Assembly: GCF_003443535.1 (NCBI RefSeq)
Contig: NZ_CP031946.1
Location: forward strand, 868,001 to 932,000
Source: Ruegeria sp. AD91A
Lineage (GTDB): Bacteria > Pseudomonadota > Alphaproteobacteria > Rhodobacterales > Rhodobacteraceae
Length of the DNA: 64,000 nt
Reading direction: 5' to 3'
How positions within the stretch are numbered: the first letter of the stretch is position 1; every line of letters starts with the position of its first letter. The notes beneath the pieces were generated by a model. That model had not been told where the DNA came from and ran no database searches. It saw only the letters and a list, made by a program, of their open reading frames with translations. A program made the translations under genes and the position numbers. Positions 1 to 64,000 of the stretch are shown here, piece after piece.

Positions 1-90
1 GAAACCGGCAACTGCGTCAGCGTCGCCAGAGCTCCATGCAATTGCGTAGTCGCGCGCAAGATTATTTAGGACATCCCGAATACTGGCCAT
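1..90 (-). CDS. SnoaL/NTF2-like protein, N-terminal fragment
   Basis: Thirty codons of a reverse-strand gene enter from the left edge, so its 3' part lies outside the window. The start is the ATG whose first base is 90, preceded by a GGGGGA ribosome-binding site. The visible peptide begins MASIRDVLNNLARDYAIAWS and continues SGDADAVAGF. The pattern of a helix followed by W-x-SGDxDAVxGF is what I associate with SnoaL/DUF4440-like proteins of the NTF2 fold. That assignment is an inference from a short stretch, and no catalytic residues can be seen. Confidence 0.5.
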   Translation of the reverse strand, partial: MASIRDVLNNLARDYAIAWSSGDADAVAGF

Positions 91-199
91 ACTCGTCCCC
101 CTTTGGTCCCACATAATCAGTCCGATAATGTTAGGCGAATTTGATCTTGGGCGCCACGAGGCGTGGAAAATCGGGGCGGGGACTTGCCGAATAGGCGGA

Positions 200-2662
200 T
201 TATCGCGGGATCAGATTGGTTGTTCCGACAGCCGCGGCGCGGGCCAGATCAAGATCCAGTGACATGGGGATGTATTCGCCACGCCGCCACAACTGCGCCT
301 GATCGTCATAGTAGCGTGACAGGAAATGACCCGATTGCCCGGTCGCCGTAATGAAGACCGAGCTGTTGGGGTCGGCGAAGTCATAAACCCCGCGATACCC
401 GGCGCCGTGCACATTCTGGAACGGATCCGGCCCTTCGCCCGACGTGCGGCCTCGCAGCAGCGTGTTGTCGCCGCCACTGGTCGATTGGTGAATGTTAACA
501 AAAAACCGCAATATGGGGGCGGATCCCAGCACGGGATGATCATGAGTTGCCTGATGCGCGTCGCCCCAACGCAGAGATTCAAGCGCGCTGCCATATCGTT
601 CGGAGATCCAGATCAGCGCGTCGTCCAGCGCGAGCCGTGCCATTTCCGTGCAAGTCTCAACCGGTGCGCTTTGAATCACGTCGCACCAGACACCAGCGCC
701 GTCAATTTCGCGATAGACCCGCTCGATGAACAGCGGTTCGACATGTTTGTATTCGCTGGCCAGTGGCCCAAGCTCGTCCGAGATCAGCCGGATTTGCAGC
801 GCACGCAGCCAGGCCGCATAGATCAACGGCTCGGGCAGGTGTTCGTTCATCTCACCGTTCCAGTCCGCCAGCAGCGACAGCGCGATCTGGCGCTGACGCT
901 CCAGAGTTCCTTCAGGGGCCGAAGCCCCGGTAAACCACAGATCGGCACCGATCAGCGGCAGCAGGGACCGCGCAGTAAAGCTGACCGTGTCCAATTGCGC
1001 TTCGATAAAACTGTCGCGGGTATGCACCTCGCGCGATTGCATCAGGCGTTCCCAGCGATGCACGCGCTGCGTATCACCCCATTCATACGAGACGTGCTCC
1101 GGAAACGGGCGGTCGATGATCTTGTTGTTCGTGTTGCCAAGAACACCGCCGACGGGGGCCACGAATTCCGGGTTGTCGGCATAGGGCAGGCGGCCTTGCC
1201 AGCGATTGGCTTCGATCCAGCCGGGCGATGGGATACGCCCACGGCTTTGGTTTTGCAGATCACGCCGTGGCATGGCGCCGATCAGCTTCATCCCAATCGT
1301 CGTCTTGTCGACCAGCGACAGATTCTGAGAAGGCGCGATGAACTGTTCACCGACCGCGATGGCCTGTTCCACGTTGTCGGCGTTCATCAGAGCCATGGAC
1401 GCCGACATCGACGTGTCTTGCGGGCTGAGCGCCGTCCAGGACAGAGATGCCACGTGGCCCGGCGGCGTGATGGTTTCCAGCTTGTAGTCCGTGCCCGGCA
1501 GCACCGGCCCATTGTCCGTCCAACGCAGGGTCAGCGTAACCGGAGCCTCACCCTTGATCTCTATGATCGAAGGGCGGGTCTGGAATTCCTTGAAGCCGGT
1601 CGGGGTCAGGTATTCCTCGGGGTTGTCAGGATTGAGCTGCTCGATATGAACGTCCTGATCGTCAAGATACGAGGATGTAAGTCCCCATCCCAACCGGTCG
1701 CTGCGTCCTGTCATGATGGCGGGCACACCCGGGATCGAGGCCCCGATGGCACCGCCTTTTTTCAGATCGAGATGCGCCAGGTACCAAATCCCGGGAGCAG
1801 TGAAACCCAAATGAGGGTCGTTGGCCAACAGAGTCCCGCCACTTGCAGAACGTGACGGCGCGGCGGTCCAGGCGTTTGACGCTCCGGCCAGACCACGTTT
1901 GGGAAGGGGTGAAAGAGGTGTTTCGGGAATATCCGTTCCCGCCGCATAACGCCGAAGATTTGGGAACAGCGTGGCATATTCCGGCAACGCCGCGATGCCG
2001 GGCCCGGGAACGTCGGGCAGGATATCCGCCAGACGATCGGGGTTGTTCAGCATCAGCGACGTGCGCGCACGCAGAACTTCATCGGTCAGGTGACCTGACA
2101 GTTGCAGCGCCATCAGCTTGATCATCGCGATACTGTCACCCGGTTGCCAGGGTGAGACCGGAGCGTTGAACAGGAACATCTCAGGTGCGCCGCGACCCAA
2201 CGCCTCTTCGTTGATCTCGGTCAGACGGGCATTGACCCCGGCGGAATAGGCACGCAAGGCGGCCTTGGTATAATCGTCCTGCACCTCGACCGAGCGGTGA
2301 GCCAGCCCATAAAGGTCCAATCTGCGCAGCAGCTTGTCGATGTGAAGCGTGCGCGGGCCAAAAACCTCAGACAGACGGCCTTGCGCGGTACGGCGCATGA
2401 CCGTCATCTGCCACAGTCGGTCCTGTGCATGGGCATATCCCAATCCAAAAAACACATCGGGATCGGTCTGGCCCAGAATATGTGGCACGTTGGCGGTGTC
2501 GCGTACGATTTCGACCGGGGTGGTCAAACCGTCAACCTCAAGCGTTTGGTCATAGTCCGGCAGGGATTGGCTGGCCAGAAAATAGACAAGGCCCATAGCG
2601 GCGAGGATCAGGATGATCAGACCCGACGCGATGCGCACCAGCCAGCGGAAAACAAGACCCAT
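200..2662 (-). CDS. Penicillin acylase family protein (Ntn hydrolase)
   Basis: This is an 820-residue homologue of the penicillin G acylase/acyl-homoserine-lactone acylase family. These enzymes are exported, self-cleaved amidases. An N-terminal hydrophobic segment (about residues 8-30) acts as a signal anchor. The alpha-chain motif GLGYAHAQDRLWQM follows at about 73-86. The motif GASNAWTAAPSRSASGGTLL contains the expected beta-chain Ser (second residue of the SNAW motif), the usual autocatalytic nucleophile, and it is followed by NDPHLGF. Length and motif order are normal for the family. The substrate cannot be read from the sequence; acyl-homoserine lactones, beta-lactams or other amides are possible. 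It seems monocistronic. Confidence 0.9.
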   Translation of the reverse strand: MGLVFRWLVRIASGLIILILAAMGLVYFLASQSLPDYDQTLEVDGLTTPVEIVRDTANVPHILGQTDPDVFFGLGYAHAQDRLWQMTVMRRTAQGRLSEVFGPRTLHIDKLLRRLDLYGLAHRSVEVQDDYTKAALRAYSAGVNARLTEINEEALGRGAPEMFLFNAPVSPWQPGDSIAMIKLMALQLSGHLTDEVLRARTSLMLNNPDRLADILPDVPGPGIAALPEYATLFPNLRRYAAGTDIPETPLSPLPKRGLAGASNAWTAAPSRSASGGTLLANDPHLGFTAPGIWYLAHLDLKKGGAIGASIPGVPAIMTGRSDRLGWGLTSSYLDDQDVHIEQLNPDNPEEYLTPTGFKEFQTRPSIIEIKGEAPVTLTLRWTDNGPVLPGTDYKLETITPPGHVASLSWTALSPQDTSMSASMALMNADNVEQAIAVGEQFIAPSQNLSLVDKTTIGMKLIGAMPRRDLQNQSRGRIPSPGWIEANRWQGRLPYADNPEFVAPVGGVLGNTNNKIIDRPFPEHVSYEWGDTQRVHRWERLMQSREVHTRDSFIEAQLDTVSFTARSLLPLIGADLWFTGASAPEGTLERQRQIALSLLADWNGEMNEHLPEPLIYAAWLRALQIRLISDELGPLASEYKHVEPLFIERVYREIDGAGVWCDVIQSAPVETCTEMARLALDDALIWISERYGSALESLRWGDAHQATHDHPVLGSAPILRFFVNIHQSTSGGDNTLLRGRTSGEGPDPFQNVHGAGYRGVYDFADPNSSVFITATGQSGHFLSRYYDDQAQLWRRGEYIPMSLDLDLARAAAVGTTNLIPR

Positions 2663-2772
2663 TACTGCCCCAGATTCTTATTAAGTGAACGTTGGTCTGA
2701 GACTAGAGGATGGTCGGTCTGACCGAAAGAGGAACGCGGCAAGAACCTGCGCGGAGAGGGTTGAAATTAAAT

Positions 2773-2803
2773 GCCCCGCCGCAGTGTTGCGCTGCGACGG
2801 GGC
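2773..2803 (-). terminator. Probable intrinsic terminator of the YSC84-like lipoprotein gene
   Basis: An inverted repeat GCCCCG-C-CGCAG / CTGCG-A-CGGGGC, with one mismatch and a seven-base loop, lies just downstream of the lipoprotein stop on the reverse strand. In that direction it is followed by an AT-rich ATTTAATTTC tail. The U-tract is imperfect, so termination efficiency is uncertain. Confidence 0.55.
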
Positions 2804-2830
2804 CGTGTGTGGGGGAAGTGGTAATCCGGG

Positions 2831-3403
2831 TTATGGAATGATGCGGGTGTATTTCGTTCCTTCGACGGTTGCGCCGATCTGAAGGCCAGCTTGCCCGAAG
2901 ATCGCGGCCAGAACAGGGCTGCGCAGAGTCGTGGTGTCGGTCGACAACGAGTCGCCCTGATCGCTGACCACATATCCGATGTCGGCCCCGGCGGTCCAAC
3001 CGCTTGAACGACGGAAATCATTCAGCGCATCTTCTGTCATGAAGAACAGCACATGCGCATATTGCTGAGCGCCGATCTGCAATCCGGCGGTGCCTTTGAC
3101 GGCCGAGTAGTAATCGACTGTAGCGCCGTTGATACGCAACGCGCCGCGGCCATAGCCGCCGCCGAATACAAACCCCGCCTCGGTGATCAATGGCATGACA
3201 AGCAAGCCGTTGGCTTTGTTCGCGATTTCCACGGTGTTGGGGTATCGGCTGTACATCTCGGTCAGCGTGGCATCGACGCGGGCGTCGATCGTGGCCGAGT
3301 TAGAATTGCCGACGCCGTTGCCGCAGGCAGCGGTCAGGGTCAGGCCTGCCATGCCCAAGGCAAAGCCGCGACGGTTCAGTCGGGGGGAGTTGGAACTGCT
3401 CAT
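2831..3403 (-). CDS. YSC84/SYLF-domain lipoprotein
   Basis: This is a 190-residue exported protein. I chose the ATG at 3403 over an upstream ATG at 3487 because it is preceded by GAGA and directly opens a signal sequence. That sequence has twin arginines (NRRGFALG) and a lipobox-like LTAAC, so it may be a Tat- or Sec-exported lipoprotein. The mature part has the glycine-rich SYLF/YSC84 pattern: GLLVMPLITEAGFVFGGGYG, then YYSAVKGTAGLQIGAQQY and a C-terminal GQAGLQIGATVEGTKYTRI. The family binds lipids in eukaryotes; its bacterial role is poorly known. A second SYLF protein lies at 32638-33315. Confidence 0.8.
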   Translation of the reverse strand: MSSSNSPRLNRRGFALGMAGLTLTAACGNGVGNSNSATIDARVDATLTEMYSRYPNTVEIANKANGLLVMPLITEAGFVFGGGYGRGALRINGATVDYYSAVKGTAGLQIGAQQYAHVLFFMTEDALNDFRRSSGWTAGADIGYVVSDQGDSLSTDTTTLRSPVLAAIFGQAGLQIGATVEGTKYTRIIP

Positions 3404-3544
3404 GGTTTTTTCTCTGTAACTGTGCCTGATATGTCGGGTGATCCCGATCTTGCTGGCAAGGATACGCCGATTAGGGCGATGTGTCACGGGAAAGCTGCCC
3501 GCTGAAGGGGATTTGTCGGCGAAAAGTTGCGACTCTTCGGGGTT

Positions 3545-4543
3545 TTAGCCTTGCAGGATGCGGGCAACCTGAGGTGAGAAATAGGTCAGGATGCCATCGC
3601 ATCCTGCGCGCTTGAAGGCCAGCAGGCTTTCAAGCATTGCCTTTTCTCCGTCGATCCAGCCATTCTGGGCGGCAGCCTGGATCATCGCGTATTCGCCCGA
3701 GACCTGGTAGGCATAGGTGGGTGCGCCGAAACTGTCTTTCACACGACGACAGATATCCAGATAGGGCATTCCGGGTTTGATCATCACCATGTCCGCGCCC
3801 TCGGTCAGGTCACGCTCGATCAGGCGCAACGCCTCGTCCGAGTTGGCAGGATCCATCTGGTAGGTTTTCTTGTCACCGGTCAGCGCGCCTGACGCGCCGA
3901 CGGCGTCGCGGAAGGGGCCGAAAAAAGCGCTGGCGTATTTCGCGGCATAGCTGAGGATCATCACGTTGTGATGCCCGGCGCCTTCCAATGCGCGGCGCAT
4001 CTCCCCGATCCGGCCGTCCATCATGTCCGACGGCCCGATGATGTCGGCTCCGGCGTCGGCCTGGGCAAGGGTCATCTTGACCAGCGCTTCGATGGTCTGA
4101 TCATTCACGATCTCGCCGTCGACGACGTAACCGTCATGACCATTTATATTGTACGGGTCCAGCGCCACGTCTGTCATCACCGCGATGTCAGGGGCTGCCG
4201 CCTTGATCGCCCGGATGGCCCGGTTCGACAGGTTGTCAGGGTTCCAGGCCTCGGCGCAGTCTTCTGTTTTCAGCGCAGAATCCGTATAGGGAAAAATGCA
4301 TATCGCGGGGATTCCAAGCGCCTGCGCTTCGATGGCCGCTTTTGCAATCAGATCCACCGAACGGCGGACCACGCCCGGCATCGAGGGTACGGGCTCTTCA
4401 ATCCCTTCACCGTCGCGTACGAAAACGGGCCAGATCAGGTCATCCGTGGTCAAGGTGTTCTCGCGCACAAGCCCGCGAATTGCCTGAGATTGACGGGCAC
4501 GCCGAAAGCGGGTCATGGGATAGGGTGCAATGGTCGGTTTCAT
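3545..4543 (-). CDS. hemB: Delta-aminolevulinic acid dehydratase (porphobilinogen synthase)
   Basis: This 332-residue cytosolic enzyme condenses two 5-aminolevulinate molecules to porphobilinogen in heme, B12 and bacteriochlorophyll synthesis. The two active-site lysines are in LSYAAKYAS and MVMIKPGMPY. The metal site reads MTDVALDPYNINGHDG. The cysteines that bind catalytic zinc in E. coli-type enzymes are replaced by Ala and Asp. This is the magnesium/potassium-dependent form typical of alphaproteobacteria. Length is normal. The gene is transcribed away from the small membrane-protein gene at 4664 and appears monocistronic. Confidence 0.97.
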   Translation of the reverse strand: MKPTIAPYPMTRFRRARQSQAIRGLVRENTLTTDDLIWPVFVRDGEGIEEPVPSMPGVVRRSVDLIAKAAIEAQALGIPAICIFPYTDSALKTEDCAEAWNPDNLSNRAIRAIKAAAPDIAVMTDVALDPYNINGHDGYVVDGEIVNDQTIEALVKMTLAQADAGADIIGPSDMMDGRIGEMRRALEGAGHHNVMILSYAAKYASAFFGPFRDAVGASGALTGDKKTYQMDPANSDEALRLIERDLTEGADMVMIKPGMPYLDICRRVKDSFGAPTYAYQVSGEYAMIQAAAQNGWIDGEKAMLESLLAFKRAGCDGILTYFSPQVARILQG

Positions 4544-4663
4544 GGCGCGTTCTCCTTGAACATTCGTGCATTGGGTGGCATGAATTCACAAAGGTCTCAA
4601 GGGTATCAATGGACGCGGCAGCGTGGCAGAACCTCTCTGAGAGGTTTGAATAAAGGGTTGGGT

Positions 4664-5188
4664 TTGGACTGGTACTCTTCGATCTTTGAAGTCATCGACA
4701 TGCGCAGCTTCTCGAATCTCTGGTTCTGGATCGTGCTGGCGGTTGTCTGGTCATCGGCAAGCCACTGGGTGATGGGTATTCCCTATGATCTGGTGGTTCG
4801 TGCCCGACGCATTGGCGGGCAGGTCGAGATCGATCTTCTGGACATCGTTCGCATACACATCAACCGAATACTGTTGATCGTCGACATGTCCGGCACCATC
4901 TTACTGGCATTTGGGTGTTTTTTGTTCACCGGCTTGGCCACGCTGGGGTTCTACTATGGGGTCGAGTTCGCACAGGCCGTGTTTCTGCTTTTGTTTCCAT
5001 TGACGCTTGTTCTGCTGGTGAACATCGTGCATGCACGACGATTGCGGCGGCAGGAACTGACGCTCGACTCCGTTTCGAAAACCATTGCGCGCTGTCGGCT
5101 TTATACCCAGATCATAGGCATGATCTCGATACTGGTCACTTCGTTCTGGGGCATGTATCAGAACATCTCGATTGGCGTTCTGGGATAG
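4664..5188 (+). CDS. Small integral membrane protein (roseobacter family labelled 'component of SufBCD complex')
   Basis: A 174-residue protein with a TTG start at 4664, preceded by AAAGGG. An in-frame ATG at 4700 would give a protein twelve residues shorter. I prefer the TTG because the extra residues (DWYSSIFEVID) match what I recall of relatives. There are four hydrophobic segments: near WFWIVLAVVWSSASHW, the long stretch ILLAFGCFLFTGLATLGFYY, FAQAVFLLLFPLTLVLLVNI, and IIGMISILVTSFWGMYQ. No enzymatic motif is visible. The family is often labelled as a SufBCD component in roseobacters, but nothing in the sequence supports an Fe-S role. It lies 21 bp upstream of mfd and probably shares its transcript. 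Confidence 0.75.
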   Translation: MDWYSSIFEVIDMRSFSNLWFWIVLAVVWSSASHWVMGIPYDLVVRARRIGGQVEIDLLDIVRIHINRILLIVDMSGTILLAFGCFLFTGLATLGFYYGVEFAQAVFLLLFPLTLVLLVNIVHARRLRRQELTLDSVSKTIARCRLYTQIIGMISILVTSFWGMYQNISIGVLG

Positions 5189-5209
5189 CAAAATCTGAAA
5201 GGCGAGGCG

Positions 5210-8200
5210 ATGAAGGCTCCGAACCACGTGACAGTTGGCGGCGCCCCTGAAGGGTTTGACGCGCAGCTTGTGCTGAACGAAATCGCCCGCAGCAACGGGC
5301 CGGTGGCCCATGTCGCGCGAGATGACAAGCGGATGGAGGCGATGCGCGCTGCGCTGGCTTTCTTTGCCCCCGACATGCCGGTCTTCGTGTTTCCTGGCTG
5401 GGATTGTCTGCCTTATGACCGGGTGTCCCCCAATGCGGATATCTCGGCGGCCCGCGTTGCCACGCTGGCTGCGCTGGTTCACCAGATGCCGCAGAAATTC
5501 GTGTTGTTGACGACATTGAATGCGGCTACCCAACGCGTCCCGGCGCGAGACGTGTTGCGCGAGGCGGCTTTTACCGCCCGCGTCGATCAGCGCATTGACG
5601 AGACCGCGCTGCGCAACTTCCTGGTGCGCATGGGGTTCACGCAAAGCCCCACCGTGATGGAGCCGGGCGATTATGCCATTCGCGGCGGTATCATCGACAT
5701 CTTCCCGCCGGGTGAATCGGGCCCTGTCCGTCTGGACTTGTTCGGAGATGTACTGGACGGCGCGCGCCGTTTTGATCCCGTGTCTCAGCGCACGACCGAA
5801 AAGCTGGACGTGGTCGAACTTGCTCCGGTGTCCGAGGTCATTCTGGATGACGCGGCCATCACACGGTTCCGCCAGAACTATCGCATTGAATTCGGCGCCG
5901 CCGGCACCGATGATCCGCTTTACGAGGCTGTAAGCGCCGGTCGCAAACATCAGGGCATCGAACATTGGCTGCCATTCTTCCACGACAAGCTTGAAACGCT
6001 GTTTGATTATTTGCCGGATGCCACGATCACTGTCGATGATCAGGTTACACCGGCCAGACTGGCCCGATGGGACACGATTGCCGATCAATATGAAACCCGG
6101 CGACTGGCGCTGGAAAACCGATCCCGTATGGATACGGTCTACAAACCCACACCTCCGGGCCTGCTGTATCTCGATGATGCCGCGTGGGAGGCGGCCGTCG
6201 GAGATCGGCGTGTCATGCAGTTCAGCCCCTTGCCGCAGGCGTCGGGCCCGGGTGTCATCGATGCGGGCGGGCGGATCGGGCGCAACTTTGCGCCCGAACG
6301 TCAGCAGGAAAGCATCAGCCTGTTCGGTGCTTTGGCCAGCCACATTGCAGCCAGGCTCGACAAAGGTCCGGTGCTGATTGCGTCCTATTCGGAAGGTGCG
6401 CGCGAACGTCTGACTGGCCTGATCGAGGATGAAGGTCTGGCCGAGGCGATTCCGATAACAAATGGCACGCGTATCGGAAAGCGCGGCTTGCACCTTGCCG
6501 TCTGGGCGCTGGAGCACGGTTTTGAGGCCCCCGACCTGACGGTGATCGCCGAACAGGATGTTCTGGGCGACAGGCTGATCCGCCAACCCAAGAAGCGCCG
6601 CAAGGCCGAAAATTTCCTGACCGAGACCCAATCCCTCAGCCCCGGTGATCTGGTGGTGCATGTTGACCACGGGATCGGTCGTTACATGGGGATGGAGGTC
6701 GTCACAGCCGCCGGTGCCGCCCATGAGTGTCTGCTGCTGGAATATGCCGAGCAGGCAAAGCTGTACCTGCCGGTCGAAAATATCGAACTGCTGTCGAAAT
6801 ACGGCCATGACCAAGGTCTTTTGGATCGACTTGGCGGCGGCGCATGGCAGGCCAAGAAAGCCAAGCTGAAAGAACGCATCCGCGAGATGGCCGACAAGCT
6901 GATCCGCATCGCGGCTGAACGTGCCTTGCGAAAAGCTCCGGTAATGGACCCACCTCCGCATGCATGGGAAGAGTTCAGCGCCCGTTTCCCATATCAGGAA
7001 ACCGACGACCAGTTGAGCGCGATCTCGGATGTGATGGAGGACATGCACTCCGGCGCGCCGATGGACCGGCTGATCTGCGGTGACGTCGGCTTTGGCAAGA
7101 CCGAGGTGGCAATGCGCGCCGCCTTTGTCGCCGCCATGTCCGGCGTGCAGGTGGCGGTCGTGGCACCAACAACACTGCTGGCCCGCCAGCACGCAGCAAG
7201 CTTCAGGGAACGGTTCCGTGGGTTTCCTCTGGAGGTTCGGCAATTGTCGCGCTTTGTCTCGTCGAAAGAGGCCCAGAAAACCCGCGACGGTTTGGCGCGC
7301 GGTACGGTGGATATCGTGATCGGGACCCATGCGCTGCTGGCCAAGAACATAAGGTTTAACAATCTGGGTCTGCTGATCATCGACGAGGAACAGCATTTCG
7401 GTGTCAGCCATAAGGAACGGCTGAAACAACTGCGCAGTGACATCCATGTACTGACACTGACCGCGACCCCGATTCCACGAACGCTGCAATTGTCGCTGAC
7501 CGGGGTGCGCGACCTGTCGATCATTGGTACCCCGCCAATCGACCGTTTGGCAATCAGAACCTATGTCAGCGAATTCGACGCGGTCACGATCCGAGAGGCG
7601 CTTCTGCGCGAACACTATCGTGGCGGCCAAAGCTTCTACGTCGTTCCCCGTATCTCGGACCTGCCCGAGATCGAGGAGTTTTTGAAAGAGCAGCTGCCGG
7701 AACTGACCTATGTGGTTGCACATGGGCAAATGGCAGCCGGTGAGCTCGATGATCGCATGAACGCGTTCTATGACGGTAAATACGATGTGCTGCTGGCTAC
7801 AACGATTGTCGAAAGCGGGCTGGATATTCCGACGGCGAACACGATGGTTGTGCACCGCGCGGATATGTTCGGCCTTGCGCAGCTCTATCAGATCAGGGGT
7901 CGCGTTGGGCGCTCGAAAACTCGTGCCTATGCCTATCTGACCACCAAACCACGCCAGAAGCTGACCGCCACGGCCGAGAAACGCCTGCGTGTCCTGGGAT
8001 CGCTGGACACGTTGGGCGCCGGGTTTACGCTGGCTTCTCAGGATCTCGACATTCGCGGCGCGGGGAACCTGCTGGGTGAAGAGCAGTCCGGCCAGATGCG
8101 TGACGTCGGCTATGAACTTTATCAATCCATGCTGGAAGAGGCGATTGCCAAGATCAAAGCGGGTGAAATGGAGGGGCTGTCAGATGCTGATGACCAGTGG

Positions 8201-8668
8201 GCCCCGCAGATCAATCTGGGCGTGCCGGTTCTGATTCCCGAGGATTACGTACCCGATCTCGATGTTCGTCTGGGCCTTTACCGCCGCCTGTCATCGCTCT
8301 CGACCAAGGTTGAACTGGAGGGTTTTGCTGCGGAGTTGATCGACCGTTTTGGCAAGTTGCCGAAAGAGGTTAACACTCTGATGCTGGTCGTGCGCATCAA
8401 AGCCATGTGCAAACGGGCGGGCATTGCCAAGCTGGACGGCGGCCCGAAAGGGGCGACGATCCAGTTCCACAATGACAAGTTCGCATCACCAGAAGGTTTG
8501 GTCGAGTTCATTCAAAACCAGCGCGGCATGGCCAAGGTCAAGGATAACAAGATCGTCGTGCGCCGGGATTGGAAGAAAGACAGCGACAAGATCAAAGGGG
8601 CCTTTGCGATTGCCCGCGACCTTGCTGAAAAAGTGGTCGCGGAAAAGAAAAAGACCAAGGCAGGTTAA
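5210..8668 (+). CDS. mfd: Transcription-repair coupling factor
   Basis: This 1152-residue DNA translocase removes stalled RNA polymerase at lesions and recruits UvrA for nucleotide excision repair. The N-terminal UvrB-like region (about 1-330) contains FPGWDCLPYDRVSPN and GDYAIRGGIIDIFPPG. The RNA-polymerase-interaction domain begins near LVVHVDHGIGRYMGME (about 480). The RecG-like translocase carries Walker A GDVGFGKTEVAMRAAF, the DEEQHFGV Walker B box, TATPIPRTLQ and QIRGRVGRS. The C-terminal TRCF domain contains a conserved PEDYVPDLDVRLGLYRRLS. Length is full. The start has a GGCGAGG ribosome-binding site. The gene is probably cotranscribed with the membrane protein just upstream. Confidence 0.98.
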   Translation: MKAPNHVTVGGAPEGFDAQLVLNEIARSNGPVAHVARDDKRMEAMRAALAFFAPDMPVFVFPGWDCLPYDRVSPNADISAARVATLAALVHQMPQKFVLLTTLNAATQRVPARDVLREAAFTARVDQRIDETALRNFLVRMGFTQSPTVMEPGDYAIRGGIIDIFPPGESGPVRLDLFGDVLDGARRFDPVSQRTTEKLDVVELAPVSEVILDDAAITRFRQNYRIEFGAAGTDDPLYEAVSAGRKHQGIEHWLPFFHDKLETLFDYLPDATITVDDQVTPARLARWDTIADQYETRRLALENRSRMDTVYKPTPPGLLYLDDAAWEAAVGDRRVMQFSPLPQASGPGVIDAGGRIGRNFAPERQQESISLFGALASHIAARLDKGPVLIASYSEGARERLTGLIEDEGLAEAIPITNGTRIGKRGLHLAVWALEHGFEAPDLTVIAEQDVLGDRLIRQPKKRRKAENFLTETQSLSPGDLVVHVDHGIGRYMGMEVVTAAGAAHECLLLEYAEQAKLYLPVENIELLSKYGHDQGLLDRLGGGAWQAKKAKLKERIREMADKLIRIAAERALRKAPVMDPPPHAWEEFSARFPYQETDDQLSAISDVMEDMHSGAPMDRLICGDVGFGKTEVAMRAAFVAAMSGVQVAVVAPTTLLARQHAASFRERFRGFPLEVRQLSRFVSSKEAQKTRDGLARGTVDIVIGTHALLAKNIRFNNLGLLIIDEEQHFGVSHKERLKQLRSDIHVLTLTATPIPRTLQLSLTGVRDLSIIGTPPIDRLAIRTYVSEFDAVTIREALLREHYRGGQSFYVVPRISDLPEIEEFLKEQLPELTYVVAHGQMAAGELDDRMNAFYDGKYDVLLATTIVESGLDIPTANTMVVHRADMFGLAQLYQIRGRVGRSKTRAYAYLTTKPRQKLTATAEKRLRVLGSLDTLGAGFTLASQDLDIRGAGNLLGEEQSGQMRDVGYELYQSMLEEAIAKIKAGEMEGLSDADDQWAPQINLGVPVLIPEDYVPDLDVRLGLYRRLSSLSTKVELEGFAAELIDRFGKLPKEVNTLMLVVRIKAMCKRAGIAKLDGGPKGATIQFHNDKFASPEGLVEFIQNQRGMAKVKDNKIVVRRDWKKDSDKIKGAFAIARDLAEKVVAEKKKTKAG

Positions 8669-8812
8669 GCTGTGGGATTTGGGCTTTGCCCCTGCCGCAT
8701 GCTGTACGTCTCGGCCGAGATCATTGCGGCCAGATGAACAAGGGATCCCAGCTTCATCTGGCTGAAAGTATCCCCGCCGGAGGCATCGCGTGGCAGCGCG
8801 ATCCAACACACC

Positions 8813-10471
8813 TCATTCATGCATTGCGGCCTGCGCGCAGAAACAGGACGCTGCAACCGCCCGATCTGCCCGGGCCAGAGCCAGATCCAGGCGTTGTTTG
8901 ACCTGTAGGATTTCAACATCTTCCCCCCGGGCTTTGAGACAATCGTACAGCCCCTTCAGGCTCCACACGTTGTCGGGATGGATCGAAGCGCGGCTGAGCG
9001 AGCCACCAAGGCCAAGATCTTCGCGATAGACAGCCTCTGCTTCTGCCGTATGACCTTGTTCGAACAGCAACGCGCCAAGCGCGTGGCGGGTGGGCTGCAT
9101 CCAGCCCCAGGGCTCGTCATATGGCAGGGTGTCATCCAACTCGACCGAGCGGCGCAAATGGGCAAAAGCGATCTCAAAATTCCCCTTTCGGTACTCGATC
9201 TCACCACGCAGCATTTCCCGGGCAATTTCCAGCAGGTCTATCACGCGGTTGTTGTGCAACCTGCGCGTTTCCGGAACGCATTCCTTGGCTGCGAGAAACA
9301 GGTTCTCTTCCGCTTCAGCATGGGCAACATCACCAGTAGCGGCACGTGCGATGGCGCGGGCGTAGTGGGTCGTGGCCGTCAGGGTACGGTAGAGATCCGG
9401 ATCGGAGGGCAGCTCCAGCGCCTTGGCCTCTTCCCAGCGACCAAAGCGGATCAGGATGTGCGGCCCCATGGACATGTAGCTTTCGAAGTAATCCGCCATG
9501 GGGGGGCTTTCGATACGAAGCATTTCTTCGGGCGTCGTTTCCCACAAACCCTGATTGGCGCGCAGGGCAGGTTCGATTTGTCCCAGAAACAGCGCGCCGT
9601 AGATGGCGAAGTGATAGTTGTGTTGGCGGTAGCCGGTGTAGATATTGAATGCCCCCTCGCGTTCGTAATACTTCAGATCGGCATCCGAGGCTTTTTCGTT
9701 CCAATGCACCACGTTGTGGTAGTGGCCGCAGAGGACGTCGATATGTGTCGGCATGTGAACGAGGTGGCCTGCATCAGGTACCAATGTGCGCAGGACATCA
9801 CCGGCTTTCAGGGCTTTTTCCGGGGTGGGCGACATTTCCATCAGGTGAACATAAAGATGCAGCAGACCGGGATGCGACATGGCGGCCGGATCGCTGGCCA
9901 TGGCTGTTTCCAATACTTCCTGAGCCTCAAGCGTTGCGGCGCCTTCAGCAGGCTGGCCGGTTTTCAGATCCCACATTTTCCAGGGCGTCAGGTTCAAAAG
10001 CGCTTCGACAAAGAGTGTGCGCAGGTCAAGGTGATCGGAGTGCGCAGCGAACGCCGCGCGCATCGCTTCGGCAAAATCGTGATCCCAAAGGTGCATGTCC
10101 TCGGCCGGATCCCGCTGCGGGTATCGCGCTGGAAGGGCCCGGATCAGTGCCTGCTCAACAGGCGTGCAGCCGTCAGCCAATTGAAGTGCGTTTTGCGTGG
10201 CATCATAAGCCAGCGCCAGCGCCTTGCTGCGTCCCTGCTCGTCCTGCAAGTCCCATGGCAGGTTGTAATTCGGTCCCGCCGCGTAGGCGACGCCCCAATA
10301 TGCCATGGCGCATTGGGGGTCATGTTCAGCTGCGCGCTGGAAACAAACTACGGCTTCTTCGTGATTGTATCCATAGGTCCAGTTCAGTCCGCGGTCGAAC
10401 CACAGCTGAGCCTCGGGAACGGAGGTCGTTCCCGGACAGGAATAGCTGCCCAGATCATAGTATTCACGCAT
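8813..10471 (-). CDS. Tetratricopeptide-repeat protein
   Basis: A 552-residue protein without a signal peptide or membrane segment. It is built from helical TPR-like repeats: one near residues 30-65 (YNHEEAVVCFQRAAEHDPQ, then CAMAYWG), others near EAQEVLETAMASDPAAMSHP, and a C-terminal pair with RKGNFEIAFAHLRRSVELDD and ALLFEQGHTAEAEAVYREDL. The repeats suggest a protein-interaction scaffold; no catalytic domain is recognised. The 3' end is convergent with mfd. A short overlapping reading frame downstream (8665-8820) is discussed under rejected observations. Confidence 0.8.
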   Translation of the reverse strand: MREYYDLGSYSCPGTTSVPEAQLWFDRGLNWTYGYNHEEAVVCFQRAAEHDPQCAMAYWGVAYAAGPNYNLPWDLQDEQGRSKALALAYDATQNALQLADGCTPVEQALIRALPARYPQRDPAEDMHLWDHDFAEAMRAAFAAHSDHLDLRTLFVEALLNLTPWKMWDLKTGQPAEGAATLEAQEVLETAMASDPAAMSHPGLLHLYVHLMEMSPTPEKALKAGDVLRTLVPDAGHLVHMPTHIDVLCGHYHNVVHWNEKASDADLKYYEREGAFNIYTGYRQHNYHFAIYGALFLGQIEPALRANQGLWETTPEEMLRIESPPMADYFESYMSMGPHILIRFGRWEEAKALELPSDPDLYRTLTATTHYARAIARAATGDVAHAEAEENLFLAAKECVPETRRLHNNRVIDLLEIAREMLRGEIEYRKGNFEIAFAHLRRSVELDDTLPYDEPWGWMQPTRHALGALLFEQGHTAEAEAVYREDLGLGGSLSRASIHPDNVWSLKGLYDCLKARGEDVEILQVKQRLDLALARADRAVAASCFCAQAAMHE

Positions 10472-10529
10472 CAGAAGCCCTCCGCTCGGTTCAGGTCGAG
10501 AGTAGCGTGTTTCTGACGAGTCGCACAGA

Positions 10530-11738
10530 TCAGGCTGGCAGGCGCTCTTCGACGCGGCCCATATGCAGCATAAGCCCGAAGGCCAGAATGCACATGCTCA
10601 GGACGCCAAATGTCAAAGGCGCGATGGACCCATCGAAAAGCAACCCGATCGGCGCGGCAATAGCCGCAGCCAGAACCGTCGAAATGGATCCGATGACCGA
10701 GGCTGCCATTCCGGCAATATGCCCCATCGGCTCCATCGCGATGGCGTTCAGGTTGCCCAGTGTTACCCCGGCCATGAAAAACACCATGGTTTGCCAGAAT
10801 ACAAACAGTGCAAATGAGGCGTCCGGCGAAAGGTGCATGGTGTTAAGCGTCATAACAAAAGCGGTGATCAGGATTTGCCCCCCCAGCGCCCATGTCACCA
10901 TCCGGCGCATGCCCACACGCACCACAAGTGCTGCATTCAACAAGCTGGCCGACCCAGACATCAAAGCCACGAACCCAAACCAGAATGGAAAGCTGTCGGC
11001 ACGGTCATGGATTACGTCATAGACTGGCTGAACCATTGTCAGCATTGTGAACAGCACCCCCATGCACAGGGTCTGAACCATGATCGAAAGGCGCACGGTC
11101 GGATGGGAAAACATATCCTTCGTGGCCGAGAACATCAGCGGTATGCGGAAGGGACGGCGGTTTTCACGGGCCAGAGATTCCGGCAGGCGAACACCCATCC
11201 AGGAAATGATGACCAGGGCAAACAGAATGAACGACACAAATATCCCGCGCCAGCCAAAAAGGGCGATTACCCCTGCGCCCAACATCGGTGCGGCTGCGGG
11301 TACCAGCGTGAAAATCATCATCGCGATCGAGATGATCCGCGCCATTTCGCGGCCCGAATACAGGTCGCGAATGATTGCCATGGCAACCACGCGCGGACCT
11401 GCGGCGCCCAGCCCCTGAACCACGCGCGCAATCAATACCAGCTCCAGTGAAGAACTGGCCCATGCGACGGCAGAAGCTGCTATGTACAAAGCCGCGCCGC
11501 CGTAAATGACCGGTTTTCGTCCGATCGCGTCAGAGAGAGGGCCGGTAAAGAAAGTGCCGATCCCCATTCCAAGGACAAAAGACGTCAGGATAAGTTGGGC
11601 ACGGTTAACGTCATCGGGGCTGAGCTGCGCGCCGATCTCGGGCAGCGCAGGCAGCATAGAATCGATCGAAAAGGCGATGGTGGCGAACATCATTGCAATC
11701 AGCGCAATGAATTCCGCCTTCGACATGCGATTAGCCAT
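10530..11738 (-). CDS. Bcr/CflA-type MFS multidrug efflux transporter
   Basis: A 402-residue protein with about twelve hydrophobic segments, typical of the 12-helix DHA1 branch of the major facilitator superfamily. Helix 1 ends in the DSMLPALPEIGAQL pattern characteristic of Bcr/CflA drug-proton antiporters. The loop 2-3 motif is present as GPLSDAIGRKPVIYGG. The antiporter motif in helix 5 reads LVPAAAPMLGAGVIALFGWR. The family exports small hydrophobic drugs using the proton gradient in the inner membrane; the substrate here is unknown. Its start lies 58 bp from the end of the TPR gene on the same strand, so cotranscription is uncertain. Confidence 0.9.
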   Translation of the reverse strand: MANRMSKAEFIALIAMMFATIAFSIDSMLPALPEIGAQLSPDDVNRAQLILTSFVLGMGIGTFFTGPLSDAIGRKPVIYGGAALYIAASAVAWASSSLELVLIARVVQGLGAAGPRVVAMAIIRDLYSGREMARIISIAMMIFTLVPAAAPMLGAGVIALFGWRGIFVSFILFALVIISWMGVRLPESLARENRRPFRIPLMFSATKDMFSHPTVRLSIMVQTLCMGVLFTMLTMVQPVYDVIHDRADSFPFWFGFVALMSGSASLLNAALVVRVGMRRMVTWALGGQILITAFVMTLNTMHLSPDASFALFVFWQTMVFFMAGVTLGNLNAIAMEPMGHIAGMAASVIGSISTVLAAAIAAPIGLLFDGSIAPLTFGVLSMCILAFGLMLHMGRVEERLPA

Positions 11739-11814
11739 GAAGCACTCCTAACCCGTTCGCGCTATCACGGCGGGTCGGCATAGGCCAGACTGGAAATTTG
11801 CACAGACCTCTGTG

Positions 11815-12474
11815 CTATTCTGCAGGGGAAGCCTCAAGTTGAGACATGATCTCAGCGATTACTTTCTCCCACATTTCAGGAGGTTGCGCGCCCGGCACCG
11901 CATGTTGGTTCGCGACAATGAAGGTCGGAACCGAACTGACGCCCATTTCGCGAGAATGAGCATCGCGGTTGCGGATATCCTCGCGGTCGGCGTCGGATTT
12001 CAGCAGCTTCATGACCACGGCTGCGTCCATTCCGGTGCTGTCTGCGATGTCGGCCAACACCTCGTGGTCGCCGATGTCGCGGCCCTGCACGAAATAGGCG
12101 TCGAACAGCGCATCCACCACCTCGTTCTGCTTGCCCTCGATCCCTGCCCAGTGGATCAGGCGATGGGCGTCCAGCGTGTTGGGGGTACGTTTCATGGCCT
12201 CGAAGTTGATGTTCAGACCGGCCTTTTCGGCATGTTCCACCACCGGCGCATAGGCGCGCAACGCGCCGTCCTTGCCGCCGAACTTGCGCTCAAGATACTC
12301 GCGCCGATCCATACCCGCATCCGGCATGTCAGGATTCAACTGGAACGGATGCCATTCAATGACAAAGGGGTGGTCGGGCACATTGGCCAGAGCCTTGTCC
12401 AGATGGGTTTTGCCAATATAGCACCACGGGCAGATCGGATCGGACAGGATATCGAGCTTGACGGTCTGGGTCAT
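11815..12474 (-). CDS. DsbA-family (FrnE-like) oxidoreductase
   Basis: A 219-residue cytosolic thioredoxin-fold protein of the FrnE/2-hydroxychromene-2-carboxylate isomerase branch of the DsbA family. The redox motif is in DILSDPICPWCYIGK (C-P-W-C). A conserved cis-proline region is seen in GVSSVPTFIV. There is no signal peptide, unlike true periplasmic DsbA. The ATG at 12474 overlaps the stop of the upstream ligase gene in an ATGA, so translation is probably coupled. A longer in-frame extension to 12849 overlaps the ligase entirely and was rejected. Its substrate is unknown; thiol-disulfide chemistry is the safest reading. Confidence 0.88.
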   Translation of the reverse strand: MTQTVKLDILSDPICPWCYIGKTHLDKALANVPDHPFVIEWHPFQLNPDMPDAGMDRREYLERKFGGKDGALRAYAPVVEHAEKAGLNINFEAMKRTPNTLDAHRLIHWAGIEGKQNEVVDALFDAYFVQGRDIGDHEVLADIADSTGMDAAVVMKLLKSDADREDIRNRDAHSREMGVSSVPTFIVANQHAVPGAQPPEMWEKVIAEIMSQLEASPAE

Positions 12475-13988
12475 TTTGTTGGTGCCTCGAAATAGGCCGG
12501 CAGCGCCCGGCGCAGGAGTTTGCCATTTCCGCCGGTTGGCAGGGCAGGCAAATGGATGAAGGCGCGAGGCTGTTTGTACCGCGCCAGGTTGGCTTCGACA
12601 TAGGTGCGCAACGGCGTATCGTCCAGCTTTTCCGGGCCCGTATAAAAGGCCGCTATCACAAATGTGTCCGGTTTGACCTCGACTGCCGCTGCGCCGACTT
12701 GGGTTATGCCCGGATAGCGGGCAAGAACGGCTTCGACCTCGACCGGGGACACGCGATAGCCACCCGCGTTCATCATGTCGTCGTCGCGGCCCAGATAGCT
12801 GATCTGGCCATCCACTGCCATGGCCCCCTGATCGCCAGTCAGAAACCATTCACCCTGCATCCGCGTTTCAACGTCCTCGGGTGCGTTAAGATAGGTCAGC
12901 ATCAACCCGGGGTCAGAGCGGTGAATGGCAATTGTACCTTCCTGCCCCTGTGGCACCGGACCGTCCGGACCAAGGATCGCCACTCGACGCCCGGGTTGCG
13001 GTTGTCCCAGTGCGTCGCCGCGCGCAAGATGGTCCGGGCTGGAGGAAATGAAGGTAGAGCATTCGGACATGCCGTAGGCTTCGAACAGCTCGGTGCCGGT
13101 GGCATTCAGCCACTGTTCGTGCAGGGCGCGCGACAGTTTCTCGCCCGCGCATAATCCGTGGCGCAGGTCTGGCAGCTCCATCCGATTGCGCCCTTGCAAT
13201 ATCTTGCGAAAGACCCCCGGAGCCGCAGCAAAGATCGTTGCACCGTGCTGGCGTAGCAAGGCAGGCAACGCATTGATTTCGGTGCCGGGTTCCGGGATCA
13301 GGGCCGTCGCACCGATGGTCCATGGGTCCATCAAGCCAGTGCCCAGCGTATAGGTCCAGTTGAAAGCCCCCGCGTGACACAGCCGGTCGGTCTCGCGCAG
13401 ACCATACCAGCCATCGACCATCATCTGCCGCGCCCAGATTGCCCGGTGGGCATGGGCCACGGCACGAGGCTTGCCCGAAGTTCCAGAGGTGTAGACGACA
13501 TAGGCCATACGTTCCGGATCGCCCATGTCAAAACCTGCCGTGGGCAGGTTTCGCATCGCTTTCAACGCGTCCAGCCTGATCTGCTTGGAATGCGAGGCAC
13601 AGGCAACATCCGGATCGCGCAGTATGGCCGCCGGAGAAAGCTCGTCGATCATTTTGGCGGTTTCGGGTTCCGTCAGTTGCGACGATGTCGGCACCGGTAC
13701 GATACCCACGGCAATTGCACCCAGATAGGCAATCGGGAAGTCCACCGTATTGCCCAGCCGCATCAGGGCGATATCTCCGGGTTTCAATCCTGCCCGCAGC
13801 AACCCCGCGCCGGTGCCCAGCACGGCTGTTTTCAGATTGCGAAAGCTCCAATCCTGCGTATCGTTTTCACGCAAGACTGACAAAGCCACTTTATCCGGGG
13901 CTTGATCCGCGCAGCCCAGAACATGAGCTGCCAGATTGAAAGGCGTGGGGCAGGGCGCAGGCGCCCCCTGATCGAATATTGACAACAT
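12471..13988 (-). CDS. Class I adenylate-forming acyl/aryl-CoA ligase
   Basis: A 505-residue member of the ANL superfamily, which activates a carboxylate as its acyl-AMP and transfers it to CoA. The P-loop reads YVVYTSGTSGKPRAVAHAH. The adenine-binding motif is ELFEAYGMSECS and the hinge region contains WFLTGDQGAMAVDGQISYLG. A C-terminal GNGKLLRRALP holds the catalytic lysine. The overall shape, with a short N-terminal domain, is closer to benzoate/short-chain acyl ligases than to long-chain FadD, but substrate cannot be assigned. It forms a two-gene unit with the DsbA-like gene, and the XRE-cupin regulator is divergently transcribed 65 bp away. That arrangement makes the regulator a candidate controller. 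Confidence 0.87.
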   Translation of the reverse strand: MLSIFDQGAPAPCPTPFNLAAHVLGCADQAPDKVALSVLRENDTQDWSFRNLKTAVLGTGAGLLRAGLKPGDIALMRLGNTVDFPIAYLGAIAVGIVPVPTSSQLTEPETAKMIDELSPAAILRDPDVACASHSKQIRLDALKAMRNLPTAGFDMGDPERMAYVVYTSGTSGKPRAVAHAHRAIWARQMMVDGWYGLRETDRLCHAGAFNWTYTLGTGLMDPWTIGATALIPEPGTEINALPALLRQHGATIFAAAPGVFRKILQGRNRMELPDLRHGLCAGEKLSRALHEQWLNATGTELFEAYGMSECSTFISSSPDHLARGDALGQPQPGRRVAILGPDGPVPQGQEGTIAIHRSDPGLMLTYLNAPEDVETRMQGEWFLTGDQGAMAVDGQISYLGRDDDMMNAGGYRVSPVEVEAVLARYPGITQVGAAAVEVKPDTFVIAAFYTGPEKLDDTPLRTYVEANLARYKQPRAFIHLPALPTGGNGKLLRRALPAYFEAPTK

Positions 13989-14052
13989 GGCCTCTGGCTA
14001 TCGCGCCGCCTGTCGCGTTGCAAGCGTGGCTGGCCGGGCCTATAGAAGGGTC

Positions 14053-14676
14053 ATGAGCACTCAAGATCCCAAATCTCTGATCCGAATTGCCCGCAACTCT
14101 GGCGAACACACCGAAGTTGAACCGTTGGACCTTGGCGCGCGTGTGAGAGAGCTGCGCAAAGCACGGGAATGGACATTGGAGCAAGCCGCCAGTCAGGCCG
14201 GTTTGGCACGTTCGACCCTCAGCAAGATCGAAAACGGGCAGATGTCGCCGACCTACGACGCGCTCAAGAAGCTTGCGACTGGATTGGAGATTTCGGTTCC
14301 GCAGCTTTTCACGCCGCCCCAGCGCGATCAGGTGATCGGGCGTATGGCGATAACCCGTCTGGGCGACGGCACGGCGCACGCCACAACCACTTATGAACAT
14401 GAGTTGCTGGCCGAAACCCTGACCAAGAAACAAATGCTGCCCTATCGCGCGCGGGTCCGCGCGAGATCAATGGAGGAATTTGACGGCTGGGTGCGCCATG
14501 ACGGAGAAGAGTTCATGTATGTACTGACCGGTGTCGTCAAGCTTTACACCGAGTTTTATGAGCCGGTGGAGATGCGCAGGGGCGACAGCGCCTATTACGA
14601 CGGCAGCATGGGCCACAATGTGATTTCCGTCAGTGACGAAGACGCGACTATCCTTTGGGTCACATCACTTGCTTAA
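14053..14676 (+). CDS. XRE-family regulator with C-terminal cupin domain
   Basis: A 207-residue DNA-binding protein. The HTH spans about residues 28-83, with RVRELRKAREWTLEQAASQA and GLARSTLSKIENGQMSPTYD. The cupin sensor domain (about 130-205) includes HDGEEFMYVLTGVVKLYTEF and GDSAYYDGSMGHNVISV, so it probably binds a small ligand or metal. I started at the ATG at 14053, preceded by GAAGG. An upstream ATG at 13987 would overlap the divergent ligase start. This SutR/PuuR-like architecture commonly regulates a neighbouring catabolic gene, here most likely the divergent ligase. The 3' end overlaps the convergent small gene by 12 bp. Confidence 0.88.
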   Translation: MSTQDPKSLIRIARNSGEHTEVEPLDLGARVRELRKAREWTLEQAASQAGLARSTLSKIENGQMSPTYDALKKLATGLEISVPQLFTPPQRDQVIGRMAITRLGDGTAHATTTYEHELLAETLTKKQMLPYRARVRARSMEEFDGWVRHDGEEFMYVLTGVVKLYTEFYEPVEMRRGDSAYYDGSMGHNVISVSDEDATILWVTSLA

Positions 14677-14904
14677 AGCGGCACTGCTGAATTCACGGTT
14701 CAGCCCTTCGGTGAACAGGAAGTCTTCGACCTCCTCATGCGCCTCATTCATTGTAAGTTGGTGACGTTCGGCCAAATAGGCTTCAAATCCTTTTCGATCC
14801 TTCAACACGCGCATCATGTCTTTGTCACGCAAGTTCGGAAAACGCCGCTTTGCGCGTTCGCAGGCCGCGCTCCAGTCTTTTGTAAGATCGGTCCAGTTCA
14901 TCAT
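14665..14904 (-). CDS. Small CsbD-like protein
   Basis: A 79-residue protein starting at the first of two adjacent ATG codons (14904 and 14901). The opening MMNWTDLTKDW and the later region LKDRKGFEAYLAERHQLTMN, then EAHEEVEDFL, follow the spacing of CsbD/YjbJ general-stress proteins (MNxDxxxGxW and a later LxxxxGxxxxxAxxxVxxF). The central glycines of that family are missing, so the assignment is tentative. It lacks signal and membrane sequences. It converges on the XRE-cupin gene with a 12-bp overlap. A longer reading frame to 15183 has an unconvincing proline-rich N terminus and was not used. Confidence 0.6.
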   Translation of the reverse strand: MMNWTDLTKDWSAACERAKRRFPNLRDKDMMRVLKDRKGFEAYLAERHQLTMNEAHEEVEDFLFTEGLNREFSSAALSK

Positions 14905-15461
14905 CAATGAGCTTCCCTTAGCAACGATTAGGACTGCTCTCCCCCACATCAGAGTACGAACGGGGTGCCGTAACGAAAGACATGACAAAATGTCGCATCC
15001 TGAGGCCGCGCCTTTTTTGGGGGGAATTGTGCCCGCTGCGAAGTATCCGCAGCGGGGCGACGGGCCTACATTTGGTGTGAGTGGTGGCGGGCCCGGTTGT
15101 TCTTTGGTTCCCAGCGTCCGATTGTCCGGGCAGTCCGGGATCTTGGGCTGGCACCAGCTATCTATGACGACTAAATATGCCATTTTATACAGGTTTTTCT
15201 AGATGAGTAAAACTGTTTGAGGGCGTTTCCTGCGGGATCACCCGGTGGTGATTGTGTTGGCGGCCCAGTACGGCGGTTTGGGTGCAATCAAACGATATCT
15301 TGTATGACGCGGCAATGTGCTGAATTTTGCCGACTGATGGAGTCTTCCTGACCGCAGATTGTATAGAACTGCTGAAACTTCGAGCTTCTGACGTTCGGAA
15401 TGCCCGCTTGGAAAAACCCGCCGGGATCACATACCCATCGGCTGGCCCTGGGATCACGCCT
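14905..15461. other. Gene-poor interval with a strong hairpin
   Basis: No convincing gene lies in these 557 bases. A perfect nine-base inverted repeat, CCCGCTGCG (15032-15040) and CGCAGCGGG (15048-15056), has a seven-base loop but no U-tract on either side. A short GACAT-N6-ATGTC repeat occurs near 14979-14994. Two opposite reading frames of about 110 codons (15327-15662 forward, 15185-15514 reverse) overlap the binding-protein gene end and show no family features. Confidence 0.4.
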
Positions 15462-17279
15462 CTACCGGGCGTCGTACCACCACACTTCTGGCATGTATTG
15501 CGGACCGTCACCATAGATGGGCAGGGTTTTCGGGTGCTTCAGTTCCTTGACATGCGCAATTCGTCCGATGTCAAAGCTCCAGATCGGGATGACATAGCGG
15601 CCTGCTGTCAGTACCCGGTCCAGCGCGCGGGTGGCATCGGTGAAGTCCTCGCGGGTTTTTGAGGCGAGCATGGCATCGATCATTGCGTCAACTGCGGGCG
15701 AGGATACGCCCATCAGGTTGCGTGTGCCGGGGGCATCAGCAGTCTCGCTGCCCCAATAAAGACGCTGTTCGTTGCCAGGAGACAGAGAAAGCGCCCGGCG
15801 GAACGTCGTGACGTCAAAGTCCAGTTCAGAGGTGCGTCCGACATATTGGGCATTGTCGACTTGTTCCGTCGTGACCTGAATGCCAAGGCGTTCCAGCGCG
15901 CGGGAATAGATCTCGACCACTGTTGCCATCTCGCTGTCGCCCTGTTGAAGCAGGAAAGTCACCTGAAAAGCATCACCATTTCCATTGCGCAGTGCGCCGT
16001 CCTGAACGGTCCAACCTGCCTCGGTCAAAAGCTTGGTGGCCTCGCGAAGGTTTGCCCGGTTCCGGGCCGACCCGTCACCCTTCGGCAGCTCATACCCTTC
16101 CAACGTGCCTGGCAACAGGATGTCAGCGTAAGGAAGCAACAGGTCTCTTACCTGCCCTTGGGCCGGGCCGGGCTGCATGGCAAGGTCGGACCCCGAGAAA
16201 TAAGACGCGATCCTTGGTTGGGCGCCACCGGTTACCGTGTCGTTGATGAACTCAAAATTGAAGGCAAGCATCAGCGCTTCGCGCACACGCCAGTCGTCGA
16301 ACGGGGCCTTTCGTGTATTCATCACGAACCCGGTCATTCCCGAAGGTTTTCCATGCGGAATTTCAGTTTTGATCACATCGCCCCGCTGCACAGCGGGAAA
16401 GTTGTATTGCGTGTCCCATTTGTCGGCATTGAATTCACGGACGGCCGACAACTCTCCGGCCTTGAAGGCTTCGAACAAGACGCTGCCGTCGCCGTAGAAT
16501 TCGATCCGCAGCTCATTAAGGTTCATGGTGCCGCGGCGAAACGGAATGTCGTTCCCCCAATAGTCCGGATTGCGTCGCAGATTCACGTGGCGTCCCGCTT
16601 CGTAGCTATCGATCACATAAGGGCCGGTTCCAATCGGCACATCATGCAGTTGCGCGTCAGCGAAGTCCTTTCCCTCCCATTGTGCCTTTTGCAGGATCGG
16701 ACGCATCCCTGCCAGCAGCGCAAGCTCTCGATCGGGTTCATTGAACGTGATCCTCACCGAGCGCGGGCCTGTTTGTTCGATGTCGTCGATCTTGCCCCAA
16801 AGACCGCGATAGCGCAGATGCCCCTGCGTGCCCAAAGTCTCGTAAGACCAGATCACATCATCGATCGTGACCGGGCTGCCGTCGGAAAAACGCGCCTCTT
16901 CCCGCAGGGTGAATTCGACCCAGGACCGGTCTGGATCGGTCTCAACTGATTCGGCTAACAGCCCGTAAAGTGTGAAAGGTTCGTCCCAGGATCGCCCCAT
17001 CAGGCTTTCATGGGTCCAGAAAGGCAATTGCCATGGCGAAGTGCCTTTTTGCAAAAACGGGTTCAGACTGTTAAAGCCGCCCGTGTTTCCGAAAACAGCT
17101 TTGCCACCTTTGGGCGCATCCGGGTTCGCATAGGGGAGAGACACAAAATCCGGTGGTAGGGCCGGGTCCCCGTACATAGCTATGCCATGAGACGATTCTG
17201 CATGGGCGACAGACATCACGAAAATGCTGGCGATTCCCGCCGCAAGTGATCGAAACGGACGGAGAAATTCCGGGCTCAT
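15462..17279 (-). CDS. Periplasmic oligopeptide/solute-binding protein (SBP family 5)
   Basis: A 605-residue protein with an N-terminal signal peptide ending near SVAHAESSHG. The body has family 5 features: GGFNSLNPF near the N terminus, then LYGLLAESVETDPDRSWVEF, LREEARFSDGSPVTIDDVIW and later TGPYVIDSYEAGRHVNLRRN. The closest family style is YejA, which binds peptides for the YejABEF importer. No permease or ATPase genes are adjacent: downstream is a 557-bp gene-poor gap and upstream a candidate small RNA. It therefore either serves a transporter encoded elsewhere or has another binding role. Confidence 0.9.
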   Translation of the reverse strand: MSPEFLRPFRSLAAGIASIFVMSVAHAESSHGIAMYGDPALPPDFVSLPYANPDAPKGGKAVFGNTGGFNSLNPFLQKGTSPWQLPFWTHESLMGRSWDEPFTLYGLLAESVETDPDRSWVEFTLREEARFSDGSPVTIDDVIWSYETLGTQGHLRYRGLWGKIDDIEQTGPRSVRITFNEPDRELALLAGMRPILQKAQWEGKDFADAQLHDVPIGTGPYVIDSYEAGRHVNLRRNPDYWGNDIPFRRGTMNLNELRIEFYGDGSVLFEAFKAGELSAVREFNADKWDTQYNFPAVQRGDVIKTEIPHGKPSGMTGFVMNTRKAPFDDWRVREALMLAFNFEFINDTVTGGAQPRIASYFSGSDLAMQPGPAQGQVRDLLLPYADILLPGTLEGYELPKGDGSARNRANLREATKLLTEAGWTVQDGALRNGNGDAFQVTFLLQQGDSEMATVVEIYSRALERLGIQVTTEQVDNAQYVGRTSELDFDVTTFRRALSLSPGNEQRLYWGSETADAPGTRNLMGVSSPAVDAMIDAMLASKTREDFTDATRALDRVLTAGRYVIPIWSFDIGRIAHVKELKHPKTLPIYGDGPQYMPEVWWYDAR

Positions 17280-17358
17280 TTTGGAAACAATCCTGCTCTG
17301 GCCTTATTTTGTTGGAGATCATCGTAGTGATGATTTTTCTTATTATCAAACTTTTAGC

Positions 17359-17387
17359 TTGGACCAAGGCGCAGAATTGCTTATAAA
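17359..17387 (+). promoter_or_regulatory. Candidate sigma-70-type promoter of the small RNA
   Basis: TTGGAC at 17359-17364 and TATAAA at 17382-17387 are separated by exactly 17 bases. The -10 matches the consensus in five of six positions; the -35 is weaker. Initiation would be expected near 17394. Confidence 0.45.
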
Positions 17388-17393
17388 GGTTGC

Positions 17394-17468
17394 ACTGCTC
17401 GATAGGTTTCTTGCCTGTATGAAACCTGCCTCAATAACTTAACGCCCGCTTCGTGCGGGCGTTTTTTT
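17394..17468 (+). ncRNA. Candidate small RNA of about 75 nt
   Basis: Between the divergently oriented binding-protein gene (reverse, starting at 17279) and bdhA (forward) there is a promoter-like pair, then a hairpin AGGTTTC (17404-17410) / GAAACCT (17421-17427), an unpaired spacer TGCCTCAATAACTT region, and a textbook intrinsic terminator. No ORF with a ribosome-binding site lies inside. The forward transcript would begin de novo in this gap and end 110 bp before bdhA. This suggests a free-standing trans-acting small RNA. The 5' end is a guess. Confidence 0.45.
17441..17468 (+). terminator. Strong intrinsic terminator upstream of bdhA
   Basis: AACGCCCGC (17441-17449) pairs perfectly with GCGGGCGTT (17455-17463) around a TTCGT loop, and a run of T follows to 17468. 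No annotated forward gene ends just before it, which is why a small RNA is proposed. Confidence 0.9.
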
Positions 17469-17577
17469 GTGCGTCGCGAAGTCTCAGGCCGGGATTCCAA
17501 TCTGATGTGTTTCCCCGTTTTCTTTGCAGGTGCAGCATGGCATGGTGCGCCTGATTAACGCTTGAGGGAGAATGGAC

Positions 17578-18351
17578 ATGAGCCTGTCCGGTAAAACGGC
17601 AATCATCACGGGATCAAATTCGGGCATCGGGCTGGGCGTAGCGCGCGAGCTGGCCAAGGCGGGTGCCGATGTGGTTCTGAATTCCTATACGGATCGCGAT
17701 GAAGATCATGCGCTTGCCGCAGAGATTGCGAAAGAGACCGGAACCAATGCGCGCTACATCAAGGCCGACATGTCCAAGGGCGAGGAATGCCGATCACTGA
17801 TCGAACAGGCGGGGTCCTGTGATATTCTGGTGAACAATGCTGGTATTCAGCATGTCTCTCCGATCGATAAGTTCCCGGTTGAAAAATGGGACGCAATTAT
17901 CGCAATCAACATGAACTCGGCCTTTCACACCTCGGCGGCTGCGTTGCCGATGATGCGCAAGGCGGGTTGGGGGCGGGTGGTGAACATCGCCTCGGCCCAT
18001 GGTCTGACGGCATCCCCTTACAAGGCGGCATATGTTGCGGCCAAGCACGGCGTGGTGGGAATGACCAAGACCGTAGCGCTGGAAACCGCGCAGGAACCGA
18101 TCACCTGCAATGCCATCTGCCCGGGCTACGTTCTGACGCCGCTGGTCGAGGCGCAGATCCCCGACACGATGAAAGAATACAACATGAGCCGCGAGGATGT
18201 GGTGAAGAACATTCTTTTGGAACGGCAACCCTCCAAGGAGTTCGCCACCGTCGAGCAATTGGGTGGAACGACTATCTTCCTGTGTTCGGACGCGGCGGCT
18301 CAGATCACCGGAACCACAATTTCAGTCGATGGTGGCTGGACAGCACTTTGA
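17578..18351 (+). CDS. bdhA: 3-hydroxybutyrate dehydrogenase (SDR family)
   Basis: A 257-residue NAD-dependent short-chain dehydrogenase. It interconverts (R)-3-hydroxybutyrate and acetoacetate in polyhydroxybutyrate and ketone-body use. The cofactor motif is TGSNSGIGLGVA (TGxxxGIG), the NNAG motif is in ILVNNAGIQHVSPI, and the catalytic Tyr/Lys are in YKAAYVAAKHGVVG. The C terminus VDGGWTAL (preceded by TGTTIS) is typical of BdhA. I chose the ATG at 17578 because GAGGGAG ends seven bases before it. The ATG at 17572 is too close to that site. It is probably cotranscribed with the patatin-like gene 67 bp downstream. Confidence 0.92.
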   Translation: MSLSGKTAIITGSNSGIGLGVARELAKAGADVVLNSYTDRDEDHALAAEIAKETGTNARYIKADMSKGEECRSLIEQAGSCDILVNNAGIQHVSPIDKFPVEKWDAIIAINMNSAFHTSAAALPMMRKAGWGRVVNIASAHGLTASPYKAAYVAAKHGVVGMTKTVALETAQEPITCNAICPGYVLTPLVEAQIPDTMKEYNMSREDVVKNILLERQPSKEFATVEQLGGTTIFLCSDAAAQITGTTISVDGGWTAL

Positions 18352-18418
18352 GGTTTAAAGGGGGCCATTGCCCTCATTCCCCCGAAGCATTCTTTTGCAG
18401 AGACGAAGGGGCAGCGAC

Positions 18419-19444
18419 GTGAAACGGATCAATCTGGCTTTGCAGGGGGGTGGCGCGCATGGCGCGTTCACTTGGGGTGTGCTTGACCGGCTGCTGGATG
18501 AGGAAGACATCGAGGTCGCTGCCATCACCGGAACTTCCGCAGGGGCGCTGAACGCAGCGGCGTACAAGTCGGGAATGGTTCATTCAGGGCGCGAAGGAGC
18601 GCGGGCGCGCCTGGACGGGTTGTGGCAGCGAATGGGCGCGATTGGCGACATGCGTTTCGCCAACTGGTTTCGCGGCCTGGAACCGGCGACCATTGCGCAG
18701 GCGATGGAATATTCGGTACCGTTTTCAATCGGGGATGCGTGGTCGCGAATGGTGTCGCCCTATGCGTATGGGCCGTTCTACAGCAACCCGCTGGAACCGG
18801 TGGTGGACAGGTTCAATTTTGACGAGATTTGCGCGGAAGAAGGCCCGCGCCTTTTCGTGTGTGCCACTTGCGTACGCAGCGGCAAGATCCGCGTCTTTAC
18901 CGGCGACGAGATCAGCACGGACGCTATCCTGGCCTCGGCCTGTTTACCGACCCTGTTCAAGGCGGTTGAGATTTTTGATCCGAAAACAAACCGGACCGAA
19001 GCCTACTGGGACGGCGGGTATACCGGCAATCCGGCTCTCTATCCGCTGTTCAACGATGATTTGCCGGATGACGTGGTGATCGTGAACATCAATCCGCTGG
19101 AGCGCGACGAAGTTCCGGTCACACCGCAGCAAATTCAGAACCGGATCAACGAGATCAGCTTCAACTCATCCCTATTTCGCGAGTTGCGGGCGATCAGCTT
19201 TGTCCAACGGTTGCTGAAAGAGGGCAAGCTGACCTCCGGAGAGATGAGCCGCGTTCTAGTTCACATAATTGCAGATAACGAGTTGATGAACAGCCTGTCT
19301 GTTGCCACCAAGACCGTGCCCAATCCGGTCATACTGCATAAGCTAAAACAGGCCGGACGGGACGCCGCGGACGGTTTTCTTGCCAAACACAAGGACGATT
19401 TGGGGCAGACCAGCACAATTGATCTGCCTGCGATGTTCAGCTGA
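18419..19444 (+). CDS. Patatin-like phospholipase
   Basis: A 341-residue serine hydrolase. The oxyanion loop is LALQGGGAHGAFTWGVLDRL, the nucleophile elbow is GTSAGALNA (GxSxG) and the catalytic Asp is in the DGG motif of YWDGGYTGNPALYPL, so the Ser-Asp dyad is intact. I started at the GTG at 18419, preceded by AAGGGG at eight bases. Upstream in-frame codons back to 18368 have no such site. There is no signal peptide, so it acts in the cytosol or at the inner membrane. Its place directly after bdhA hints at a link with lipid or polyhydroxyalkanoate turnover, but that is inference. Confidence 0.9.
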   Translation: MKRINLALQGGGAHGAFTWGVLDRLLDEEDIEVAAITGTSAGALNAAAYKSGMVHSGREGARARLDGLWQRMGAIGDMRFANWFRGLEPATIAQAMEYSVPFSIGDAWSRMVSPYAYGPFYSNPLEPVVDRFNFDEICAEEGPRLFVCATCVRSGKIRVFTGDEISTDAILASACLPTLFKAVEIFDPKTNRTEAYWDGGYTGNPALYPLFNDDLPDDVVIVNINPLERDEVPVTPQQIQNRINEISFNSSLFRELRAISFVQRLLKEGKLTSGEMSRVLVHIIADNELMNSLSVATKTVPNPVILHKLKQAGRDAADGFLAKHKDDLGQTSTIDLPAMFS

Positions 19445-20122
19445 TTACTCGGGTGGCTGGGTCGGATCTTTTCCATTCGGATAGACAAGCCCCGCTGAAA
19501 TCACCAGTTTGGCTGCGTCTTCGATGCTCATATCCAGCAAGATCACGTCTTCTGCGGGGAAGAACAACAGAAACCCCGACGTCGGGTTGGGCGTCGTGGG
19601 TACGAATACGCTCAGCAGCTCTCCGCCGGTTTCGGCACGTTCGCTTACCTCACCCTTGGCGCTGGTGGAGACAAAGCCGATGGCCCAGATCCCGCGACGC
19701 GGGTACTGGATCAGGCAGGCTTTTTCAAAAGAACGCTCAGTCTGGGCAAACACCGTTTCCGAAATCTGTTTGATCCCGGAATAGACCGAGCGCACGACGG
19801 GCATCCGGTCAACAACACTTTCGGCGAAGTGGATCAGGGAACGGCCCAGAATACCCTTGGCGATCCAGCCGACCAGAATGGTGAAGATCAGGAAGATGAC
19901 CACGCCCACACCGCGCAGGTTGATGCCCACGTACTGTTCTGGCTGGAACTGGTGTGGCACCAGTGGAAGAACCGCGCTATCGATCCAGCCGACCACCGAC
20001 CAGATCAGCCAGACCGTCAACCAGACAGGCGCAATGACAACGACGCCCGTCAGAAAGGACGCGCGCAGCCGTGAAAGCATGCCTGGGCGGCGGTGAGGTT
20101 CTTCGTCGAACGGTGTATTCAT
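19445..20122 (-). CDS. DUF502 membrane protein
   Basis: A 225-residue inner-membrane protein. Two hydrophobic segments lie at about residues 21-45 (FLTGVVVIAPVWLTVWLIW) and 68-90 (GVGVVIFLIFTILVGWIAKG). A soluble part with the conserved DUF502 stretches VYSGIKQISETVF and VFVPTTPNPTSGFLLFFPAE follows. The molecular function of DUF502 is unknown. It is convergent with the patatin-like gene with no gap between stop codons, so readthrough antisense transcription between them is possible. Confidence 0.88.
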   Translation of the reverse strand: MNTPFDEEPHRRPGMLSRLRASFLTGVVVIAPVWLTVWLIWSVVGWIDSAVLPLVPHQFQPEQYVGINLRGVGVVIFLIFTILVGWIAKGILGRSLIHFAESVVDRMPVVRSVYSGIKQISETVFAQTERSFEKACLIQYPRRGIWAIGFVSTSAKGEVSERAETGGELLSVFVPTTPNPTSGFLLFFPAEDVILLDMSIEDAAKLVISAGLVYPNGKDPTQPPE

Positions 20123-20186
20123 GGTGGTTCCGAATGGTTTCCGGAATTAGGTAGTCAATCCACGGCCTTGGTACAATAGGTTAACG

Positions 20187-21098
20187 TCACCTCTGTTTGA
20201 CCAGCGCTTGCGCGATCTTTGCCGCCAACCGTGCATTGTTTCGAACAAGGGCGATATTGGCGACCAAGGACCGGCCTTCGGTCTTTTCAAAGATTCGTTG
20301 CAGCAGATAGGGGGTCACGGCTTTGCCGGTGATACGATGGGCATCCGCATCTGACTGAGCCTCGGCGATGATCGGGGCCAGTTCCTCGGACGGGATCTGA
20401 TCAGCGGCCGGGATCGGATTTGCCACCAACTGCCCGCCGGGCAGACCCAGCGCGCGGCGGGTGGAGTGGGCTTTGGCGATGGCGTCGGCACTGTCCATAC
20501 GAAGGGGCGCGGCAAAGGGCGACTTTGCCGACCAGAACGCAGGAAACTCGTCCTGACCATGTGCAATCACAGGCACGCCCAGCGTTTCCAGAACCTCAAG
20601 CGTTTTGGCGAGGTCGAGGATGGCTTTCGCCCCGGCTGCGACGACAGTCACCGGAGTATGCCCAAGCTCGTGCAGATCGGCAGAGATGTCGAACGTGGTC
20701 TCGGCACCCTGATGCACGCCGCCGATACCGCCGGTGGCAAAAATCTCGATCCCGGCATAATGCGCGGCGATCATAGTCGCCGCAACGGTGGTGGCCCCGG
20801 TGCCACCGGTCGAGATGCACGCTGCCATGTCCGCGCGCGAGATCTTGGCGACAGCTTGAGCCTGACCCAGCCATTGCAGCTGATCCTGCTCCAGCCCCAC
20901 ATGCAATTTGCCTTCGATCACGGCCATTGTCGCAGGAACCGCACCCTCATCTCGGATGTCCTGTTCGACCTGTGCCGCGACCTCGATGTTCTGCGGGTAG
21001 GGCATCCCATGGGTGATGATGGTGCTTTCCAGCGCAACGATGGGCAGGCCCGTGTCCTTGGCGGCGCTGACCTCGGCTGAGTATTGAATGTCGATCAC
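20187..21098 (-). CDS. psuG: Pseudouridine-5'-phosphate glycosidase
   Basis: A 303-residue enzyme that cleaves the C-C glycosidic bond of pseudouridine 5'-phosphate to uracil and ribose 5-phosphate. It opens the family way with ALESTIITHGMPYPQN. It contains ISTGGTGATTVAATM, IFATGGIGGVHQGAE and VVAAGAKAILDLAKTLE, which belong to the PsuG fold and active site. The start is a GTG at 21098 overlapping the psuK stop in a GTGA, so the two are translationally coupled. The pair allows complete pseudouridine catabolism after RNA turnover. Confidence 0.95.
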   Translation of the reverse strand: MIDIQYSAEVSAAKDTGLPIVALESTIITHGMPYPQNIEVAAQVEQDIRDEGAVPATMAVIEGKLHVGLEQDQLQWLGQAQAVAKISRADMAACISTGGTGATTVAATMIAAHYAGIEIFATGGIGGVHQGAETTFDISADLHELGHTPVTVVAAGAKAILDLAKTLEVLETLGVPVIAHGQDEFPAFWSAKSPFAAPLRMDSADAIAKAHSTRRALGLPGGQLVANPIPAADQIPSEELAPIIAEAQSDADAHRITGKAVTPYLLQRIFEKTEGRSLVANIALVRNNARLAAKIAQALVKQR

Positions 21099-22000
21099 AG
21101 TGGGGTTTCTCCGGAAACGTAGGTTGCAGCGGCGTGCAGGGCGCGGGCCATAGCCTCGTCAATGGATGCACCGCCGGATTCTGAGGCGATATGGGCCGCC
21201 ATGAAAGTGTCCCCGGCACCGGTCACGCGTGTGACCAGAACGGCAGGGGGTGTTTGCGTCAGGATATCATCAGAGCTCCCGACGGTGGCTGAATTGCCGC
21301 CATCGGTGACCAGAGCGCGCAGCGCGCCACGATCCAGCAGGCCCTTAGCGGCGGATTCGGAGTCGGTGAACTCGCGCTGACACAGGATGCCGGCCTCTTC
21401 GAGATTCACGTAAAGCGTGGCGCGTGCGTGTTTCAGGAAGGGTAGCAACCGTTCGGCTTTGCCGGGCGAGGCCGGGGCCACGCGAAGATCAGCGCGAGAG
21501 AAAGCAGGGCTTTGAGCAATCTCTTCAAGCAGGTCCAGTGTCAGATTGCCGTCGAGTGCGATTGGGCCTTCAAACGGTGTGTTTTCGTAGCCCAATGGCC
21601 CGTGCATCAAGGGGCGTAGTATCTTTGCGCCAGCGGCTTCCAGCGAATGCGCGTCGGCAATCGCCGCGATCAACCCGTTCGCCCCTTCGACAGCCATGTA
21701 GCGGTCAGTCGGCAAATCCTGCGAACGATAGAGGTGATCCGTCACCATGCCGAGGCGCGAACAGGCGTGAACCAGTTCGTCACCTTCTGGGTCGCGGCCA
21801 ATGGCAGTCAGCAGGGTGGGCGTCATGCCAAAGCGTACCAGTGTCATGGCGATGTTCATTGCAACGCCGCCGGGCAGGCGGGTGATCCGGCCCGGCACGT
21901 CCGAGCCTTGCCTCATGGCGCTGGCCGATCGGCCGATGACGTCCCACAGGACCGAGCCGATGCACAGGATATTGGTGTTCTGAGTCATACGGGATGTCAT
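21095..22000 (-). CDS. psuK: PfkB-family sugar kinase, probable pseudouridine kinase
   Basis: A 301-residue ribokinase-family protein. It has the N-terminal ILCIGSVLWDVIG, the glycine pair in RITRLPGGVAMNIAMTLVRF, and the C-terminal PfkB signature VTRVTGAGDTFMAAHIA with the catalytic Asp. Immediate coupling to psuG indicates pseudouridine as substrate. The start is uncertain: I used the ATG at 22000, but an ATG at 21988 is equally possible and neither has a good ribosome-binding site. Confidence 0.88.
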   Translation of the reverse strand: MTSRMTQNTNILCIGSVLWDVIGRSASAMRQGSDVPGRITRLPGGVAMNIAMTLVRFGMTPTLLTAIGRDPEGDELVHACSRLGMVTDHLYRSQDLPTDRYMAVEGANGLIAAIADAHSLEAAGAKILRPLMHGPLGYENTPFEGPIALDGNLTLDLLEEIAQSPAFSRADLRVAPASPGKAERLLPFLKHARATLYVNLEEAGILCQREFTDSESAAKGLLDRGALRALVTDGGNSATVGSSDDILTQTPPAVLVTRVTGAGDTFMAAHIASESGGASIDEAMARALHAAATYVSGETPL

Positions 22001-22159
22001 GCCGCAGCGGTGGTGCCCGTGCAAGCCGGAACGTTATCGCTATAAGAGATTCCCGATCTGCCGGGGCTGATGTTTCCTTTGGGCTTGCGATCCGTGGCCT
22101 TCGCGGGAACAATCGAGAGCAATGATTGGTGATTTGATTTTCCTGTTGGAGCGTTTCGT

Positions 22160-23302
22160 ATGAATGGCCCTGCCTTCCGTGCCATCCTTCGAGTCCTCAA
22201 AACCTGCGCCCTGAGTATTATTGTTCTTCTGACTGTGCTTCCTGGATCTGTTAAGGCACAAACCGCCCCACCGACAGTTGTTGATTTCTGGGTCAAAGCT
22301 GACACGCTGTTTCTGGAGGTGAAATTGAATGCCGAGGCGATGCTGGCCGGGGCCGACCCGACACAGCCAGAAACCTATTCTGACGATACACAGTACCGAT
22401 CTCTGCGGCGGATGGTGTCGTCGGAACTGGAACCGCAGATCAGAGACTTTGTTCAGGTCTGGAAGCAAAGCCTTGTGGTCGAAGCGCCTGATCGCCTGGA
22501 CCTGTCTTATGAAGGTGTGCGTATACCGGTGGTGGGCGACACGGAAAAAGTGCGTGTTTCCAGATTGTTGTTGACTGCCCGTTTGCCGGATCATGCATCG
22601 AATCTGCGCCTGACCTGGCCGCAGTACAGCGGGTCAGTCGTTCTTCGTCAGCAAAACGTGATGGCCCCGTATACAGGGTTTCTGACTGCCGGAGAAATCA
22701 GCCCACTGATCCCGTTGCAGGGCGGGGCATCGCTGACAACAGAGCAGACACTGCAGACGTATTTCGCAAAGGGGATCAGCCGTTTTGTTCAAAGCCCCCT
22801 CAAGCCATCCATCGTTGTTCTGACACTCGTAATGCTGACACTGAGCCTGCGGCCTGTGGTGTCTCAGGTGGCGTTTTTGGCAGCAGGAGTTTTTATCGGG
22901 CTCGGGTTGGGCACGTACGGCGTGCTGGACGTGCCAGAAAATGTGCAGGACCAGGCGTTGGTGGCCTCGATCATCATTCTGGCGCTATGGAACCTGGTAG
23001 CCCGGCACTTGCAGGTCTGGCGACTGTTGGCTGTGCTTGCCGCAGGTTGTGTTCAAGGATTAGCACTGGCTTCGGATTTGACAAGGATCGGGGTGCCGCC
23101 CGATCATCTGGCCCCGGCTGTTTTTGGGTTTGGCGTCGGAAATACACTGCCTGTCATCCTTGTGGCTGTTCTGACCTTTGCCTGCGCGCTTTTGGTTGCT
23201 GGCGGGTCACACAGAACACGAGGCCGGATTTCGGTTCTGGCCTCGATGCTGATCGCCGGAATCGGCGTGTATTGGATGGCTGAACCCTGGTTGCTGGCTT
23301 AA
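22160..23302 (+). CDS. HupE/UreJ-family membrane protein
   Basis: A 380-residue protein with a signal peptide (cleavage near VKAQT), a periplasmic N-terminal domain of about 190 residues, and a C-terminal block of about six hydrophobic helices from near residue 210 (SIVVLTLVMLTLSLRPVVSQ onward). This two-part form matches the HupE/UreJ_2 family, whose relatives are implicated in nickel or cobalt uptake. No hydrogenase, urease or cobalamin gene is nearby and no riboswitch is evident upstream, so the substrate is open. It is convergent with thiE, the stops overlapping by four bases. Confidence 0.75.
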   Translation: MNGPAFRAILRVLKTCALSIIVLLTVLPGSVKAQTAPPTVVDFWVKADTLFLEVKLNAEAMLAGADPTQPETYSDDTQYRSLRRMVSSELEPQIRDFVQVWKQSLVVEAPDRLDLSYEGVRIPVVGDTEKVRVSRLLLTARLPDHASNLRLTWPQYSGSVVLRQQNVMAPYTGFLTAGEISPLIPLQGGASLTTEQTLQTYFAKGISRFVQSPLKPSIVVLTLVMLTLSLRPVVSQVAFLAAGVFIGLGLGTYGVLDVPENVQDQALVASIIILALWNLVARHLQVWRLLAVLAAGCVQGLALASDLTRIGVPPDHLAPAVFGFGVGNTLPVILVAVLTFACALLVAGGSHRTRGRISVLASMLIAGIGVYWMAEPWLLA

Positions 23303-23919
23303 GACATCGCCGCCAGCAGCGTGTTCAGCGCGCCCAGCGGGTCGTCGCTGCCCCAGATTTCGTCGCCGATACCGAAGAAATCGGTGCAGGGGGCCAGATC
23401 ACGGATCAGCTCGGGCGTCAGACTGCCTTCGGCCACGACCGGGACCTCGATCATCTGGGACCACCATTGGAACAGATCCTTGTCGGCGCGGGTTCCGTCC
23501 CCCAACGTGGCGGTTCCGACGGGTCCGAAGGCCACGTAATCCGCGCCGTGTTCGCCCGCCGTCATGCCGTCATGGCTGGACGCGCCGCAGAAGCTGCCGA
23601 CAATCGCATCGGTGCCCAGTTCCTTGCGCGCGGCGCGGACCGAGCGTGCGCCGTCGTCCAGATGCACCCCGTCCAGCCCTAGACGTTGCGCCAGCAGCAC
23701 GTGGTTCGAGATCACGATGGCCACGTCGCGGGCGTGGGCCACTTCGCGGCAGGCATCAGCGGCACGGGCGATGGTGTCTTCGTCGTTGCCAGCCAGCGCC
23801 AGGCGGATGCAGGCGATCTCGGCCCCGTCCAGAACCGATGCCAGTTTGCCGGGGAACGTGCTCAGCTCGATCGTCGGAGGCGTTATCAGGTAAATCTGCG
23901 GCTGCTCGGGGGTGTCCAT
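23299..23919 (-). CDS. thiE: Thiamine-phosphate synthase-like protein
   Basis: A 206-residue TIM-barrel protein of the ThiE/TenI group. ThiE joins HMP-pyrophosphate and the thiazole phosphate to thiamine phosphate. The strands VAIVISNHVLLAQRLGLDGV and HLDDGARSVRAARKELG, then IVGSFCGASSHDGMTAGEHG and ADYVAFGPVG, correspond to ThiE signature regions. The usual NDR is replaced by SNH and HLGQxD by HLDDGA, so the active site is divergent. No other thi gene adjoins it. A TenI-like or moonlighting role cannot be excluded. Confidence 0.75.
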   Translation of the reverse strand: MDTPEQPQIYLITPPTIELSTFPGKLASVLDGAEIACIRLALAGNDEDTIARAADACREVAHARDVAIVISNHVLLAQRLGLDGVHLDDGARSVRAARKELGTDAIVGSFCGASSHDGMTAGEHGADYVAFGPVGTATLGDGTRADKDLFQWWSQMIEVPVVAEGSLTPELIRDLAPCTDFFGIGDEIWGSDDPLGALNTLLAAMS

Positions 23920-24074
23920 GGGCGCGTCCTTCGGGTTTCAGTCTTTGGCGCGGTTTAGCGGATTGCGGCGGGGAAGCAAACTTTTATGGCTGAGGCCGCG
24001 CAAATAACACCCCCAGCGCCTTGCCCTGCAAGTGCGTGCCGATTACAGCAGGCCAAGTTTTCATAAGGTGAACC

Positions 24075-24818
24075 ATGCCAAGCGACAAATCCCAGCCTTC
24101 CTTCGTGCTTGTTCGCCCGCAGATGGGTGAGAATATCGGTGCTGCTGCCCGGGCAATGTGGAACTTTGGACTGGACCGAATGCGCATCGTGGCGCCCCGT
24201 GACGGCTGGCCAAACCCCAAGGCAGTGGCGATGTCCAGCGGTGCAGGCCGGTTGCTGGATGAAGCACTGCTGTTTCACGATCTGGCCGGATCGCTGGCCG
24301 ACAGCACCTTTGTCTTCGCCACCACTGCACGGCAACGCGGGCTGACGAAACCCGTCTACAGCCCCGAGCGCGCCATGCAGATCGCTGCTGAAAAAGTCGC
24401 GGCGGGCGAAAAGGTTGCGGTTCTGTTCGGCCCCGAACGTGCGGGGTTGGAGAACGAAGACATCGCCAAGGCAAACGCAATCATTTCGGTGCCGGTGAAC
24501 CCGGAATACGCGTCGCTGAACCTGGGCCAATGCGTTTTGCTGACCGCTTATGAGTGGATGCGCCAGACTGGCGACGTGGTGCATGAATCTACAGATCTGG
24601 GCAAAGGTGACTGGGCCACGGGGATCGAGGTTGAAAAACTGGTCGAGCACTACGAGGACCGGTTGGAAGAAGCCGGGTTCTTCTATCCCCCCGAAAAGGC
24701 CGAGGGCATGAAAACCAACCTGCGCAATCTGTGGTCGCGGATGCGGATGACGCGGGCCGATGTGCAGATGCTGCACGGGATCATGCGGCAGATGGTCCGC
24801 TGGAAAGACAAAGGCTGA
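24075..24818 (+). CDS. trmJ: tRNA (cytidine/uridine-2'-O)-methyltransferase TrmJ-like
   Basis: A 247-residue SPOUT-family enzyme that uses S-adenosylmethionine for 2'-O-methylation, probably at tRNA position 32. Motif 1 is VRPQMGENIGAAARAMWNFG, motif 2 is VLFGPERAGLENEDI and motif 3 is NPEYASLNLGQCVLL. Together these form the trefoil knot cofactor site. The C-terminal extension of about 70 residues matches TrmJ rather than TrmL. It lies 60 bp before ctaA on the same strand and could share a transcript. Confidence 0.92.
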   Translation: MPSDKSQPSFVLVRPQMGENIGAAARAMWNFGLDRMRIVAPRDGWPNPKAVAMSSGAGRLLDEALLFHDLAGSLADSTFVFATTARQRGLTKPVYSPERAMQIAAEKVAAGEKVAVLFGPERAGLENEDIAKANAIISVPVNPEYASLNLGQCVLLTAYEWMRQTGDVVHESTDLGKGDWATGIEVEKLVEHYEDRLEEAGFFYPPEKAEGMKTNLRNLWSRMRMTRADVQMLHGIMRQMVRWKDKG

Positions 24819-24877
24819 GGCTGGACCTATCTTCCGCCACACCCTAGCTTGCGACGAAATCAGGACATGAGGACAGC

Positions 24878-26023
24878 ATGAGCGGTAAGCGCAGCATCTT
24901 CGAAGAGGTCTCGGACACGGAAAAACAACAGGCGGTTCAACCCGGTATGATCGACCGGGGGCGCGGCGGCGCACGCAAGGCGATCCGCGTTTGGCTGATG
25001 ATCCTGTTTGCCTTGGTCGTCGCGATGATCGCAGTCGGAGGCCTGACGCGCCTGACCGACAGCGGTCTTTCGATCACCGAATGGCGCCCGATCACCGGAG
25101 CCATCCCGCCAATGATCGACGCGGACTGGCAGGCTGAATTCGACAAATACAAGCAGATTGACCAGTGGCGCATCCAGAACCAGTGGATGGAGCTGAGTGA
25201 CTTCAAAACTATCTACTGGTGGGAATGGGGCCACCGCCAATTGGGCCGCGTGATCGGGCTGGTCTGGGCCATCGGGTTCTTTGGCTTTCTTGTCGCGCGC
25301 AAGGTACCCACGGGTTGGACCGGCAAGCTGCTGATCCCGGGCCTGTTGGGCGGCGTTCAGGGCGCGGTCGGTTGGTGGATGGTCGCCTCGGGCGTGACGC
25401 AGGGCGAGGGCATGACAGCCGTTGCCAGTTATCGTCTGGCCACGCATCTGGGGCTAGCCTTCGTAATTCTGGGCTTCCTGGCGTGGTATATCTTTGAGCT
25501 TGGCCGCGATGAACGTGACCTGATGCAGGCGCGTCGTGCCAAAGAGGCAAAACTGTTCTCGCTTGCGACTGGCCTGATGCATTTCGCTTTTTTGCAAATA
25601 CTCATCGGCGCGCTGGTCGCCGGGATCGACGCCGGAAGGTCTTACACCGACTGGCCGTTGATTGGGGGGCAATTGTTGCCACCGGATGCCACTGCTTTGG
25701 TGCCGGTGTGGCGAAACTTCTTTGAAAGCCCCGGACTGGTGCAGTTCATTCACCGCTGTGCCGGTTACCTGCTGTTTATCTTTGCCATTGTCGTGTGGCG
25801 GCGTGGCAACGCCAGCGCGCATCCGCAGACACGCTTTGCCTTCAATGCAGCTTTTGCTGCGCTGTCGTTGCAGGTCGTAGTCGGCATCGTGACCGTAGTT
25901 TACGGAGCACCATGGCAGATCGCCATATTCCACCAATTCATGGCCGTTGTCGTCTGGACCCTGATCCTGCGCGCACGATTCCTGACAGCCTATCCAATCG
26001 CAACATCTGTGCGCGGAGTTTGA
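24878..26023 (+). CDS. ctaA: Heme A synthase (COX15/CtaA)
   Basis: A 381-residue inner-membrane enzyme that oxidises the C8 methyl of heme O to give heme A for aa3-type cytochrome oxidases. Eight hydrophobic segments are visible. The heme-ligand histidines occur in WWEWGHRQLGRVIG, TGLMHFAFLQ, LVQFIHRCAGYLLF and IAIFHQFMAVVVW. The first segment, RLTDSGLSITEWRPITGAIP, is the standard family signature. Length fits the type-2 alphaproteobacterial/mitochondrial form. Confidence 0.95.
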   Translation: MSGKRSIFEEVSDTEKQQAVQPGMIDRGRGGARKAIRVWLMILFALVVAMIAVGGLTRLTDSGLSITEWRPITGAIPPMIDADWQAEFDKYKQIDQWRIQNQWMELSDFKTIYWWEWGHRQLGRVIGLVWAIGFFGFLVARKVPTGWTGKLLIPGLLGGVQGAVGWWMVASGVTQGEGMTAVASYRLATHLGLAFVILGFLAWYIFELGRDERDLMQARRAKEAKLFSLATGLMHFAFLQILIGALVAGIDAGRSYTDWPLIGGQLLPPDATALVPVWRNFFESPGLVQFIHRCAGYLLFIFAIVVWRRGNASAHPQTRFAFNAAFAALSLQVVVGIVTVVYGAPWQIAIFHQFMAVVVWTLILRARFLTAYPIATSVRGV

Positions 26024-26027
26024 AAAT

Positions 26028-27497
26028 ATGACCGCTTTCAACGAACTGATGGCTTTTCAACGTGAAACCTCGGCTTTGGGCCAGATCGCGGGTCGGCTTG
26101 GCTGGGACCAGGAAACCGTCATGCCGCGCGGGGCTGCACCTCAGCGTGCCGAAGAAATGGCCGCTATCGAGGCGGTCCTTCACGCACGCCGATCGGATCC
26201 ACGCGTTGCAGAGTGGCTGGATCAGGCTGCCCCACAGGATGAAGTCGGTAAGGCGCAACTGCGCGAAATCCGGCGCGCCTATGATCGGGCAGTCAAGGTG
26301 CCTGCCGATCTGGCTACGGCGATTGCCCGAATTACGTCCGCCGCACAGGGAACCTGGGCCCAGGCGCGCGCGGACGAAGATGTCTCGGCGTTCCTTCCGG
26401 TGCTGGAAGAGGTCGTATCGCTGAAGCGTCAGGAAGGTGAGGCGCTGGCGCAGGGCGGAGATGTCTATGACGCCATGGTTGAAGATTACGAACCCTATAC
26501 GACTGGCGCTCAGATCGCGGCCATTTTCGACGAGATGCGCCCGCGTCTGGTGGCCTTGCGCGCGGCCGTTCTGGATCGCCCGGAACCTGCTGCGCTGAGC
26601 GGCAGCTTTGATGAGATGACCCAGATGCAGCTTGCGCAAAAGCTGGCGGTCGCTTTCGGCTATGACCTCAACAACGGCCGTGTGGATAAGGCGGTTCACC
26701 CGTTCAGCTCGGGCTCGGGTCTTGATGTGCGCATCACCACGCGAACCAGCGAAACAGACCCGTTCAACTGCTTTTATTCAACCATTCACGAGGTCGGCCA
26801 CGCCGCTTACGAACAGGGGATCGACCGCGACTACCTGCTGACGCCACTGGGGTGCGGCGTGTCCATGGGCGTGCATGAAAGTCAAAGTCGGATCTATGAA
26901 AACCAGCTCGGCCGTTCCCGTGCCTTTACGGGCTGGTTATTCGATCAGATGAATGGCGCATTCGGCGATTTCGGAATTGCCGATGCCGACGCTTTCTACG
27001 CCACTGTCAACCGGGTTCACAACGGCTATATCCGCACCGAAGCGGACGAGGTCCAGTATAACCTGCATATCATGCTGCGGTTCGATCTGGAGCGCGCGCT
27101 GATGGCCGGAGACTTGCAGGTCAGCGAACTTGAGGCGGCGTGGAACGACCGCTTCAAGGCTGACTTCGGCTATGCGGTGGACAAGCCGTCGAACGGCTGT
27201 TTGCAGGATGTGCATTGGTCGGTCGGGCTGTTTGGTTACTTTCCGACCTACTCGCTGGGCAACGTCTATGCTGGATGCCTGTATCAGGCCCTGCGCGGCG
27301 GCGTGCCCGATCTGGATGCGCAACTGGCAGAAGGCGACACATCTGGCGCAACTGCTTGGCTGCGCGAACACGTCCAGCAGCACGGCGGGCTTTATGCCCC
27401 GCGCGAGATTATCCGACGGGCAAGCGGCATTGAGCCGGGACCCGAACCTTTGCTGGGATATCTGGAACAGAAGTTTAGCGCGATATATGGGCTGTGA
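26028..27497 (+). CDS. Carboxypeptidase M32 (thermostable carboxypeptidase Taq family)
   Basis: A 489-residue cytosolic metallocarboxypeptidase. The zinc site HEVGHAAYEQ (HExxH) is at about residues 260-264, and the third ligand is in MGVHESQSRIYENQLGRS. The family motifs DVRITTR and HNGYIRTEADEVQYNLHIML are also present. It starts four bases after the ctaA stop, so the two probably form one transcript although their functions are unrelated. Length is normal. Confidence 0.95.
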   Translation: MTAFNELMAFQRETSALGQIAGRLGWDQETVMPRGAAPQRAEEMAAIEAVLHARRSDPRVAEWLDQAAPQDEVGKAQLREIRRAYDRAVKVPADLATAIARITSAAQGTWAQARADEDVSAFLPVLEEVVSLKRQEGEALAQGGDVYDAMVEDYEPYTTGAQIAAIFDEMRPRLVALRAAVLDRPEPAALSGSFDEMTQMQLAQKLAVAFGYDLNNGRVDKAVHPFSSGSGLDVRITTRTSETDPFNCFYSTIHEVGHAAYEQGIDRDYLLTPLGCGVSMGVHESQSRIYENQLGRSRAFTGWLFDQMNGAFGDFGIADADAFYATVNRVHNGYIRTEADEVQYNLHIMLRFDLERALMAGDLQVSELEAAWNDRFKADFGYAVDKPSNGCLQDVHWSVGLFGYFPTYSLGNVYAGCLYQALRGGVPDLDAQLAEGDTSGATAWLREHVQQHGGLYAPREIIRRASGIEPGPEPLLGYLEQKFSAIYGL

Positions 27498-27520
27498 AAG
27501 CACGGAGCGGCAACTGAACG

Positions 27521-28395
27521 GTAAGGCTCATTGCTCTTGGCATTGCAGCAATGGCTCTGGTTTTAGCACTCAAACCAGCGCGACCTACGGATAGCTTCTC
27601 ACATCTGTATCAAGCACAGGGATGTGATGGCCTAGTACCCCTTGTATGGTTTCCAGGCGACAATACAATGTATTGATTCCCAAGGGCGAAGGACAATTTC
27701 CGGCCGTGATCTTTCTTCATGGATCCCGCGGAACGGGGCAAAAGGCTATCCAAAGTGCATTTCCCGTCAAGTCGATACTGGAACTCGGGTATGCCATCGT
27801 CGCTCCGACCGCGCTGGAAATTGAGTACCAAAACGGCCCGGGCACAGGATGGGTTTGGAATGACGCATATTATGGCCGGCATGATTTTGAGTTCATTGCG
27901 AAAGTGCTTGAGGACGTTTTAGCTCGATCCCCCATTGATCCGGCGCAGATCGTAACCACTGGCCATTCCCGAGGTGAATCCTTCGCTTGGTAACTTGCCT
28001 GTGCAGATGTTGACCCACGTCTGAAGGCTTTTGCCCTCGTTGCTGGAACACCAGTGCGCGGCGAACCTGGGAAACGTGCGTCAGCAGATTTCGATTTCAA
28101 CATGTACTTTAGCCATGGTTATGACGACACAGTTATTCCTTTCGCGGGTTCCGGGTCTTCGTGGTCTGGTCCAGGATATATGGGGGCAGTGGAAGCCACA
28201 CTAAGGCTTGGGGTCTCTGCGGGCTGTAAAAGGGATAAAGTCGTTGCGCAGGATAGCTATGATCAGCGCGTTCTGAGCGATTGTGATACTGGTTCGATCA
28301 TTTCTGTTATCGGCGATGAGGTCGGGCATGGCGTTCCAAATGGCTGGAGCGATCTGATGCTTGACTGGTTTGAGAAAGCGAGCGCTTTGGAATAG
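27521..28395 (+). pseudogene. Broken alpha/beta hydrolase (polyhydroxybutyrate-depolymerase/LpqC-like)
   Basis: Three pieces together resemble one secreted hydrolase. The first, 27521-27670, encodes a signal-like LIALGIAAMALVLALKPA but has no good start codon and runs out of frame. The second, 27646-27993, contains FPAVIFLHGSRGTGQKAIQS and the nucleophile elbow TTGHSRGESFAW, and ends at TAA 27991-27993. The third, in the same frame to 28395, continues LACADVDPRLKAFALVAGTP and holds acid/histidine candidates in HGYDDTVIPF and DEVGHGVPNGWSD. There is thus one apparent frameshift near 27636 and one in-frame stop right after the active-site serine. I call it inactivated; sequencing error is the alternative. 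Confidence 0.75.
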
Positions 28396-28552
28396 GGCGC
28401 TTCCAAAACAAAACGGGTCTGGTGAAGACGGAGAGATGGTCGCGGGACATGCCGCGCAATTTGTCTTCGGCTTCACGCGGAATACTATTTTCGGGCGTCG
28501 CCAACTTTCGTTTTACGTAAACTTTTTCCCGAACAAATACGCACAGGTTAAC

Positions 28553-29215
28553 CTAAACGACCTGAAACAGTTCAATTCGCGCCGCGACCGCTGCAAAGAA
28601 CAAAACGCTGCCCAGCAGCACAAATACATGCCAGATCGTGTTGTGGAACGGCAGCCAGTCCAGCAGGTAGAAGGCGACCCCTGCCGTGTACACGAGCCCT
28701 CCGGCAATCATCAGTGTAACGATCGTAGGCGACAGGTCTGCCAACATGGATTGCCCGGCCCAGACCACCGCCCAACCCATCAATAGGTATAGCGCAAGCC
28801 CGAACCAGCGGAACCGGTTTGGGTCCAGCATCTTGAGAACCGACCCAAGTGTTGCCGAAGACCACAATCCGAGTAATAGCCCCGGGGGCTGAGCACCGGA
28901 CAACAGTAGAAACGGTGTGTAGGTCCCTGCGATCTTGACGTAGATGCCGGAATGATCGAGGCGCTGCAGGAACCCGCGCCATTCCTCGTTTTCGACCATG
29001 TTATACAAGGCGGAAAACGTGAGCATGAGTATCAGCGTCACCCCGTAAACAGAGGCACCCAGAACCGCAGATTGATCATACCGGTAATAGATGGTCATTG
29101 TGATCAGAAGTGGTACGGCAACCAACGCACTTGAGACACCGAGCACATGGACCACCCCGTCGCTGATACGTTCCGTGCGACTGTAAGCTGGTCGGATATG
29201 CGCAAATGACCACAT
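28553..29215 (-). CDS. Hemolysin III / PAQR-family membrane protein
   Basis: A 220-residue seven-helix membrane protein. Family motifs include the N-terminal DGVVHVLGV, then FSALYNMVENEEWRGFLQRL followed by DHSGIYVKIAGTYTPF, and the C-terminal FHNTIWHVFVLLGS. The conserved histidines and aspartate are those of the PAQR/hemolysin III fold, presumed metal-dependent membrane amidases related to adiponectin receptors. The bacterial function is not established and the name does not imply toxicity here. It is a single gene flanked by the broken hydrolase and gyrA. Confidence 0.9.
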   Translation of the reverse strand: MWSFAHIRPAYSRTERISDGVVHVLGVSSALVAVPLLITMTIYYRYDQSAVLGASVYGVTLILMLTFSALYNMVENEEWRGFLQRLDHSGIYVKIAGTYTPFLLLSGAQPPGLLLGLWSSATLGSVLKMLDPNRFRWFGLALYLLMGWAVVWAGQSMLADLSPTIVTLMIAGGLVYTAGVAFYLLDWLPFHNTIWHVFVLLGSVLFFAAVAARIELFQVV

Positions 29216-29291
29216 AAGAAAAAGCTAGGCGGCAGAATGGCTTCGGGCAAGCGGATCATCCCGAGAGTTGTCGATATCGTGATCCAGAATG

Positions 29292-29320
29292 ACAAAACGC
29301 CCGCAGAGCGAGCGTTTTGT
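29292..29320 (-). terminator. Intrinsic terminator of gyrA
   Basis: ACAAAACGC (29292-29300) and GCGTTTTGT (29312-29320) form a perfect nine-pair stem with an eleven-base loop, just past the gyrA stop on the reverse strand. The run of T inside the stem end serves as the U-tract. Confidence 0.75.
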
Positions 29321-29346
29321 TTCAGATCCGTAATTGAGCGTGAGGG

Positions 29347-32073
29347 TTATTCTTCGGTTTCCTCATCACCCTGATCAGCGATCCAGGCAACGCTGACGAC
29401 CACTTCGCCCTTTCCGGTATTGAAGACTTTCACGCCACCTGCCGAGCGGGAGCGGAAGGAAATACCTTCCACCGGAACCCGGATCGATTGGCCTTTGGAT
29501 GTCGCCAGCATGATCTGGTCGTCGAGTTCAACCGGGAAAGAAGCCACCAGTTCTCCGCCGCGCATCGCCTTGTCCATCGCGGCAACACCCATGCCGCCTC
29601 GTCCGCGGACAGGGTAGTCGTGACTGGAACTCAGCTTGCCCGCACCGCCGGCAGTGATGGTCAGGATCAGGTTTTCCGCCGCTGACATCTCGGCGTACCG
29701 CTCCTGCGGCAGCAGGCTGTCGGCATTGCCTTCTTCATCGTCCGTCTCACCATCGTCGGTGACACCGGCTACGGCGCGGCGCATCTTGAGGTACGCGGCA
29801 CGCTCGTCTGAGTCAGCTTCGAAGTGGCGGATCACCGACATCGAGACCACGCGGTCGCCGTTGCTCAGTTTGATGCCACGCACACCGGTCGACTCGCGCG
29901 AGTTGAAGACGCGCACATCCGTAGTCCGGAAGCGGATGGCCCGACCTGAGTTGGTCACAAGCATCACGTCTTCATCTTCCGAACAGATGCGCGCATTCAC
30001 CAGTTCCACGCCTTCAGGCAGTTTCATTGCGATCTTGCCGTTTCGGCGGACGTTGGTGAAATCCGACAGGCGGTTGCGGCGCACGTCACCCGCGCTGGTG
30101 GCGAAGATGATCTGAAGGTTCTCCCACTCTTCATCCGGCACATCGACAGGCATGATCGCGGCGATGGAAACCCCGGTTGGGATCGGCAGGATATTGACGA
30201 TCGCCTTGCCCTTGCCGGTACGGCTGGACTGCGGCAAGCGCCAGGTCTTGAGCTTGTAGACCATGCCTTCAGTAGTGAAGAACAACAGCTGGGTATGTGT
30301 GTTCGCCACGAAGAGGTTGGTCACAACATCCTCTTCCTTGGTCTGCATCCCAGAAAGGCCCTTGCCGCCACGTTTTTGCGCACGGAAATCGGCAAGCGGC
30401 GTACGCTTGATGTAGCCGCCCGAGGTGACGGTTACGACCATGTCCTCACGCTCGATCAGGTCCTCGTCTTCCATGTCGCCGGACCAGTCGACGATTTCGG
30501 TGCGACGCGGGACGGCGAATTGCTCGCGGACGCTGCGCAGCTCATCACCGATGATCGACATGATGCGTTCGCGCGAAGACAGAATATCAAGGTATTCCTT
30601 GATCTTACCAGCCAGTTCTTCCAGCTCGTCGGTGACTTCCTTGACGCCAATTTGGGTCAGGCGTTGCAGTCGAAGATCAAGGATTGCGCGGGCCTGAACC
30701 TCGGTCAGGTTGTAGGTTCCGTCGTCGTTCATCTTGGACAGCGGATCGTCGATCAGGCGCAGATAGCTTTCGATCTCGGATGCGGGCCAGCGGCGGGTCA
30801 TCAGCTTTTCGCGCGCTTCAGCAGCATCTGCCGACGAACGGATCGTCGCGACCACTTCATCGACGTTGGATACCGCCACGGCCAGACCACACAGAATGTG
30901 GCTGCGTTCGCGGGCCTTGCGCAGGTCGTATGCGGTACGTCGCGCGACAACATCCTCGCGGAAGTCGATAAACGAGGTCAGGAACCGGCGCAGTGTCAGT
31001 TGCTCGGGCCGGCCACCATTCAGCGCCAGCATGTTGCAGCCGAACGAAGTCTGCATCGGCGAGAAGCGGAAAAGTTGGTTCAGCACCACTTCAGGCGTGG
31101 CATCCCGTTTCAGTTCCACTACGACACGAACACCGTTGCGGTCGGACTCATCCTGTACGTGACTGACGCCTTCGATGCGTTTCTCGCGCACGGCTTCAGC
31201 GATCTTTTCGATCATCGCGGCCTTGTTCACCTGATAGGGAATCTCATCAACCACAATGGCGTAACGGTCTTTACGGATCTCTTCGACGCGGGTCTTAGAG
31301 CGGATGATGACGCTGCCGCGCCCCTCAAGATACGCTTTGCGCGCGCCGGACCGTCCCAGCATAACGGCGCCGGTCGGGAAATCGGGACCGGGGACATATT
31401 CGATCAGTTGTTCTGACGTCAGGTCCGGGTCGTCGATCAGTGCCAGCGTGGCATCGACCACTTCGCCCAGATTGTGCGGCGGAATGTTGGTCGCCATACC
31501 CACGGCGATACCACCGGCACCGTTGACGAGCATGTTTGGGAAACGGGCGGGCAAGACGGTCGGTTCCCGGTCCTTGCCATCGTAGTTGTCCTGAAAATCG
31601 ACCGTTTCTTTTTCGATATCCGCCAGCAGGGCGCTTGCGGGCTTGTCCATTCGCACTTCGGTATATCGCATGGCCGCCGGGTTGTCGCCGTCCATCGAGC
31701 CAAAGTTGCCCTGTCCATCCAGCAAGGGCAGCGACATCGAGAAATCCTGTGCCATCCGCACCAACGCGTCATAGATCGCGCTGTCACCGTGTGGGTGGTA
31801 TTTACCCATCACATCGCCAACCGGACGGGCCGATTTGCGATAAGATTTGTCGTGGGTGTTTCCGGTTTCGTGCATCGCATACAGGATGCGGCGGTGAACC
31901 GGTTTCAGCCCATCACGCAGATCGGGGATCGCGCGGCTGACGATGACCGACATGGCATAGTCCAGGTAGGAGGTGCGCATCTCGGATTCGATGGAGACCG
32001 TCGGGCCGTCGTAGACAGGGCGCTCGGGCGGGATTTCGTCCATGTTTTCAGGAATTTCTGGCGTATCGCTCAC
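29347..32073 (-). CDS. gyrA: DNA gyrase subunit A
   Basis: A 908-residue type II topoisomerase subunit that cleaves and religates DNA to introduce negative supercoils with GyrB. The quinolone-determining region reads [17 protein letters not shown], with Ser and Asp at the positions equal to E. coli 83 and 87, so no classic resistance change is seen. The catalytic tyrosine is in AMRYTEVRM. The GyrA box is [10 protein letters not shown]. The C-terminal beta-pinwheel carries an acidic insert ([13 protein letters not shown]) that makes the protein longer than E. coli GyrA, as is common in alphaproteobacteria. Confidence 0.98.
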
Positions 32074-32114
32074 GTAAACTGCCCGTATATTGTGCTGGGT
32101 CTATATCTTGTGGA

Positions 32115-32146
32115 TGCACCTTATCAGACCCGGCACATAAGGTGCA
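32115..32146. repeat. Perfect inverted repeat in the gyrA-usg intergenic region
   Basis: TGCACCTTAT (32115-32124) and ATAAGGTGCA (32137-32146) are perfect reverse complements separated by 12 bases. They lie 42-73 bases upstream of the gyrA start and about 120 bases before usg. Either an operator for a dimeric regulator or a hairpin in the gyrA leader would fit. Confidence 0.6.
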
Positions 32147-32266
32147 AGCAAGCAGCGTTTCCTGAGGCTGAAATCCTCGGTAACACCCAAGTAACATATT
32201 GTTATCTAAGAATTAGGAAGTTTTCGTGCTAACCTGAAGACATCTTGCAACAAACCGGAGGTCTGC

Positions 32267-32536
32267 ATGAAGACAAGCGAAACAGAATTGATGCTCAAGG
32301 GCTATGGTCTGACAACGGCTGAATTTTTCTACCATATGCCCGATTATATCCACGTCCTGAATACCTTCATCTGGCAGGAATACGACCTTGCGCCGGATCA
32401 TCCCAAGCTGTTCGAATTCATCGAGTTTTGGCAGCGAGAGATCGAAGGGCCGCTGCATTCGGTCAAATTCACTCACCGCAAGATGATTGCGCCGGGTGAG
32501 TGGCGCAACATGGTCGGTGAGTTTCGCGTGAACTGA
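32267..32536 (+). CDS. usg: Usg-family small protein
   Basis: An 89-residue protein with a strong GGAGG ribosome-binding site. It begins MKTSETELMLKGYGLTTAEF, then FYHMPDYIHVLNTFIWQEYD, and ends with FTHRKMIAPGEWRNMVGEF. This matches my memory of the short alphaproteobacterial Usg proteins found in or near tryptophan genes. The family has no known biochemical activity. No trp gene is adjacent here. It has no membrane or signal sequence. Confidence 0.75.
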   Translation: MKTSETELMLKGYGLTTAEFFYHMPDYIHVLNTFIWQEYDLAPDHPKLFEFIEFWQREIEGPLHSVKFTHRKMIAPGEWRNMVGEFRVN

Positions 32537-32637
32537 GCGGTCGGCTAAGTTTGCCTGAACGTCGGAAATCCCGTTCTCATTTGAGGCAAGTCGCGTATGG
32601 TGGCAGCCAATCTGTTGGTGTCACAGGAAAACAAATC

Positions 32638-33315
32638 ATGACAAGAGCCTTTCTCTTTGCTGCGGCGCTTATTGCTGCAGCGCTTTGCGTGAACCGCCCT
32701 GTTTTTGCAGAAGGTGTTCTGGACAAGATCAAGAAAGGCGCCGAAAGCGTCGGGAACACGATCGACAAAGGTGCCGCCGCCGTCGATGAGACCATCGATT
32801 CAACTTCAGAATTGCTGTCCAATGAGGCAACACCGGAGGAAACGCGCGCCAAGCTGGACGCGATGGCAGGCGAAATTCTGGATCAGCTTCTGACGGAGAA
32901 CCCCGAGGCGCAGGCCCTGTATGACATCAGTGCCGGATATGCGGTGTTCGATTCTCGTAAGGTGACAGTGTTTCCCGTGTCGGCGGGTTATGGCCGTGGC
33001 GTTGCAGTGTCAAAAGACACCGGACAGCATACGTATATGAACATGGGGACAGGCGGTGTTGGCGGTGCCATCGGCATCGGCGGTTTCCAGACCAAATTCG
33101 TGATCCTGTTCGAAACCTCTACTGATCTGGATAAGTTCATCAGCCAGGGTTACGACGCCACCGCAGAAACAGGGGCCATGTATGGCGAGGATAAAACCGG
33201 CGAAACCCTGCGCTTTACCGATGGGCGCTCGTTCTTTGTTCTCAACAAAAAGGGGTGGCGCGTATCGGCCGGCGCGTCGGGCACCAAGTTCTGGAAATCG
33301 CCCGAGCTGAACTGA
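32638..33315 (+). CDS. Secreted SYLF (YSC84) domain lipid-binding protein
   Basis: A 225-residue protein with a cleavable signal peptide (cut near VFAEG). A short amphipathic region LDKIKKGAESVGNTIDKGA follows, and then a SYLF domain with ILDQLLTENPEAQALYDISA, GYAVFDSRKVTVFPVSAGYG and GGVGGAIGIGGFQTKFVILF. The ATG at 32638 follows AGGA, so the longer frame from 32551 was not used. Its stop abuts the stop of the convergent radical SAM gene. It is a paralogue in family, but not closely similar, to the lipoprotein at 2831-3403. Confidence 0.85.
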   Translation: MTRAFLFAAALIAAALCVNRPVFAEGVLDKIKKGAESVGNTIDKGAAAVDETIDSTSELLSNEATPEETRAKLDAMAGEILDQLLTENPEAQALYDISAGYAVFDSRKVTVFPVSAGYGRGVAVSKDTGQHTYMNMGTGGVGGAIGIGGFQTKFVILFETSTDLDKFISQGYDATAETGAMYGEDKTGETLRFTDGRSFFVLNKKGWRVSAGASGTKFWKSPELN

Positions 33316-34269
33316 TCAGCCAGAACAGCTGGCGCCGCCCAAGACACAGAACTTGGCGCAATGAGGGTGGTTCAGATGCACGTCCGACTCGGCTTCGGCA
33401 AGGGTATGACCCATCTCGAACTCCGGCTCGTAGGGCAGTAGGGTGCAGGCCAGGACAGCAGGTTTTTCGGCCCCCTTGCGTTTGACCACCATACGGGCGC
33501 TGGCGCACATGACGTCGTTGGGGGATTTGCCCAGAATTCCCCAGCAAGCCGTGGTGATTTCGGGGACTTCAACAGTTTCGTCCATTTCGGGGAACAGAAC
33601 GGTCCGAGCCGGGTTTTGCGGGTCAATATCGAATCCGTGCTCGGCAAAGAATCTGGCATAACCCGTACGGCTTTCCGCCTCTGAATCTCCCCAGACGGTG
33701 CGTCCGGCAATGGCCATGTTGAAACCGTGGTCGCGCAACCACTCCATCCCGGCCAAGGTTTTGTCGAAACTACCCTCGCCGCGCTCTTCATCGTGCAGGG
33801 CCGGGCGGAAGTGATCGACCGAAATGCGCAAAGTCAACATGTGGTTGAATTCCTTTTGCAACCCCAGCAAGCCTTCGCGCATTTTGCGGCGCATCATCGG
33901 AGCCATTGCGTTGGTCAGGATCAGAACCTCGTATCCTCGTTCCAGCGCGGCGCGTGTCATGTCGATCATTTCCGGGTTCATGAACGGCTCACCACCCGTG
34001 AACCCGATCTCGCGCACGGGCCAATTGCGAGCTTCGATTTGATCCAGGTAGTCACGAACCTCGTCAGCCGTGATGTAAACCAAAGCATCATTGGTCGGGC
34101 TGCTGGCTATGTAGCAACTCACACATTCGATGTTGCACAACGTGCCTGTATTGAACCAAAGGGTTTCGGGGCGTGTCAGGGAAACCGTTGCGCGGGCCTG
34201 TCCGTCAGCTGTCACCGATTTGTTTTGAAACTTGCCGTTATTGGCAAGCTGAGGGGCGTTGTCTTTCAT
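33316..34269 (-). CDS. Radical SAM protein with cysteine-rich C terminus
   Basis: A 317-residue radical S-adenosylmethionine enzyme. The cluster-binding motif is CNIECVSCYI (CxxxCxxC) and the GGEP motif is EIGFTGGEPFMNPEMI. After the barrel, seven further cysteines occur in TACWGI, VMCASA, LACTLL, HCAKFC and the terminal ASCSG, so an auxiliary Fe-S cluster of SPASM/twitch type is possible. I chose the ATG at 34269 (MKDNAPQLANNGKF), where similarity to relatives begins. In-frame starts up to 34509 would overlap zwf. Its substrate is unknown, and no peptide precursor gene is evident beside it. Confidence 0.8.
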   Translation of the reverse strand: MKDNAPQLANNGKFQNKSVTADGQARATVSLTRPETLWFNTGTLCNIECVSCYIASSPTNDALVYITADEVRDYLDQIEARNWPVREIGFTGGEPFMNPEMIDMTRAALERGYEVLILTNAMAPMMRRKMREGLLGLQKEFNHMLTLRISVDHFRPALHDEERGEGSFDKTLAGMEWLRDHGFNMAIAGRTVWGDSEAESRTGYARFFAEHGFDIDPQNPARTVLFPEMDETVEVPEITTACWGILGKSPNDVMCASARMVVKRKGAEKPAVLACTLLPYEPEFEMGHTLAEAESDVHLNHPHCAKFCVLGGASCSG

Positions 34270-34432
34270 TCCCGCATCCGGTTCTTTGAGGTCGTCGTTC
34301 TGATCTAGCCCTTCGCCGCCGATTTGGTAAGGGTGACGCAGCGGTTCTGACAGAGTTTTGATCAGTGTGATTTCTCGGTATATGGTTGCGCTAACATTGG
34401 ACATGCCGGAAGGGGCGAGGTAAGGACAACTC

Positions 34433-35887
34433 ATGGTTTCACGCGTCATACCAGTTGATCCCTTTGATCTGATTATTTTCGGTGGCACCGGCGATCTGGC
34501 GCAGCGCAAGATCCTGCCTGCGCTTTACCGTCGCTTTTGCGCCGGGCAATGGCATGAAGATGCGAAGATTATCGCAGCAGCGCGTGCGGGCCATTCCACA
34601 GATGATTTCCGACGGATGGTCACAAAGTCGCTTCACCAGCATGCCGTGGTCCGGGCCGCGGATTCGCAGGCACTGTCCCGTTTCCTGCAGCGGGTCGACT
34701 ATGTCCCGCTGGATGCTATGTCAGACGCAGGATGGGATGTGCTGGGTGAAAAACTCTCACCCAACCGCGTGCGCGCGTTCTATTTCTCGGTCGGCCCCAG
34801 TCTGTTTGGACCCCTGGCCGAGCGTGTCCGGGCCTATGATCTGGCGACGGAAGAGACGCGCATTGTGGTGGAAAAGCCGTTTGGGCATGATCTGAACAGT
34901 GCGCGAGAACTGAATGCCACACTCGCTGCGCATTTTGATGAAAGCCAGATTTACCGGATCGATCATTATCTGGGCAAGGAAACCGTCCAGAACCTGATGG
35001 CGGTACGGTTTGGCAATATGTTGTTCGAACCGCTGTGGAACAGCCAGTATGTAGACCACATCCAGATCACGGTTGCGGAAACCGTCGGTATCGAAGGGCG
35101 CGAAGAATACTATGAGCGCGCGGGTGCGATGCGTGACATGGTGCAAAACCACCTGATGCAGCTGCTGTGTCTGATTGCCATGGAACCCCCGGCAAAGTTC
35201 GATCCGGACGCTGTACGAGATGAAAAGCTCAAGGTGATCCGGGCGCTTGATCCTGTGGAACCGCATCACATCGTGCGCGGCCAGTTTTCGGAGGGGCCGG
35301 ACGGGCCGGGATACCGTGAATGTGTTGGCAATCCACGCTCGACCACCGAAAGCTACGTGGCGCTGAAGGCGCATGTCAGCAATTGGCGATGGGCGGGTAC
35401 GCCGTTTTATTTGCGTACGGGTAAACGGCTGGTGGCGCGCTCTTCGATTATCAACGTGATGTTCAAGGACGCACCGCATTCGATTTTCGGGGAAGAAGCC
35501 GGGCGTCACGCCAATGCGTTGTCGATCCGATTGCAACCCAATGAGGGGATCACACTGAAAGTGACGATCAAGGAACCAGGGCCGGGCGGGATGCGGTTGA
35601 TCGACGTGCCTTTGGATATGAGTTTTGCCGAAGCGCTGGGGCCGGAAAACCAGGACCCGCCAGATGCTTACGAACGTCTCGTTATGGACGTGATCCGGGG
35701 TAACCAGACGCTGTTCATGCGTGGAGACGAGGTCGAGGCCGCATGGGCCTGGACCGATCCGATCATCGCCGGATGGCTGGCGCGTGGGGACGTGCCCAAA
35801 CCTTATGACAGCGGCAGCACAGGGCCGGGCGACGCCGAGCTGCTGATGAAACGCGACGGTCGCCGCTGGCAAGGAATAAAGCCATGA
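34433..35887 (+). CDS. zwf: Glucose-6-phosphate 1-dehydrogenase
   Basis: A 484-residue enzyme oxidising glucose 6-phosphate to 6-phosphogluconolactone with NADP or NAD. The nucleotide motif is IFGGTGDLAQRKILPALYRR. The active-site motif is YRIDHYLGKETVQNLM. A good AAGGA site precedes the ATG. It begins a tight operon, zwf-pgl-pgi, with the next start overlapping its stop. Together with 6-phosphogluconate dehydratase and aldolase encoded elsewhere this feeds the Entner-Doudoroff route that roseobacters favour. Confidence 0.97.
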   Translation: MVSRVIPVDPFDLIIFGGTGDLAQRKILPALYRRFCAGQWHEDAKIIAAARAGHSTDDFRRMVTKSLHQHAVVRAADSQALSRFLQRVDYVPLDAMSDAGWDVLGEKLSPNRVRAFYFSVGPSLFGPLAERVRAYDLATEETRIVVEKPFGHDLNSARELNATLAAHFDESQIYRIDHYLGKETVQNLMAVRFGNMLFEPLWNSQYVDHIQITVAETVGIEGREEYYERAGAMRDMVQNHLMQLLCLIAMEPPAKFDPDAVRDEKLKVIRALDPVEPHHIVRGQFSEGPDGPGYRECVGNPRSTTESYVALKAHVSNWRWAGTPFYLRTGKRLVARSSIINVMFKDAPHSIFGEEAGRHANALSIRLQPNEGITLKVTIKEPGPGGMRLIDVPLDMSFAEALGPENQDPPDAYERLVMDVIRGNQTLFMRGDEVEAAWAWTDPIIAGWLARGDVPKPYDSGSTGPGDAELLMKRDGRRWQGIKP

Positions 35888-36555
35888 ACATTCAGGAATA
35901 TGCCGATCGGGAAATGCTTGCGATCGATGTGGCAAACGCGTTGGCGGGTGAGCTTGAGGCCGCTTTGTTGCACAACGACACGGTTGCGTTGGCCGTCCCC
36001 GGCGGGACAACGCCGGGGCCGATTTTTGACAGTCTGTGCGCCGCTGATCTTGAGTGGGACCGCGTACGCGTTCTGCCCACGGATGAGCGCTGCGTACCGG
36101 CTGATCATGAACGTTCGAACGAACGCCTGATCCGGGAGAGACTGCTGACCAACCGGGCATCCGTGGCGCAGTTTATTCCACTCTATGTGCCGGGCACAGA
36201 GCCTGAAGCGGCGTTGCCCGAGGTTGAATCGCTGATCGCGCCAGTGCTGCCATTGTCGGTTCTGGTCCTGGGGATGGGGGAAGACATGCATACGGCCTCG
36301 TTGTTCCCCGGAATGGAGGGGCTTGCCAAGGCTCTCGACAGCCAAGCGCCAACCTTGATCGTCGCCCGGACCGATGTGCAGCCAGAAGCTCGGATTTCTT
36401 TGACGGCCCCTGTTCTGGACGGGGCTTTGTCGAAACATCTGGTCATCTACGGGCAGGCAAAACGAGACGTTTTGGAAAAAGCCATGTCAATGCCACCGGA
36501 AGAGGCACCGATCGCCGCCATTCTCAGTGGCGTGACGGTTCATTGGGCGGAGTGA
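35884..36555 (+). CDS. pgl: 6-phosphogluconolactonase
   Basis: A 223-residue hydrolase of 6-phosphogluconolactone, DevB/SOL type. The motif [19 protein letters not shown] (glycine-rich phosphate loop) and [12 protein letters not shown] are diagnostic. [16 protein letters not shown] is the second sugar-phosphate isomerase-fold signature. The ATG overlaps the zwf stop by four bases, indicating translational coupling. Confidence 0.95.
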
Positions 36556-36559
36556 GGCA

Positions 36560-38164
36560 ATGCAGCTGAATGCTTTGAAGACACTTGCGACGGCCGAACG
36601 CCGTATCGTCGATCTGTTCGCAGAGGATGCAAACCGAGCCGGGTCGTTTTCAGTCTCATCCAAGGATATGCTGTTCGATTATTCGAAAACACAGATCGAT
36701 GAAGACGTGCGCGTGGCGCTGCTGCAATTGTGCGAAGAAGCCGGGCTTGCGACACAGCGCGACGCCATGTTTGCCGGGAAGAAGATCAACGAAACCGAAG
36801 GGCGCGCGGTGCTGCACACTGCCTTGCGCAACCTTGATGGCGGGCCGATCGAGGTGGACGGTCAGGATGTTATGCCCGGGGTTCTGGGCACACTGCATCG
36901 GATGCGTGTCTTTGCCGAGGAGGTGCGCGGCGGCGCCATTGCAGGGGCAGGGGGCAGTTTTACCGATGTGGTGAATATCGGCATCGGAGGATCTGACCTT
37001 GGCCCGGTGATGGCCACGCACGCACTGGCCCCTTATCACGATGGTCCGCGTGTGCATTACGTCTCGAATGTGGATGGGGCCCATATTGCAGACACGTTGC
37101 GCCAGCTGGACCCGACACGGACGCTGGTGATTGTCGCGTCGAAAACATTCACCACGATCGAAACGATGACCAATGCGCGCACGGCCCGCGCCTGGATGTC
37201 TGAGGGTGGGGGGGATCCGTCCCGCCAGTTTGCTGCCGTATCCAGCGCGCTGGACAAGACGCAGGCTTTCGGCATCCCCGAGGCACATGTATTTGGTTTC
37301 GCCGATTGGGTGGGCGGGCGCTATTCGGTCTGGGGGCCGGTTGGATTGCCAGTCATGATTGCCGTCGGTTCAAATGCATTTGACGCGTTTCTGCGCGGCG
37401 GGCAGGCGATGGATCTGCATTTCCGCTCGGCGGATTGGGGTGAAAACATGCCTGTGATACTGGCGCTGGTCGGTATCTGGCACCGTCAGGTTCTGGGTTA
37501 TTCCAGCCGGGCCGTGCTGCCCTATGATCAGCGGCTGCTGCGCCTGCCTGCATATTTCCAGCAGTTGGAAATGGAATCGAATGGCAAATCTGTCGCGATG
37601 GACGGATCAACCCTGACCGTCCCTTCGGGGCCCGTTGTCTGGGGTGAGCCGGGAACCAACGGTCAACATGCATTTTATCAGCTGATCCATCAGGGCACGG
37701 ATGTCATACCCTGTGAATTCATGGTCGCTGCCGAAGGGCACGAACCTGAGCTGATTCACCATCACCGCCTGCTTTTGGCCAACTGTCTGGCGCAGTCAGA
37801 GGCTTTGATGCGTGGTCGTTCTTTGGATGAAGCCCGTGAACGCATGGCGGAAAAAGGCCTTGATGGCGACGAACTTGATCGGCAGGCGCGACACCGGGTA
37901 TTTCCCGGTAATCGTCCTTCCACAACGCTGATGTATCCGAAGCTTACACCGTTCGTTCTGGGGCAGATTATCGCGCTGTATGAGCATCGTGTGTTCGTTG
38001 AAGGCGTTCTGCTGGGCATCAATTCCTTTGATCAGTGGGGGGTGGAGTTGGGCAAAGAGCTTGCCAACTCTCTTGGGCCTGTCGTGGATGGTGTTGCGAG
38101 CGCTGAAGATAAAGACGGATCAACCGCTGCATTGGTCGCCTATGCGCTGAAACACCGGGATTAA
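36560..38164 (+). CDS. pgi: Glucose-6-phosphate isomerase
   Basis: A 534-residue enzyme that interconverts glucose 6-phosphate and fructose 6-phosphate. Signatures are [20 protein letters not shown], the phosphate loop [30 protein letters not shown] and the catalytic-histidine region [20 protein letters not shown]. It starts four bases after the pgl stop. As the third operon member it can recycle fructose 6-phosphate back to zwf. Confidence 0.97.
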
Positions 38165-38174
38165 CGGCAGAAAG

Positions 38175-38208
38175 TGCTGCCTGTCACCTTGGTGGACAGC
38201 ATTCTTTT
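38175..38208 (+). terminator. Possible terminator of the zwf-pgl-pgi operon
   Basis: CTGTCACC (38181-38188) can pair with GGTGGACAG (38191-38199) with one bulged base. A short T-rich tail ATTCTTTTATTG follows. The stem is imperfect, so this is a moderate call. Confidence 0.45.
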
Positions 38209-38349
38209 ATTGTCAGACAATTAAATGATTGGCAGGGTTCCTCCGTAGGAAACGACTGGATTGACGCATCGGGTCACGCCCCAAGCTGTCAATGTAAGGT
38301 GGAAAAGGCAGAGGCCGTCTAAGGTCTCGCCAAGGACGGGAGGATGTCC

Positions 38350-39969
38350 ATGCTGGGACAGATGATGACGCAGCCCCTGCTGATTTCGTCGCTGATCGAA
38401 CACGCAAAGCGCTATCACGGTCAGACCGAGATTGTCTCGGTCGAAACGGATGGAACGGTCACTGAAACCAACTGGTCCGAGATTGCAGTGAATGCGCGAC
38501 GAATGGCGTCGGCATTGACGACTCTGGGGCTGGAGCCGCAGGACAGGATCGGGACACTGGCCTGGAACAATCGGCGGCATCTTGAGATCTATTTTGCCAC
38601 TTCCGGCGCGGGCTATGTCTGTCACACGGTCAATCCCCGCCTGTTCCCCGAGCAGCTGACCTTTATCATCAATCATGCCAAGGACAGGGTTCTGTTCTTT
38701 GATGCGACGTTCATTCCGCTGGTCGCCGCGCTGCATGACGATTTGTCCGAGGTTCAGCATTTTATCCTCATGGGGCCTCGCAATGAAGAGGCTGCGGCTC
38801 AGGTTCCTGATCTGAAGTTCTATGACGAGTTGATCCAGACAGGAGATGCGAATTTCCAGTGGCCCGACCTGGATGAAAAAACCGCCTGCGGTCTGTGCTA
38901 TACGTCGGGAACGACGGGCAATCCAAAGGGCGTGTTGTATTCTCACAGGTCAACACTGCTGCACAGTTTTGCATCGAACACACGGGATGTGATCGGGTAT
39001 TCTGCGATGGATGTTGTTATGCCTGTTGTGCCGATGTTCCATGTCAACGCGTGGGGGTCGCCTTACGCCTGTGCCATGTCGGGATCGCGGCTTGTGTTGC
39101 CTGGACCGGATTTACATGGTGAAGCGCTGGTCAATCTGATCGATACCTATGGCGTGACACTGGCCATGGGCGTGCCTACCATCTGGCAGGGTCTGCTGGC
39201 CCATGCCGCGGCATGCGGAACCGAACTCAAAAGTCTTGATCGCACTGTTATTGGCGGCGCAGCCTGTCCGCCGTCGATGATCGAAACGTTCCGCGAAACC
39301 TATGGCGTTGACACGGTTCACGCCTGGGGCATGAGCGAGATGAGCCCGCTGGGCTCGACGAATTACCCACTGGCCAAACACCTGAAGCTGCCGCCGGAAG
39401 AACAGCACAAGATTCGCCTGAGCCAGGGAAGACCGCCCTTTGGGGTTGAGTTGAAAATCGTGGACGAAGATGGGAATGATCTTCCGCATGACGGTGAAAC
39501 TCAGGGCGATTTGCTAGTGCGAGGCCACTGGGTTCTGGACAGCTACTTCCAGTTGCAGGATCAGAATCTGTTGCAGGATGGTTGGTTCGCGACCGGGGAT
39601 GTGGCCACTTTGGACCCGGATGGTTACATGACCATTCGCGACAGATCCAAGGACATCATCAAATCCGGTGGGGAATGGATCAGTTCGGTCGAGCTTGAGA
39701 ACATCGCCGTGGCCCACCCCCAGCTTGCAACGGCCGCCGTGGTCGGTGTTCCGCATCCGAAATGGGATGAACGCCCCTTGCTGGTTGCCGTGAAAGCCGA
39801 TGGAGAAGAACCTAGCGAACAGGATTTGCTGTCCTTCTTCGATGGCAAAATTGCCAAATGGCAGATTCCTGACAAGGTTGTTTTTGTTGATGCGCTGCCA
39901 CTGAGCGCAACAGGAAAGGTCTTGAAACGCAAGCTGCGAGCAGAGTTCGGGAATGCCCTGACAGGGTAG
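38350..39969 (+). CDS. AMP-binding acyl-CoA ligase, DmdB-like (3-methylthiopropionyl-CoA ligase candidate)
   Basis: A 539-residue ANL-superfamily ligase. GGGAGG at 38338-38343 sits six bases before the ATG at 38350. The ATG at 38344 directly abuts that site and was rejected. The P-loop is LCYTSGTTGNPKGVLYSHRS, the adenine motif HAWGMSEMSPLGS, the hinge WFATGDVATLDPDGYMTIRD and the catalytic lysine lies in LSATGKVLKRKLR. The opening MLGQMMTQPLLISSLIEHA and the LNPRLFPEQL-like region resemble what I recall of roseobacter DmdB enzymes of DMSP demethylation. Medium- or long-chain acyl substrates are also possible, and no other dmd gene adjoins. Confidence 0.85.
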   Translation: MLGQMMTQPLLISSLIEHAKRYHGQTEIVSVETDGTVTETNWSEIAVNARRMASALTTLGLEPQDRIGTLAWNNRRHLEIYFATSGAGYVCHTVNPRLFPEQLTFIINHAKDRVLFFDATFIPLVAALHDDLSEVQHFILMGPRNEEAAAQVPDLKFYDELIQTGDANFQWPDLDEKTACGLCYTSGTTGNPKGVLYSHRSTLLHSFASNTRDVIGYSAMDVVMPVVPMFHVNAWGSPYACAMSGSRLVLPGPDLHGEALVNLIDTYGVTLAMGVPTIWQGLLAHAAACGTELKSLDRTVIGGAACPPSMIETFRETYGVDTVHAWGMSEMSPLGSTNYPLAKHLKLPPEEQHKIRLSQGRPPFGVELKIVDEDGNDLPHDGETQGDLLVRGHWVLDSYFQLQDQNLLQDGWFATGDVATLDPDGYMTIRDRSKDIIKSGGEWISSVELENIAVAHPQLATAAVVGVPHPKWDERPLLVAVKADGEEPSEQDLLSFFDGKIAKWQIPDKVVFVDALPLSATGKVLKRKLRAEFGNALTG

Positions 39970-39990
39970 GTCTGCTGCGTTTTGGGGAAT

Positions 39991-40065
39991 TGGCTCCGGC
40001 GGTAGGGATCGAACCTACGACCAATTGATTAACAGTCAACTGCTCTACCGCTGAGCTACGCCGGA
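39991..40065 (-). tRNA. tRNA-Asn (anticodon GUU), first copy
   Basis: The reverse strand folds as a 75-nt tRNA, with acceptor TCCGGCG pairing to CGCCGGA, D-arm GTAGCTCAGCGGTAGAGC, anticodon loop CTGTTAA with GTT, T-arm TAGGTTCGATCCCTA and an encoded CCA. It is intact and lies 124 bp left of the element, so it was not the insertion target. It contains the same 3' sequence as the attachment core. Confidence 0.97.
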
Positions 40066-40076
40066 ACGGTTCGCGC

Positions 40077-40105
40077 CGTATAGCAATCCGGTTTCCCGGC
40101 GTCCA
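40077..40105 (-). promoter_or_regulatory. Promoter of the first tRNA-Asn gene
   Basis: On the reverse strand TGGACG (40105-40100) and TATACG (40082-40077) are 17 bases apart, ending 11 bases before the tRNA. The second tRNA-Asn gene has the same two boxes with the same spacing. Confidence 0.6.
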
Positions 40106-40189
40106 GAGGGGGCGTGTGTTTTTTCGACGAAAAAACCGGCAGAAACCGATGCGATTTTTGGCGTCATTGAAGGTCTGAACGAGGGGGGA

Positions 40190-40236
40190 TTTGGCTCCGG
40201 CGGTAGGGATCGAACCTACGACCAATTGATTAACAG
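40190..40236. repeat. Left attachment site (attL) with a displaced tRNA-Asn 3' fragment
   Basis: A 47-bp sequence identical to 54830-54876. It carries the last 45 bases of a tRNA-Asn (through the anticodon) and then breaks off into element DNA at 40237. The 5' half of this tRNA is now at the far end of the element. Confidence 0.93.
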
Positions 40237-40355
40237 AGGACAACCGTGAGTTGTGATTGATCGGGTTTGATCCGGTAAGTACATATTAAATAAGGTAAAA
40301 TGGGTTTGTCGCCATCATCTCCGGTTGGGCGCTCTGGGGATAGGTCGTATTACAT

Positions 40356-41570
40356 ATGGACCGAATGTTGCAGAAACTGTTGCAGAGCCTCGATATGCCC
40401 AATTACGCCAATTTACGATCACGCCCAAAGATTCAATCGATCAAACCATCGACTTGTGACACGATCTTCTATCGTCATGATGGCGACGCCCTTCAGGGAT
40501 TGCGCCTTGCTGTCGGCGCGCAGGCCAAGACATGGGTCATGTCGAAACGCATCAATGGTAAGGTTCGGTCGATAACTCTTGGACGCTGGCCGGAACTTGC
40601 TAATGGCGACGCTGCGATGGAGTTAGCCCGCGATAAAATCGCCGCACTCGAAGCCGGAACTGACGCCGCGACCACAAGCGTCGTCACCCTCTTGGACGCC
40701 TTCGAGTCTCACGTCTTGCGTTCATCGGCAAAACCGGAAACCACGGACAATTATCGAATGCAGATCAAGAACCATTTGTCTGATCTGTTTTCCATGCCAA
40801 TTGAGAAAATCACTCTGCCGATCCTTGAAGACGCCATCAAAGGCAAAACCCCTTCAACCGCACTACACCTTGCTCAGATCATCAGAATGGCTTTTCGGCG
40901 TGCTGCAACCTTGCGGCGCTGTTTCGATGTATCCGCCGACCTCAAGGTCATGGAAAGGCACAAACCTGCCAGTCACGTACTGTTCGACCCCAAAGATACT
41001 TGGCCTGCGCTGGATTTGATTTTGGCAAAGCGAAGCCTGATCCATCGGACTGCATGGCTGACAATGCTGTTCACCGGCTTTCGGTCGTTGAATACCCGCA
41101 CGCTGACATGGGATCAAATTGATCTGGTCCGCAAGACCATTACGCTAACCGAAATGAAGAACGGCCTGACCCGCACATTCCCCATAGCAGACGTGCTGAT
41201 TGAGGCGCTGATGCGCCTTCCGTATCGAGAGGGGTATGTGTTCCCAGCGGAGTCCAGCACCGGGCATATCCATCAGCTCATGGCGTTAAAAGTCGCCATT
41301 AGCGAAAACCCAGAGACCGCTGAAGTCAAAGTGTTGCGGCAGCATGATTGCCGCCGTCTGTTCACAACCGCCGCCCGGCGCGCTCGGCTGCCGGAATACA
41401 TCATTGATGAACTTCGTGGTGACACGCCCAAAAGCGTTCAAGACATCTACGACCAAGGTTCGGCCAATCATGAGGACGCAAACAAGATCGCCATGAGCAT
41501 CATCATGGAATGTGGTTTAACACCTGATACTGTTGTTGAGCAGATCAAGACCCCTGACTATATTGGTTGA
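40356..41570 (+). CDS. int: Tyrosine-type site-specific integrase
   Basis: A 404-residue recombinase. The N-terminal part includes an arm-binding-like segment (RINGKVRSITLGRWPELANG), a SAM-like core-binding domain from about 110 to 195 follows, and the catalytic domain is last. Catalytic residues read as Arg243 (LFTGFRSLNTRTLTW), Lys268 (EMKNG), His330-x-x-Arg333 (RQHDCRRLF) and Tyr365 (VQDIYDQG). The usual second His, of LxGH, is Asp here (LRGDTP), which is seen in some members but is unusual. Location beside attL and the tRNA core supports a role in integration at tRNA-Asn. Confidence 0.95.
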   Translation: MDRMLQKLLQSLDMPNYANLRSRPKIQSIKPSTCDTIFYRHDGDALQGLRLAVGAQAKTWVMSKRINGKVRSITLGRWPELANGDAAMELARDKIAALEAGTDAATTSVVTLLDAFESHVLRSSAKPETTDNYRMQIKNHLSDLFSMPIEKITLPILEDAIKGKTPSTALHLAQIIRMAFRRAATLRRCFDVSADLKVMERHKPASHVLFDPKDTWPALDLILAKRSLIHRTAWLTMLFTGFRSLNTRTLTWDQIDLVRKTITLTEMKNGLTRTFPIADVLIEALMRLPYREGYVFPAESSTGHIHQLMALKVAISENPETAEVKVLRQHDCRRLFTTAARRARLPEYIIDELRGDTPKSVQDIYDQGSANHEDANKIAMSIIMECGLTPDTVVEQIKTPDYIG

Positions 41571-41708
41571 TGAAACAACCTGACCGGTTGTTGGATAGAC
41601 AGAGCATATCACAAGGCCGCTCGCTGGTTGCGAACTTGTGTGAGGGATAAGCCAGCAAGATTCACCCCGCCTCTTGGAACGAAGAGAGTTAGAGACGGAG
41701 GAATCGTT

Positions 41709-41960
41709 ATGAATCTCTCAATCGAAATTCGCGCGTTGCGCGACGAAGTGAAGGCGCTGTCAGAGCGCATAGAAGGCGTGTCTGCGCCTAAGTTGATGAA
41801 CACCGCACAGTGTGCAGCGTTTCTCGGAAAGTCACCCGACATTCTTTACGAGTGGCGACGTGACCGAAAGGGGCCGCCTTACCTTCACCTTTCGTCACGG
41901 TCGATCCTTTACGACAGGGATTCCGTGATCGAATGGGCGCAATCTCACGAAGTGAAATAA
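41709..41960 (+). CDS. AlpA/excisionase-like helix-turn-helix protein
   Basis: An 83-residue protein beginning at the ATG after GGAGG (41697-41701). A short coiled-coil start (IEIRALRDEVKALSERI) precedes a MerR-like winged HTH: MNTAQCAAFLGKSPDILYEW, then RRDRKGPPYLHL and ILYDRDSVIEWAQS. Proteins of this type act as excisionases or as activators of integrase and replication genes in satellites and prophages. Position between integrase and primase fits that role. Confidence 0.85.
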   Translation: MNLSIEIRALRDEVKALSERIEGVSAPKLMNTAQCAAFLGKSPDILYEWRRDRKGPPYLHLSSRSILYDRDSVIEWAQSHEVK

Positions 41961-41991
41961 CCGGAGCGGGGATCGAGACCGCGCTCCGGTT
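41959..41991 (+). terminator. Hairpin between the excisionase and primase genes
   Basis: AACCGGAGCG (41959-41968) pairs perfectly over ten bases with CGCTCCGGTT (41982-41991). The left arm starts within the excisionase stop codon. No U-tract follows, so it may be a Rho-independent terminator without a clean tail, an mRNA-stabilising structure or a regulator-binding palindrome. Confidence 0.45.
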
Positions 41992-42095
41992 GGCATTGTC
42001 AAAGATTTGAAGGTGTATCCGATTTATAGTCGGTTTTCATAGACATGCCCACCATAGTTAAAGGTCTTGAGCGCGCTCTGTCAGGAGACAGAACG

Positions 42096-44432
42096 ATGAA
42101 AAATGAACTATTAAATGCTGGCTATCGGTTGATACCGCTGCTGGATAAACAAAAACGCCCTAGGGACAATAACTGGGGCCGAAACACATACAGCTTGGAC
42201 GATCTCGAACAGCAAATTGGTCTCGTGATCGAGCCCGGTATGGTCGACATCGATCTCGATTGGCCTGAAATGCGGTCGATAATGTCGGAGGGCAATTTTG
42301 ACACGCTTGTCTGGGGTCGCCATGGGAAGGCTACGCATTTTGTCTACAGGTGTGCAATCGATGCCCCGGTGACCTTCAATTTGCCTAACGTGGCCGGTGC
42401 GCCAACACTTCAAGGCGATCATGCATATACGGTCTGCGAAGTGCGCACATCCGCAGCAGGCGAAGCATACCAGGCGATGATCCCCGGCAGCGTGCATCCT
42501 GATGGCGATCAGTTGGAATGGCTTGATCAGCGCATGCCTGTTGAGGCTGATCCCGAAGCCCTTTTACGGTTTGTGGGATTGTACGCCGGTGTCAGTGTTT
42601 TGGCTCGTTTTTATCCGGGCGAGGGCATGCGAGATGACTTCGCGCTTGCGCTGACTGGGTGCATGGTTCGGGCTGGATGGTCTGAGGAAAATGTCACCAA
42701 CTTCATGACCTACTTGTGCCGTTTGACGGGCGACAACGAGATCAAGATGCGGGCGTCAAAGGCGCAGCGTACGCTCAAACGCCTTGAGGCGGGGCGCAAG
42801 GTTGCAGGCATTCCGAAGGCAGCTGAGATCATGGGCATTCCGATTGAATGGATGCAGGAAGTTGCCGTTTGGCTCGGTTGGAAGAAACGCAATCCCAAAG
42901 GGACGGGTTCGGCGGTGTTTTTGTCGGCGCAAGTGGCAGAAGTTTCAAAACAGGCATGGGATGCGCTGACTGAGTACCGTGTTGATGGCGATCCCGGCGT
43001 ATACGCCTACGGAGAGGCGTTAGCACGCGTGGACGACGGGCGGATGCAATTGCTTGATGGTTCGGGCCTGAAGTTCGAGTTGAACCGATGCACCACATGG
43101 CTCGCAAGGGATGACAAAAAGTGGAAGCCGGTTTCAGCTCCCGCCAATGTTGTCGAGGACATGCTGGCAGCACGCCGCCGTGACGTGACGGTGCCGACGC
43201 TCAAGCAGGTATCCATTGTTCCGACTTTCACGCGGGATGGTCGGCTTCTGAACGAAAATGGGTTCGATGAAGGCTCGGGCATTTTCCTCGATCTCCAAGT
43301 GTCGGTCGATGTTCCCGTTGAACCGACGAAGCAACAGGTCTGGGCCGCGCTCCGGCAGTTGTGGACGCCGATTTCGCAATTTCCGTTTGAGGACAAGTCG
43401 GACAAGGTGCACGCCGTCGCCATGATGTTGGAGCCGTACATGCGGGATATGTTCGGACCGACACCGCTTTACTTCATCAACAAGCCAGCGGCAGGCACGG
43501 GCGCGTCATTATTCATCGAAACGTCGCTTTATCCAACGCTTGGAAGGTGGCCTGATGCACAAACACCGCCGCGTTCAGACGACGAGATGAAGAAAACGCT
43601 GACCGCCTGTTTCATCGATGGCATCCGGTGCATCTACTTTGATAACGCTAATATCTTGAACTCGGCATCGTTCGCCTCGGTCCTTACGGCTGAGGTTTAT
43701 GCAGCGCGGATTTTGGGCGTGTCGAAGATGCTCCGTGTTCCTGTGCAGGTTCAATGGGTCGGCTCGGGCAACAACTCAGAATTGTCTGGTGAGTTGTATC
43801 GGCGCACGGTGGATATCCGCATGGACGCGAAGATGGCGAACCCGGAAGATCGGGACGTTGCGAAATTCCGCATCAAGGACCTGAAGTCGTGGGTGCAGGA
43901 ACACCAGCCAGAGCAGGTTCGTGCGGCTTTGACGATCATTCAGTATTGGGTGAACCAAGGAATGCCCGCGGGCAAGGGATCGAAGGCATCGTTTGAGGCA
44001 TGGTCGGCCAAAATGTCGGGATTGTTCGACAGCATTGGCGTCGGTGGATTTCTTGAAACGCCCACGGAACGTCGGCCAGAAGATCCAGAGGAAGAAATTG
44101 CACGTGAAGTCTTCATCGCCATGGACAAGGCACACCGGGGCCGGGTTGATCCTTCGGGTGAGCAGGATGGTTATGGCAATTCGACACGTCGCACGGATTG
44201 GTCGAAGCCAGTACGGGCGGGCGATGTCGTTGATCTTGTCAATGCTCTCAACATCGATGTCGACTTCGGGTTCAAGGATGAGCGGAAGGTAATGGCGACG
44301 TTCCTGAAGCGCTATCGCGGGCGCGTCTTCGTCTTTGAGGCAGATACGGGCAGGAACATCGCTCTTACGTTGACGATGCGGACAGACAGCCGTGGGACGT
44401 ATTGGTTCGTTGAGCGCGGTATCGCTGATTGA
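42096..44432 (+). CDS. Primase-polymerase/helicase-like replication protein
   Basis: A 778-residue protein started at the ATG at 42096, which follows AGGAGA by seven bases (an earlier ATG at 42045 lacks one). The N-terminal region has a prim-pol (archaeo-eukaryotic primase) look: MVDIDLDWPEM supplies an Asp-x-Asp pair (Asp51, Asp53) and WGRHGKATHFVYR a nucleotide-binding His. The C-terminal half resembles a superfamily 3-type helicase, with FINKPAAGTGASLFIE where Walker A should be and YFDNANILNS as a Walker B-like site. The P-loop lacks the Lys-Ser/Thr end. The gene matches the pri-rep position of phage satellites. Confidence 0.75.
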   Translation: MKNELLNAGYRLIPLLDKQKRPRDNNWGRNTYSLDDLEQQIGLVIEPGMVDIDLDWPEMRSIMSEGNFDTLVWGRHGKATHFVYRCAIDAPVTFNLPNVAGAPTLQGDHAYTVCEVRTSAAGEAYQAMIPGSVHPDGDQLEWLDQRMPVEADPEALLRFVGLYAGVSVLARFYPGEGMRDDFALALTGCMVRAGWSEENVTNFMTYLCRLTGDNEIKMRASKAQRTLKRLEAGRKVAGIPKAAEIMGIPIEWMQEVAVWLGWKKRNPKGTGSAVFLSAQVAEVSKQAWDALTEYRVDGDPGVYAYGEALARVDDGRMQLLDGSGLKFELNRCTTWLARDDKKWKPVSAPANVVEDMLAARRRDVTVPTLKQVSIVPTFTRDGRLLNENGFDEGSGIFLDLQVSVDVPVEPTKQQVWAALRQLWTPISQFPFEDKSDKVHAVAMMLEPYMRDMFGPTPLYFINKPAAGTGASLFIETSLYPTLGRWPDAQTPPRSDDEMKKTLTACFIDGIRCIYFDNANILNSASFASVLTAEVYAARILGVSKMLRVPVQVQWVGSGNNSELSGELYRRTVDIRMDAKMANPEDRDVAKFRIKDLKSWVQEHQPEQVRAALTIIQYWVNQGMPAGKGSKASFEAWSAKMSGLFDSIGVGGFLETPTERRPEDPEEEIAREVFIAMDKAHRGRVDPSGEQDGYGNSTRRTDWSKPVRAGDVVDLVNALNIDVDFGFKDERKVMATFLKRYRGRVFVFEADTGRNIALTLTMRTDSRGTYWFVERGIAD

Positions 44433-44669
44433 TGGTGCAAACGGTGCAGGCATGGTGCAGGGGGATATTGCTTGGATATCAATCCAGTGACACCATTTGC
44501 ACCGTCGCCACCATCACTTCAAAGCATGTTGTAGCGTTGATGCATTTGGCAACGTCTCCACAAATTGCGCTATTGCATGAAAATGACGGTGCAAATGGTG
44601 CACATGGTGTTAGACGATTGAAACACTTGCGAAAACCGTTGCACCATGTGGGCACCATCGCCACCATGG
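44431..44669. repeat. GGTGCA repeat cluster, candidate replication origin
   Basis: At least ten GGTGC/GCACC-type units occur in 240 bases. They include three direct copies of GGTGCA at 44434-44459, a perfect 16-bp inverted pair CACCATTTGCACCGTC (44491-44506) and GACGGTGCAAATGGTG (44585-44600), a neighbouring TGGTGCACATGGTG, and GCACC units at 44641-44667 in reverse. The array starts at the primase stop codon and contains no gene. Position and structure resemble an iteron-type origin bound by the adjacent replication protein. Confidence 0.6.
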
Positions 44670-44678
44670 CGATATGTT

Positions 44679-45437
44679 TTACGGCTTCGCTCCCTTGATC
44701 TCAGAGCGGATTTTTTTTGCCAACTCTTTCATCTTCGCAGCGTTATTTTCGTACAGTTGAACAAGAACATGTGCAAATATTTCCATCGCTCCGAAATAAT
44801 GTTTCTCGCGCACGGTCTCACCGTGCGAGCCAAGATTTCCAACCTCTTTTAGAGCGAAGCAGAGTTCCGCAAATTCCTTTTCCCTTTGTGACCAGATCTC
44901 CAATCGTCGATGAAGCGATACGGGCACGGTTTTGCCCTTCTTATTTTTTTGCGTGTCAGGCACTTGCAGCTCGTCCAAAAGTGCTTCCAAGCTGGCGCGT
45001 AGTGCGTTGGCGGCGGCTGACACATCAACCCAGTACAAGGCGAAGCTCTTCTCAAGAAGAGAGCTTACTTCGGATGGCACATCGTCCGGAATCCTGACTA
45101 TTTCGGGTGCTGGAAAAAATGATTGGATACGAAAGCTGTCATAATACTCAGTATCATAGTCTTCGGCATATCTCTGGTCCACGCCTCCCGAGCCGGAAAC
45201 ATGGGCGATTTCCCCACAGCTTTTTCGATCACAAACGCAGATGAATGTGAATCGGTAGTCGATCCAGTGGGGATCCCACTCCTCGTGTCCATGTGCCGAT
45301 TTTGAAAAAGGTGGCTCGTTAACCGTAAAACTGGCTTGGTCCGGAACTAATGACCCTTTCTTACAAGTCGGGCAGACATACTTTGAGTAAGGCTTGTCAG
45401 CGAAGTGTTTCGATACTCGATTAACTGTGGATGACAC
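44679..45437 (-). CDS. DUF4145-domain protein
   Basis: A 252-residue protein with a GTG start at 45437 preceded by AAGGG. The N-terminal part has paired cysteines (YVCPTCKKGSL and CVCDRKSCGE), likely a zinc ribbon. The C-terminal helical part, with VSAAANALRASLEALLDELQ, SLHRRLEIW and ALKEVGNLGSHGE, matches DUF4145, a HEPN-like fold often fused to or near restriction and defence genes. No catalytic R-x4-6-H is obvious. It is on the opposite strand from the island replication and packaging genes, together with GIY-YIG and Mrr genes. Confidence 0.8.
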   Translation of the reverse strand: MSSTVNRVSKHFADKPYSKYVCPTCKKGSLVPDQASFTVNEPPFSKSAHGHEEWDPHWIDYRFTFICVCDRKSCGEIAHVSGSGGVDQRYAEDYDTEYYDSFRIQSFFPAPEIVRIPDDVPSEVSSLLEKSFALYWVDVSAAANALRASLEALLDELQVPDTQKNKKGKTVPVSLHRRLEIWSQREKEFAELCFALKEVGNLGSHGETVREKHYFGAMEIFAHVLVQLYENNAAKMKELAKKIRSEIKGAKP

Positions 45438-45716
45438 TGATCAACCCTTTTCTGGTGCCGGAATATGAACCAATTTACCGTATTGTTGATCGGGTACACG
45501 ATGAAAAGCAATGAGCACGATGCTTTTGCTGTCCTGATTCAACCCAGAAATCTCCGCCCACTGGCAAAGATATGGCCTTTGGTGGGCAAAATTTGCCAGA
45601 CCAATTGATCGGTAATCAAAGCATGCCTAGGGCTAACCGATTCTTTAGAAAGTGGATTGTTGGTGGCAACGTTGCAGAACTTGTATGCTCTGCGACAAAC
45701 GGCAGAATTCGCGCAC
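45438..45716. other. Interval without a recognised gene
   Basis: These 279 bases separate the DUF4145 and GIY-YIG genes on the reverse strand. I see no convincing coding region, hairpin terminator or repeat; it is long enough to hold the DUF4145 promoter. Confidence 0.3.
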
Positions 45717-46589
45717 TTAATTGCTGTTTAAACCCAGTGATCGCGTTTGCAGTCGCTTCTTCCAGCTGTCCTCAAGTTTCACGACGTCTTCCGCCTCCAT
45801 GTCAGGCGATACTCGTTGCAGTATTGAAAAAACGAACCCGTTTGGATCGCGCTCTCTCAATTGTCGGTTTCCGCCGTGCCCGGTTTTCGCATATCCTGTC
45901 CAGCGACCAAGAAGGTTTTCCTTGCCGTATGCTGAGCCGACATATGCTTTGCCGTCACTGTTGTCTGTGATCAGATAGATGCCGCGCCATTCTGCCAAAG
46001 CACTGCGCCACGGGGCTGGCAAGCTGCTGAGTTCCCTCCAAGACAATATCAACTCCCGCCATTCTGGCATGTCTTCAGAAAAGGAACTTGTTTCCAAAAT
46101 GGAAGCGATAGGGAAATCGTTACGATGCGCCCAGCGATACCAAGATCGTTCCAGACCGGTCCATGTGATGACGAGACGGCCTTGGAGGTCGAGAAGTGTT
46201 TCGGATCGATCCAGATTAAACCAAAAAGCGGATGACCGGAGTGAGGCACTGCTCATACCTTGCTTATGCAATTCCGCATTTTCCGGAATGGCGGAGTATT
46301 CTTCTGTGGTAACGGAACGGTATCCACACTGCTGATAAAGCCCGACAAAATGTGCCTTTCCGGGCTCAATTCCAATGAAAGAGGCAAGAAAGGAGGCGCG
46401 TGTTAGGGCAGTTTCGGCGTTCTTTGAGCCCTGCGCACTCTGATAGGCGTTGAACGTCTCGGGTCTCTCGGCAGCATACCAAGGCAATACCCGCCGAAGG
46501 CCCGATTCCGTGGGCCGATGTCTCATGACCAAGGTTTGATTCGGGTCAATATCGGCCTTCTTGAGAAGATCATTGAGTTCAAGCATCAC
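45717..46589 (-). CDS. GIY-YIG nuclease-domain protein
   Basis: A 290-residue protein. The C-terminal third is a GIY-YIG endonuclease domain: WRGIYLITDNSDGKAYVGSA has GIY at 203-205 and YVG at 216-218. Arg229 is in LLGRWTGYAKTGHGG, and a metal-binding Glu candidate lies in EDVVKLEDSWKKRL. The N-terminal 200 residues are of unknown family, with FVGLYQQCGYRSVTTEEYSA and RSAFWFNLDRSETLLDLQGR-like stretches. It follows Mrr by three bases, so the two are probably one transcript. Start may be GTG at 46589 or ATG at 46586. Confidence 0.85.
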   Translation of the reverse strand: MMLELNDLLKKADIDPNQTLVMRHRPTESGLRRVLPWYAAERPETFNAYQSAQGSKNAETALTRASFLASFIGIEPGKAHFVGLYQQCGYRSVTTEEYSAIPENAELHKQGMSSASLRSSAFWFNLDRSETLLDLQGRLVITWTGLERSWYRWAHRNDFPIASILETSSFSEDMPEWRELILSWRELSSLPAPWRSALAEWRGIYLITDNSDGKAYVGSAYGKENLLGRWTGYAKTGHGGNRQLRERDPNGFVFSILQRVSPDMEAEDVVKLEDSWKKRLQTRSLGLNSN

Positions 46590-46592
46590 TTA

Positions 46593-47513
46593 TTAGTCGT
46601 CCGCTTCATCGAAGTAGTTTTCGTCGATCTGTTTGATATGCAGCACGTCTTTGTCGCGGCACCCAATGTTGTACTTAATCATCAGCTTCGCCAACTGAGG
46701 CCCGTCAATTAGTACGATCCGTGAACCCAAGTCACGCGCCGTTTGCTCTGCAGAATTTGTGAAATGTGACGTGGTAACGAAAATACCCTTGGTGGCCTTT
46801 TTGATACTCAAAGCGCCATAAAAATCCCGAATATCGCCGGATCCCACGCTATTACCGGCAGCGTAGCGCTTCGCTTGAAGATAAATCTGGTCGACGCCAA
46901 GTGGGTCTTGATCAATAACGCCATCGACTCCGTTGTCTCCTGACTGCCCCAGTGCTCGACCAGCATTCTGGGAGGTGCCGCCGTAGCCCATAGCAATCAA
47001 AAGATCGACAATTAGGACCTCGAAAAAAAGCGGCGATGCGGTACGCACATAGTCGAGGAGGTTTGCGGCCAGCGCGGCCTCTAGCCTTTTGTGGGCCGCT
47101 TGAAGGTTTTCGTCGGGAGTGTTCGCGGGCGCTACGGTTTCAGGCCCATCAGTTGATGCTTCGTCGTTCGCCTTTCCGCGAGACTTAAACTCCTGAAACT
47201 CGTCAAATTGCTCAAGGTATTTGGAATCTAGCTGAATCGTGGGGTCATCCAGAACAGTGCGACCTCTCTCTGTGAGCTCAAACCAACCACGCTTGATGTT
47301 TCGTACCAAACCGGCCTGCTTCATATAGGACCGCGCCCAATGAATACGGTTCGCTATCGTGGATTGTTTTCCGCTGGGCAGGAGCTGTTGGCGTTCTTCT
47401 TCCGTCAAACCGAGCCGATCAGAAATTTCCTCTACGACATCGGAGATTTTTCGCGGTTCCCCTTTCGCGCACTCAAGTACTGGGCGCATTAATGATTGGT
47501 AATCAGGGATCAT
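46593..47513 (-). CDS. Mrr-type restriction endonuclease
   Basis: A 306-residue protein with an N-terminal winged-helix Mrr_N domain (about 1-95, including RKISDVVEEISDRLGLTEEE and GWFELTERGRTVL) and a C-terminal PD-(D/E)xK domain (about 150-275). Catalytic residues read as Glu165, Asp197 in SGDNGVDGVIDQDPLG, and Gln213-x-Lys215 in IYLQAKRY. Mrr-like enzymes are type IV nucleases that cut modified or foreign DNA. It leads the reverse-strand cargo block and is divergent from the packaging genes. In an element encoding its own Dam, the target modification is an open question. Confidence 0.92.
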   Translation of the reverse strand: MIPDYQSLMRPVLECAKGEPRKISDVVEEISDRLGLTEEERQQLLPSGKQSTIANRIHWARSYMKQAGLVRNIKRGWFELTERGRTVLDDPTIQLDSKYLEQFDEFQEFKSRGKANDEASTDGPETVAPANTPDENLQAAHKRLEAALAANLLDYVRTASPLFFEVLIVDLLIAMGYGGTSQNAGRALGQSGDNGVDGVIDQDPLGVDQIYLQAKRYAAGNSVGSGDIRDFYGALSIKKATKGIFVTTSHFTNSAEQTARDLGSRIVLIDGPQLAKLMIKYNIGCRDKDVLHIKQIDENYFDEADD

Positions 47514-47587
47514 GTCGGCTTGCCTAAAAAGTTGTTGTTTGCCCGGATCATAGATCGTTGGGCCGGAACCTTGAACCTATATGTTTT

Positions 47588-47616
47588 TCGGTACCTAAAT
47601 TGGTCTGTCGGTACCT
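47588..47616. promoter_or_regulatory. Paired TCGGTACCT sites, candidate operator
   Basis: Two identical nine-base units at 47588-47596 and 47608-47616 are 20 bp apart (two helical turns), each centred on palindromic GGTACC. They lie in the 242-bp gap between the divergent Mrr and packaging operons. A dimeric repressor controlling both directions would fit. Confidence 0.4.
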
Positions 47617-47755
47617 TATTCTTCCGGTCGGATATCCACCTGTTGGGCATTACATTCAATCCGAGCAACGCCGACGCATCGCTCCTATCTGTCCTATCCA
47701 GATGAGCGCGGCGTCCCAAGGCGTCGCGTTCGTTATTGGACAGAAAGGATCGAAG

Positions 47756-48397
47756 ATGTCCGACCAAACAGAGGCTGCCCTGCAAGCCCTAATCAAGCAG
47801 GTTGATACGCTCACCACCACTGTCACAGATCAGCAAGAGCGGATGGACGGCCTCCACGAACACAATGCTCGTCTGCTTGATCAGATCAAGGACGAAAAGC
47901 GCGCGCAACCGCCCGCCAAGAAGTCCATCGTGGACGTAGTGAATGAGCAAGAACACGAGCGAAAAATGCGCGCAGCCAACTTCGAGAAGGATGCAAACGG
48001 CGACTGGTACCTGAAGGGCCACCGCCCAAAGCATGCCATCTCGCGTATCGATGCCCGCGACCCCGTCAAGTACCGTGAAGCCAAGGCAGCGGCGGAAAAG
48101 AATGGGGCGACACTCTCGGTCATCGACGAAAGCGATGGCGATCCCACGATCCGCAATGCCGGCCAATCCGCTGTGATCCAGTCAAGGACGTTCACCTTTG
48201 ATGATACCCATGACGGCATCCGGTACGTCAGAGCAGACATGCATACGGGCAGCGGGATTGTTCAGCGCCAGCTTGCAGCCGAACGGGAGGGGCTCAAGGT
48301 GCGTACTTTTCGCACACCCGATGATCTGCCCCAGCACGCCCGGACCAAATTCGAATTGATGGAACGCGCGGCCAACGCTGACTCAGGCAAGGCCTGA
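47756..48397 (+). CDS. Unknown protein upstream of TerS, coiled-coil N terminus
   Basis: A 213-residue protein of unrecognised family. AAAGGA precedes the ATG at 47756; a longer frame back to 47702 is possible. Residues 5-60 are heptad-like (ALQALIKQVDTLTTTVTDQQ, ERMDGLHEHNARLLDQIKDE). Later parts are charged and soluble, including VKYREAKAAAEKNGATLSVI and TFDDTHDGIRYVRADMHTGS. It is two bases upstream of the TerS-like gene, so a role in packaging, DNA binding or scaffold function is only suggested by position. Confidence 0.75.
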   Translation: MSDQTEAALQALIKQVDTLTTTVTDQQERMDGLHEHNARLLDQIKDEKRAQPPAKKSIVDVVNEQEHERKMRAANFEKDANGDWYLKGHRPKHAISRIDARDPVKYREAKAAAEKNGATLSVIDESDGDPTIRNAGQSAVIQSRTFTFDDTHDGIRYVRADMHTGSGIVQRQLAAEREGLKVRTFRTPDDLPQHARTKFELMERAANADSGKA

Positions 48398-48399
48398 CT

Positions 48400-48972
48400 A
48401 TGCGCGGGGGGAATAAAAACTCGGGGCGGCGCGCTATCATCGATATGCGCCCAGACAAAAACGAGATCATCAGGGATATCGTGCTTGAGCGGCGGAGCCT
48501 AACTGAGATCGCCAAACGGTTAGGCGTCGATTTCTCAACGGTCCAGCGGTATCGGGACGACAAGATCACCGAAGAAATGCGCCGTGAAATTCTGGCACAT
48601 GAGCGCATCCAAGGCATCGAGGCGGATACCGCGATTATCAATCAAGATCGGCTGGACATCGCAATGACATACGAGTCCTTGGCGAAACGGGTGGAACGGC
48701 TAATTACCAAGGCGGAGCAAAACGAAGACGACTCATTCGCGCTGGCTGCGATGGAGGGGTTACGTCGTGTCTTGCGTGATATTGCCCAAGTTCAGGGTAA
48801 ACTCGCCACCAGCCTGAACGTCAACGTCTCGCTGTCTGAAAGCAAGGAATGGGTCACGCTACGCCAGATATTGGCCGAGGTTTGCGCTGAGGTTCCGGCC
48901 ACCCGCGAACCGCTTCTGCGCCGGATGCGACACCATGTGCTGTCTGTAACGAAGGAGGGCACAGTCTTATGA
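48400..48972 (+). CDS. terS: Terminase small subunit-like protein
   Basis: A 190-residue protein with an N-terminal helix-turn-helix (SLTEIAKRLGVDFSTVQRYR) followed by long helices (ILAHERIQGIEADTAIINQD, AAMEGLRRVLRDIAQVQGKL). This is the plan of small terminase subunits: DNA recognition at pac/cos followed by an oligomerisation helix. The assignment is mainly from this shape and from its place two genes before a clear terminase ATPase. Its stop overlaps the next start in an ATGA. A non-packaging regulator is the alternative. Confidence 0.65.
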   Translation: MRGGNKNSGRRAIIDMRPDKNEIIRDIVLERRSLTEIAKRLGVDFSTVQRYRDDKITEEMRREILAHERIQGIEADTAIINQDRLDIAMTYESLAKRVERLITKAEQNEDDSFALAAMEGLRRVLRDIAQVQGKLATSLNVNVSLSESKEWVTLRQILAEVCAEVPATREPLLRRMRHHVLSVTKEGTVL

Positions 48973-49214
48973 CACGCCACACAAAATTCCTGGGCTGGGA
49001 TCACTATGCAAAACTTGCCTCCGCCCGTTCAAAAGTAGCAGCGCAGGCTGGACATCCTGAATGGACCGAATTGCCCTCCACACGCCGCCAAGCAGAAGAT
49101 CAAGGCAAAAAAGTGTATTTCACGGGCCTTGAGTGCAAGCACGGGCATGTCACGCCGCGCGGCATCAATAAAGGGTGCGCGGGCTGCTACACGGCGAGAT
49201 ATCATGCCGTTTGA
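48969..49214 (+). CDS. Small zinc-ribbon protein between TerS and TerL
   Basis: An 81-residue protein. The C terminus ECKHGHVTPRGINKGCAGCY has a CxHGH plus CxxC arrangement like the zinc knuckle found in phage HNH and endonuclease VII-type proteins, but no nuclease H-N-H set follows because the protein ends there. It is translationally coupled at both ends, overlapping TerS by four bases and the TerL ATPase gene by eleven. It may be a DNA-binding packaging accessory. Confidence 0.7.
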   Translation: MTRHTKFLGWDHYAKLASARSKVAAQAGHPEWTELPSTRRQAEDQGKKVYFTGLECKHGHVTPRGINKGCAGCYTARYHAV

Positions 49215-49989
49215 CGCCCTCCATGACTGGTGCAGCCTCGTTGAACGTGATCTCGATGTAGGCGCTGAAATGCTGCACTTCCTGCGGCAAGAAGTGCCGA
49301 ATGCGCAGTCTGTGGACCCGTGGCAGTTGGAAGCGGTAACATCCGTTGCGTCTACAGTGGCAATGCGTGTCTGCCGTCAGGCAGGAAAATCCTGCGTATT
49401 GGCGACGCGAGGGGTGCGCGAACTTAAGCGCGGCGGCACGACTATTTGCCTTGCGCCTGCCGAGCGTCAAACCCGGGAAATCACTCGCAAAGTATCGCTC
49501 TATCTACGTGCGACCGATCTTGTGATCGAACGCGCAACTCAATCCGAAATCGAAACCTCAAACGGCGGGCGGTTCATCGCTGTGCCCGCTTCAGGCGCGA
49601 CGATCCGGGGATATACTGCGGATTTGATCATGGTTGACGAGATGGCCTATCTGCCGGGCCACAATGGCGGCGAAGACATCGTTGTCGCGCTGCTACCTAT
49701 GCTCAAGGACAACGGCCAGACGTTCTACGCGTCCACACCTGCTGGGCGGTTCAACATGTTCGCAGAGCTGTTCAGAGAACCGCGTGAAGGCGTTCACCGC
49801 ATCGTTGTGCCTGGGACATCGATACCCCGCCTCTCTGCCCGCGTAGAACGCCTGCGCGCCCAGTTATCGGCCACACGCTTCCGGCAAGAAGTTGAAGTCG
49901 AAATGCTGGCCGATGGTTTGGCCTATTTTGATCTGGCGATCATCGAGAATGCCACCAGTCAGGAGGGCGCAATATGTCCACGGATTTGA
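49204..49989 (+). CDS. terL: Terminase large subunit, ATPase half
   Basis: A 261-residue packaging-motor ATPase. The adenine/Walker region WQLEAVTSVASTVAMRVCRQ followed by AGKS holds the P-loop, and ADLIMVDEMAYLPG holds Walker B with the catalytic Glu. The coupling motif is FYASTPAGRFNMF. The protein stops at 49989, immediately after the ATRFRQEVEVEMLADGLAYF linker that normally connects to the nuclease. The nuclease half is a separate gene in the -1 frame. An in-frame extension upstream to 49129 overlaps the zinc-ribbon gene and was not used. Confidence 0.88.
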   Translation: MPFDALHDWCSLVERDLDVGAEMLHFLRQEVPNAQSVDPWQLEAVTSVASTVAMRVCRQAGKSCVLATRGVRELKRGGTTICLAPAERQTREITRKVSLYLRATDLVIERATQSEIETSNGGRFIAVPASGATIRGYTADLIMVDEMAYLPGHNGGEDIVVALLPMLKDNGQTFYASTPAGRFNMFAELFREPREGVHRIVVPGTSIPRLSARVERLRAQLSATRFRQEVEVEMLADGLAYFDLAIIENATSQEGAICPRI

Positions 49990-50690
49990 ACTTAATCTAC
50001 ATGCCCAATGGCGACGTGGTGAATGAGACCAACCAAGACCCAGCGATCCCGCGCGTGACTGGTTACGTTCGATACTGGATCGGTGCGGATTTGGGGCAGG
50101 CGAACGACTATTCTGCTGTCTGCGTGATCAAAGATCAGGCGTTGCCGACGAGTGATGGCAATGGGATTGTTGTTGGCCCCCGCGAACGCACGGTTGTGTA
50201 CGCGGACAAATTCAAAGGCGTGTCTTACGTGGATGTGGTCGACTACCTGATCAAGCTGCGCAACGCGTCGCCATTCGGCGGCAAATCTGAACTTGTGATC
50301 GACGGTACATCTATTGGCCGCGTCGTCTCAGATATGCTCTGGGATCAAGGCGTGGATCACAACGCCGTGCAGATGACCGGCGGGCAAGAGTGGCGGCGAA
50401 GCGGACGGTACGTGAACGCCAGTAAAACTCTGATGATCGAAAACCTTGCCGTGTTGTTCGCAGCAGGCGAACTCAATTTTGCCCGCGATCTGCTGCTACG
50501 CAAAGAGATCGAAGAAGATCTGGCCTCGTTCACAACGCAGACCACTGCCGCAGGAAATCAGATCATTACGCAGTCGCGGAACGCTTCTGGTCACGGGGAT
50601 CTGGGCGTCGGTCTGATTGTTGCTGGGTTCGCTTCCCATTACCTTAAACCGCAGACGATCCTCGTCGAGCAACTACGCGGCTGGTTCTGA
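49974..50690 (+). CDS. Terminase large subunit, nuclease half
   Basis: A 238-residue protein resembling the C-terminal RNase H-like nuclease of TerL. YWIGADLGQANDYSAVCVIK supplies the first metal-binding Asp. ELVIDGTSIGRVVSDMLWDQ supplies the second, and NASGHGDLGVGLIVAGFASH near the end gives the third (D in HGDL). A perfect AGGAGG at 49961-49966 lies seven bases before its ATG and within the ATPase gene. It is therefore translated independently, and the split is not likely to be a sequencing artefact. The overlap with the ATPase gene is 16 bp. Confidence 0.85.
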   Translation: MSTDLNLIYMPNGDVVNETNQDPAIPRVTGYVRYWIGADLGQANDYSAVCVIKDQALPTSDGNGIVVGPRERTVVYADKFKGVSYVDVVDYLIKLRNASPFGGKSELVIDGTSIGRVVSDMLWDQGVDHNAVQMTGGQEWRRSGRYVNASKTLMIENLAVLFAAGELNFARDLLLRKEIEEDLASFTTQTTAAGNQIITQSRNASGHGDLGVGLIVAGFASHYLKPQTILVEQLRGWF

Positions 50691-50842
50691 AGTCGAGAAG
50701 GAGTTTGATACGGTTGTTATCCATGGTGCAACGCCTAGCCTGCGAACAACGCCATTATGAGGCGCTGACCAGATTAAGGTTGAGACCGCTGCGACTTGTG
50801 AGGTACGCTAAGGCACGGGCGTAAGATAACAAAGGCAGGACA

Positions 50843-51634
50843 TTGAAGCCGTTTATTAAATGGGCTGGTGGGAAGCGCTGGCTGTTAGACAGCCAGCAGA
50901 TCAAACTGCCAAATTTTGATGGTAAATATATCGAGCCATTCCTCGGTGGAGGAGCGGTATTTTTCCAATTGGCACCGCAGTCAGCAATACTATCTGATGT
51001 GAATCCCAAACTCATTAATACGTATCGTGCAGTGCGGACCAATTGGCAATTGGTCCATAAAGAGCTGAAAAGAATGCAGGCGTTGCACTGTAAAGATTTC
51101 TATTATGAGGAGCGCGCTCGGCAACGCCGGACTAAACACACAAGGGCCGCGCAATTTCTTTATCTGAACCGGACTTGTTGGAACGGTCTTTATCGGGAAA
51201 ACCTTTCAGGAAAATTCAATGTGCCAATCGGCACTAAAACTCAAGTTCTGCTGCCTGATGATGATTTTGAAGGTGCGAGCAAAGTACTTAAAAGAGCTGA
51301 GTTGCGGACAGGCGATTTCGAAGAGACCCTGTTGGATGCGAACAAGGGCGACCTTGTTTTTCTAGACCCGCCTTATACTACGGCGCATAATACAAACGGC
51401 TTTGTTAAGTATAATCAGAAGATCTTTAGCTGGGACGATCAAATACGGTTGCGGCGTTGTGCTGAAGCGGCTTACCGGCGAGGAGCAAGAGTGGTTCTCA
51501 CAAATGCAGACCATAAGACAGTACACGAACTCTACTCCGACATGGGTGAACCCAAGATTGTTTCCCGGAGCTCTGTGATTTCTGGAAATTCCACTGCTCG
51601 AGGGAAGACGACTGAGGTCGTTTACATTTTTTAA
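50843..51634 (+). CDS. dam: Dam-like DNA adenine-N6 methyltransferase
   Basis: A 263-residue D12-class methyltransferase. The SAM motif FIKWAGGKRWLL is at residues 4-15, EPFLGGGAVFFQL follows, the substrate region is FLYLNRTCWNGLYRENLSGK, and catalytic DPPY is at 175-178 in LVFLDPPYTTAHN. It starts at TTG 50843 with AAAGG seven bases upstream. GATC is the expected target by family, but recognition cannot be read directly. It sits 14 bp before the DGQHR-fusion gene, so the two likely share a transcript and perhaps a restriction-modification-like purpose. Confidence 0.93.
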   Translation: MKPFIKWAGGKRWLLDSQQIKLPNFDGKYIEPFLGGGAVFFQLAPQSAILSDVNPKLINTYRAVRTNWQLVHKELKRMQALHCKDFYYEERARQRRTKHTRAAQFLYLNRTCWNGLYRENLSGKFNVPIGTKTQVLLPDDDFEGASKVLKRAELRTGDFEETLLDANKGDLVFLDPPYTTAHNTNGFVKYNQKIFSWDDQIRLRRCAEAAYRRGARVVLTNADHKTVHELYSDMGEPKIVSRSSVISGNSTARGKTTEVVYIF

Positions 51635-51648
51635 TAGGAGTTTTGGGT

Positions 51649-54000
51649 TTGTCATTTATGGATCCGGCAGAAGAACAATCACTACGCGACAAAATATCGA
51701 GTGATCCGTCGCATCTTGGACGCCTGTTCAAGGCGAAGTCTTCGAAATTCATTCTACGTAGTGTCGATCACGCGCTTGTTGAGGAGTTGCTGAAGGAAGG
51801 TTGGGAAGAATACGGGAAGCCACTCAAAACCAAAACACGGTTAAGAAAGCCCAAGACCCATGATGCACAGCTAGAGGATGATGTCTGGTGTCAGCTCTAT
51901 CGGCTTGGCTATCGATGCTTCAATGTTTCTGGCGACTTTGCGCTCCCCTTTGGGAAGGGAGCTACCGACAAAAAGCAAATAGATGTCATTGCCATCAATG
52001 ACGACAGTGTATTGTTGGTCGAATGCAAATCTGCAGAAAAATCCAAGAAACCGCCATCATTTAAGACAGAATTCGAGGCTCTAAAGCAACGAATGAATGG
52101 GCATGCCAAAGCACTTGAGCAGCTTTTCGGAAAAGAGCGGAAAATAAAGTATATTTTCGCCACTCGTAATTTGCGCATCGGTCGCGAAAGCGCCGATGGT
52201 GAGCGACTTTCTAAGGCCGGTGGGTTTCTATACAATGACAATGCTTATGATTATGTCGAAGGACTTCTGAAAGCGTATAAGAACGCAGCTCACTATCAGT
52301 TCATGGCTATGCTCTTTAAGGGGCAGGATATCAACAAAGAGAAGATTGAGGTCGCCGCGCTCGAAGGCAAGATGGGCGGCAAAACATATTACATGTTCTC
52401 TTTGGAGCCTGAGCTTTTGTTGAAGATGGGGTTTGTTTTGCATCGAACTCGGGCAAATGAGGCTGAGATGCCAACCTACCAACGTCTTCTCGTACCGAGC
52501 AGGCTCAAGGGAATAAACAAATTCATTGATGAAGGCGGTTTTTTTCCCAACTCAGTCATTCTCAATTTTTCCGAGTCAGCCCGAAAAATTGAGTTCCACG
52601 GGCAAAAACGCACTGGCGTTTCTCGTTCACGGTCTGGGACTTTGAAAATTCCTAACGCCTACGCCATCGCATACATCATCGACGGCCAGCACCGAATCTA
52701 TGGTTATGCAAATTCTGACTTTAAGAAGTCCAACACTATTCCAGTCGTGTCTTTTGTAGGCTTGGATCCGTCTGAGCAACTCGAAATGTTTATGGATATA
52801 AACGAAAATCAGAAGGCAGTAAGTCCAACGCTGCGCATTACACTTGAAGAAGACCTTTATTGGAATTCGGCGCGACTGGACTCACGAATGAAGGCACTAA
52901 GGTCCTCAGTTATTAGGCAACTTGGTGGCGACCCAACTGGTCCCTTATTTGGAAAGATTGCACTTGGCGAAGACAGGGCGCAGCTTAATGCGAAACCTTT
53001 CGCCGACTCTCTACTTCGTTGTGGGCTCCTTCCGGTCGCTAAGGGAAACAAGTTTGCCGGAGGGGAAATCAACACCTCACTCTACAACACTGGGAATCAA
53101 GACCATGTCAAAGAGATGCGGTCGACGCGGGCCAAAGTAGTTACATTGCTCAACGCATGCTATCAATTGGCTGAAGAACAGTTTGACGAGGATGAAGATA
53201 CGCTAAAGAGCTTCATAGTCTACAATCGTGGGACTTATGCGTTCATTAGCCTGATTGGCAGCATAAACTCGTTCCTAACAGAGCAAGGCAAACTTTCTTG
53301 TTCAACTTCGAACGATGAGCGTTTTGATGCTGTCAGGAAGTACTTGGTAGCACTGTGCGAGGCGCTGTCGAGCATTTCTGATGACGACAGAGGCATGCTT
53401 TTGGGAAAGTTGGGTTCCGGTGCTGAAAATACTTGGTTTCGTATGTTCCAAAGTTTCGTCAATAAACGGTTCTCAGAATATGAACCTGCCGATCTTTTGG
53501 ATTGGAAGGAACGTCAAAACAAAGAGCTTCAAGATGAGGGGCGAAGCCTTGGAACAGGCATCGAAAAGCACATCAAAAAGGTAATTATTGCCAACTTAAA
53601 GACGATTTTTGACAAAAACTGGGATCTGGAGATTGGAACAATTCAACGGGATTGCGAAGATCGGGCTAAGGCACAGATGGAGAAAAATTACAAAGAGGGT
53701 TTGGGTAGAACCGAAATCCCATGGACTGACCAATTTTTTATTAAGGATTACAAAACTATCATTGAGAAGTATTGGGGCCGTATGCCTGAGGGTGATGCGG
53801 ACGACTTTAAGACATTTGAGGAGCACTTTGCGCTCGACATTGGCCAAGGTTTTAATAGCAAAGCAGAGAAATTGAAGTGGCTCTCGATTTTCAATTCTTA
53901 TCGAAATACATGGGCTCACGAGGGCACAAAAGAGAAGGGGCTGAACCAGTCTGAAGTGAGCTTCCTTCGGGAGGTTCACGGCAAGCTCATGCCCCAATAG
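51649..54000 (+). CDS. Three-part defence-like protein: PD-(D/E)xK nuclease, DGQHR (DndB-like), HEPN-like C terminus
   Basis: A 783-residue protein. The TTG at 51649 is eight bases after AGGAG; TTG 51643 and ATG 51658 are alternatives. The N-terminal part (about 65-210) has a restriction-nuclease core: Glu in AQLEDDVW, Asp in QIDVIAINDD and ExK in VLLVECKSAEK. The middle contains IIDGQHRIYGY (Asp345-Arg349), the DGQHR signature of DndB/ParB-like proteins, with FMDINENQKAVSPTLR nearby. The last 30 residues have YRNTWAHEGTKEKG (Arg752, His757), an R-x4-H motif as in HEPN ribonucleases. I know of DGQHR proteins near DNA-modification genes. This combination and the Dam partner are not familiar to me. 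Function is inferred. Confidence 0.75.
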   Translation: MSFMDPAEEQSLRDKISSDPSHLGRLFKAKSSKFILRSVDHALVEELLKEGWEEYGKPLKTKTRLRKPKTHDAQLEDDVWCQLYRLGYRCFNVSGDFALPFGKGATDKKQIDVIAINDDSVLLVECKSAEKSKKPPSFKTEFEALKQRMNGHAKALEQLFGKERKIKYIFATRNLRIGRESADGERLSKAGGFLYNDNAYDYVEGLLKAYKNAAHYQFMAMLFKGQDINKEKIEVAALEGKMGGKTYYMFSLEPELLLKMGFVLHRTRANEAEMPTYQRLLVPSRLKGINKFIDEGGFFPNSVILNFSESARKIEFHGQKRTGVSRSRSGTLKIPNAYAIAYIIDGQHRIYGYANSDFKKSNTIPVVSFVGLDPSEQLEMFMDINENQKAVSPTLRITLEEDLYWNSARLDSRMKALRSSVIRQLGGDPTGPLFGKIALGEDRAQLNAKPFADSLLRCGLLPVAKGNKFAGGEINTSLYNTGNQDHVKEMRSTRAKVVTLLNACYQLAEEQFDEDEDTLKSFIVYNRGTYAFISLIGSINSFLTEQGKLSCSTSNDERFDAVRKYLVALCEALSSISDDDRGMLLGKLGSGAENTWFRMFQSFVNKRFSEYEPADLLDWKERQNKELQDEGRSLGTGIEKHIKKVIIANLKTIFDKNWDLEIGTIQRDCEDRAKAQMEKNYKEGLGRTEIPWTDQFFIKDYKTIIEKYWGRMPEGDADDFKTFEEHFALDIGQGFNSKAEKLKWLSIFNSYRNTWAHEGTKEKGLNQSEVSFLREVHGKLMPQ

Positions 54001-54131
54001 ACCTAACCAAGTTGCGATTTTTATCAGCCGAACCCAACTAATCGCTATCGCTCTATTAGTAGGGCTTCGGACGTGCCGGAGGCCTGCGGATTTCGACGGC
54101 ATAATGCAGTAGACCCGATCAAGCGAATTCT

Positions 54132-54161
54132 AAGGAGCGTTTAAACGCTCTCCTTTGTTTT
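54132..54161 (+). terminator. Terminator downstream of the DGQHR-fusion gene
   Basis: AGGAGCG and CGCTCTCCT form a stem with one bulged T around a TTTAAA loop, followed by TTGTTTTC. It lies 130 bases after the stop and probably ends the dam-fusion transcript. Confidence 0.6.
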
Positions 54162-54258
54162 CAGCTACTTAGTCGTTGACCTGACCCAGGATCGGTGGTA
54201 TCTAAGTCCCTGCAGACGCAAGTTGCTTTCACGCATCTGCATATCAACGGAGAAAAAC

Positions 54259-54309
54259 ATGACTGAAATTCTGCCGCTCGCGCGGTCGAACGAGGTTGGG
54301 CTCCGTTGA
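54259..54309 (+). CDS. Possible 16-residue leader peptide
   Basis: ATG at 54259 follows GGAGA, and the frame reads MTEILPLARSNEVGLR before TGA. It lies in the 367-base gap before the HNH gene. It may be a leader peptide for that gene or chance; no conservation can be assessed. Confidence 0.2.
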   Translation: MTEILPLARSNEVGLR

Positions 54310-54367
54310 TGGCAAGTGTCCTTCCTCTCACCACATAGCCATCGACGTCATGAGAGAAGGATTAAAC

Positions 54368-54736
54368 ATGACGAAGAAAAACAGCCACTCCCGCTACAGG
54401 GAGAAAAATAGAGTGCTACTTCGCGTCAAACAAGCAATGCGTAGGGCTGGCCCCGCTGCCCCGCCGTGGTTATCCGAAGAAGACAATGAGGAAATTCTCG
54501 CTGTTTATCGGGAAGCGCAGCAATGGACGGAAGAGACCGGAGTCGTTCACGAAGTCGATCATATGGTGCCATTGAACGCCACAAGCCGCGGTCAACACTA
54601 TCTTTGCGGTTTACATGTACCGTGGAATCTTCGCGCAATTCCTCAGTCTATGAACCAGAAGCGGGGCGACTGGTTCTTCACAGGAACACCGCCGATTGAT
54701 GTTCATGATGATGGCGACGATGACATACCATGGTGA
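54368..54736 (+). CDS. Phage-type HNH endonuclease-like protein
   Basis: A 122-residue protein. The core EVDHMVPLNATSRGQHYLCG, then LHVPWNLRAIPQSMNQKRGD, matches the phage HNH pattern VDHxVPL...CGLHxPWNLxxxP...N.K. His61/His65, Asn88 and Asn96 are candidate active-site and metal residues. I selected the ATG at 54368, which follows AAGGA; a start at 54350 is possible. HNH proteins near terminases often assist cos cleavage during packaging, but this one is separated from TerL by the Dam and DGQHR genes, so its role is open. Confidence 0.8.
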   Translation: MTKKNSHSRYREKNRVLLRVKQAMRRAGPAAPPWLSEEDNEEILAVYREAQQWTEETGVVHEVDHMVPLNATSRGQHYLCGLHVPWNLRAIPQSMNQKRGDWFFTGTPPIDVHDDGDDDIPW

Positions 54737-54780
54737 TGTCCGAGCAAATCGCAACGTTGCAGAGATGTTGCAGAAAACAA

Positions 54781-54802
54781 AAGCCGCCCCTAGGGGCGGC
54801 TT
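54781..54802. terminator. Perfect palindromic terminator between HNH and tRNA-Asn
   Basis: The 22-bp sequence is a perfect palindrome with arms AAGCCGCCCC and GGGGCGGCTT around TA. It can act in both directions. The reverse strand has the better U-tract (TTTTGTTTTC), so it probably ends the tRNA-Asn transcript; on the forward strand it can end the HNH gene. Confidence 0.75.
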
Positions 54803-54829
54803 GTTACTCTCTTGTTATCCAAGAGAGAT

Positions 54830-54876
54830 TTTGGCTCCGGCGGTAGGGATCGAACCTACGACCAATTGATTAACAG
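54830..54876. repeat. Right attachment site (attR)
   Basis: This copy of the 47-bp core is identical to 40190-40236 and supplies the 3' part of the complete tRNA-Asn. The flanking base differs on both sides, so the core is exactly 47 bp. The element thus brought its own tRNA 3' end and kept the host gene intact. Confidence 0.93.
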
Positions 54877-54906
54877 TCAACTGCTCTACCGCTGAGCTAC
54901 GCCGGA
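54832..54906 (-). tRNA. tRNA-Asn (anticodon GUU), second copy, restored by the element
   Basis: Identical over its 75 nt, CCA included, to the copy at 39991-40065. Its 3' 45 bases are derived from the element's attachment core and its 5' part from the host. Confidence 0.97.
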
Positions 54907-54915
54907 ACTGAGGCG

Positions 54916-54944
54916 CGTATAGCAACCCCGATTCCAGACGTCCA
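54916..54944 (-). promoter_or_regulatory. Promoter of the second tRNA-Asn gene
   Basis: TGGACG (54944-54939) and TATACG (54921-54916) on the reverse strand are 17 bases apart, as in the first tRNA-Asn gene, while the bases between them differ. The shared boxes point to a real promoter. Confidence 0.6.
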
Positions 54945-54982
54945 GTGGTTAAGTAAGAGAACGATCAAAAATTTTTGCTGTT

Positions 54983-55897
54983 TTAGAGAAACCGTCGAAA
55001 AACAGATGCAACCGACAGTGGGCCAATGGGCGCCACTTTGGTTTTCCCAGTCAGATCAACGAGATGAGCGAAAACATTTCGCTCGGCCGCTGGCAACAAT
55101 GCTGCTGGCGTATCCGTATAGATGCGCTCAGCCAGATGCCGAGCTGTCCCGTCTGCATCTTCCAACGCGCTCAGGATCTGGGCCTCGCGGGTCTGGCGAT
55201 GCGCAATCAGCCAGTCCAAGCGTTCGGCAGGACTGGTGATCGGTGCACCATGGCCCGCGTGGAAAACCGACCAGTCGCGCGCGCGTAGCCGATGGCAGGC
55301 AGCCATGAAGTCGGTCAGATCACCATCCGGAGGGGACACCAACGAGCTGGCCCAACCCATGACATGATCCGCTGTGAAACAGATGTTCTGCCAGGCCAAG
55401 GCAATGTGATTACCCAGATGGCCCGGAGTGTGAATGACTTCGAGCTGCCATCCGTCACCATTGATGAACTCACCGTCCGCCACTTCGACATCCGGGCGAA
55501 ACGTGCTGTCGATTCCTTCGCCGCCGCCAGTCAGCCCCTGCGCGGCAAGATCGGTCATGACGGCGCTGCGTCCTGCCTCAGGCCCACCATAGGAATAAAT
55601 CACTGCCCCCGTGCGCGCCGCCAGCGGAGCCGCCAGAGGTGAATGGTCCACATGCGTATGTGTGACAATGATATGGCTGATCCTTTGACCCGGCGCCAAG
55701 GAATCCAGAATCGCGCCCAGATGTGCTTCGCTTGCTGGGCCTGGATCGATGACCGCGATGTCGCGATCACCCAGCAGGTATGTGTTGGTGCCACGATAAG
55801 TCATCGGAGAGGGATTCGGGGCCAGAATACGCCGCAAACCCAAGTGCAGTTCCTCGGGTTTTCCAACGGGTGGATTGAAATCATCTGGTGATGGCAT
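54983..55897 (-). CDS. Metallo-beta-lactamase fold hydrolase
   Basis: A 304-residue protein of the MBL superfamily. The metal-binding set is present: THTHVDHSPL (HxHxDH), HTPGHLGNHIAL, TADHVMGWASS and a C-terminal FHAGHGAPI. NTYLLGDRDIAVIDPGPASE opens the fold. A C-terminal helical region (LDWLIAHRQTREAQILSALE and onward) is like that of LACTB2-type nucleases or hydrolases. Its substrate is not clear and could be RNA, a thioester or a lactone. It is a core gene directly next to the tRNA insertion site. Confidence 0.9.
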   Translation of the reverse strand: MPSPDDFNPPVGKPEELHLGLRRILAPNPSPMTYRGTNTYLLGDRDIAVIDPGPASEAHLGAILDSLAPGQRISHIIVTHTHVDHSPLAAPLAARTGAVIYSYGGPEAGRSAVMTDLAAQGLTGGGEGIDSTFRPDVEVADGEFINGDGWQLEVIHTPGHLGNHIALAWQNICFTADHVMGWASSLVSPPDGDLTDFMAACHRLRARDWSVFHAGHGAPITSPAERLDWLIAHRQTREAQILSALEDADGTARHLAERIYTDTPAALLPAAERNVFAHLVDLTGKTKVAPIGPLSVASVFRRFL

Positions 55898-55941
55898 TCT
55901 GTGCTCTTCCTCTTGTCCGGGCAGCCCGCTAGGTTTAGCGC

Positions 55942-57261
55942 ATGTCTTCGCACTGGCTCAAACCTTATATGCCTCGCAGTCTTTACGCCCGGGCGGCGCT
56001 GATCCTGGTTTTGCCTGTGATCGTGCTGTTGCTGGTCGTGGGTATCGCTTTCCTTCAAAAGCATCTTGAGGATGTCACCGGCCAGATGACGCGCGCGGCA
56101 TCCCGTGAGGTGACGTTGATCACGACAATGATCGAGGGCGCGGAAACACAACAACAGGCGTTGGCGTCGATTCGTCCCGATTTGCAGGCCCTTGAGATGA
56201 AGGCCAGATTTCTTGGCGTTAACGAAGAGCCTGCGATCGGCGCGCGGCGATGGTATGACTTCATCGCACCACAGGTCGAATCTGAACTACATCTCTGGCT
56301 GCCCGATCTCGTCGCCGTCGCTTTGCCCAGCAGCAAGGAGGCTCGGGTTTACCTGGATACGCATCTGGGCCTGCTGCAATTGACATTTGATCGGCGCAGA
56401 TTGTCGCCTGCGGCTCCGCATCAATTGATTGTCACCATGGTGTTCTTTGCGGTCATCATGACGACGATCTCGTTTCTTTACATGCGAAACCAATTGCGTC
56501 CCATTACGCGCCTCGCCGATGCGGCGCAGGCATTCGGGCGTGGGCGAATCGTTCCGTATTCACCCGGCGGAGCAATCGAGGTACGCGCGGCGGGTAACGC
56601 GTTTCTGGATATGCGATCCCGGATCGAACGCCAGATGGAGCAGCGGACGTTGATGCTGTCTGGTGTCAGTCACGATCTGCGTACTCCGTTGACTCGTCTG
56701 AAGCTTGGACTGTCGATGTTGCCCGAAGATGAGGCCGCACCATTGCAAAAGGATGTGACTGAAATGCAGTCCTTGCTGGATGCGTTTCTGGAATTTTCGC
56801 GTGGGGCCGCCGAAGGATCGACGGAAGAGGTCCGACCGGATGAATTTCTCCGCCAGATCGTGGATGACGCGAAACGGACCGGTCATCAGGCAGACCTGAT
56901 TGCGGTCGAAGGGCAGGGTACAGTCATGCTGCGCCCCATGGCTGTGCGCCGGGCGGTCGAAAACCTGATAGGAAACGCCGTTCGCTATGGCAGCCTAGCC
57001 GAGGTCAGCCTGTTTCTGAACGCGAAATCGATGCGAATCCGCGTTGAGGACGACGGCCCCGGTATACCGGCGGACCAGCGTACTGAAGCGGTCAAGCCAT
57101 TCACGCGTCTCGACCCGGCACGCAATCAGAATCAGGGCAGTGGCGTTGGCCTAGGTCTTGCGATTGTGGCCGATGTCGCACGCGCGCACGGCGGTATTTT
57201 GCGTCTGGGCAAAAGTGAGCGTCTTGGCGGGCTGTGCGCGGATATAATCATAGGCCGATAA
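55942..57261 (+). CDS. Orphan sensor histidine kinase (EnvZ-like)
   Basis: A 439-residue membrane kinase. There are two transmembrane segments (about residues 15-38 and 160-182), with a periplasmic domain of about 120 residues between them. A HAMP region (RNQLRPITRLADAAQAFGRG) follows, then the phosphoacceptor box in MLSGVSHDLRTPLTRLKLGL and the ATP-binding N, G1 and G2 boxes in NLIGNAVRYG, VEDDGPGIPADQR and GSGVGLGLAIVADVARAHGG. No response regulator gene is next to it; upstream is the divergent hydrolase and downstream an unknown gene. The partner must lie elsewhere. The EnvZ/OmpR style is a resemblance only. Confidence 0.92.
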   Translation: MSSHWLKPYMPRSLYARAALILVLPVIVLLLVVGIAFLQKHLEDVTGQMTRAASREVTLITTMIEGAETQQQALASIRPDLQALEMKARFLGVNEEPAIGARRWYDFIAPQVESELHLWLPDLVAVALPSSKEARVYLDTHLGLLQLTFDRRRLSPAAPHQLIVTMVFFAVIMTTISFLYMRNQLRPITRLADAAQAFGRGRIVPYSPGGAIEVRAAGNAFLDMRSRIERQMEQRTLMLSGVSHDLRTPLTRLKLGLSMLPEDEAAPLQKDVTEMQSLLDAFLEFSRGAAEGSTEEVRPDEFLRQIVDDAKRTGHQADLIAVEGQGTVMLRPMAVRRAVENLIGNAVRYGSLAEVSLFLNAKSMRIRVEDDGPGIPADQRTEAVKPFTRLDPARNQNQGSGVGLGLAIVADVARAHGGILRLGKSERLGGLCADIIIGR

Positions 57262-57358
57262 ATCCCCATTATGTCTGTGTATTGAATTCAATTTTGCTAA
57301 TTTGTCTGTCCATGGCATCCTGTTCCCATATTTTTTTCATTTTTGGGGGACGCATGAG

Positions 57359-57916
57359 ATGGTTATCGCAGGATTCGTAAAACTGGCCGAAAAGGGGTTC
57401 GTTGGTTGCGCAACAATTGCGGCCTTGCTGCCACTTTGGCAGTGGTATGAAGAAACCGATGAAAGACGGGTCGAACGTCTGATCGGCTTTATCGGTTCAG
57501 GCGATACCTGTCTGAAATGGTTGCGGTCCGACCTTGTTGAGTCGCTGGCGTCCGAGTTGTGGTACGCGTCGCAGCAGGAAGTAGTTGATGGCGACGAGGA
57601 TCTTGCGCCGCTGCCGGTTCAGGTGCGTGCCAATATGGCGATTTTTTGTGCTGAAATGCTGGACTATTTGCAGAATGATTTTGGCAAGTTCGATGAACCT
57701 GTTGCCTTCGACTATTACATGATGATCATGGATGCTTCGTTCTGGGTCGATCCTGCGGATTTTGAAACGTATTTGGCTGCGGTGCATCAAGATCCGGACC
57801 TGTCCGGCAGTCACGAGAATTACAGCTTTGGTGGGCGCGACGGCTATTCCTTTGAGTGGCAAGTGACACAAGAAAAGTTCGACGCGTATTTCGGAATCGA
57901 AGAATCGAGTGAATGA
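57359..57916 (+). CDS. Unknown soluble protein
   Basis: A 185-residue protein of unrecognised family. The ATG at 57359 follows GGGGGA by eight bases; an upstream frame to 57302 lacks one. It starts MVIAGFVKLAEKGFVGCATI, has a hydrophobic first 30 residues that may be a membrane contact, and then an acidic helical body: PVAFDYYMMIMDASFWVDPA, DFETYLAAVHQDPDLSGS. There are no catalytic motifs. It is a lone gene between the sensor kinase and a tRNA. Confidence 0.6.
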   Translation: MVIAGFVKLAEKGFVGCATIAALLPLWQWYEETDERRVERLIGFIGSGDTCLKWLRSDLVESLASELWYASQQEVVDGDEDLAPLPVQVRANMAIFCAEMLDYLQNDFGKFDEPVAFDYYMMIMDASFWVDPADFETYLAAVHQDPDLSGSHENYSFGGRDGYSFEWQVTQEKFDAYFGIEESSE

Positions 57917-57969
57917 GGCAACGCATTCGCGTGCAGGCGATAAAAGCTGATCCTGATGTTTCGGCGAAA

Positions 57970-58046
57970 TGGTAGGCCCGGAGGGACTCGAACCCCCAAC
58001 CAAAGCGTTATGAGCGCTCTGCTCTAACCAATTGAGCTACAGGCCC
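57970..58046 (-). tRNA. tRNA with CAU anticodon (Ile2 or elongator Met)
   Basis: The reverse strand gives a 77-nt tRNA with an encoded CCA, D-arm GTAGCTCAATTGGTTAGAGC, anticodon stem-loop GCGCTCATAACGC and T-arm GGGGGTTCGAGTCCCTC. The acceptor has G-U closing at the ends, GGGCCTG/CGGGCCT. Anticodon CAT is certain. Whether it is methionine or lysidine-modified isoleucine cannot be decided; the overall sequence looks more like Ile2 than the common alphaproteobacterial elongator Met. Confidence 0.9.
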
Positions 58047-58153
58047 GCCTAGGCGCCTTGGGTATCACGGTGAACAGCCGCGTCAAGCCTGACCGTTGCA
58101 ACAAACGCCACAATCGAATAACCCGCCCGCAAAGCTTTCTTGAGGGACCGAAC

Positions 58154-59200
58154 ATGACAGCGGGTAAAAACGGAATCACCTATGCCGATGCAGGTGTGGA
58201 TATCGACGCGGGGAATGCCCTGGTCGATCGGATCAAGCCCGCCGCCAAGCGGACCAACCGACCCGGTGTGATGAGCGGCCTGGGCGGATTCGGCGCACTG
58301 TTCGATCTGAGGGCTGCCGGATACCAAGACCCTATCCTGGTAGGTGCGACGGATGGTGTGGGCACCAAGTTGCGGATCGCGATCGATACTGGTGTCGTGG
58401 ACGGAGTCGGGGTCGATCTGGTGGCCATGTGCGTCAATGACCTGATCTGCCAGGGGGCCGAGCCGCTGTTCTTCCTCGACTATTTCGCAACCGGTAAGCT
58501 GGATACCGATACGGCGGCACGGATCATCGAAGGGATTGCCGACGGATGCGCACAGTCCGGCTGTGCCTTGATCGGTGGTGAAACCGCCGAGATGCCGGGC
58601 ATGTATCCAGATGGAGATTTTGATCTGGCCGGTTTTGCGGTTGGTGCGATGGAACGCGGCGCAGATCTGCCTGCGGGCGTTCAATCCGGGGACGTGTTGT
58701 TGGGTCTGGCCTCGAACGGGGTGCATTCCAACGGCTATTCGCTTGTGCGTAAGCTGGTCGAGCTGTCCGGTCTGGGCTGGGATTCGCCGTCGCCCTTTGG
58801 TGAGGGGATTCTGGGTGAGGCGCTGCTGACGCCCACACGCCTTTACGTAAAACCGGCTTTGGCTGCGGTTCGTGCGGGTGGTGTACACGCGCTGGCGCAT
58901 ATCACCGGCGGTGGATTGACCGAAAATCTTCCGCGTGTGCTGCCCGAAGGGTTAGGGGCCGAGATCGATCTGGACAGCTGGCGGTTGCCGCCCGTCTTTA
59001 ACTGGATGGCAGAGACCGGTGGAATCGTAGAGGCGGAAATGCTCAAGACCTTCAATTGCGGCATCGGCCTGATTGTCGTGTGCGCTGCGGACAAGGCTGA
59101 TGACCTGTCGTCCCTGTTGACGGATGCTGGTGAAACCGTCGCTCGGATCGGTACCGTCACCGAAGCGCCCGGTGTTGCCTATTCAGGCAAACTGCTGTGA
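58154..59200 (+). CDS. purM: Phosphoribosylformylglycinamidine cyclo-ligase (AIR synthetase)
   Basis: A 348-residue enzyme that closes the imidazole ring of AIR in purine synthesis with ATP. The start ATG at 58154 follows GAGGGA. Signatures include [20 protein letters not shown], the family block [17 protein letters not shown] with [20 protein letters not shown], and [20 protein letters not shown]. The later [16 protein letters not shown] is also typical. Length is normal. It overlaps purN by four bases (GTGA). Confidence 0.97.
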
Positions 59201-59793
59201 GTCACAAGCGCGTCGCGATCCTGATTTCCGGGGGCGGGTCGAACATGTTGTCGCTGGTCGACAGCATGACCGGAGATCATCCGGCGCGGCCTTGTTTGGT
59301 GCTCTCCAATGATGCGCAGGCTGGCGGGCTGAAAAAAGCTGCGGACCGTGGCATTCCGACCGCAGTGGTTGATCATCGCCCGTTCAGGGGGGATCGCGCC
59401 GCGTTTGAATCCGAGCTTCTGAAGCCCTTGCAAGAGGCGCAGCCTGACATTGTCTGTCTGGCTGGCTTCATGCGGGTTTTGACAGCAGATTTCGTGTCCC
59501 GATTTCAAGGTAGGATGCTGAATATTCACCCTTCATTATTGCCCAAATACAAAGGGTTACACACTCATTCGCGCGCGATTGAGGCCGGGGATTCAGAGCA
59601 CGGCTGCTCGGTGCATGAGGTGACGGCGGCGCTGGATGACGGTCCGATTCTGGGCCAGGCGCGGGTTCCAATTGAAACGAAAGATACACCAGAGTCGCTG
59701 GCTGCGCGGGTGTTGGTGTGGGAGCATAAACTGTACCCCGAAGTGTTGCGGCGCTTTGCAGAAGGCAACAGGTCGCCAGTCCAGTTGCCCTGA
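59197..59793 (+). CDS. purN: Phosphoribosylglycinamide formyltransferase
   Basis: A 198-residue enzyme transferring formyl from N10-formyltetrahydrofolate to GAR. Start GTG overlaps the purM stop, so purMN are coupled. It opens with [19 protein letters not shown], has the catalytic-motif strand [20 protein letters not shown] and [20 protein letters not shown] with the His and Asn, and ends with the [19 protein letters not shown] block holding the catalytic Asp. Length is typical. Confidence 0.96.
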
Positions 59794-59907
59794 GCACGTT
59801 CTGGGTGATTTACACCCGTATAAAAATCGGCCTATGGTCGTCGACAACGCTCGGAACGACGACAATAACGGGCAGTCACAAAAACAAGAGCGATACTAGT
59901 ACTGCGC

Positions 59908-61065
59908 ATGAAAACCCTGACGACGACGCAAGAGCTGGCCGATTTCTGCAAGGCTGCTGCAGACAATCCCTATATCACAGTTGATACCGAATTCCTGCGC
60001 GAGCGGACCTATTACTCCAAATTGTGCCTGGTGCAATTGGCGGTCCCGTCCGAGGATGAAGACAGCGCGGTTCTGGTTGATCCGCTTGCCGATGGCCTGT
60101 CGCTTGAACCGCTTTATGACCTGTTCCGGAACGAAGACGTGGTTAAGGTGTTCCATGCTGCCCGTCAGGATCTTGAGATATTCTGGGTCGAAGCCGGCGT
60201 CTTTCCCAAGCCGCTGTTTGACACACAGGTTGCAGCGATGGTGTGTGGCTTTGGCGAACAGGTTGGCTATGAAACTCTGGTCCGGAAAATCTGCAAGCAG
60301 GGCGTTGATAAGACTTCTCGGTTCACCGACTGGTCCCGTCGTCCTCTGACTGATGCTCAAAAAAACTATGCTCTGGCAGACGTGACGCATTTGCGCGGGA
60401 TCTATGAATACCTGGCCGCAGAACTTGAAAAGACAGAGCGCAGCCATTGGGTTGCCGAAGAACTGCGGACGCTGACACAGCCCGCCACATATGACATCCG
60501 TCCCGAAGAGGCCTGGAAACGGGTAAAGACGCGTACGAACTCGGCCAAGTTTCTGGCTATCGTGCGCGAACTGGCGCAGTTTCGCGAAGCCTACGCACAG
60601 GAAAACAACGTGCCCCGGAACCGTGTGTTCAAGGACGATGCGTTGGTTGAGTTGGCTTCGACCAAACCCAAAACGCATTCTGATTTGGGCGGATCCCGCC
60701 TTTTGCTGCGCGAAGCCCGCAAAGGAGCGATTGCCGAAGGTATTCTGGCCGCAGTCCAGCGTGGCGTGAATTGCCCGGCCGACAAATTACCGAAGGTCGA
60801 CAATTCGCGCGACAAGCTCAAGGTCAACCCGGCACTGTCAGACCTGTTGCGGGTTCTTCTTAAATCCAAAACCGAAAGCTCTGGTGTGGCGGCGAAATTG
60901 ATCGCCACAAGCTCGGAACTGGATCAGATCGCGGCCGGTGAGCGCGATCTTCCGGCGATGTCCGGTTGGCGGTTCGAGGTCTTCGGCGAGGACGCGCTCA
61001 AGCTGTGTGAAGGAAAAATTGCCTTGGCGGCCAAAGGGCAGTCGGTCAAGGTGGTTACGCTTTAA
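59908..61065 (+). CDS. rnd: Ribonuclease D
   Basis: A 385-residue DEDD-family 3'-5' exoribonuclease for tRNA and stable-RNA trimming. The Exo I motif ITVDTEFLRERTYYSKLCLV holds Asp and Glu, Exo II is VFHAARQDLEIFW with Asp, and Exo III is KNYALADVTHLRGIYEYL with the Tyr and Asp. Two HRDC-type helical regions follow, consistent with full length. It seems a single gene, converging on the DUF3576 gene. Confidence 0.96.
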   Translation: MKTLTTTQELADFCKAAADNPYITVDTEFLRERTYYSKLCLVQLAVPSEDEDSAVLVDPLADGLSLEPLYDLFRNEDVVKVFHAARQDLEIFWVEAGVFPKPLFDTQVAAMVCGFGEQVGYETLVRKICKQGVDKTSRFTDWSRRPLTDAQKNYALADVTHLRGIYEYLAAELEKTERSHWVAEELRTLTQPATYDIRPEEAWKRVKTRTNSAKFLAIVRELAQFREAYAQENNVPRNRVFKDDALVELASTKPKTHSDLGGSRLLLREARKGAIAEGILAAVQRGVNCPADKLPKVDNSRDKLKVNPALSDLLRVLLKSKTESSGVAAKLIATSSELDQIAAGERDLPAMSGWRFEVFGEDALKLCEGKIALAAKGQSVKVVTL

Positions 61066-61071
61066 CGGCGC

Positions 61072-61602
61072 TTACCGGCGCCGAGATTCGAGGGCGTTCT
61101 GTTGCCCGACCACACGGACCAGACGAATACCTTCCAGTTCCTGTTTCGAGACATTGATGGCGTCTGATACCATCCGTGTACGCTCTGACCCTTGCGGTGT
61201 CTCATAGCTGGGGTAGGTCACGCGGAATACGAACTCCAATGTTCCTTTTTTTTGGTTTTCGTCCGATTCAACAGGGACCAGACGCGCATCGTACGCCCCC
61301 TGTCGGACAGCCGTGCCAGACGCATAGATGATCGCGCCGGTGGGTGTTGGGTCGATGCGCAATTCGTCAATCTGACCAATTGGAATGCTGGTGTCTTCGG
61401 CATCGGGGCGTGAAAACAGACCGGTACCTTCGCTTTGTTGAGGAACGAGTGCGTCGGCGGCATTCGGATCGCGTGGGGTATCGGCATCGACAGATCTGCT
61501 GGATCCAAACCAGTTCGACGGGTTTACCCGAGAATCACGCCAGCTGCTGCAGGCAGTCAGGGTCAGCGTGGCGATAATGAGAACGGACAGAGATTTTTGC
61601 AT
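61072..61602 (-). CDS. DUF3576-type lipoprotein
   Basis: A 176-residue secreted lipoprotein: the ATG at 61602 opens MQKSLSVLIIATLTLTACSS, with lipobox LTAC and a lipidated Cys. A low-complexity acidic linker leads to a domain with SIPIGQIDELRIDPTPTGAI and FVFRVTYPSYETPQGSERTR, and then KQELEGIRLVRV. The first part resembles DUF3576 lipoproteins of alphaproteobacteria, but that label is my best recollection. It may act in the outer-membrane or periplasmic envelope. A longer start at 61620 is possible. Confidence 0.7.
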   Translation of the reverse strand: MQKSLSVLIIATLTLTACSSWRDSRVNPSNWFGSSRSVDADTPRDPNAADALVPQQSEGTGLFSRPDAEDTSIPIGQIDELRIDPTPTGAIIYASGTAVRQGAYDARLVPVESDENQKKGTLEFVFRVTYPSYETPQGSERTRMVSDAINVSKQELEGIRLVRVVGQQNALESRRR

Positions 61603-61741
61603 GGACCCACAGACTTTCACACGAGTTCAGGCAATGGGTTAGCGCAATTTCTTCGCGTTGAAAAGCCACCGCGGGGGCTGGACAGTAGCTGGTCGTCGGC
61701 TTACGTCACAATTATGAATGTAACCGAAGGACCACCGCACC

Positions 61742-62152
61742 ATGGCCACGCCCGCCTTTGAAGAGATTGTCGAGGATTTCGAATTTCTCGAGGATTGGGA
61801 AGACCGGTATCGCCATGTCATCGAGCAGGGCAAGGCGATGGAGCCTCTGGACGACGCGTTCAAGGTTCCGGCGACAAAGGTGCATGGATGTGCCAGTCAG
61901 GTCTGGCTGCATCCGATGATTGAGTCCGGTGTCTTCAAGTTTGATGGCGACAGCGATGCACTGATCGTGCGCGGGCTGATCGCGGTTCTTCGGTCTTTGT
62001 ACAACGGGTTGCCGGTAGCCGAAGTTCCCAAAGTCGATGCAGGGGCTGAACTGGCACGCCTTGGGCTGAACGACCACCTGTCCGCTCAGCGCTCAAACGG
62101 TCTGCGGTCGATGATCGAACGCATCCGGCAGGTCGCACAGGAAAATGCCTGA
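61742..62152 (+). CDS. sufE: SufE-family cysteine desulfuration protein
   Basis: A 136-residue sulfur-transfer partner of SufS. The sulfur-accepting cysteine lies in KVPATKVHGCASQVWLHPMI, the conserved SufE motif. The preceding FEEIVEDFEFLEDWEDRYRH and the later SDALIVRGLIAVLRSLYNGL are standard. AAGGA precedes the ATG. It is a lone gene here; suf genes are not adjacent. It converges on the DUF1638 gene with two bases between stops. Confidence 0.95.
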   Translation: MATPAFEEIVEDFEFLEDWEDRYRHVIEQGKAMEPLDDAFKVPATKVHGCASQVWLHPMIESGVFKFDGDSDALIVRGLIAVLRSLYNGLPVAEVPKVDAGAELARLGLNDHLSAQRSNGLRSMIERIRQVAQENA

Positions 62153-62153
62153 T

Positions 62154-62813
62154 TCATCTTGGGCGGTTTGCCCAGTCTGATAACGTGTTTTCCAGATCGC
62201 CGTAACCGGTGAACCGGCGTTCGAACTCCAGTCCCATTCGGTCTGCACATTCGCGGGCGCGTTGCGTCAGGTCCGGGCTGTCGATCTGGGCCTGATAGAT
62301 CAGTTTGGTGTAATTCCCGAAATACATGTCACGCAGTTCCGGGTGGCGATCCAATCCAAGGGGCTTCCAGACAAAAGCGTCGAATTGCCGGGCCAGAAAA
62401 TCTGTAAGATAGAAGGCCGTTGTTTCGTCTTCTCCACGGTCCTGAAAGGCCTGATTCCCTTCGAAGAAGGAATAGCAATGCGGTCCCTTCACCATTTCGA
62501 CCCCCAGTTTCTCGCAGGCCGTTTGCAACAGACCTCCGGTCCCGCAATCGGCGTACACGACGTAGATCTTGTCAAAATTGCTCTGATGCTTGGCCACTGC
62601 GTCTTCCACGGCCTGCGTGATCCGTTCCGGGTGAACGTGCAGGATCGCCGGCAGGCAGGTCAGTGCCATGTGATCCCAGCCATTTCGCGTTTTGATATCC
62701 AGTATTTCCCGCGCAAGAGCGCCGCAAGCGATCAATAGGATGCTGCCCTTGCCCACATCGTCATAGCCCTTTGTGGTCAGGCTTGCATCATCTGGCAGAG
62801 ATTCGTTTGACAT
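62154..62813 (-). CDS. DUF1638 protein
   Basis: A 219-residue cytosolic protein. The start LLIACGALAREILDI, then HMALTCLPAILHVHPERIT and VVYADCGTGGLLQTACEKLG, match DUF1638, which recurs in alphaproteobacteria and methanogens beside methyltransferase or corrinoid systems. Cysteines in ACGAL, TCLPA, DCGT and HCYSF are conserved by pattern and may bind metal. The biochemical function is not known to me. No such partner is in the window. Confidence 0.85.
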   Translation of the reverse strand: MSNESLPDDASLTTKGYDDVGKGSILLIACGALAREILDIKTRNGWDHMALTCLPAILHVHPERITQAVEDAVAKHQSNFDKIYVVYADCGTGGLLQTACEKLGVEMVKGPHCYSFFEGNQAFQDRGEDETTAFYLTDFLARQFDAFVWKPLGLDRHPELRDMYFGNYTKLIYQAQIDSPDLTQRARECADRMGLEFERRFTGYGDLENTLSDWANRPR

Positions 62814-62890
62814 CAGTTGGCATCCTTCGGGGCTGTTTCCATAGGAGGATGATTGCGGCCATTGGGCAAGCCCCGATCCGACATCTCATG

Positions 62891-63928
62891 TCAGGCCGCC
62901 GACGCATGCGCCTCGAACGCCGCCAACAGGGGCCGGGCCAGCGGTCCGTACGCAGCGATGCCATTCAGCGACAGGTCCGGAAACAGCGACTGGATCTCTT
63001 GCCGTGCGGCAATGTCGAGACTGTTCCAGATTTGCGCGCCGGGGTGAAGGCTCTCGCTCAGGCACCCTTGTGCCCAGCGTAGCTCATGCTGGTCGAACAG
63101 CAAATGGATGTAAGTCACCATCCTTCCGGGTCGCAGAACGATGTCAGACCCATTCACGAGATGTTTGGCAGGTGCCAGTGCTTCGCAATGACCGGTATGT
63201 AGCTCAAGACGCCAATCCCTGATCAGCATGCGGTGCTGCTGCGACACCAGAAGATCGCGCGTGTTTCCAACCGCACCAGCTTTGAAAAGAACAGGCGCAT
63301 GCGGACCCGTTGCCTTGACGGATCGCCGCCCCATCCAGCGCAGGGTTTGCAGCCCATGATCATGGGTTTCGATACTGTCGCCAAGGGACAGGGTTTCAAT
63401 CGGCCGCTCGCCCAGATCAGTGCGGATCAGCGTACCGGGTGTAAAGCAGGGAACCAGGTCCCAATCCTCGCGACGGGCTGTCAGGCCTGAATACCGGTTT
63501 CCGGCAAGACTGTTGAATGTGATCGAGCGGACAGGGCCAGCCTCCAAAGCTGATTGGTCTGAATTGTCCGAGAATTCCGGCATCAGATAGGTGTTGCCAT
63601 CCACATCCTGCGCCACGACTGCGGTAATCTTGGTTGTTGATCCATCAAAATAGGTGATCGTGGCGTTGTAAATCGAAGTGCCATCGAATGTCTGCGGCGG
63701 CCCGCCATCGATCGAAAACCGATCATTGGTTGACATGTTGTTCATGTTGTAGATCGAACCCGGATTGCCGACCGCGCTCCAGGTGGCGCTGTCGTGAGCC
63801 AGCGGTTCGTCCGATCCGCCAAAGGTTCGCCCCACGAGCGCCGAGGCGTTCTCGGCTATGGTGTTGCCTTCGGAACTGTCGATATCGGCAAGATTGCCGA
63901 GCGAAATGACTGTGAACGTAGTTGGCAC
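62891..63928 (-). CDS. Hint-domain protein (Hedgehog/intein type)
   Basis: A 345-residue protein started at GTG 63928, with AAGGGGG upstream. The N-terminal 155 residues form a beta-rich repeat-like region (ADIDSSEGNTIAENASALVG, GTSIYNATITYFDGSTTKIT). A Hint_2 domain follows with the splice-type start CFTPGTLIRTDLGERPIETL, then SLGDSIETHDHGLQTLRWMG and a C-terminal HELRWAQGCLSESLHPGAQI. This is a common Rhodobacteraceae family. The cysteine before FTPG could mediate self-cleavage of the exported N-terminal region. No secretion partner is adjacent. Confidence 0.88.
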   Translation of the reverse strand: MPTTFTVISLGNLADIDSSEGNTIAENASALVGRTFGGSDEPLAHDSATWSAVGNPGSIYNMNNMSTNDRFSIDGGPPQTFDGTSIYNATITYFDGSTTKITAVVAQDVDGNTYLMPEFSDNSDQSALEAGPVRSITFNSLAGNRYSGLTARREDWDLVPCFTPGTLIRTDLGERPIETLSLGDSIETHDHGLQTLRWMGRRSVKATGPHAPVLFKAGAVGNTRDLLVSQQHRMLIRDWRLELHTGHCEALAPAKHLVNGSDIVLRPGRMVTYIHLLFDQHELRWAQGCLSESLHPGAQIWNSLDIAARQEIQSLFPDLSLNGIAAYGPLARPLLAAFEAHASAA

Positions 63929-64000
63929 GAGACCCCCTTGGATTAGGATGCCTCGTTTTTTTGGACCCGATTTCGTTTAAAATCGGATTATCCTCATCGT
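63929..64000. other. Right-edge intergenic segment
   Basis: This short stretch holds the ribosome-binding site and probable promoter region of the Hint-domain gene. A run of T with a GATTTCGTTTAAAATCGGAT repeat (ATTTCG/AAATCG arms) is visible near 63968-63987, possibly part of an operator or terminator. Nothing else is identifiable. Confidence 0.25.

Follow-up and report, generated by a model that had tools for sequence, protein, structure and literature searches.

In the window, meaning the whole 64,000-nucleotide stretch analysed, the open reading frames of a Dam-family N6-adenine DNA methyltransferase and of a 783-residue protein, hereafter the effector, lie where the original prediction had placed them, with 14 bp between the Dam stop codon and the effector's TTG at 51649. 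The listed starts of relatives of the effector align with either this TTG or ATG 51658; residues are counted here from TTG 51649, and in that numbering the motif positions given beforehand (E125/K127, D345 and R752/H757) are right. Both genes are carried by a 14.8-kb element located at tRNA-Asn, with the following features:

39991..40065, minus strand: tRNA-Asn, left edge of the element, identical over ~78 bp with the second copy
40356..41570, plus strand: tyrosine integrase (Phage_integrase, 5.3e-8; phrog_1, 1.8e-26)
50843..51634, plus strand: Dam-family N6-adenine DNA methyltransferase, 263 residues, TTG start (TIGR00571)
51636..51640, plus strand: ribosome-binding site AGGAG, 8 nt before TTG 51649 (from sequence)
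51649..54000, plus strand: effector, 783 residues, nuclease, DGQHR (ParB/Srx) and HEPN (from the ORF, relatives and AlphaFold2 model)
51859..52272, plus strand: PD-(D/E)xK nuclease domain, residues 71–208, with D112, E125 and K127
52366..52815, plus strand: DGQHR domain of ParB/sulfiredoxin fold, residues 240–389, with DGQHR at 345–349
53512..53997, plus strand: HEPN domain, residues 622–783, with R752-x4-H757
54832..54906, minus strand: tRNA-Asn, right edge of the element (flank comparison)

The element holds integrase, Prim-Pol and terminase-like genes, and matches to its flanks lie ~0.4 kb apart in four of nine same-genus genomes. Of its two terminase ORFs, the second has no close relative in viral contigs, no Dnd or Dpd component was matched among the nine other element proteins scanned, and promoter and terminator scans stayed at chance level.

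The DGQHR domain belongs to its family by profile (131 bits against TIGR03187, cut-off 58.85), and the pentapeptide is present in all 124 aligned relatives. As a single sequence, the effector remains below the Pfam cut-offs in its nuclease region (NERD, 19.8 bits with a cut-off of 22.1; Hjc, 17.8 with 21.1) and in its HEPN region (HEPN_Apea, E = 0.085; HEPN_Swt1, E = 0.45), so the motif calls originally made for these two regions went further than the profiles do; the profile searches proposed as a check bore out the methylase (TIGR00571) and the DGQHR domain (TIGR03187), both above cut-off, and fell short for the nuclease and HEPN domains of this one sequence. At E ≤ 0.05, HEPN_Swt1 is matched by 14 of 44 diverse family members, the best of them at 1.9e-6 and the window protein outside this set, and Card1_endonuc likewise by 14 of 44. 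A PDB sequence search with the family profile returned myoglobin (E = 0.49), rejected as a single chance match.

The AlphaFold2 model of the effector has a mean pLDDT of 90.5 and a pTM of 0.80. Both the nuclease fold and the HEPN fold, whose absence had been named as grounds for abandoning the original prediction, appear in the predicted structures: a fold with the D...ExK signature of the PD-(D/E)xK superfamily, and a helical fold with the R-x4-6-H signature of the HEPN superfamily. Foldseek alone gave zero matches against the PDB at E ≤ 0.001 with either model, and the structural support comes from VIA-align second looks with mostly moderate Z. For the assignment of the effector as PD-(D/E)xK plus DGQHR plus HEPN, support comes from motif conservation, from AlphaFold2 modelling and from solved structures matched at moderate strength. 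Its HEPN domain being AbiF-like, the switch may be a signal made of RNA or of a nucleotide; at gathering scores, Rfam finds only the two tRNAs between 40000 and 55000, hence no known regulatory RNA beside this AbiF-like HEPN.

Conservation across the family bears out the three-domain architecture together with the profile matches and predicted folds. Among the matches listed there are 356 family proteins in three branches (I, II and III), the window's own included, from homologue lists comprising the best 120 of 3261, the best 120 of 1214 and the best 120 of 1651, totals that come from candidate sets of capped size; P0129, P0130, P0142 and P0155 are excluded from residue counts by length. P0155 (934 residues, both Pfam domains) was considered as a Dam fusion and rejected, the end of HEPN being out of frame before Dam as judged by eye. 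Among these listed matches, the HEPN R/H pair is kept in 120/120 proteins of branch I, 115/116 of branch II and 119/120 of branch III, and the nuclease D-E-K triad is complete in 116/120, 108/116 and 0/120, respectively; the broken triads in branches I (4/120) and II (8/116) count against the module favoured below. Two loci (L010 and L011) have lost the HEPN catalytic residues with the nuclease triad still present, indicating that HEPN is not always needed. In the alignment of 124 relatives, each catalytic residue of the nuclease and of HEPN is kept in at least 121, down to 23–28% identity. This conservation argues against a regulatory pair, in which the effector would control the transcription of Dam in the manner of DndB and would retain the nuclease and HEPN folds as relics. 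DndB is indeed described as regulating the dnd operon in an ATP-dependent manner in the accessible parts of PMC10853773 and PMC12704722; the effector scores 20.1 bits against the DndB equivalog (TIGR03233, cut-off 328), and we regard this reading as very improbable.

The methylase belongs to the Dam family (236 bits against TIGR00571, cut-off 114.85), is the only TIGR00571 match in the genome, and matches two solved structures, DpnM (2dpm) at E = 9.5e-52 and the E. coli enzyme (2g1p) at E = 1e-33. In 13 aligned sequences, DPPY is invariant (13/13), as are the residues that correspond to R124 and P134 of E. coli Dam; the counterpart of L122 is L or I, and that of K9, where present, is mostly K or R. 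With most of these recognition residues kept, GATC is the predicted specificity. The ratio of observed to expected GATC sites is 1.09 in the element, 1.16 and 1.06 in its flanks and 0.90 in the gene pair; these counts reveal no avoidance of GATC in the element, which is neutral evidence, counting neither way.

When the viral contigs were scanned with a single protein as query no relative was found; with alignments the scan gave 4 loci and then 23. Twenty-five family loci were compared. Left out were those from the window's own genome (L001, L032, L040–L042), duplicates (L044, L045 and L048, equal to L010, L011 and L012; L066, equal to L013), short cuts of places covered by other loci (L008, L009, L020–L031, L033), a C-terminal piece of 224 residues with no Dam match (L018), DGQHR-only loci (L002/L043), same or sister plasmids by listing (H5, H8, H9), and L019 on plasmid pNL2, which has no member; no DGQHR gene was found at 400–449 kb of that plasmid, where Saro_3948 was sought. 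Kept were L010 (broken Dam), L015 (678-residue ORF), L034 (in-frame stop), L038 (interrupted effector) and the near-copies L046 and L047.

An adenine methylase adjoins the effector in 20 of the 25 loci, 19 times a Dam and once, at L037, an MT-A70 enzyme in its place, with the nuclease intact; the adjoining methylase and endonuclease genes of a type II restriction–modification system are thus present at 20 of 25. The suggestion that the two genes might never occur together elsewhere is thereby answered. Pairing spans Alphaproteobacteria, one actinobacterium (L007) and viral contigs, in either gene order, and a Dam or MT-A70 BLAST match occurs in the flanks of 0/14 DGQHR-only loci from the same viral scan, some of them near-copies, with flanks searched as far as the sequence extends. 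A DGQHR-only protein outside this control scan (L043) has a Dam 0.6 kb upstream. These co-occurrence data (19/25 Dam loci in distant branches and both orders, the MT-A70 swap, the 0/14 controls) disfavour the view of Dam as an anti-restriction function of the mobile element that neighbours the effector by chance, which we find scarcely credible.

At L007, the Pfam-scanned neighbours on either side are ordinary genes, which argues for a two-gene unit. Restriction–modification pairs can act as addiction systems, and selfish stabilisation instead of phage protection, with the pair securing its element in the host by the death of cells that have lost the methylase, draws some support from the position of the window copy within an integrative element at tRNA-Asn and of other copies on viral contigs. 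The L007 copy, however, stands between ordinary chromosomal genes, and branch III keeps HEPN and DGQHR with no methylase found, which suggests a sensor–effector and not an addiction toxin alone. We consider stabilisation unlikely as the explanation; it is compatible with a role in defence, and the two are not exclusive.

The state of the nuclease follows the methylase. Of the 20 loci with a methylase, 19 have an intact D-E-K triad (the exception is L015, where Dam is present and E125 is Q), versus 0 of the 5 without one (L016, L017, L034, L036 and L049); in the vicinity of each of these five lies a radical-SAM-like gene. Four of the five proteins retain the HEPN residues; the fifth is truncated and its C-terminus is missing. 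L016, of branch III, encodes the pNL1 protein SARO_RS17535, perhaps Saro_3948, has no annotated methylase, and its triad reads D-E-R. At these loci, BLAST with Dam queries found no methylase (at L049 MT-A70 queries and ORF reading were added); none is annotated in the records of L016 and L017, and none was detected by Pfam on chosen neighbours at L034, where several neighbours have no Pfam family, or at L036. Absence here refers to near neighbours and to the methylase types covered, and a methylase of another type or a more distant gene may exist. On a tree of 24 loci (L038 left out) those without a methylase fall into more than one group; a single origin is rejected (p-AU 6e-6), and two separate methylase switches are required, each accompanied by a change in the nuclease. 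With only two independent switches the coupling falls short of significance (independent contrasts, sign test, median p 0.5). The methylase tracks the nuclease, rather than HEPN, an observation that is new.

This pattern also bears on a modification-dependent, 'reverse' arrangement of the Pgl type, in which the methylase would mark invading DNA and the effector attack what is marked. An intact nuclease only beside a methylase fits protection and is compatible with marking for attack. The DGQHR domain resembles the DUF262 domain of modification-dependent GmrSD, as far as the accessible part of PMC4619093 describes it, and one of 44 diverse members weakly matches GmrSD_N; Dam, however, would also mark the cell's own GATC sites, and we judge such an arrangement decidedly improbable.

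We favour, as reasonably probable, a two-gene, restriction–modification-like defence module, in view of the domains computed, the conservation of active-site residues, the recurrence of the pair in distant lineages and the broken triads where no methylase was found. In such a module, the adenine methylase (Dam, with predicted GATC specificity) would mark resident DNA; we infer that the methylase marks self, as originally suggested, and count that idea as supported. The PD-(D/E)xK domain would cut DNA lacking the mark, and the DGQHR/ParB-fold domain would bind a nucleotide and gate the protein, a reading for which we count the in vitro binding of ATP and GTP by a DndB-like protein, given in the accessible part of PMC12704722. 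HEPN would act as an RNase and second arm, probably growth-stopping, when DNA attack is triggered or failing, and the whole may protect against phage. The original idea that the protein could sense nucleotide-modified phage DNA stays conjectural. More tentatively, and with slightly more doubt than belief, we propose an unnamed defence class in which a single chain would unite a cutter of DNA, a nucleotide switch of ParB fold and an RNase of the HEPN type, and in which the partner gene would decide the live weapon: beside an adenine methylase, whether Dam or MT-A70, the cutter would be kept, and with a radical-SAM partner, in at least two lineages, it would die and leave an RNA-only effector. 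If true, this would be a compact two-gene defence joining DNA and RNA attack within one protein; lineages with and without methylase would constitute a natural experiment with opposite predictions on the active domain; and DGQHR/ParB-fold proteins, often named after DndB, would gain a concrete role.

The DGQHR domain is homologous to those of DndB (Dnd) and DpdB (Dpd), with the effector far under both equivalog cut-offs (for DpdB, 65 bits against NF041060, cut-off 300). PrrC with its type I system is a restriction–modification system with a suicide RNase, and it shares with the present pair the layers of methylase, DNA cutter and HEPN-type RNase; here, by contrast, there is one ParB-fold effector, and a helicase or specificity subunit was not seen alongside. 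The PrrC–PrrI link is mentioned in the accessible part of PMC3506569. PD-Lambda-5 (partly accessible, PMC9519451) differs in that none of its models is matched by the effector at E ≤ 1, in a library that may lack the second component; with PD-Lambda-5_B models Dam reaches 1.1e-8 and 0.0044, much weaker than its matches to several methylase models. GmrSD (DUF262 plus HNH, type IV) likewise joins a ParB/Srx-fold domain, with DGQQR for DGQHR, to a nuclease, which is HNH instead of PD-(D/E)xK, and neither HEPN nor a partner methylase is mentioned in the accessible part of PMC4619093.

The original description of the pair as undescribed holds in that no name for it was found in the literature searched (which excluded most subscription papers, bioRxiv preprints and supplements), and needs qualifying in that HEPN–ParB and HEPN–REase fusions were already listed in 2013 by Anantharaman et al. 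(PMC3710099). In its accessible part, that paper describes HEPN as having fused independently with nucleases (REase-fold, HNH, ParB-like and HKD) that are linked to restriction–modification systems, and it has the entry 'ParB (Saro_3948), mostly active'. HEPN joined to a ParB or REase fold, and the thought that DNA and RNA are attacked in layers, are common to both accounts, whereas a single REase, DGQHR and HEPN chain and a Dam partner are not described in that part. The same ingredients recur in the MAE_28990 HEPN genes of its Table 1, 'in operon with a ParB nuclease and DNA methylase genes'; there, as far as that part of the paper goes, they are separate genes, whereas here HEPN, ParB fold and nuclease form one chain.

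Both members of the proposed defence pair, a Dam methylase and a 783-residue ORF 14 bp apart, are present in the window, and the residue numbers in the original prediction agree with a start at 51649.

50843-51634, Dam gene (TIGR00571, 236 bits; cut-off 114.85)
51649 (TTG start, 14 bp after Dam, AGGAG 8 nt before TTG), 783-residue effector ORF

A profile search of the window genome found no second TIGR00571 match. The effector matches the DGQHR domain profile with 131 bits (cut-off 58.85); searched singly, its nuclease and HEPN matches fall under the Pfam cut-offs, so these two calls required family-level tests.

Among 25 family loci examined with their surroundings, 20 carry an adjacent methylase: Dam in the window, L003–L007, L010–L012, L014, L015, L035, L038, L039, L046, L047 and L050–L052; the twentieth, L037, has an adenine methylase of the MT-A70 type instead (PF05063, 97.7 bits). 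The methylase mostly precedes the effector (effector first in L012, L014, L015 and L050–L052), and ORF coordinates overlap in several pairs. ABC1-kinase and dehydrogenase genes flank the L007 pair, and L035 and L039 have at least one ordinary gene among the scanned neighbours. For comparison, none of the 14 DGQHR-only loci from the last viral scan (some are near-copies) gave a BLAST match to Dam or MT-A70 in the available flanks; L043, a DGQHR-only locus from outside that scan, has Dam 0.6 kb upstream. There (L043:5271-9317, same-genus genome G022), next in line after Dam are genes for a 210-aa, apparently membrane-spanning protein and for the 389-aa DGQHR-only protein, then an ORF resembling an integrase (membrane and integrase calls by eye). 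Viral contigs L046 (9149-12049) and L047 (10549-13792) hold the Dam pair plus a DGQHR-only gene, with an MT-A70-like methylase gene 1.1–1.3 kb from the latter.

The state of the nuclease follows that of the methylase. The D112-E125-K127 triad is broken in all five loci in which no methylase was found (D-E-R, D-E-T in three, N-E-R) and in one of the 20 methylase-bearing loci (L015, E125 to Q); for L049, a methylase-less locus from a later scan, neighbours were examined before the nuclease motif. At the protein level, among matches listed, the full triad occurs in 116/120 sequences of branch I, 108/116 of branch II and 0/120 of branch III, where K127 is threonine in 113; neighbours of these proteins are known via the loci only. 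A Fisher test over 19 of the loci, ignoring kinship, gives p 0.0013. In a quick tree, made with the nuclease motif columns excluded and after earlier trees had been seen, L049 groups with L046/L047 (Dam, intact triad), apart from branch III, and a tree constrained to unite the methylase-less rows is rejected (p-AU 6e-6). Thus, there were at least two changes of partner, each accompanied by a change in the nuclease; the tree alone does not give their direction. With only two events, significance is out of reach for a sign test over independent changes (median p 0.5).

HEPN residues R752 and H757 are present in 22 of 24 loci with a C-terminus (L034 is truncated). L010 and L011 have lost them and retain the nuclease triad and DGQHR domain; the L010 Dam is broken into two ORFs. 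In L038 (5864-12130), ~3 kb of other ORFs lie inside the effector gene, downstream of an uninterrupted Dam ORF.

All five methylase-less loci have a radical-SAM-like gene near the effector relative:

L016:10344-18271, from record annotation
L017:4122-14510, from record annotation
L034:5635-8831, likeness judged by eye
L036:461-8162, Pfam Radical_SAM, 20.2 bits (under the cut-off of 29.5)
L049:8273-9508, 40% identity to that of L036

L016 and L036 also encode HATPase_c_3 (GHKL-type ATP-binding, by Pfam) and PIN_8 proteins, L017 an annotated ATP-binding protein and a PIN-like protein, and all three a second DGQHR/DCQHR-type protein. These relatives and their neighbours possibly form a separate, unnamed conflict system.

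In the simplest account, the methylase would shield resident DNA from the nuclease, and an active nuclease would therefore be tolerable only with the methylase present. The DGQHR domain probably serves as a nucleotide switch, by analogy with a DndB-like protein that binds ATP and GTP (PMC12704722). Retention of HEPN where the nuclease is lost suggests that HEPN has its own task, most likely RNA cutting.

A 14.8-kb element, bounded by two tRNA-Asn copies that have ~78 bp in common, carries the pair as cargo:

39991-54906, tRNA-Asn insertion site of the element

The element also encodes an integrase, a Prim-Pol protein, UzuA (GIY-YIG) beside Mrr-type restriction genes (45717-47513) and terminase-like genes. 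The terminase large subunit comprises two overlapping ORFs (ATPase half, 49129-49989; nuclease half, 49974-50690), each matching its own PHROG, which may reflect a split gene or a frameshift. The flank matches lie 15 kb apart here versus ~0.4 kb in four of nine same-genus genomes (G003, G005, G007, G009) and 1.5–1.6 kb in two; in one more, they fall on separate contigs. Spacings of ~7.7 kb (G004) and 15.8 kb (G006) indicate that other inserts are probably there. Because spacing differs among these genomes, the tRNA-Asn locus is a used insertion site. The effector family is sparse, with 3/385 class genomes at E ≤ 1e-30 and, at E ≤ 1e-60, 2/398 in the phylum and 1/371 in the window's order (window genome counted throughout), and 6/397 in the order of G421 (G421 counted).

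Within the portions of the literature available to our search, we found no name for the nuclease-DGQHR-HEPN and Dam pair and no account of the nuclease-methylase coupling. A 2013 paper (PMC3710099) describes HEPN fusions in which the partner is a ParB-like or a REase-fold nuclease, with links to restriction-modification systems, and a HEPN-ParB-methylase operon; kinship of DUF262 and DGQHR is reported in another (PMC4619093). We file the Dam-effector pair as a variant of restriction-modification with a predicted RNase arm.
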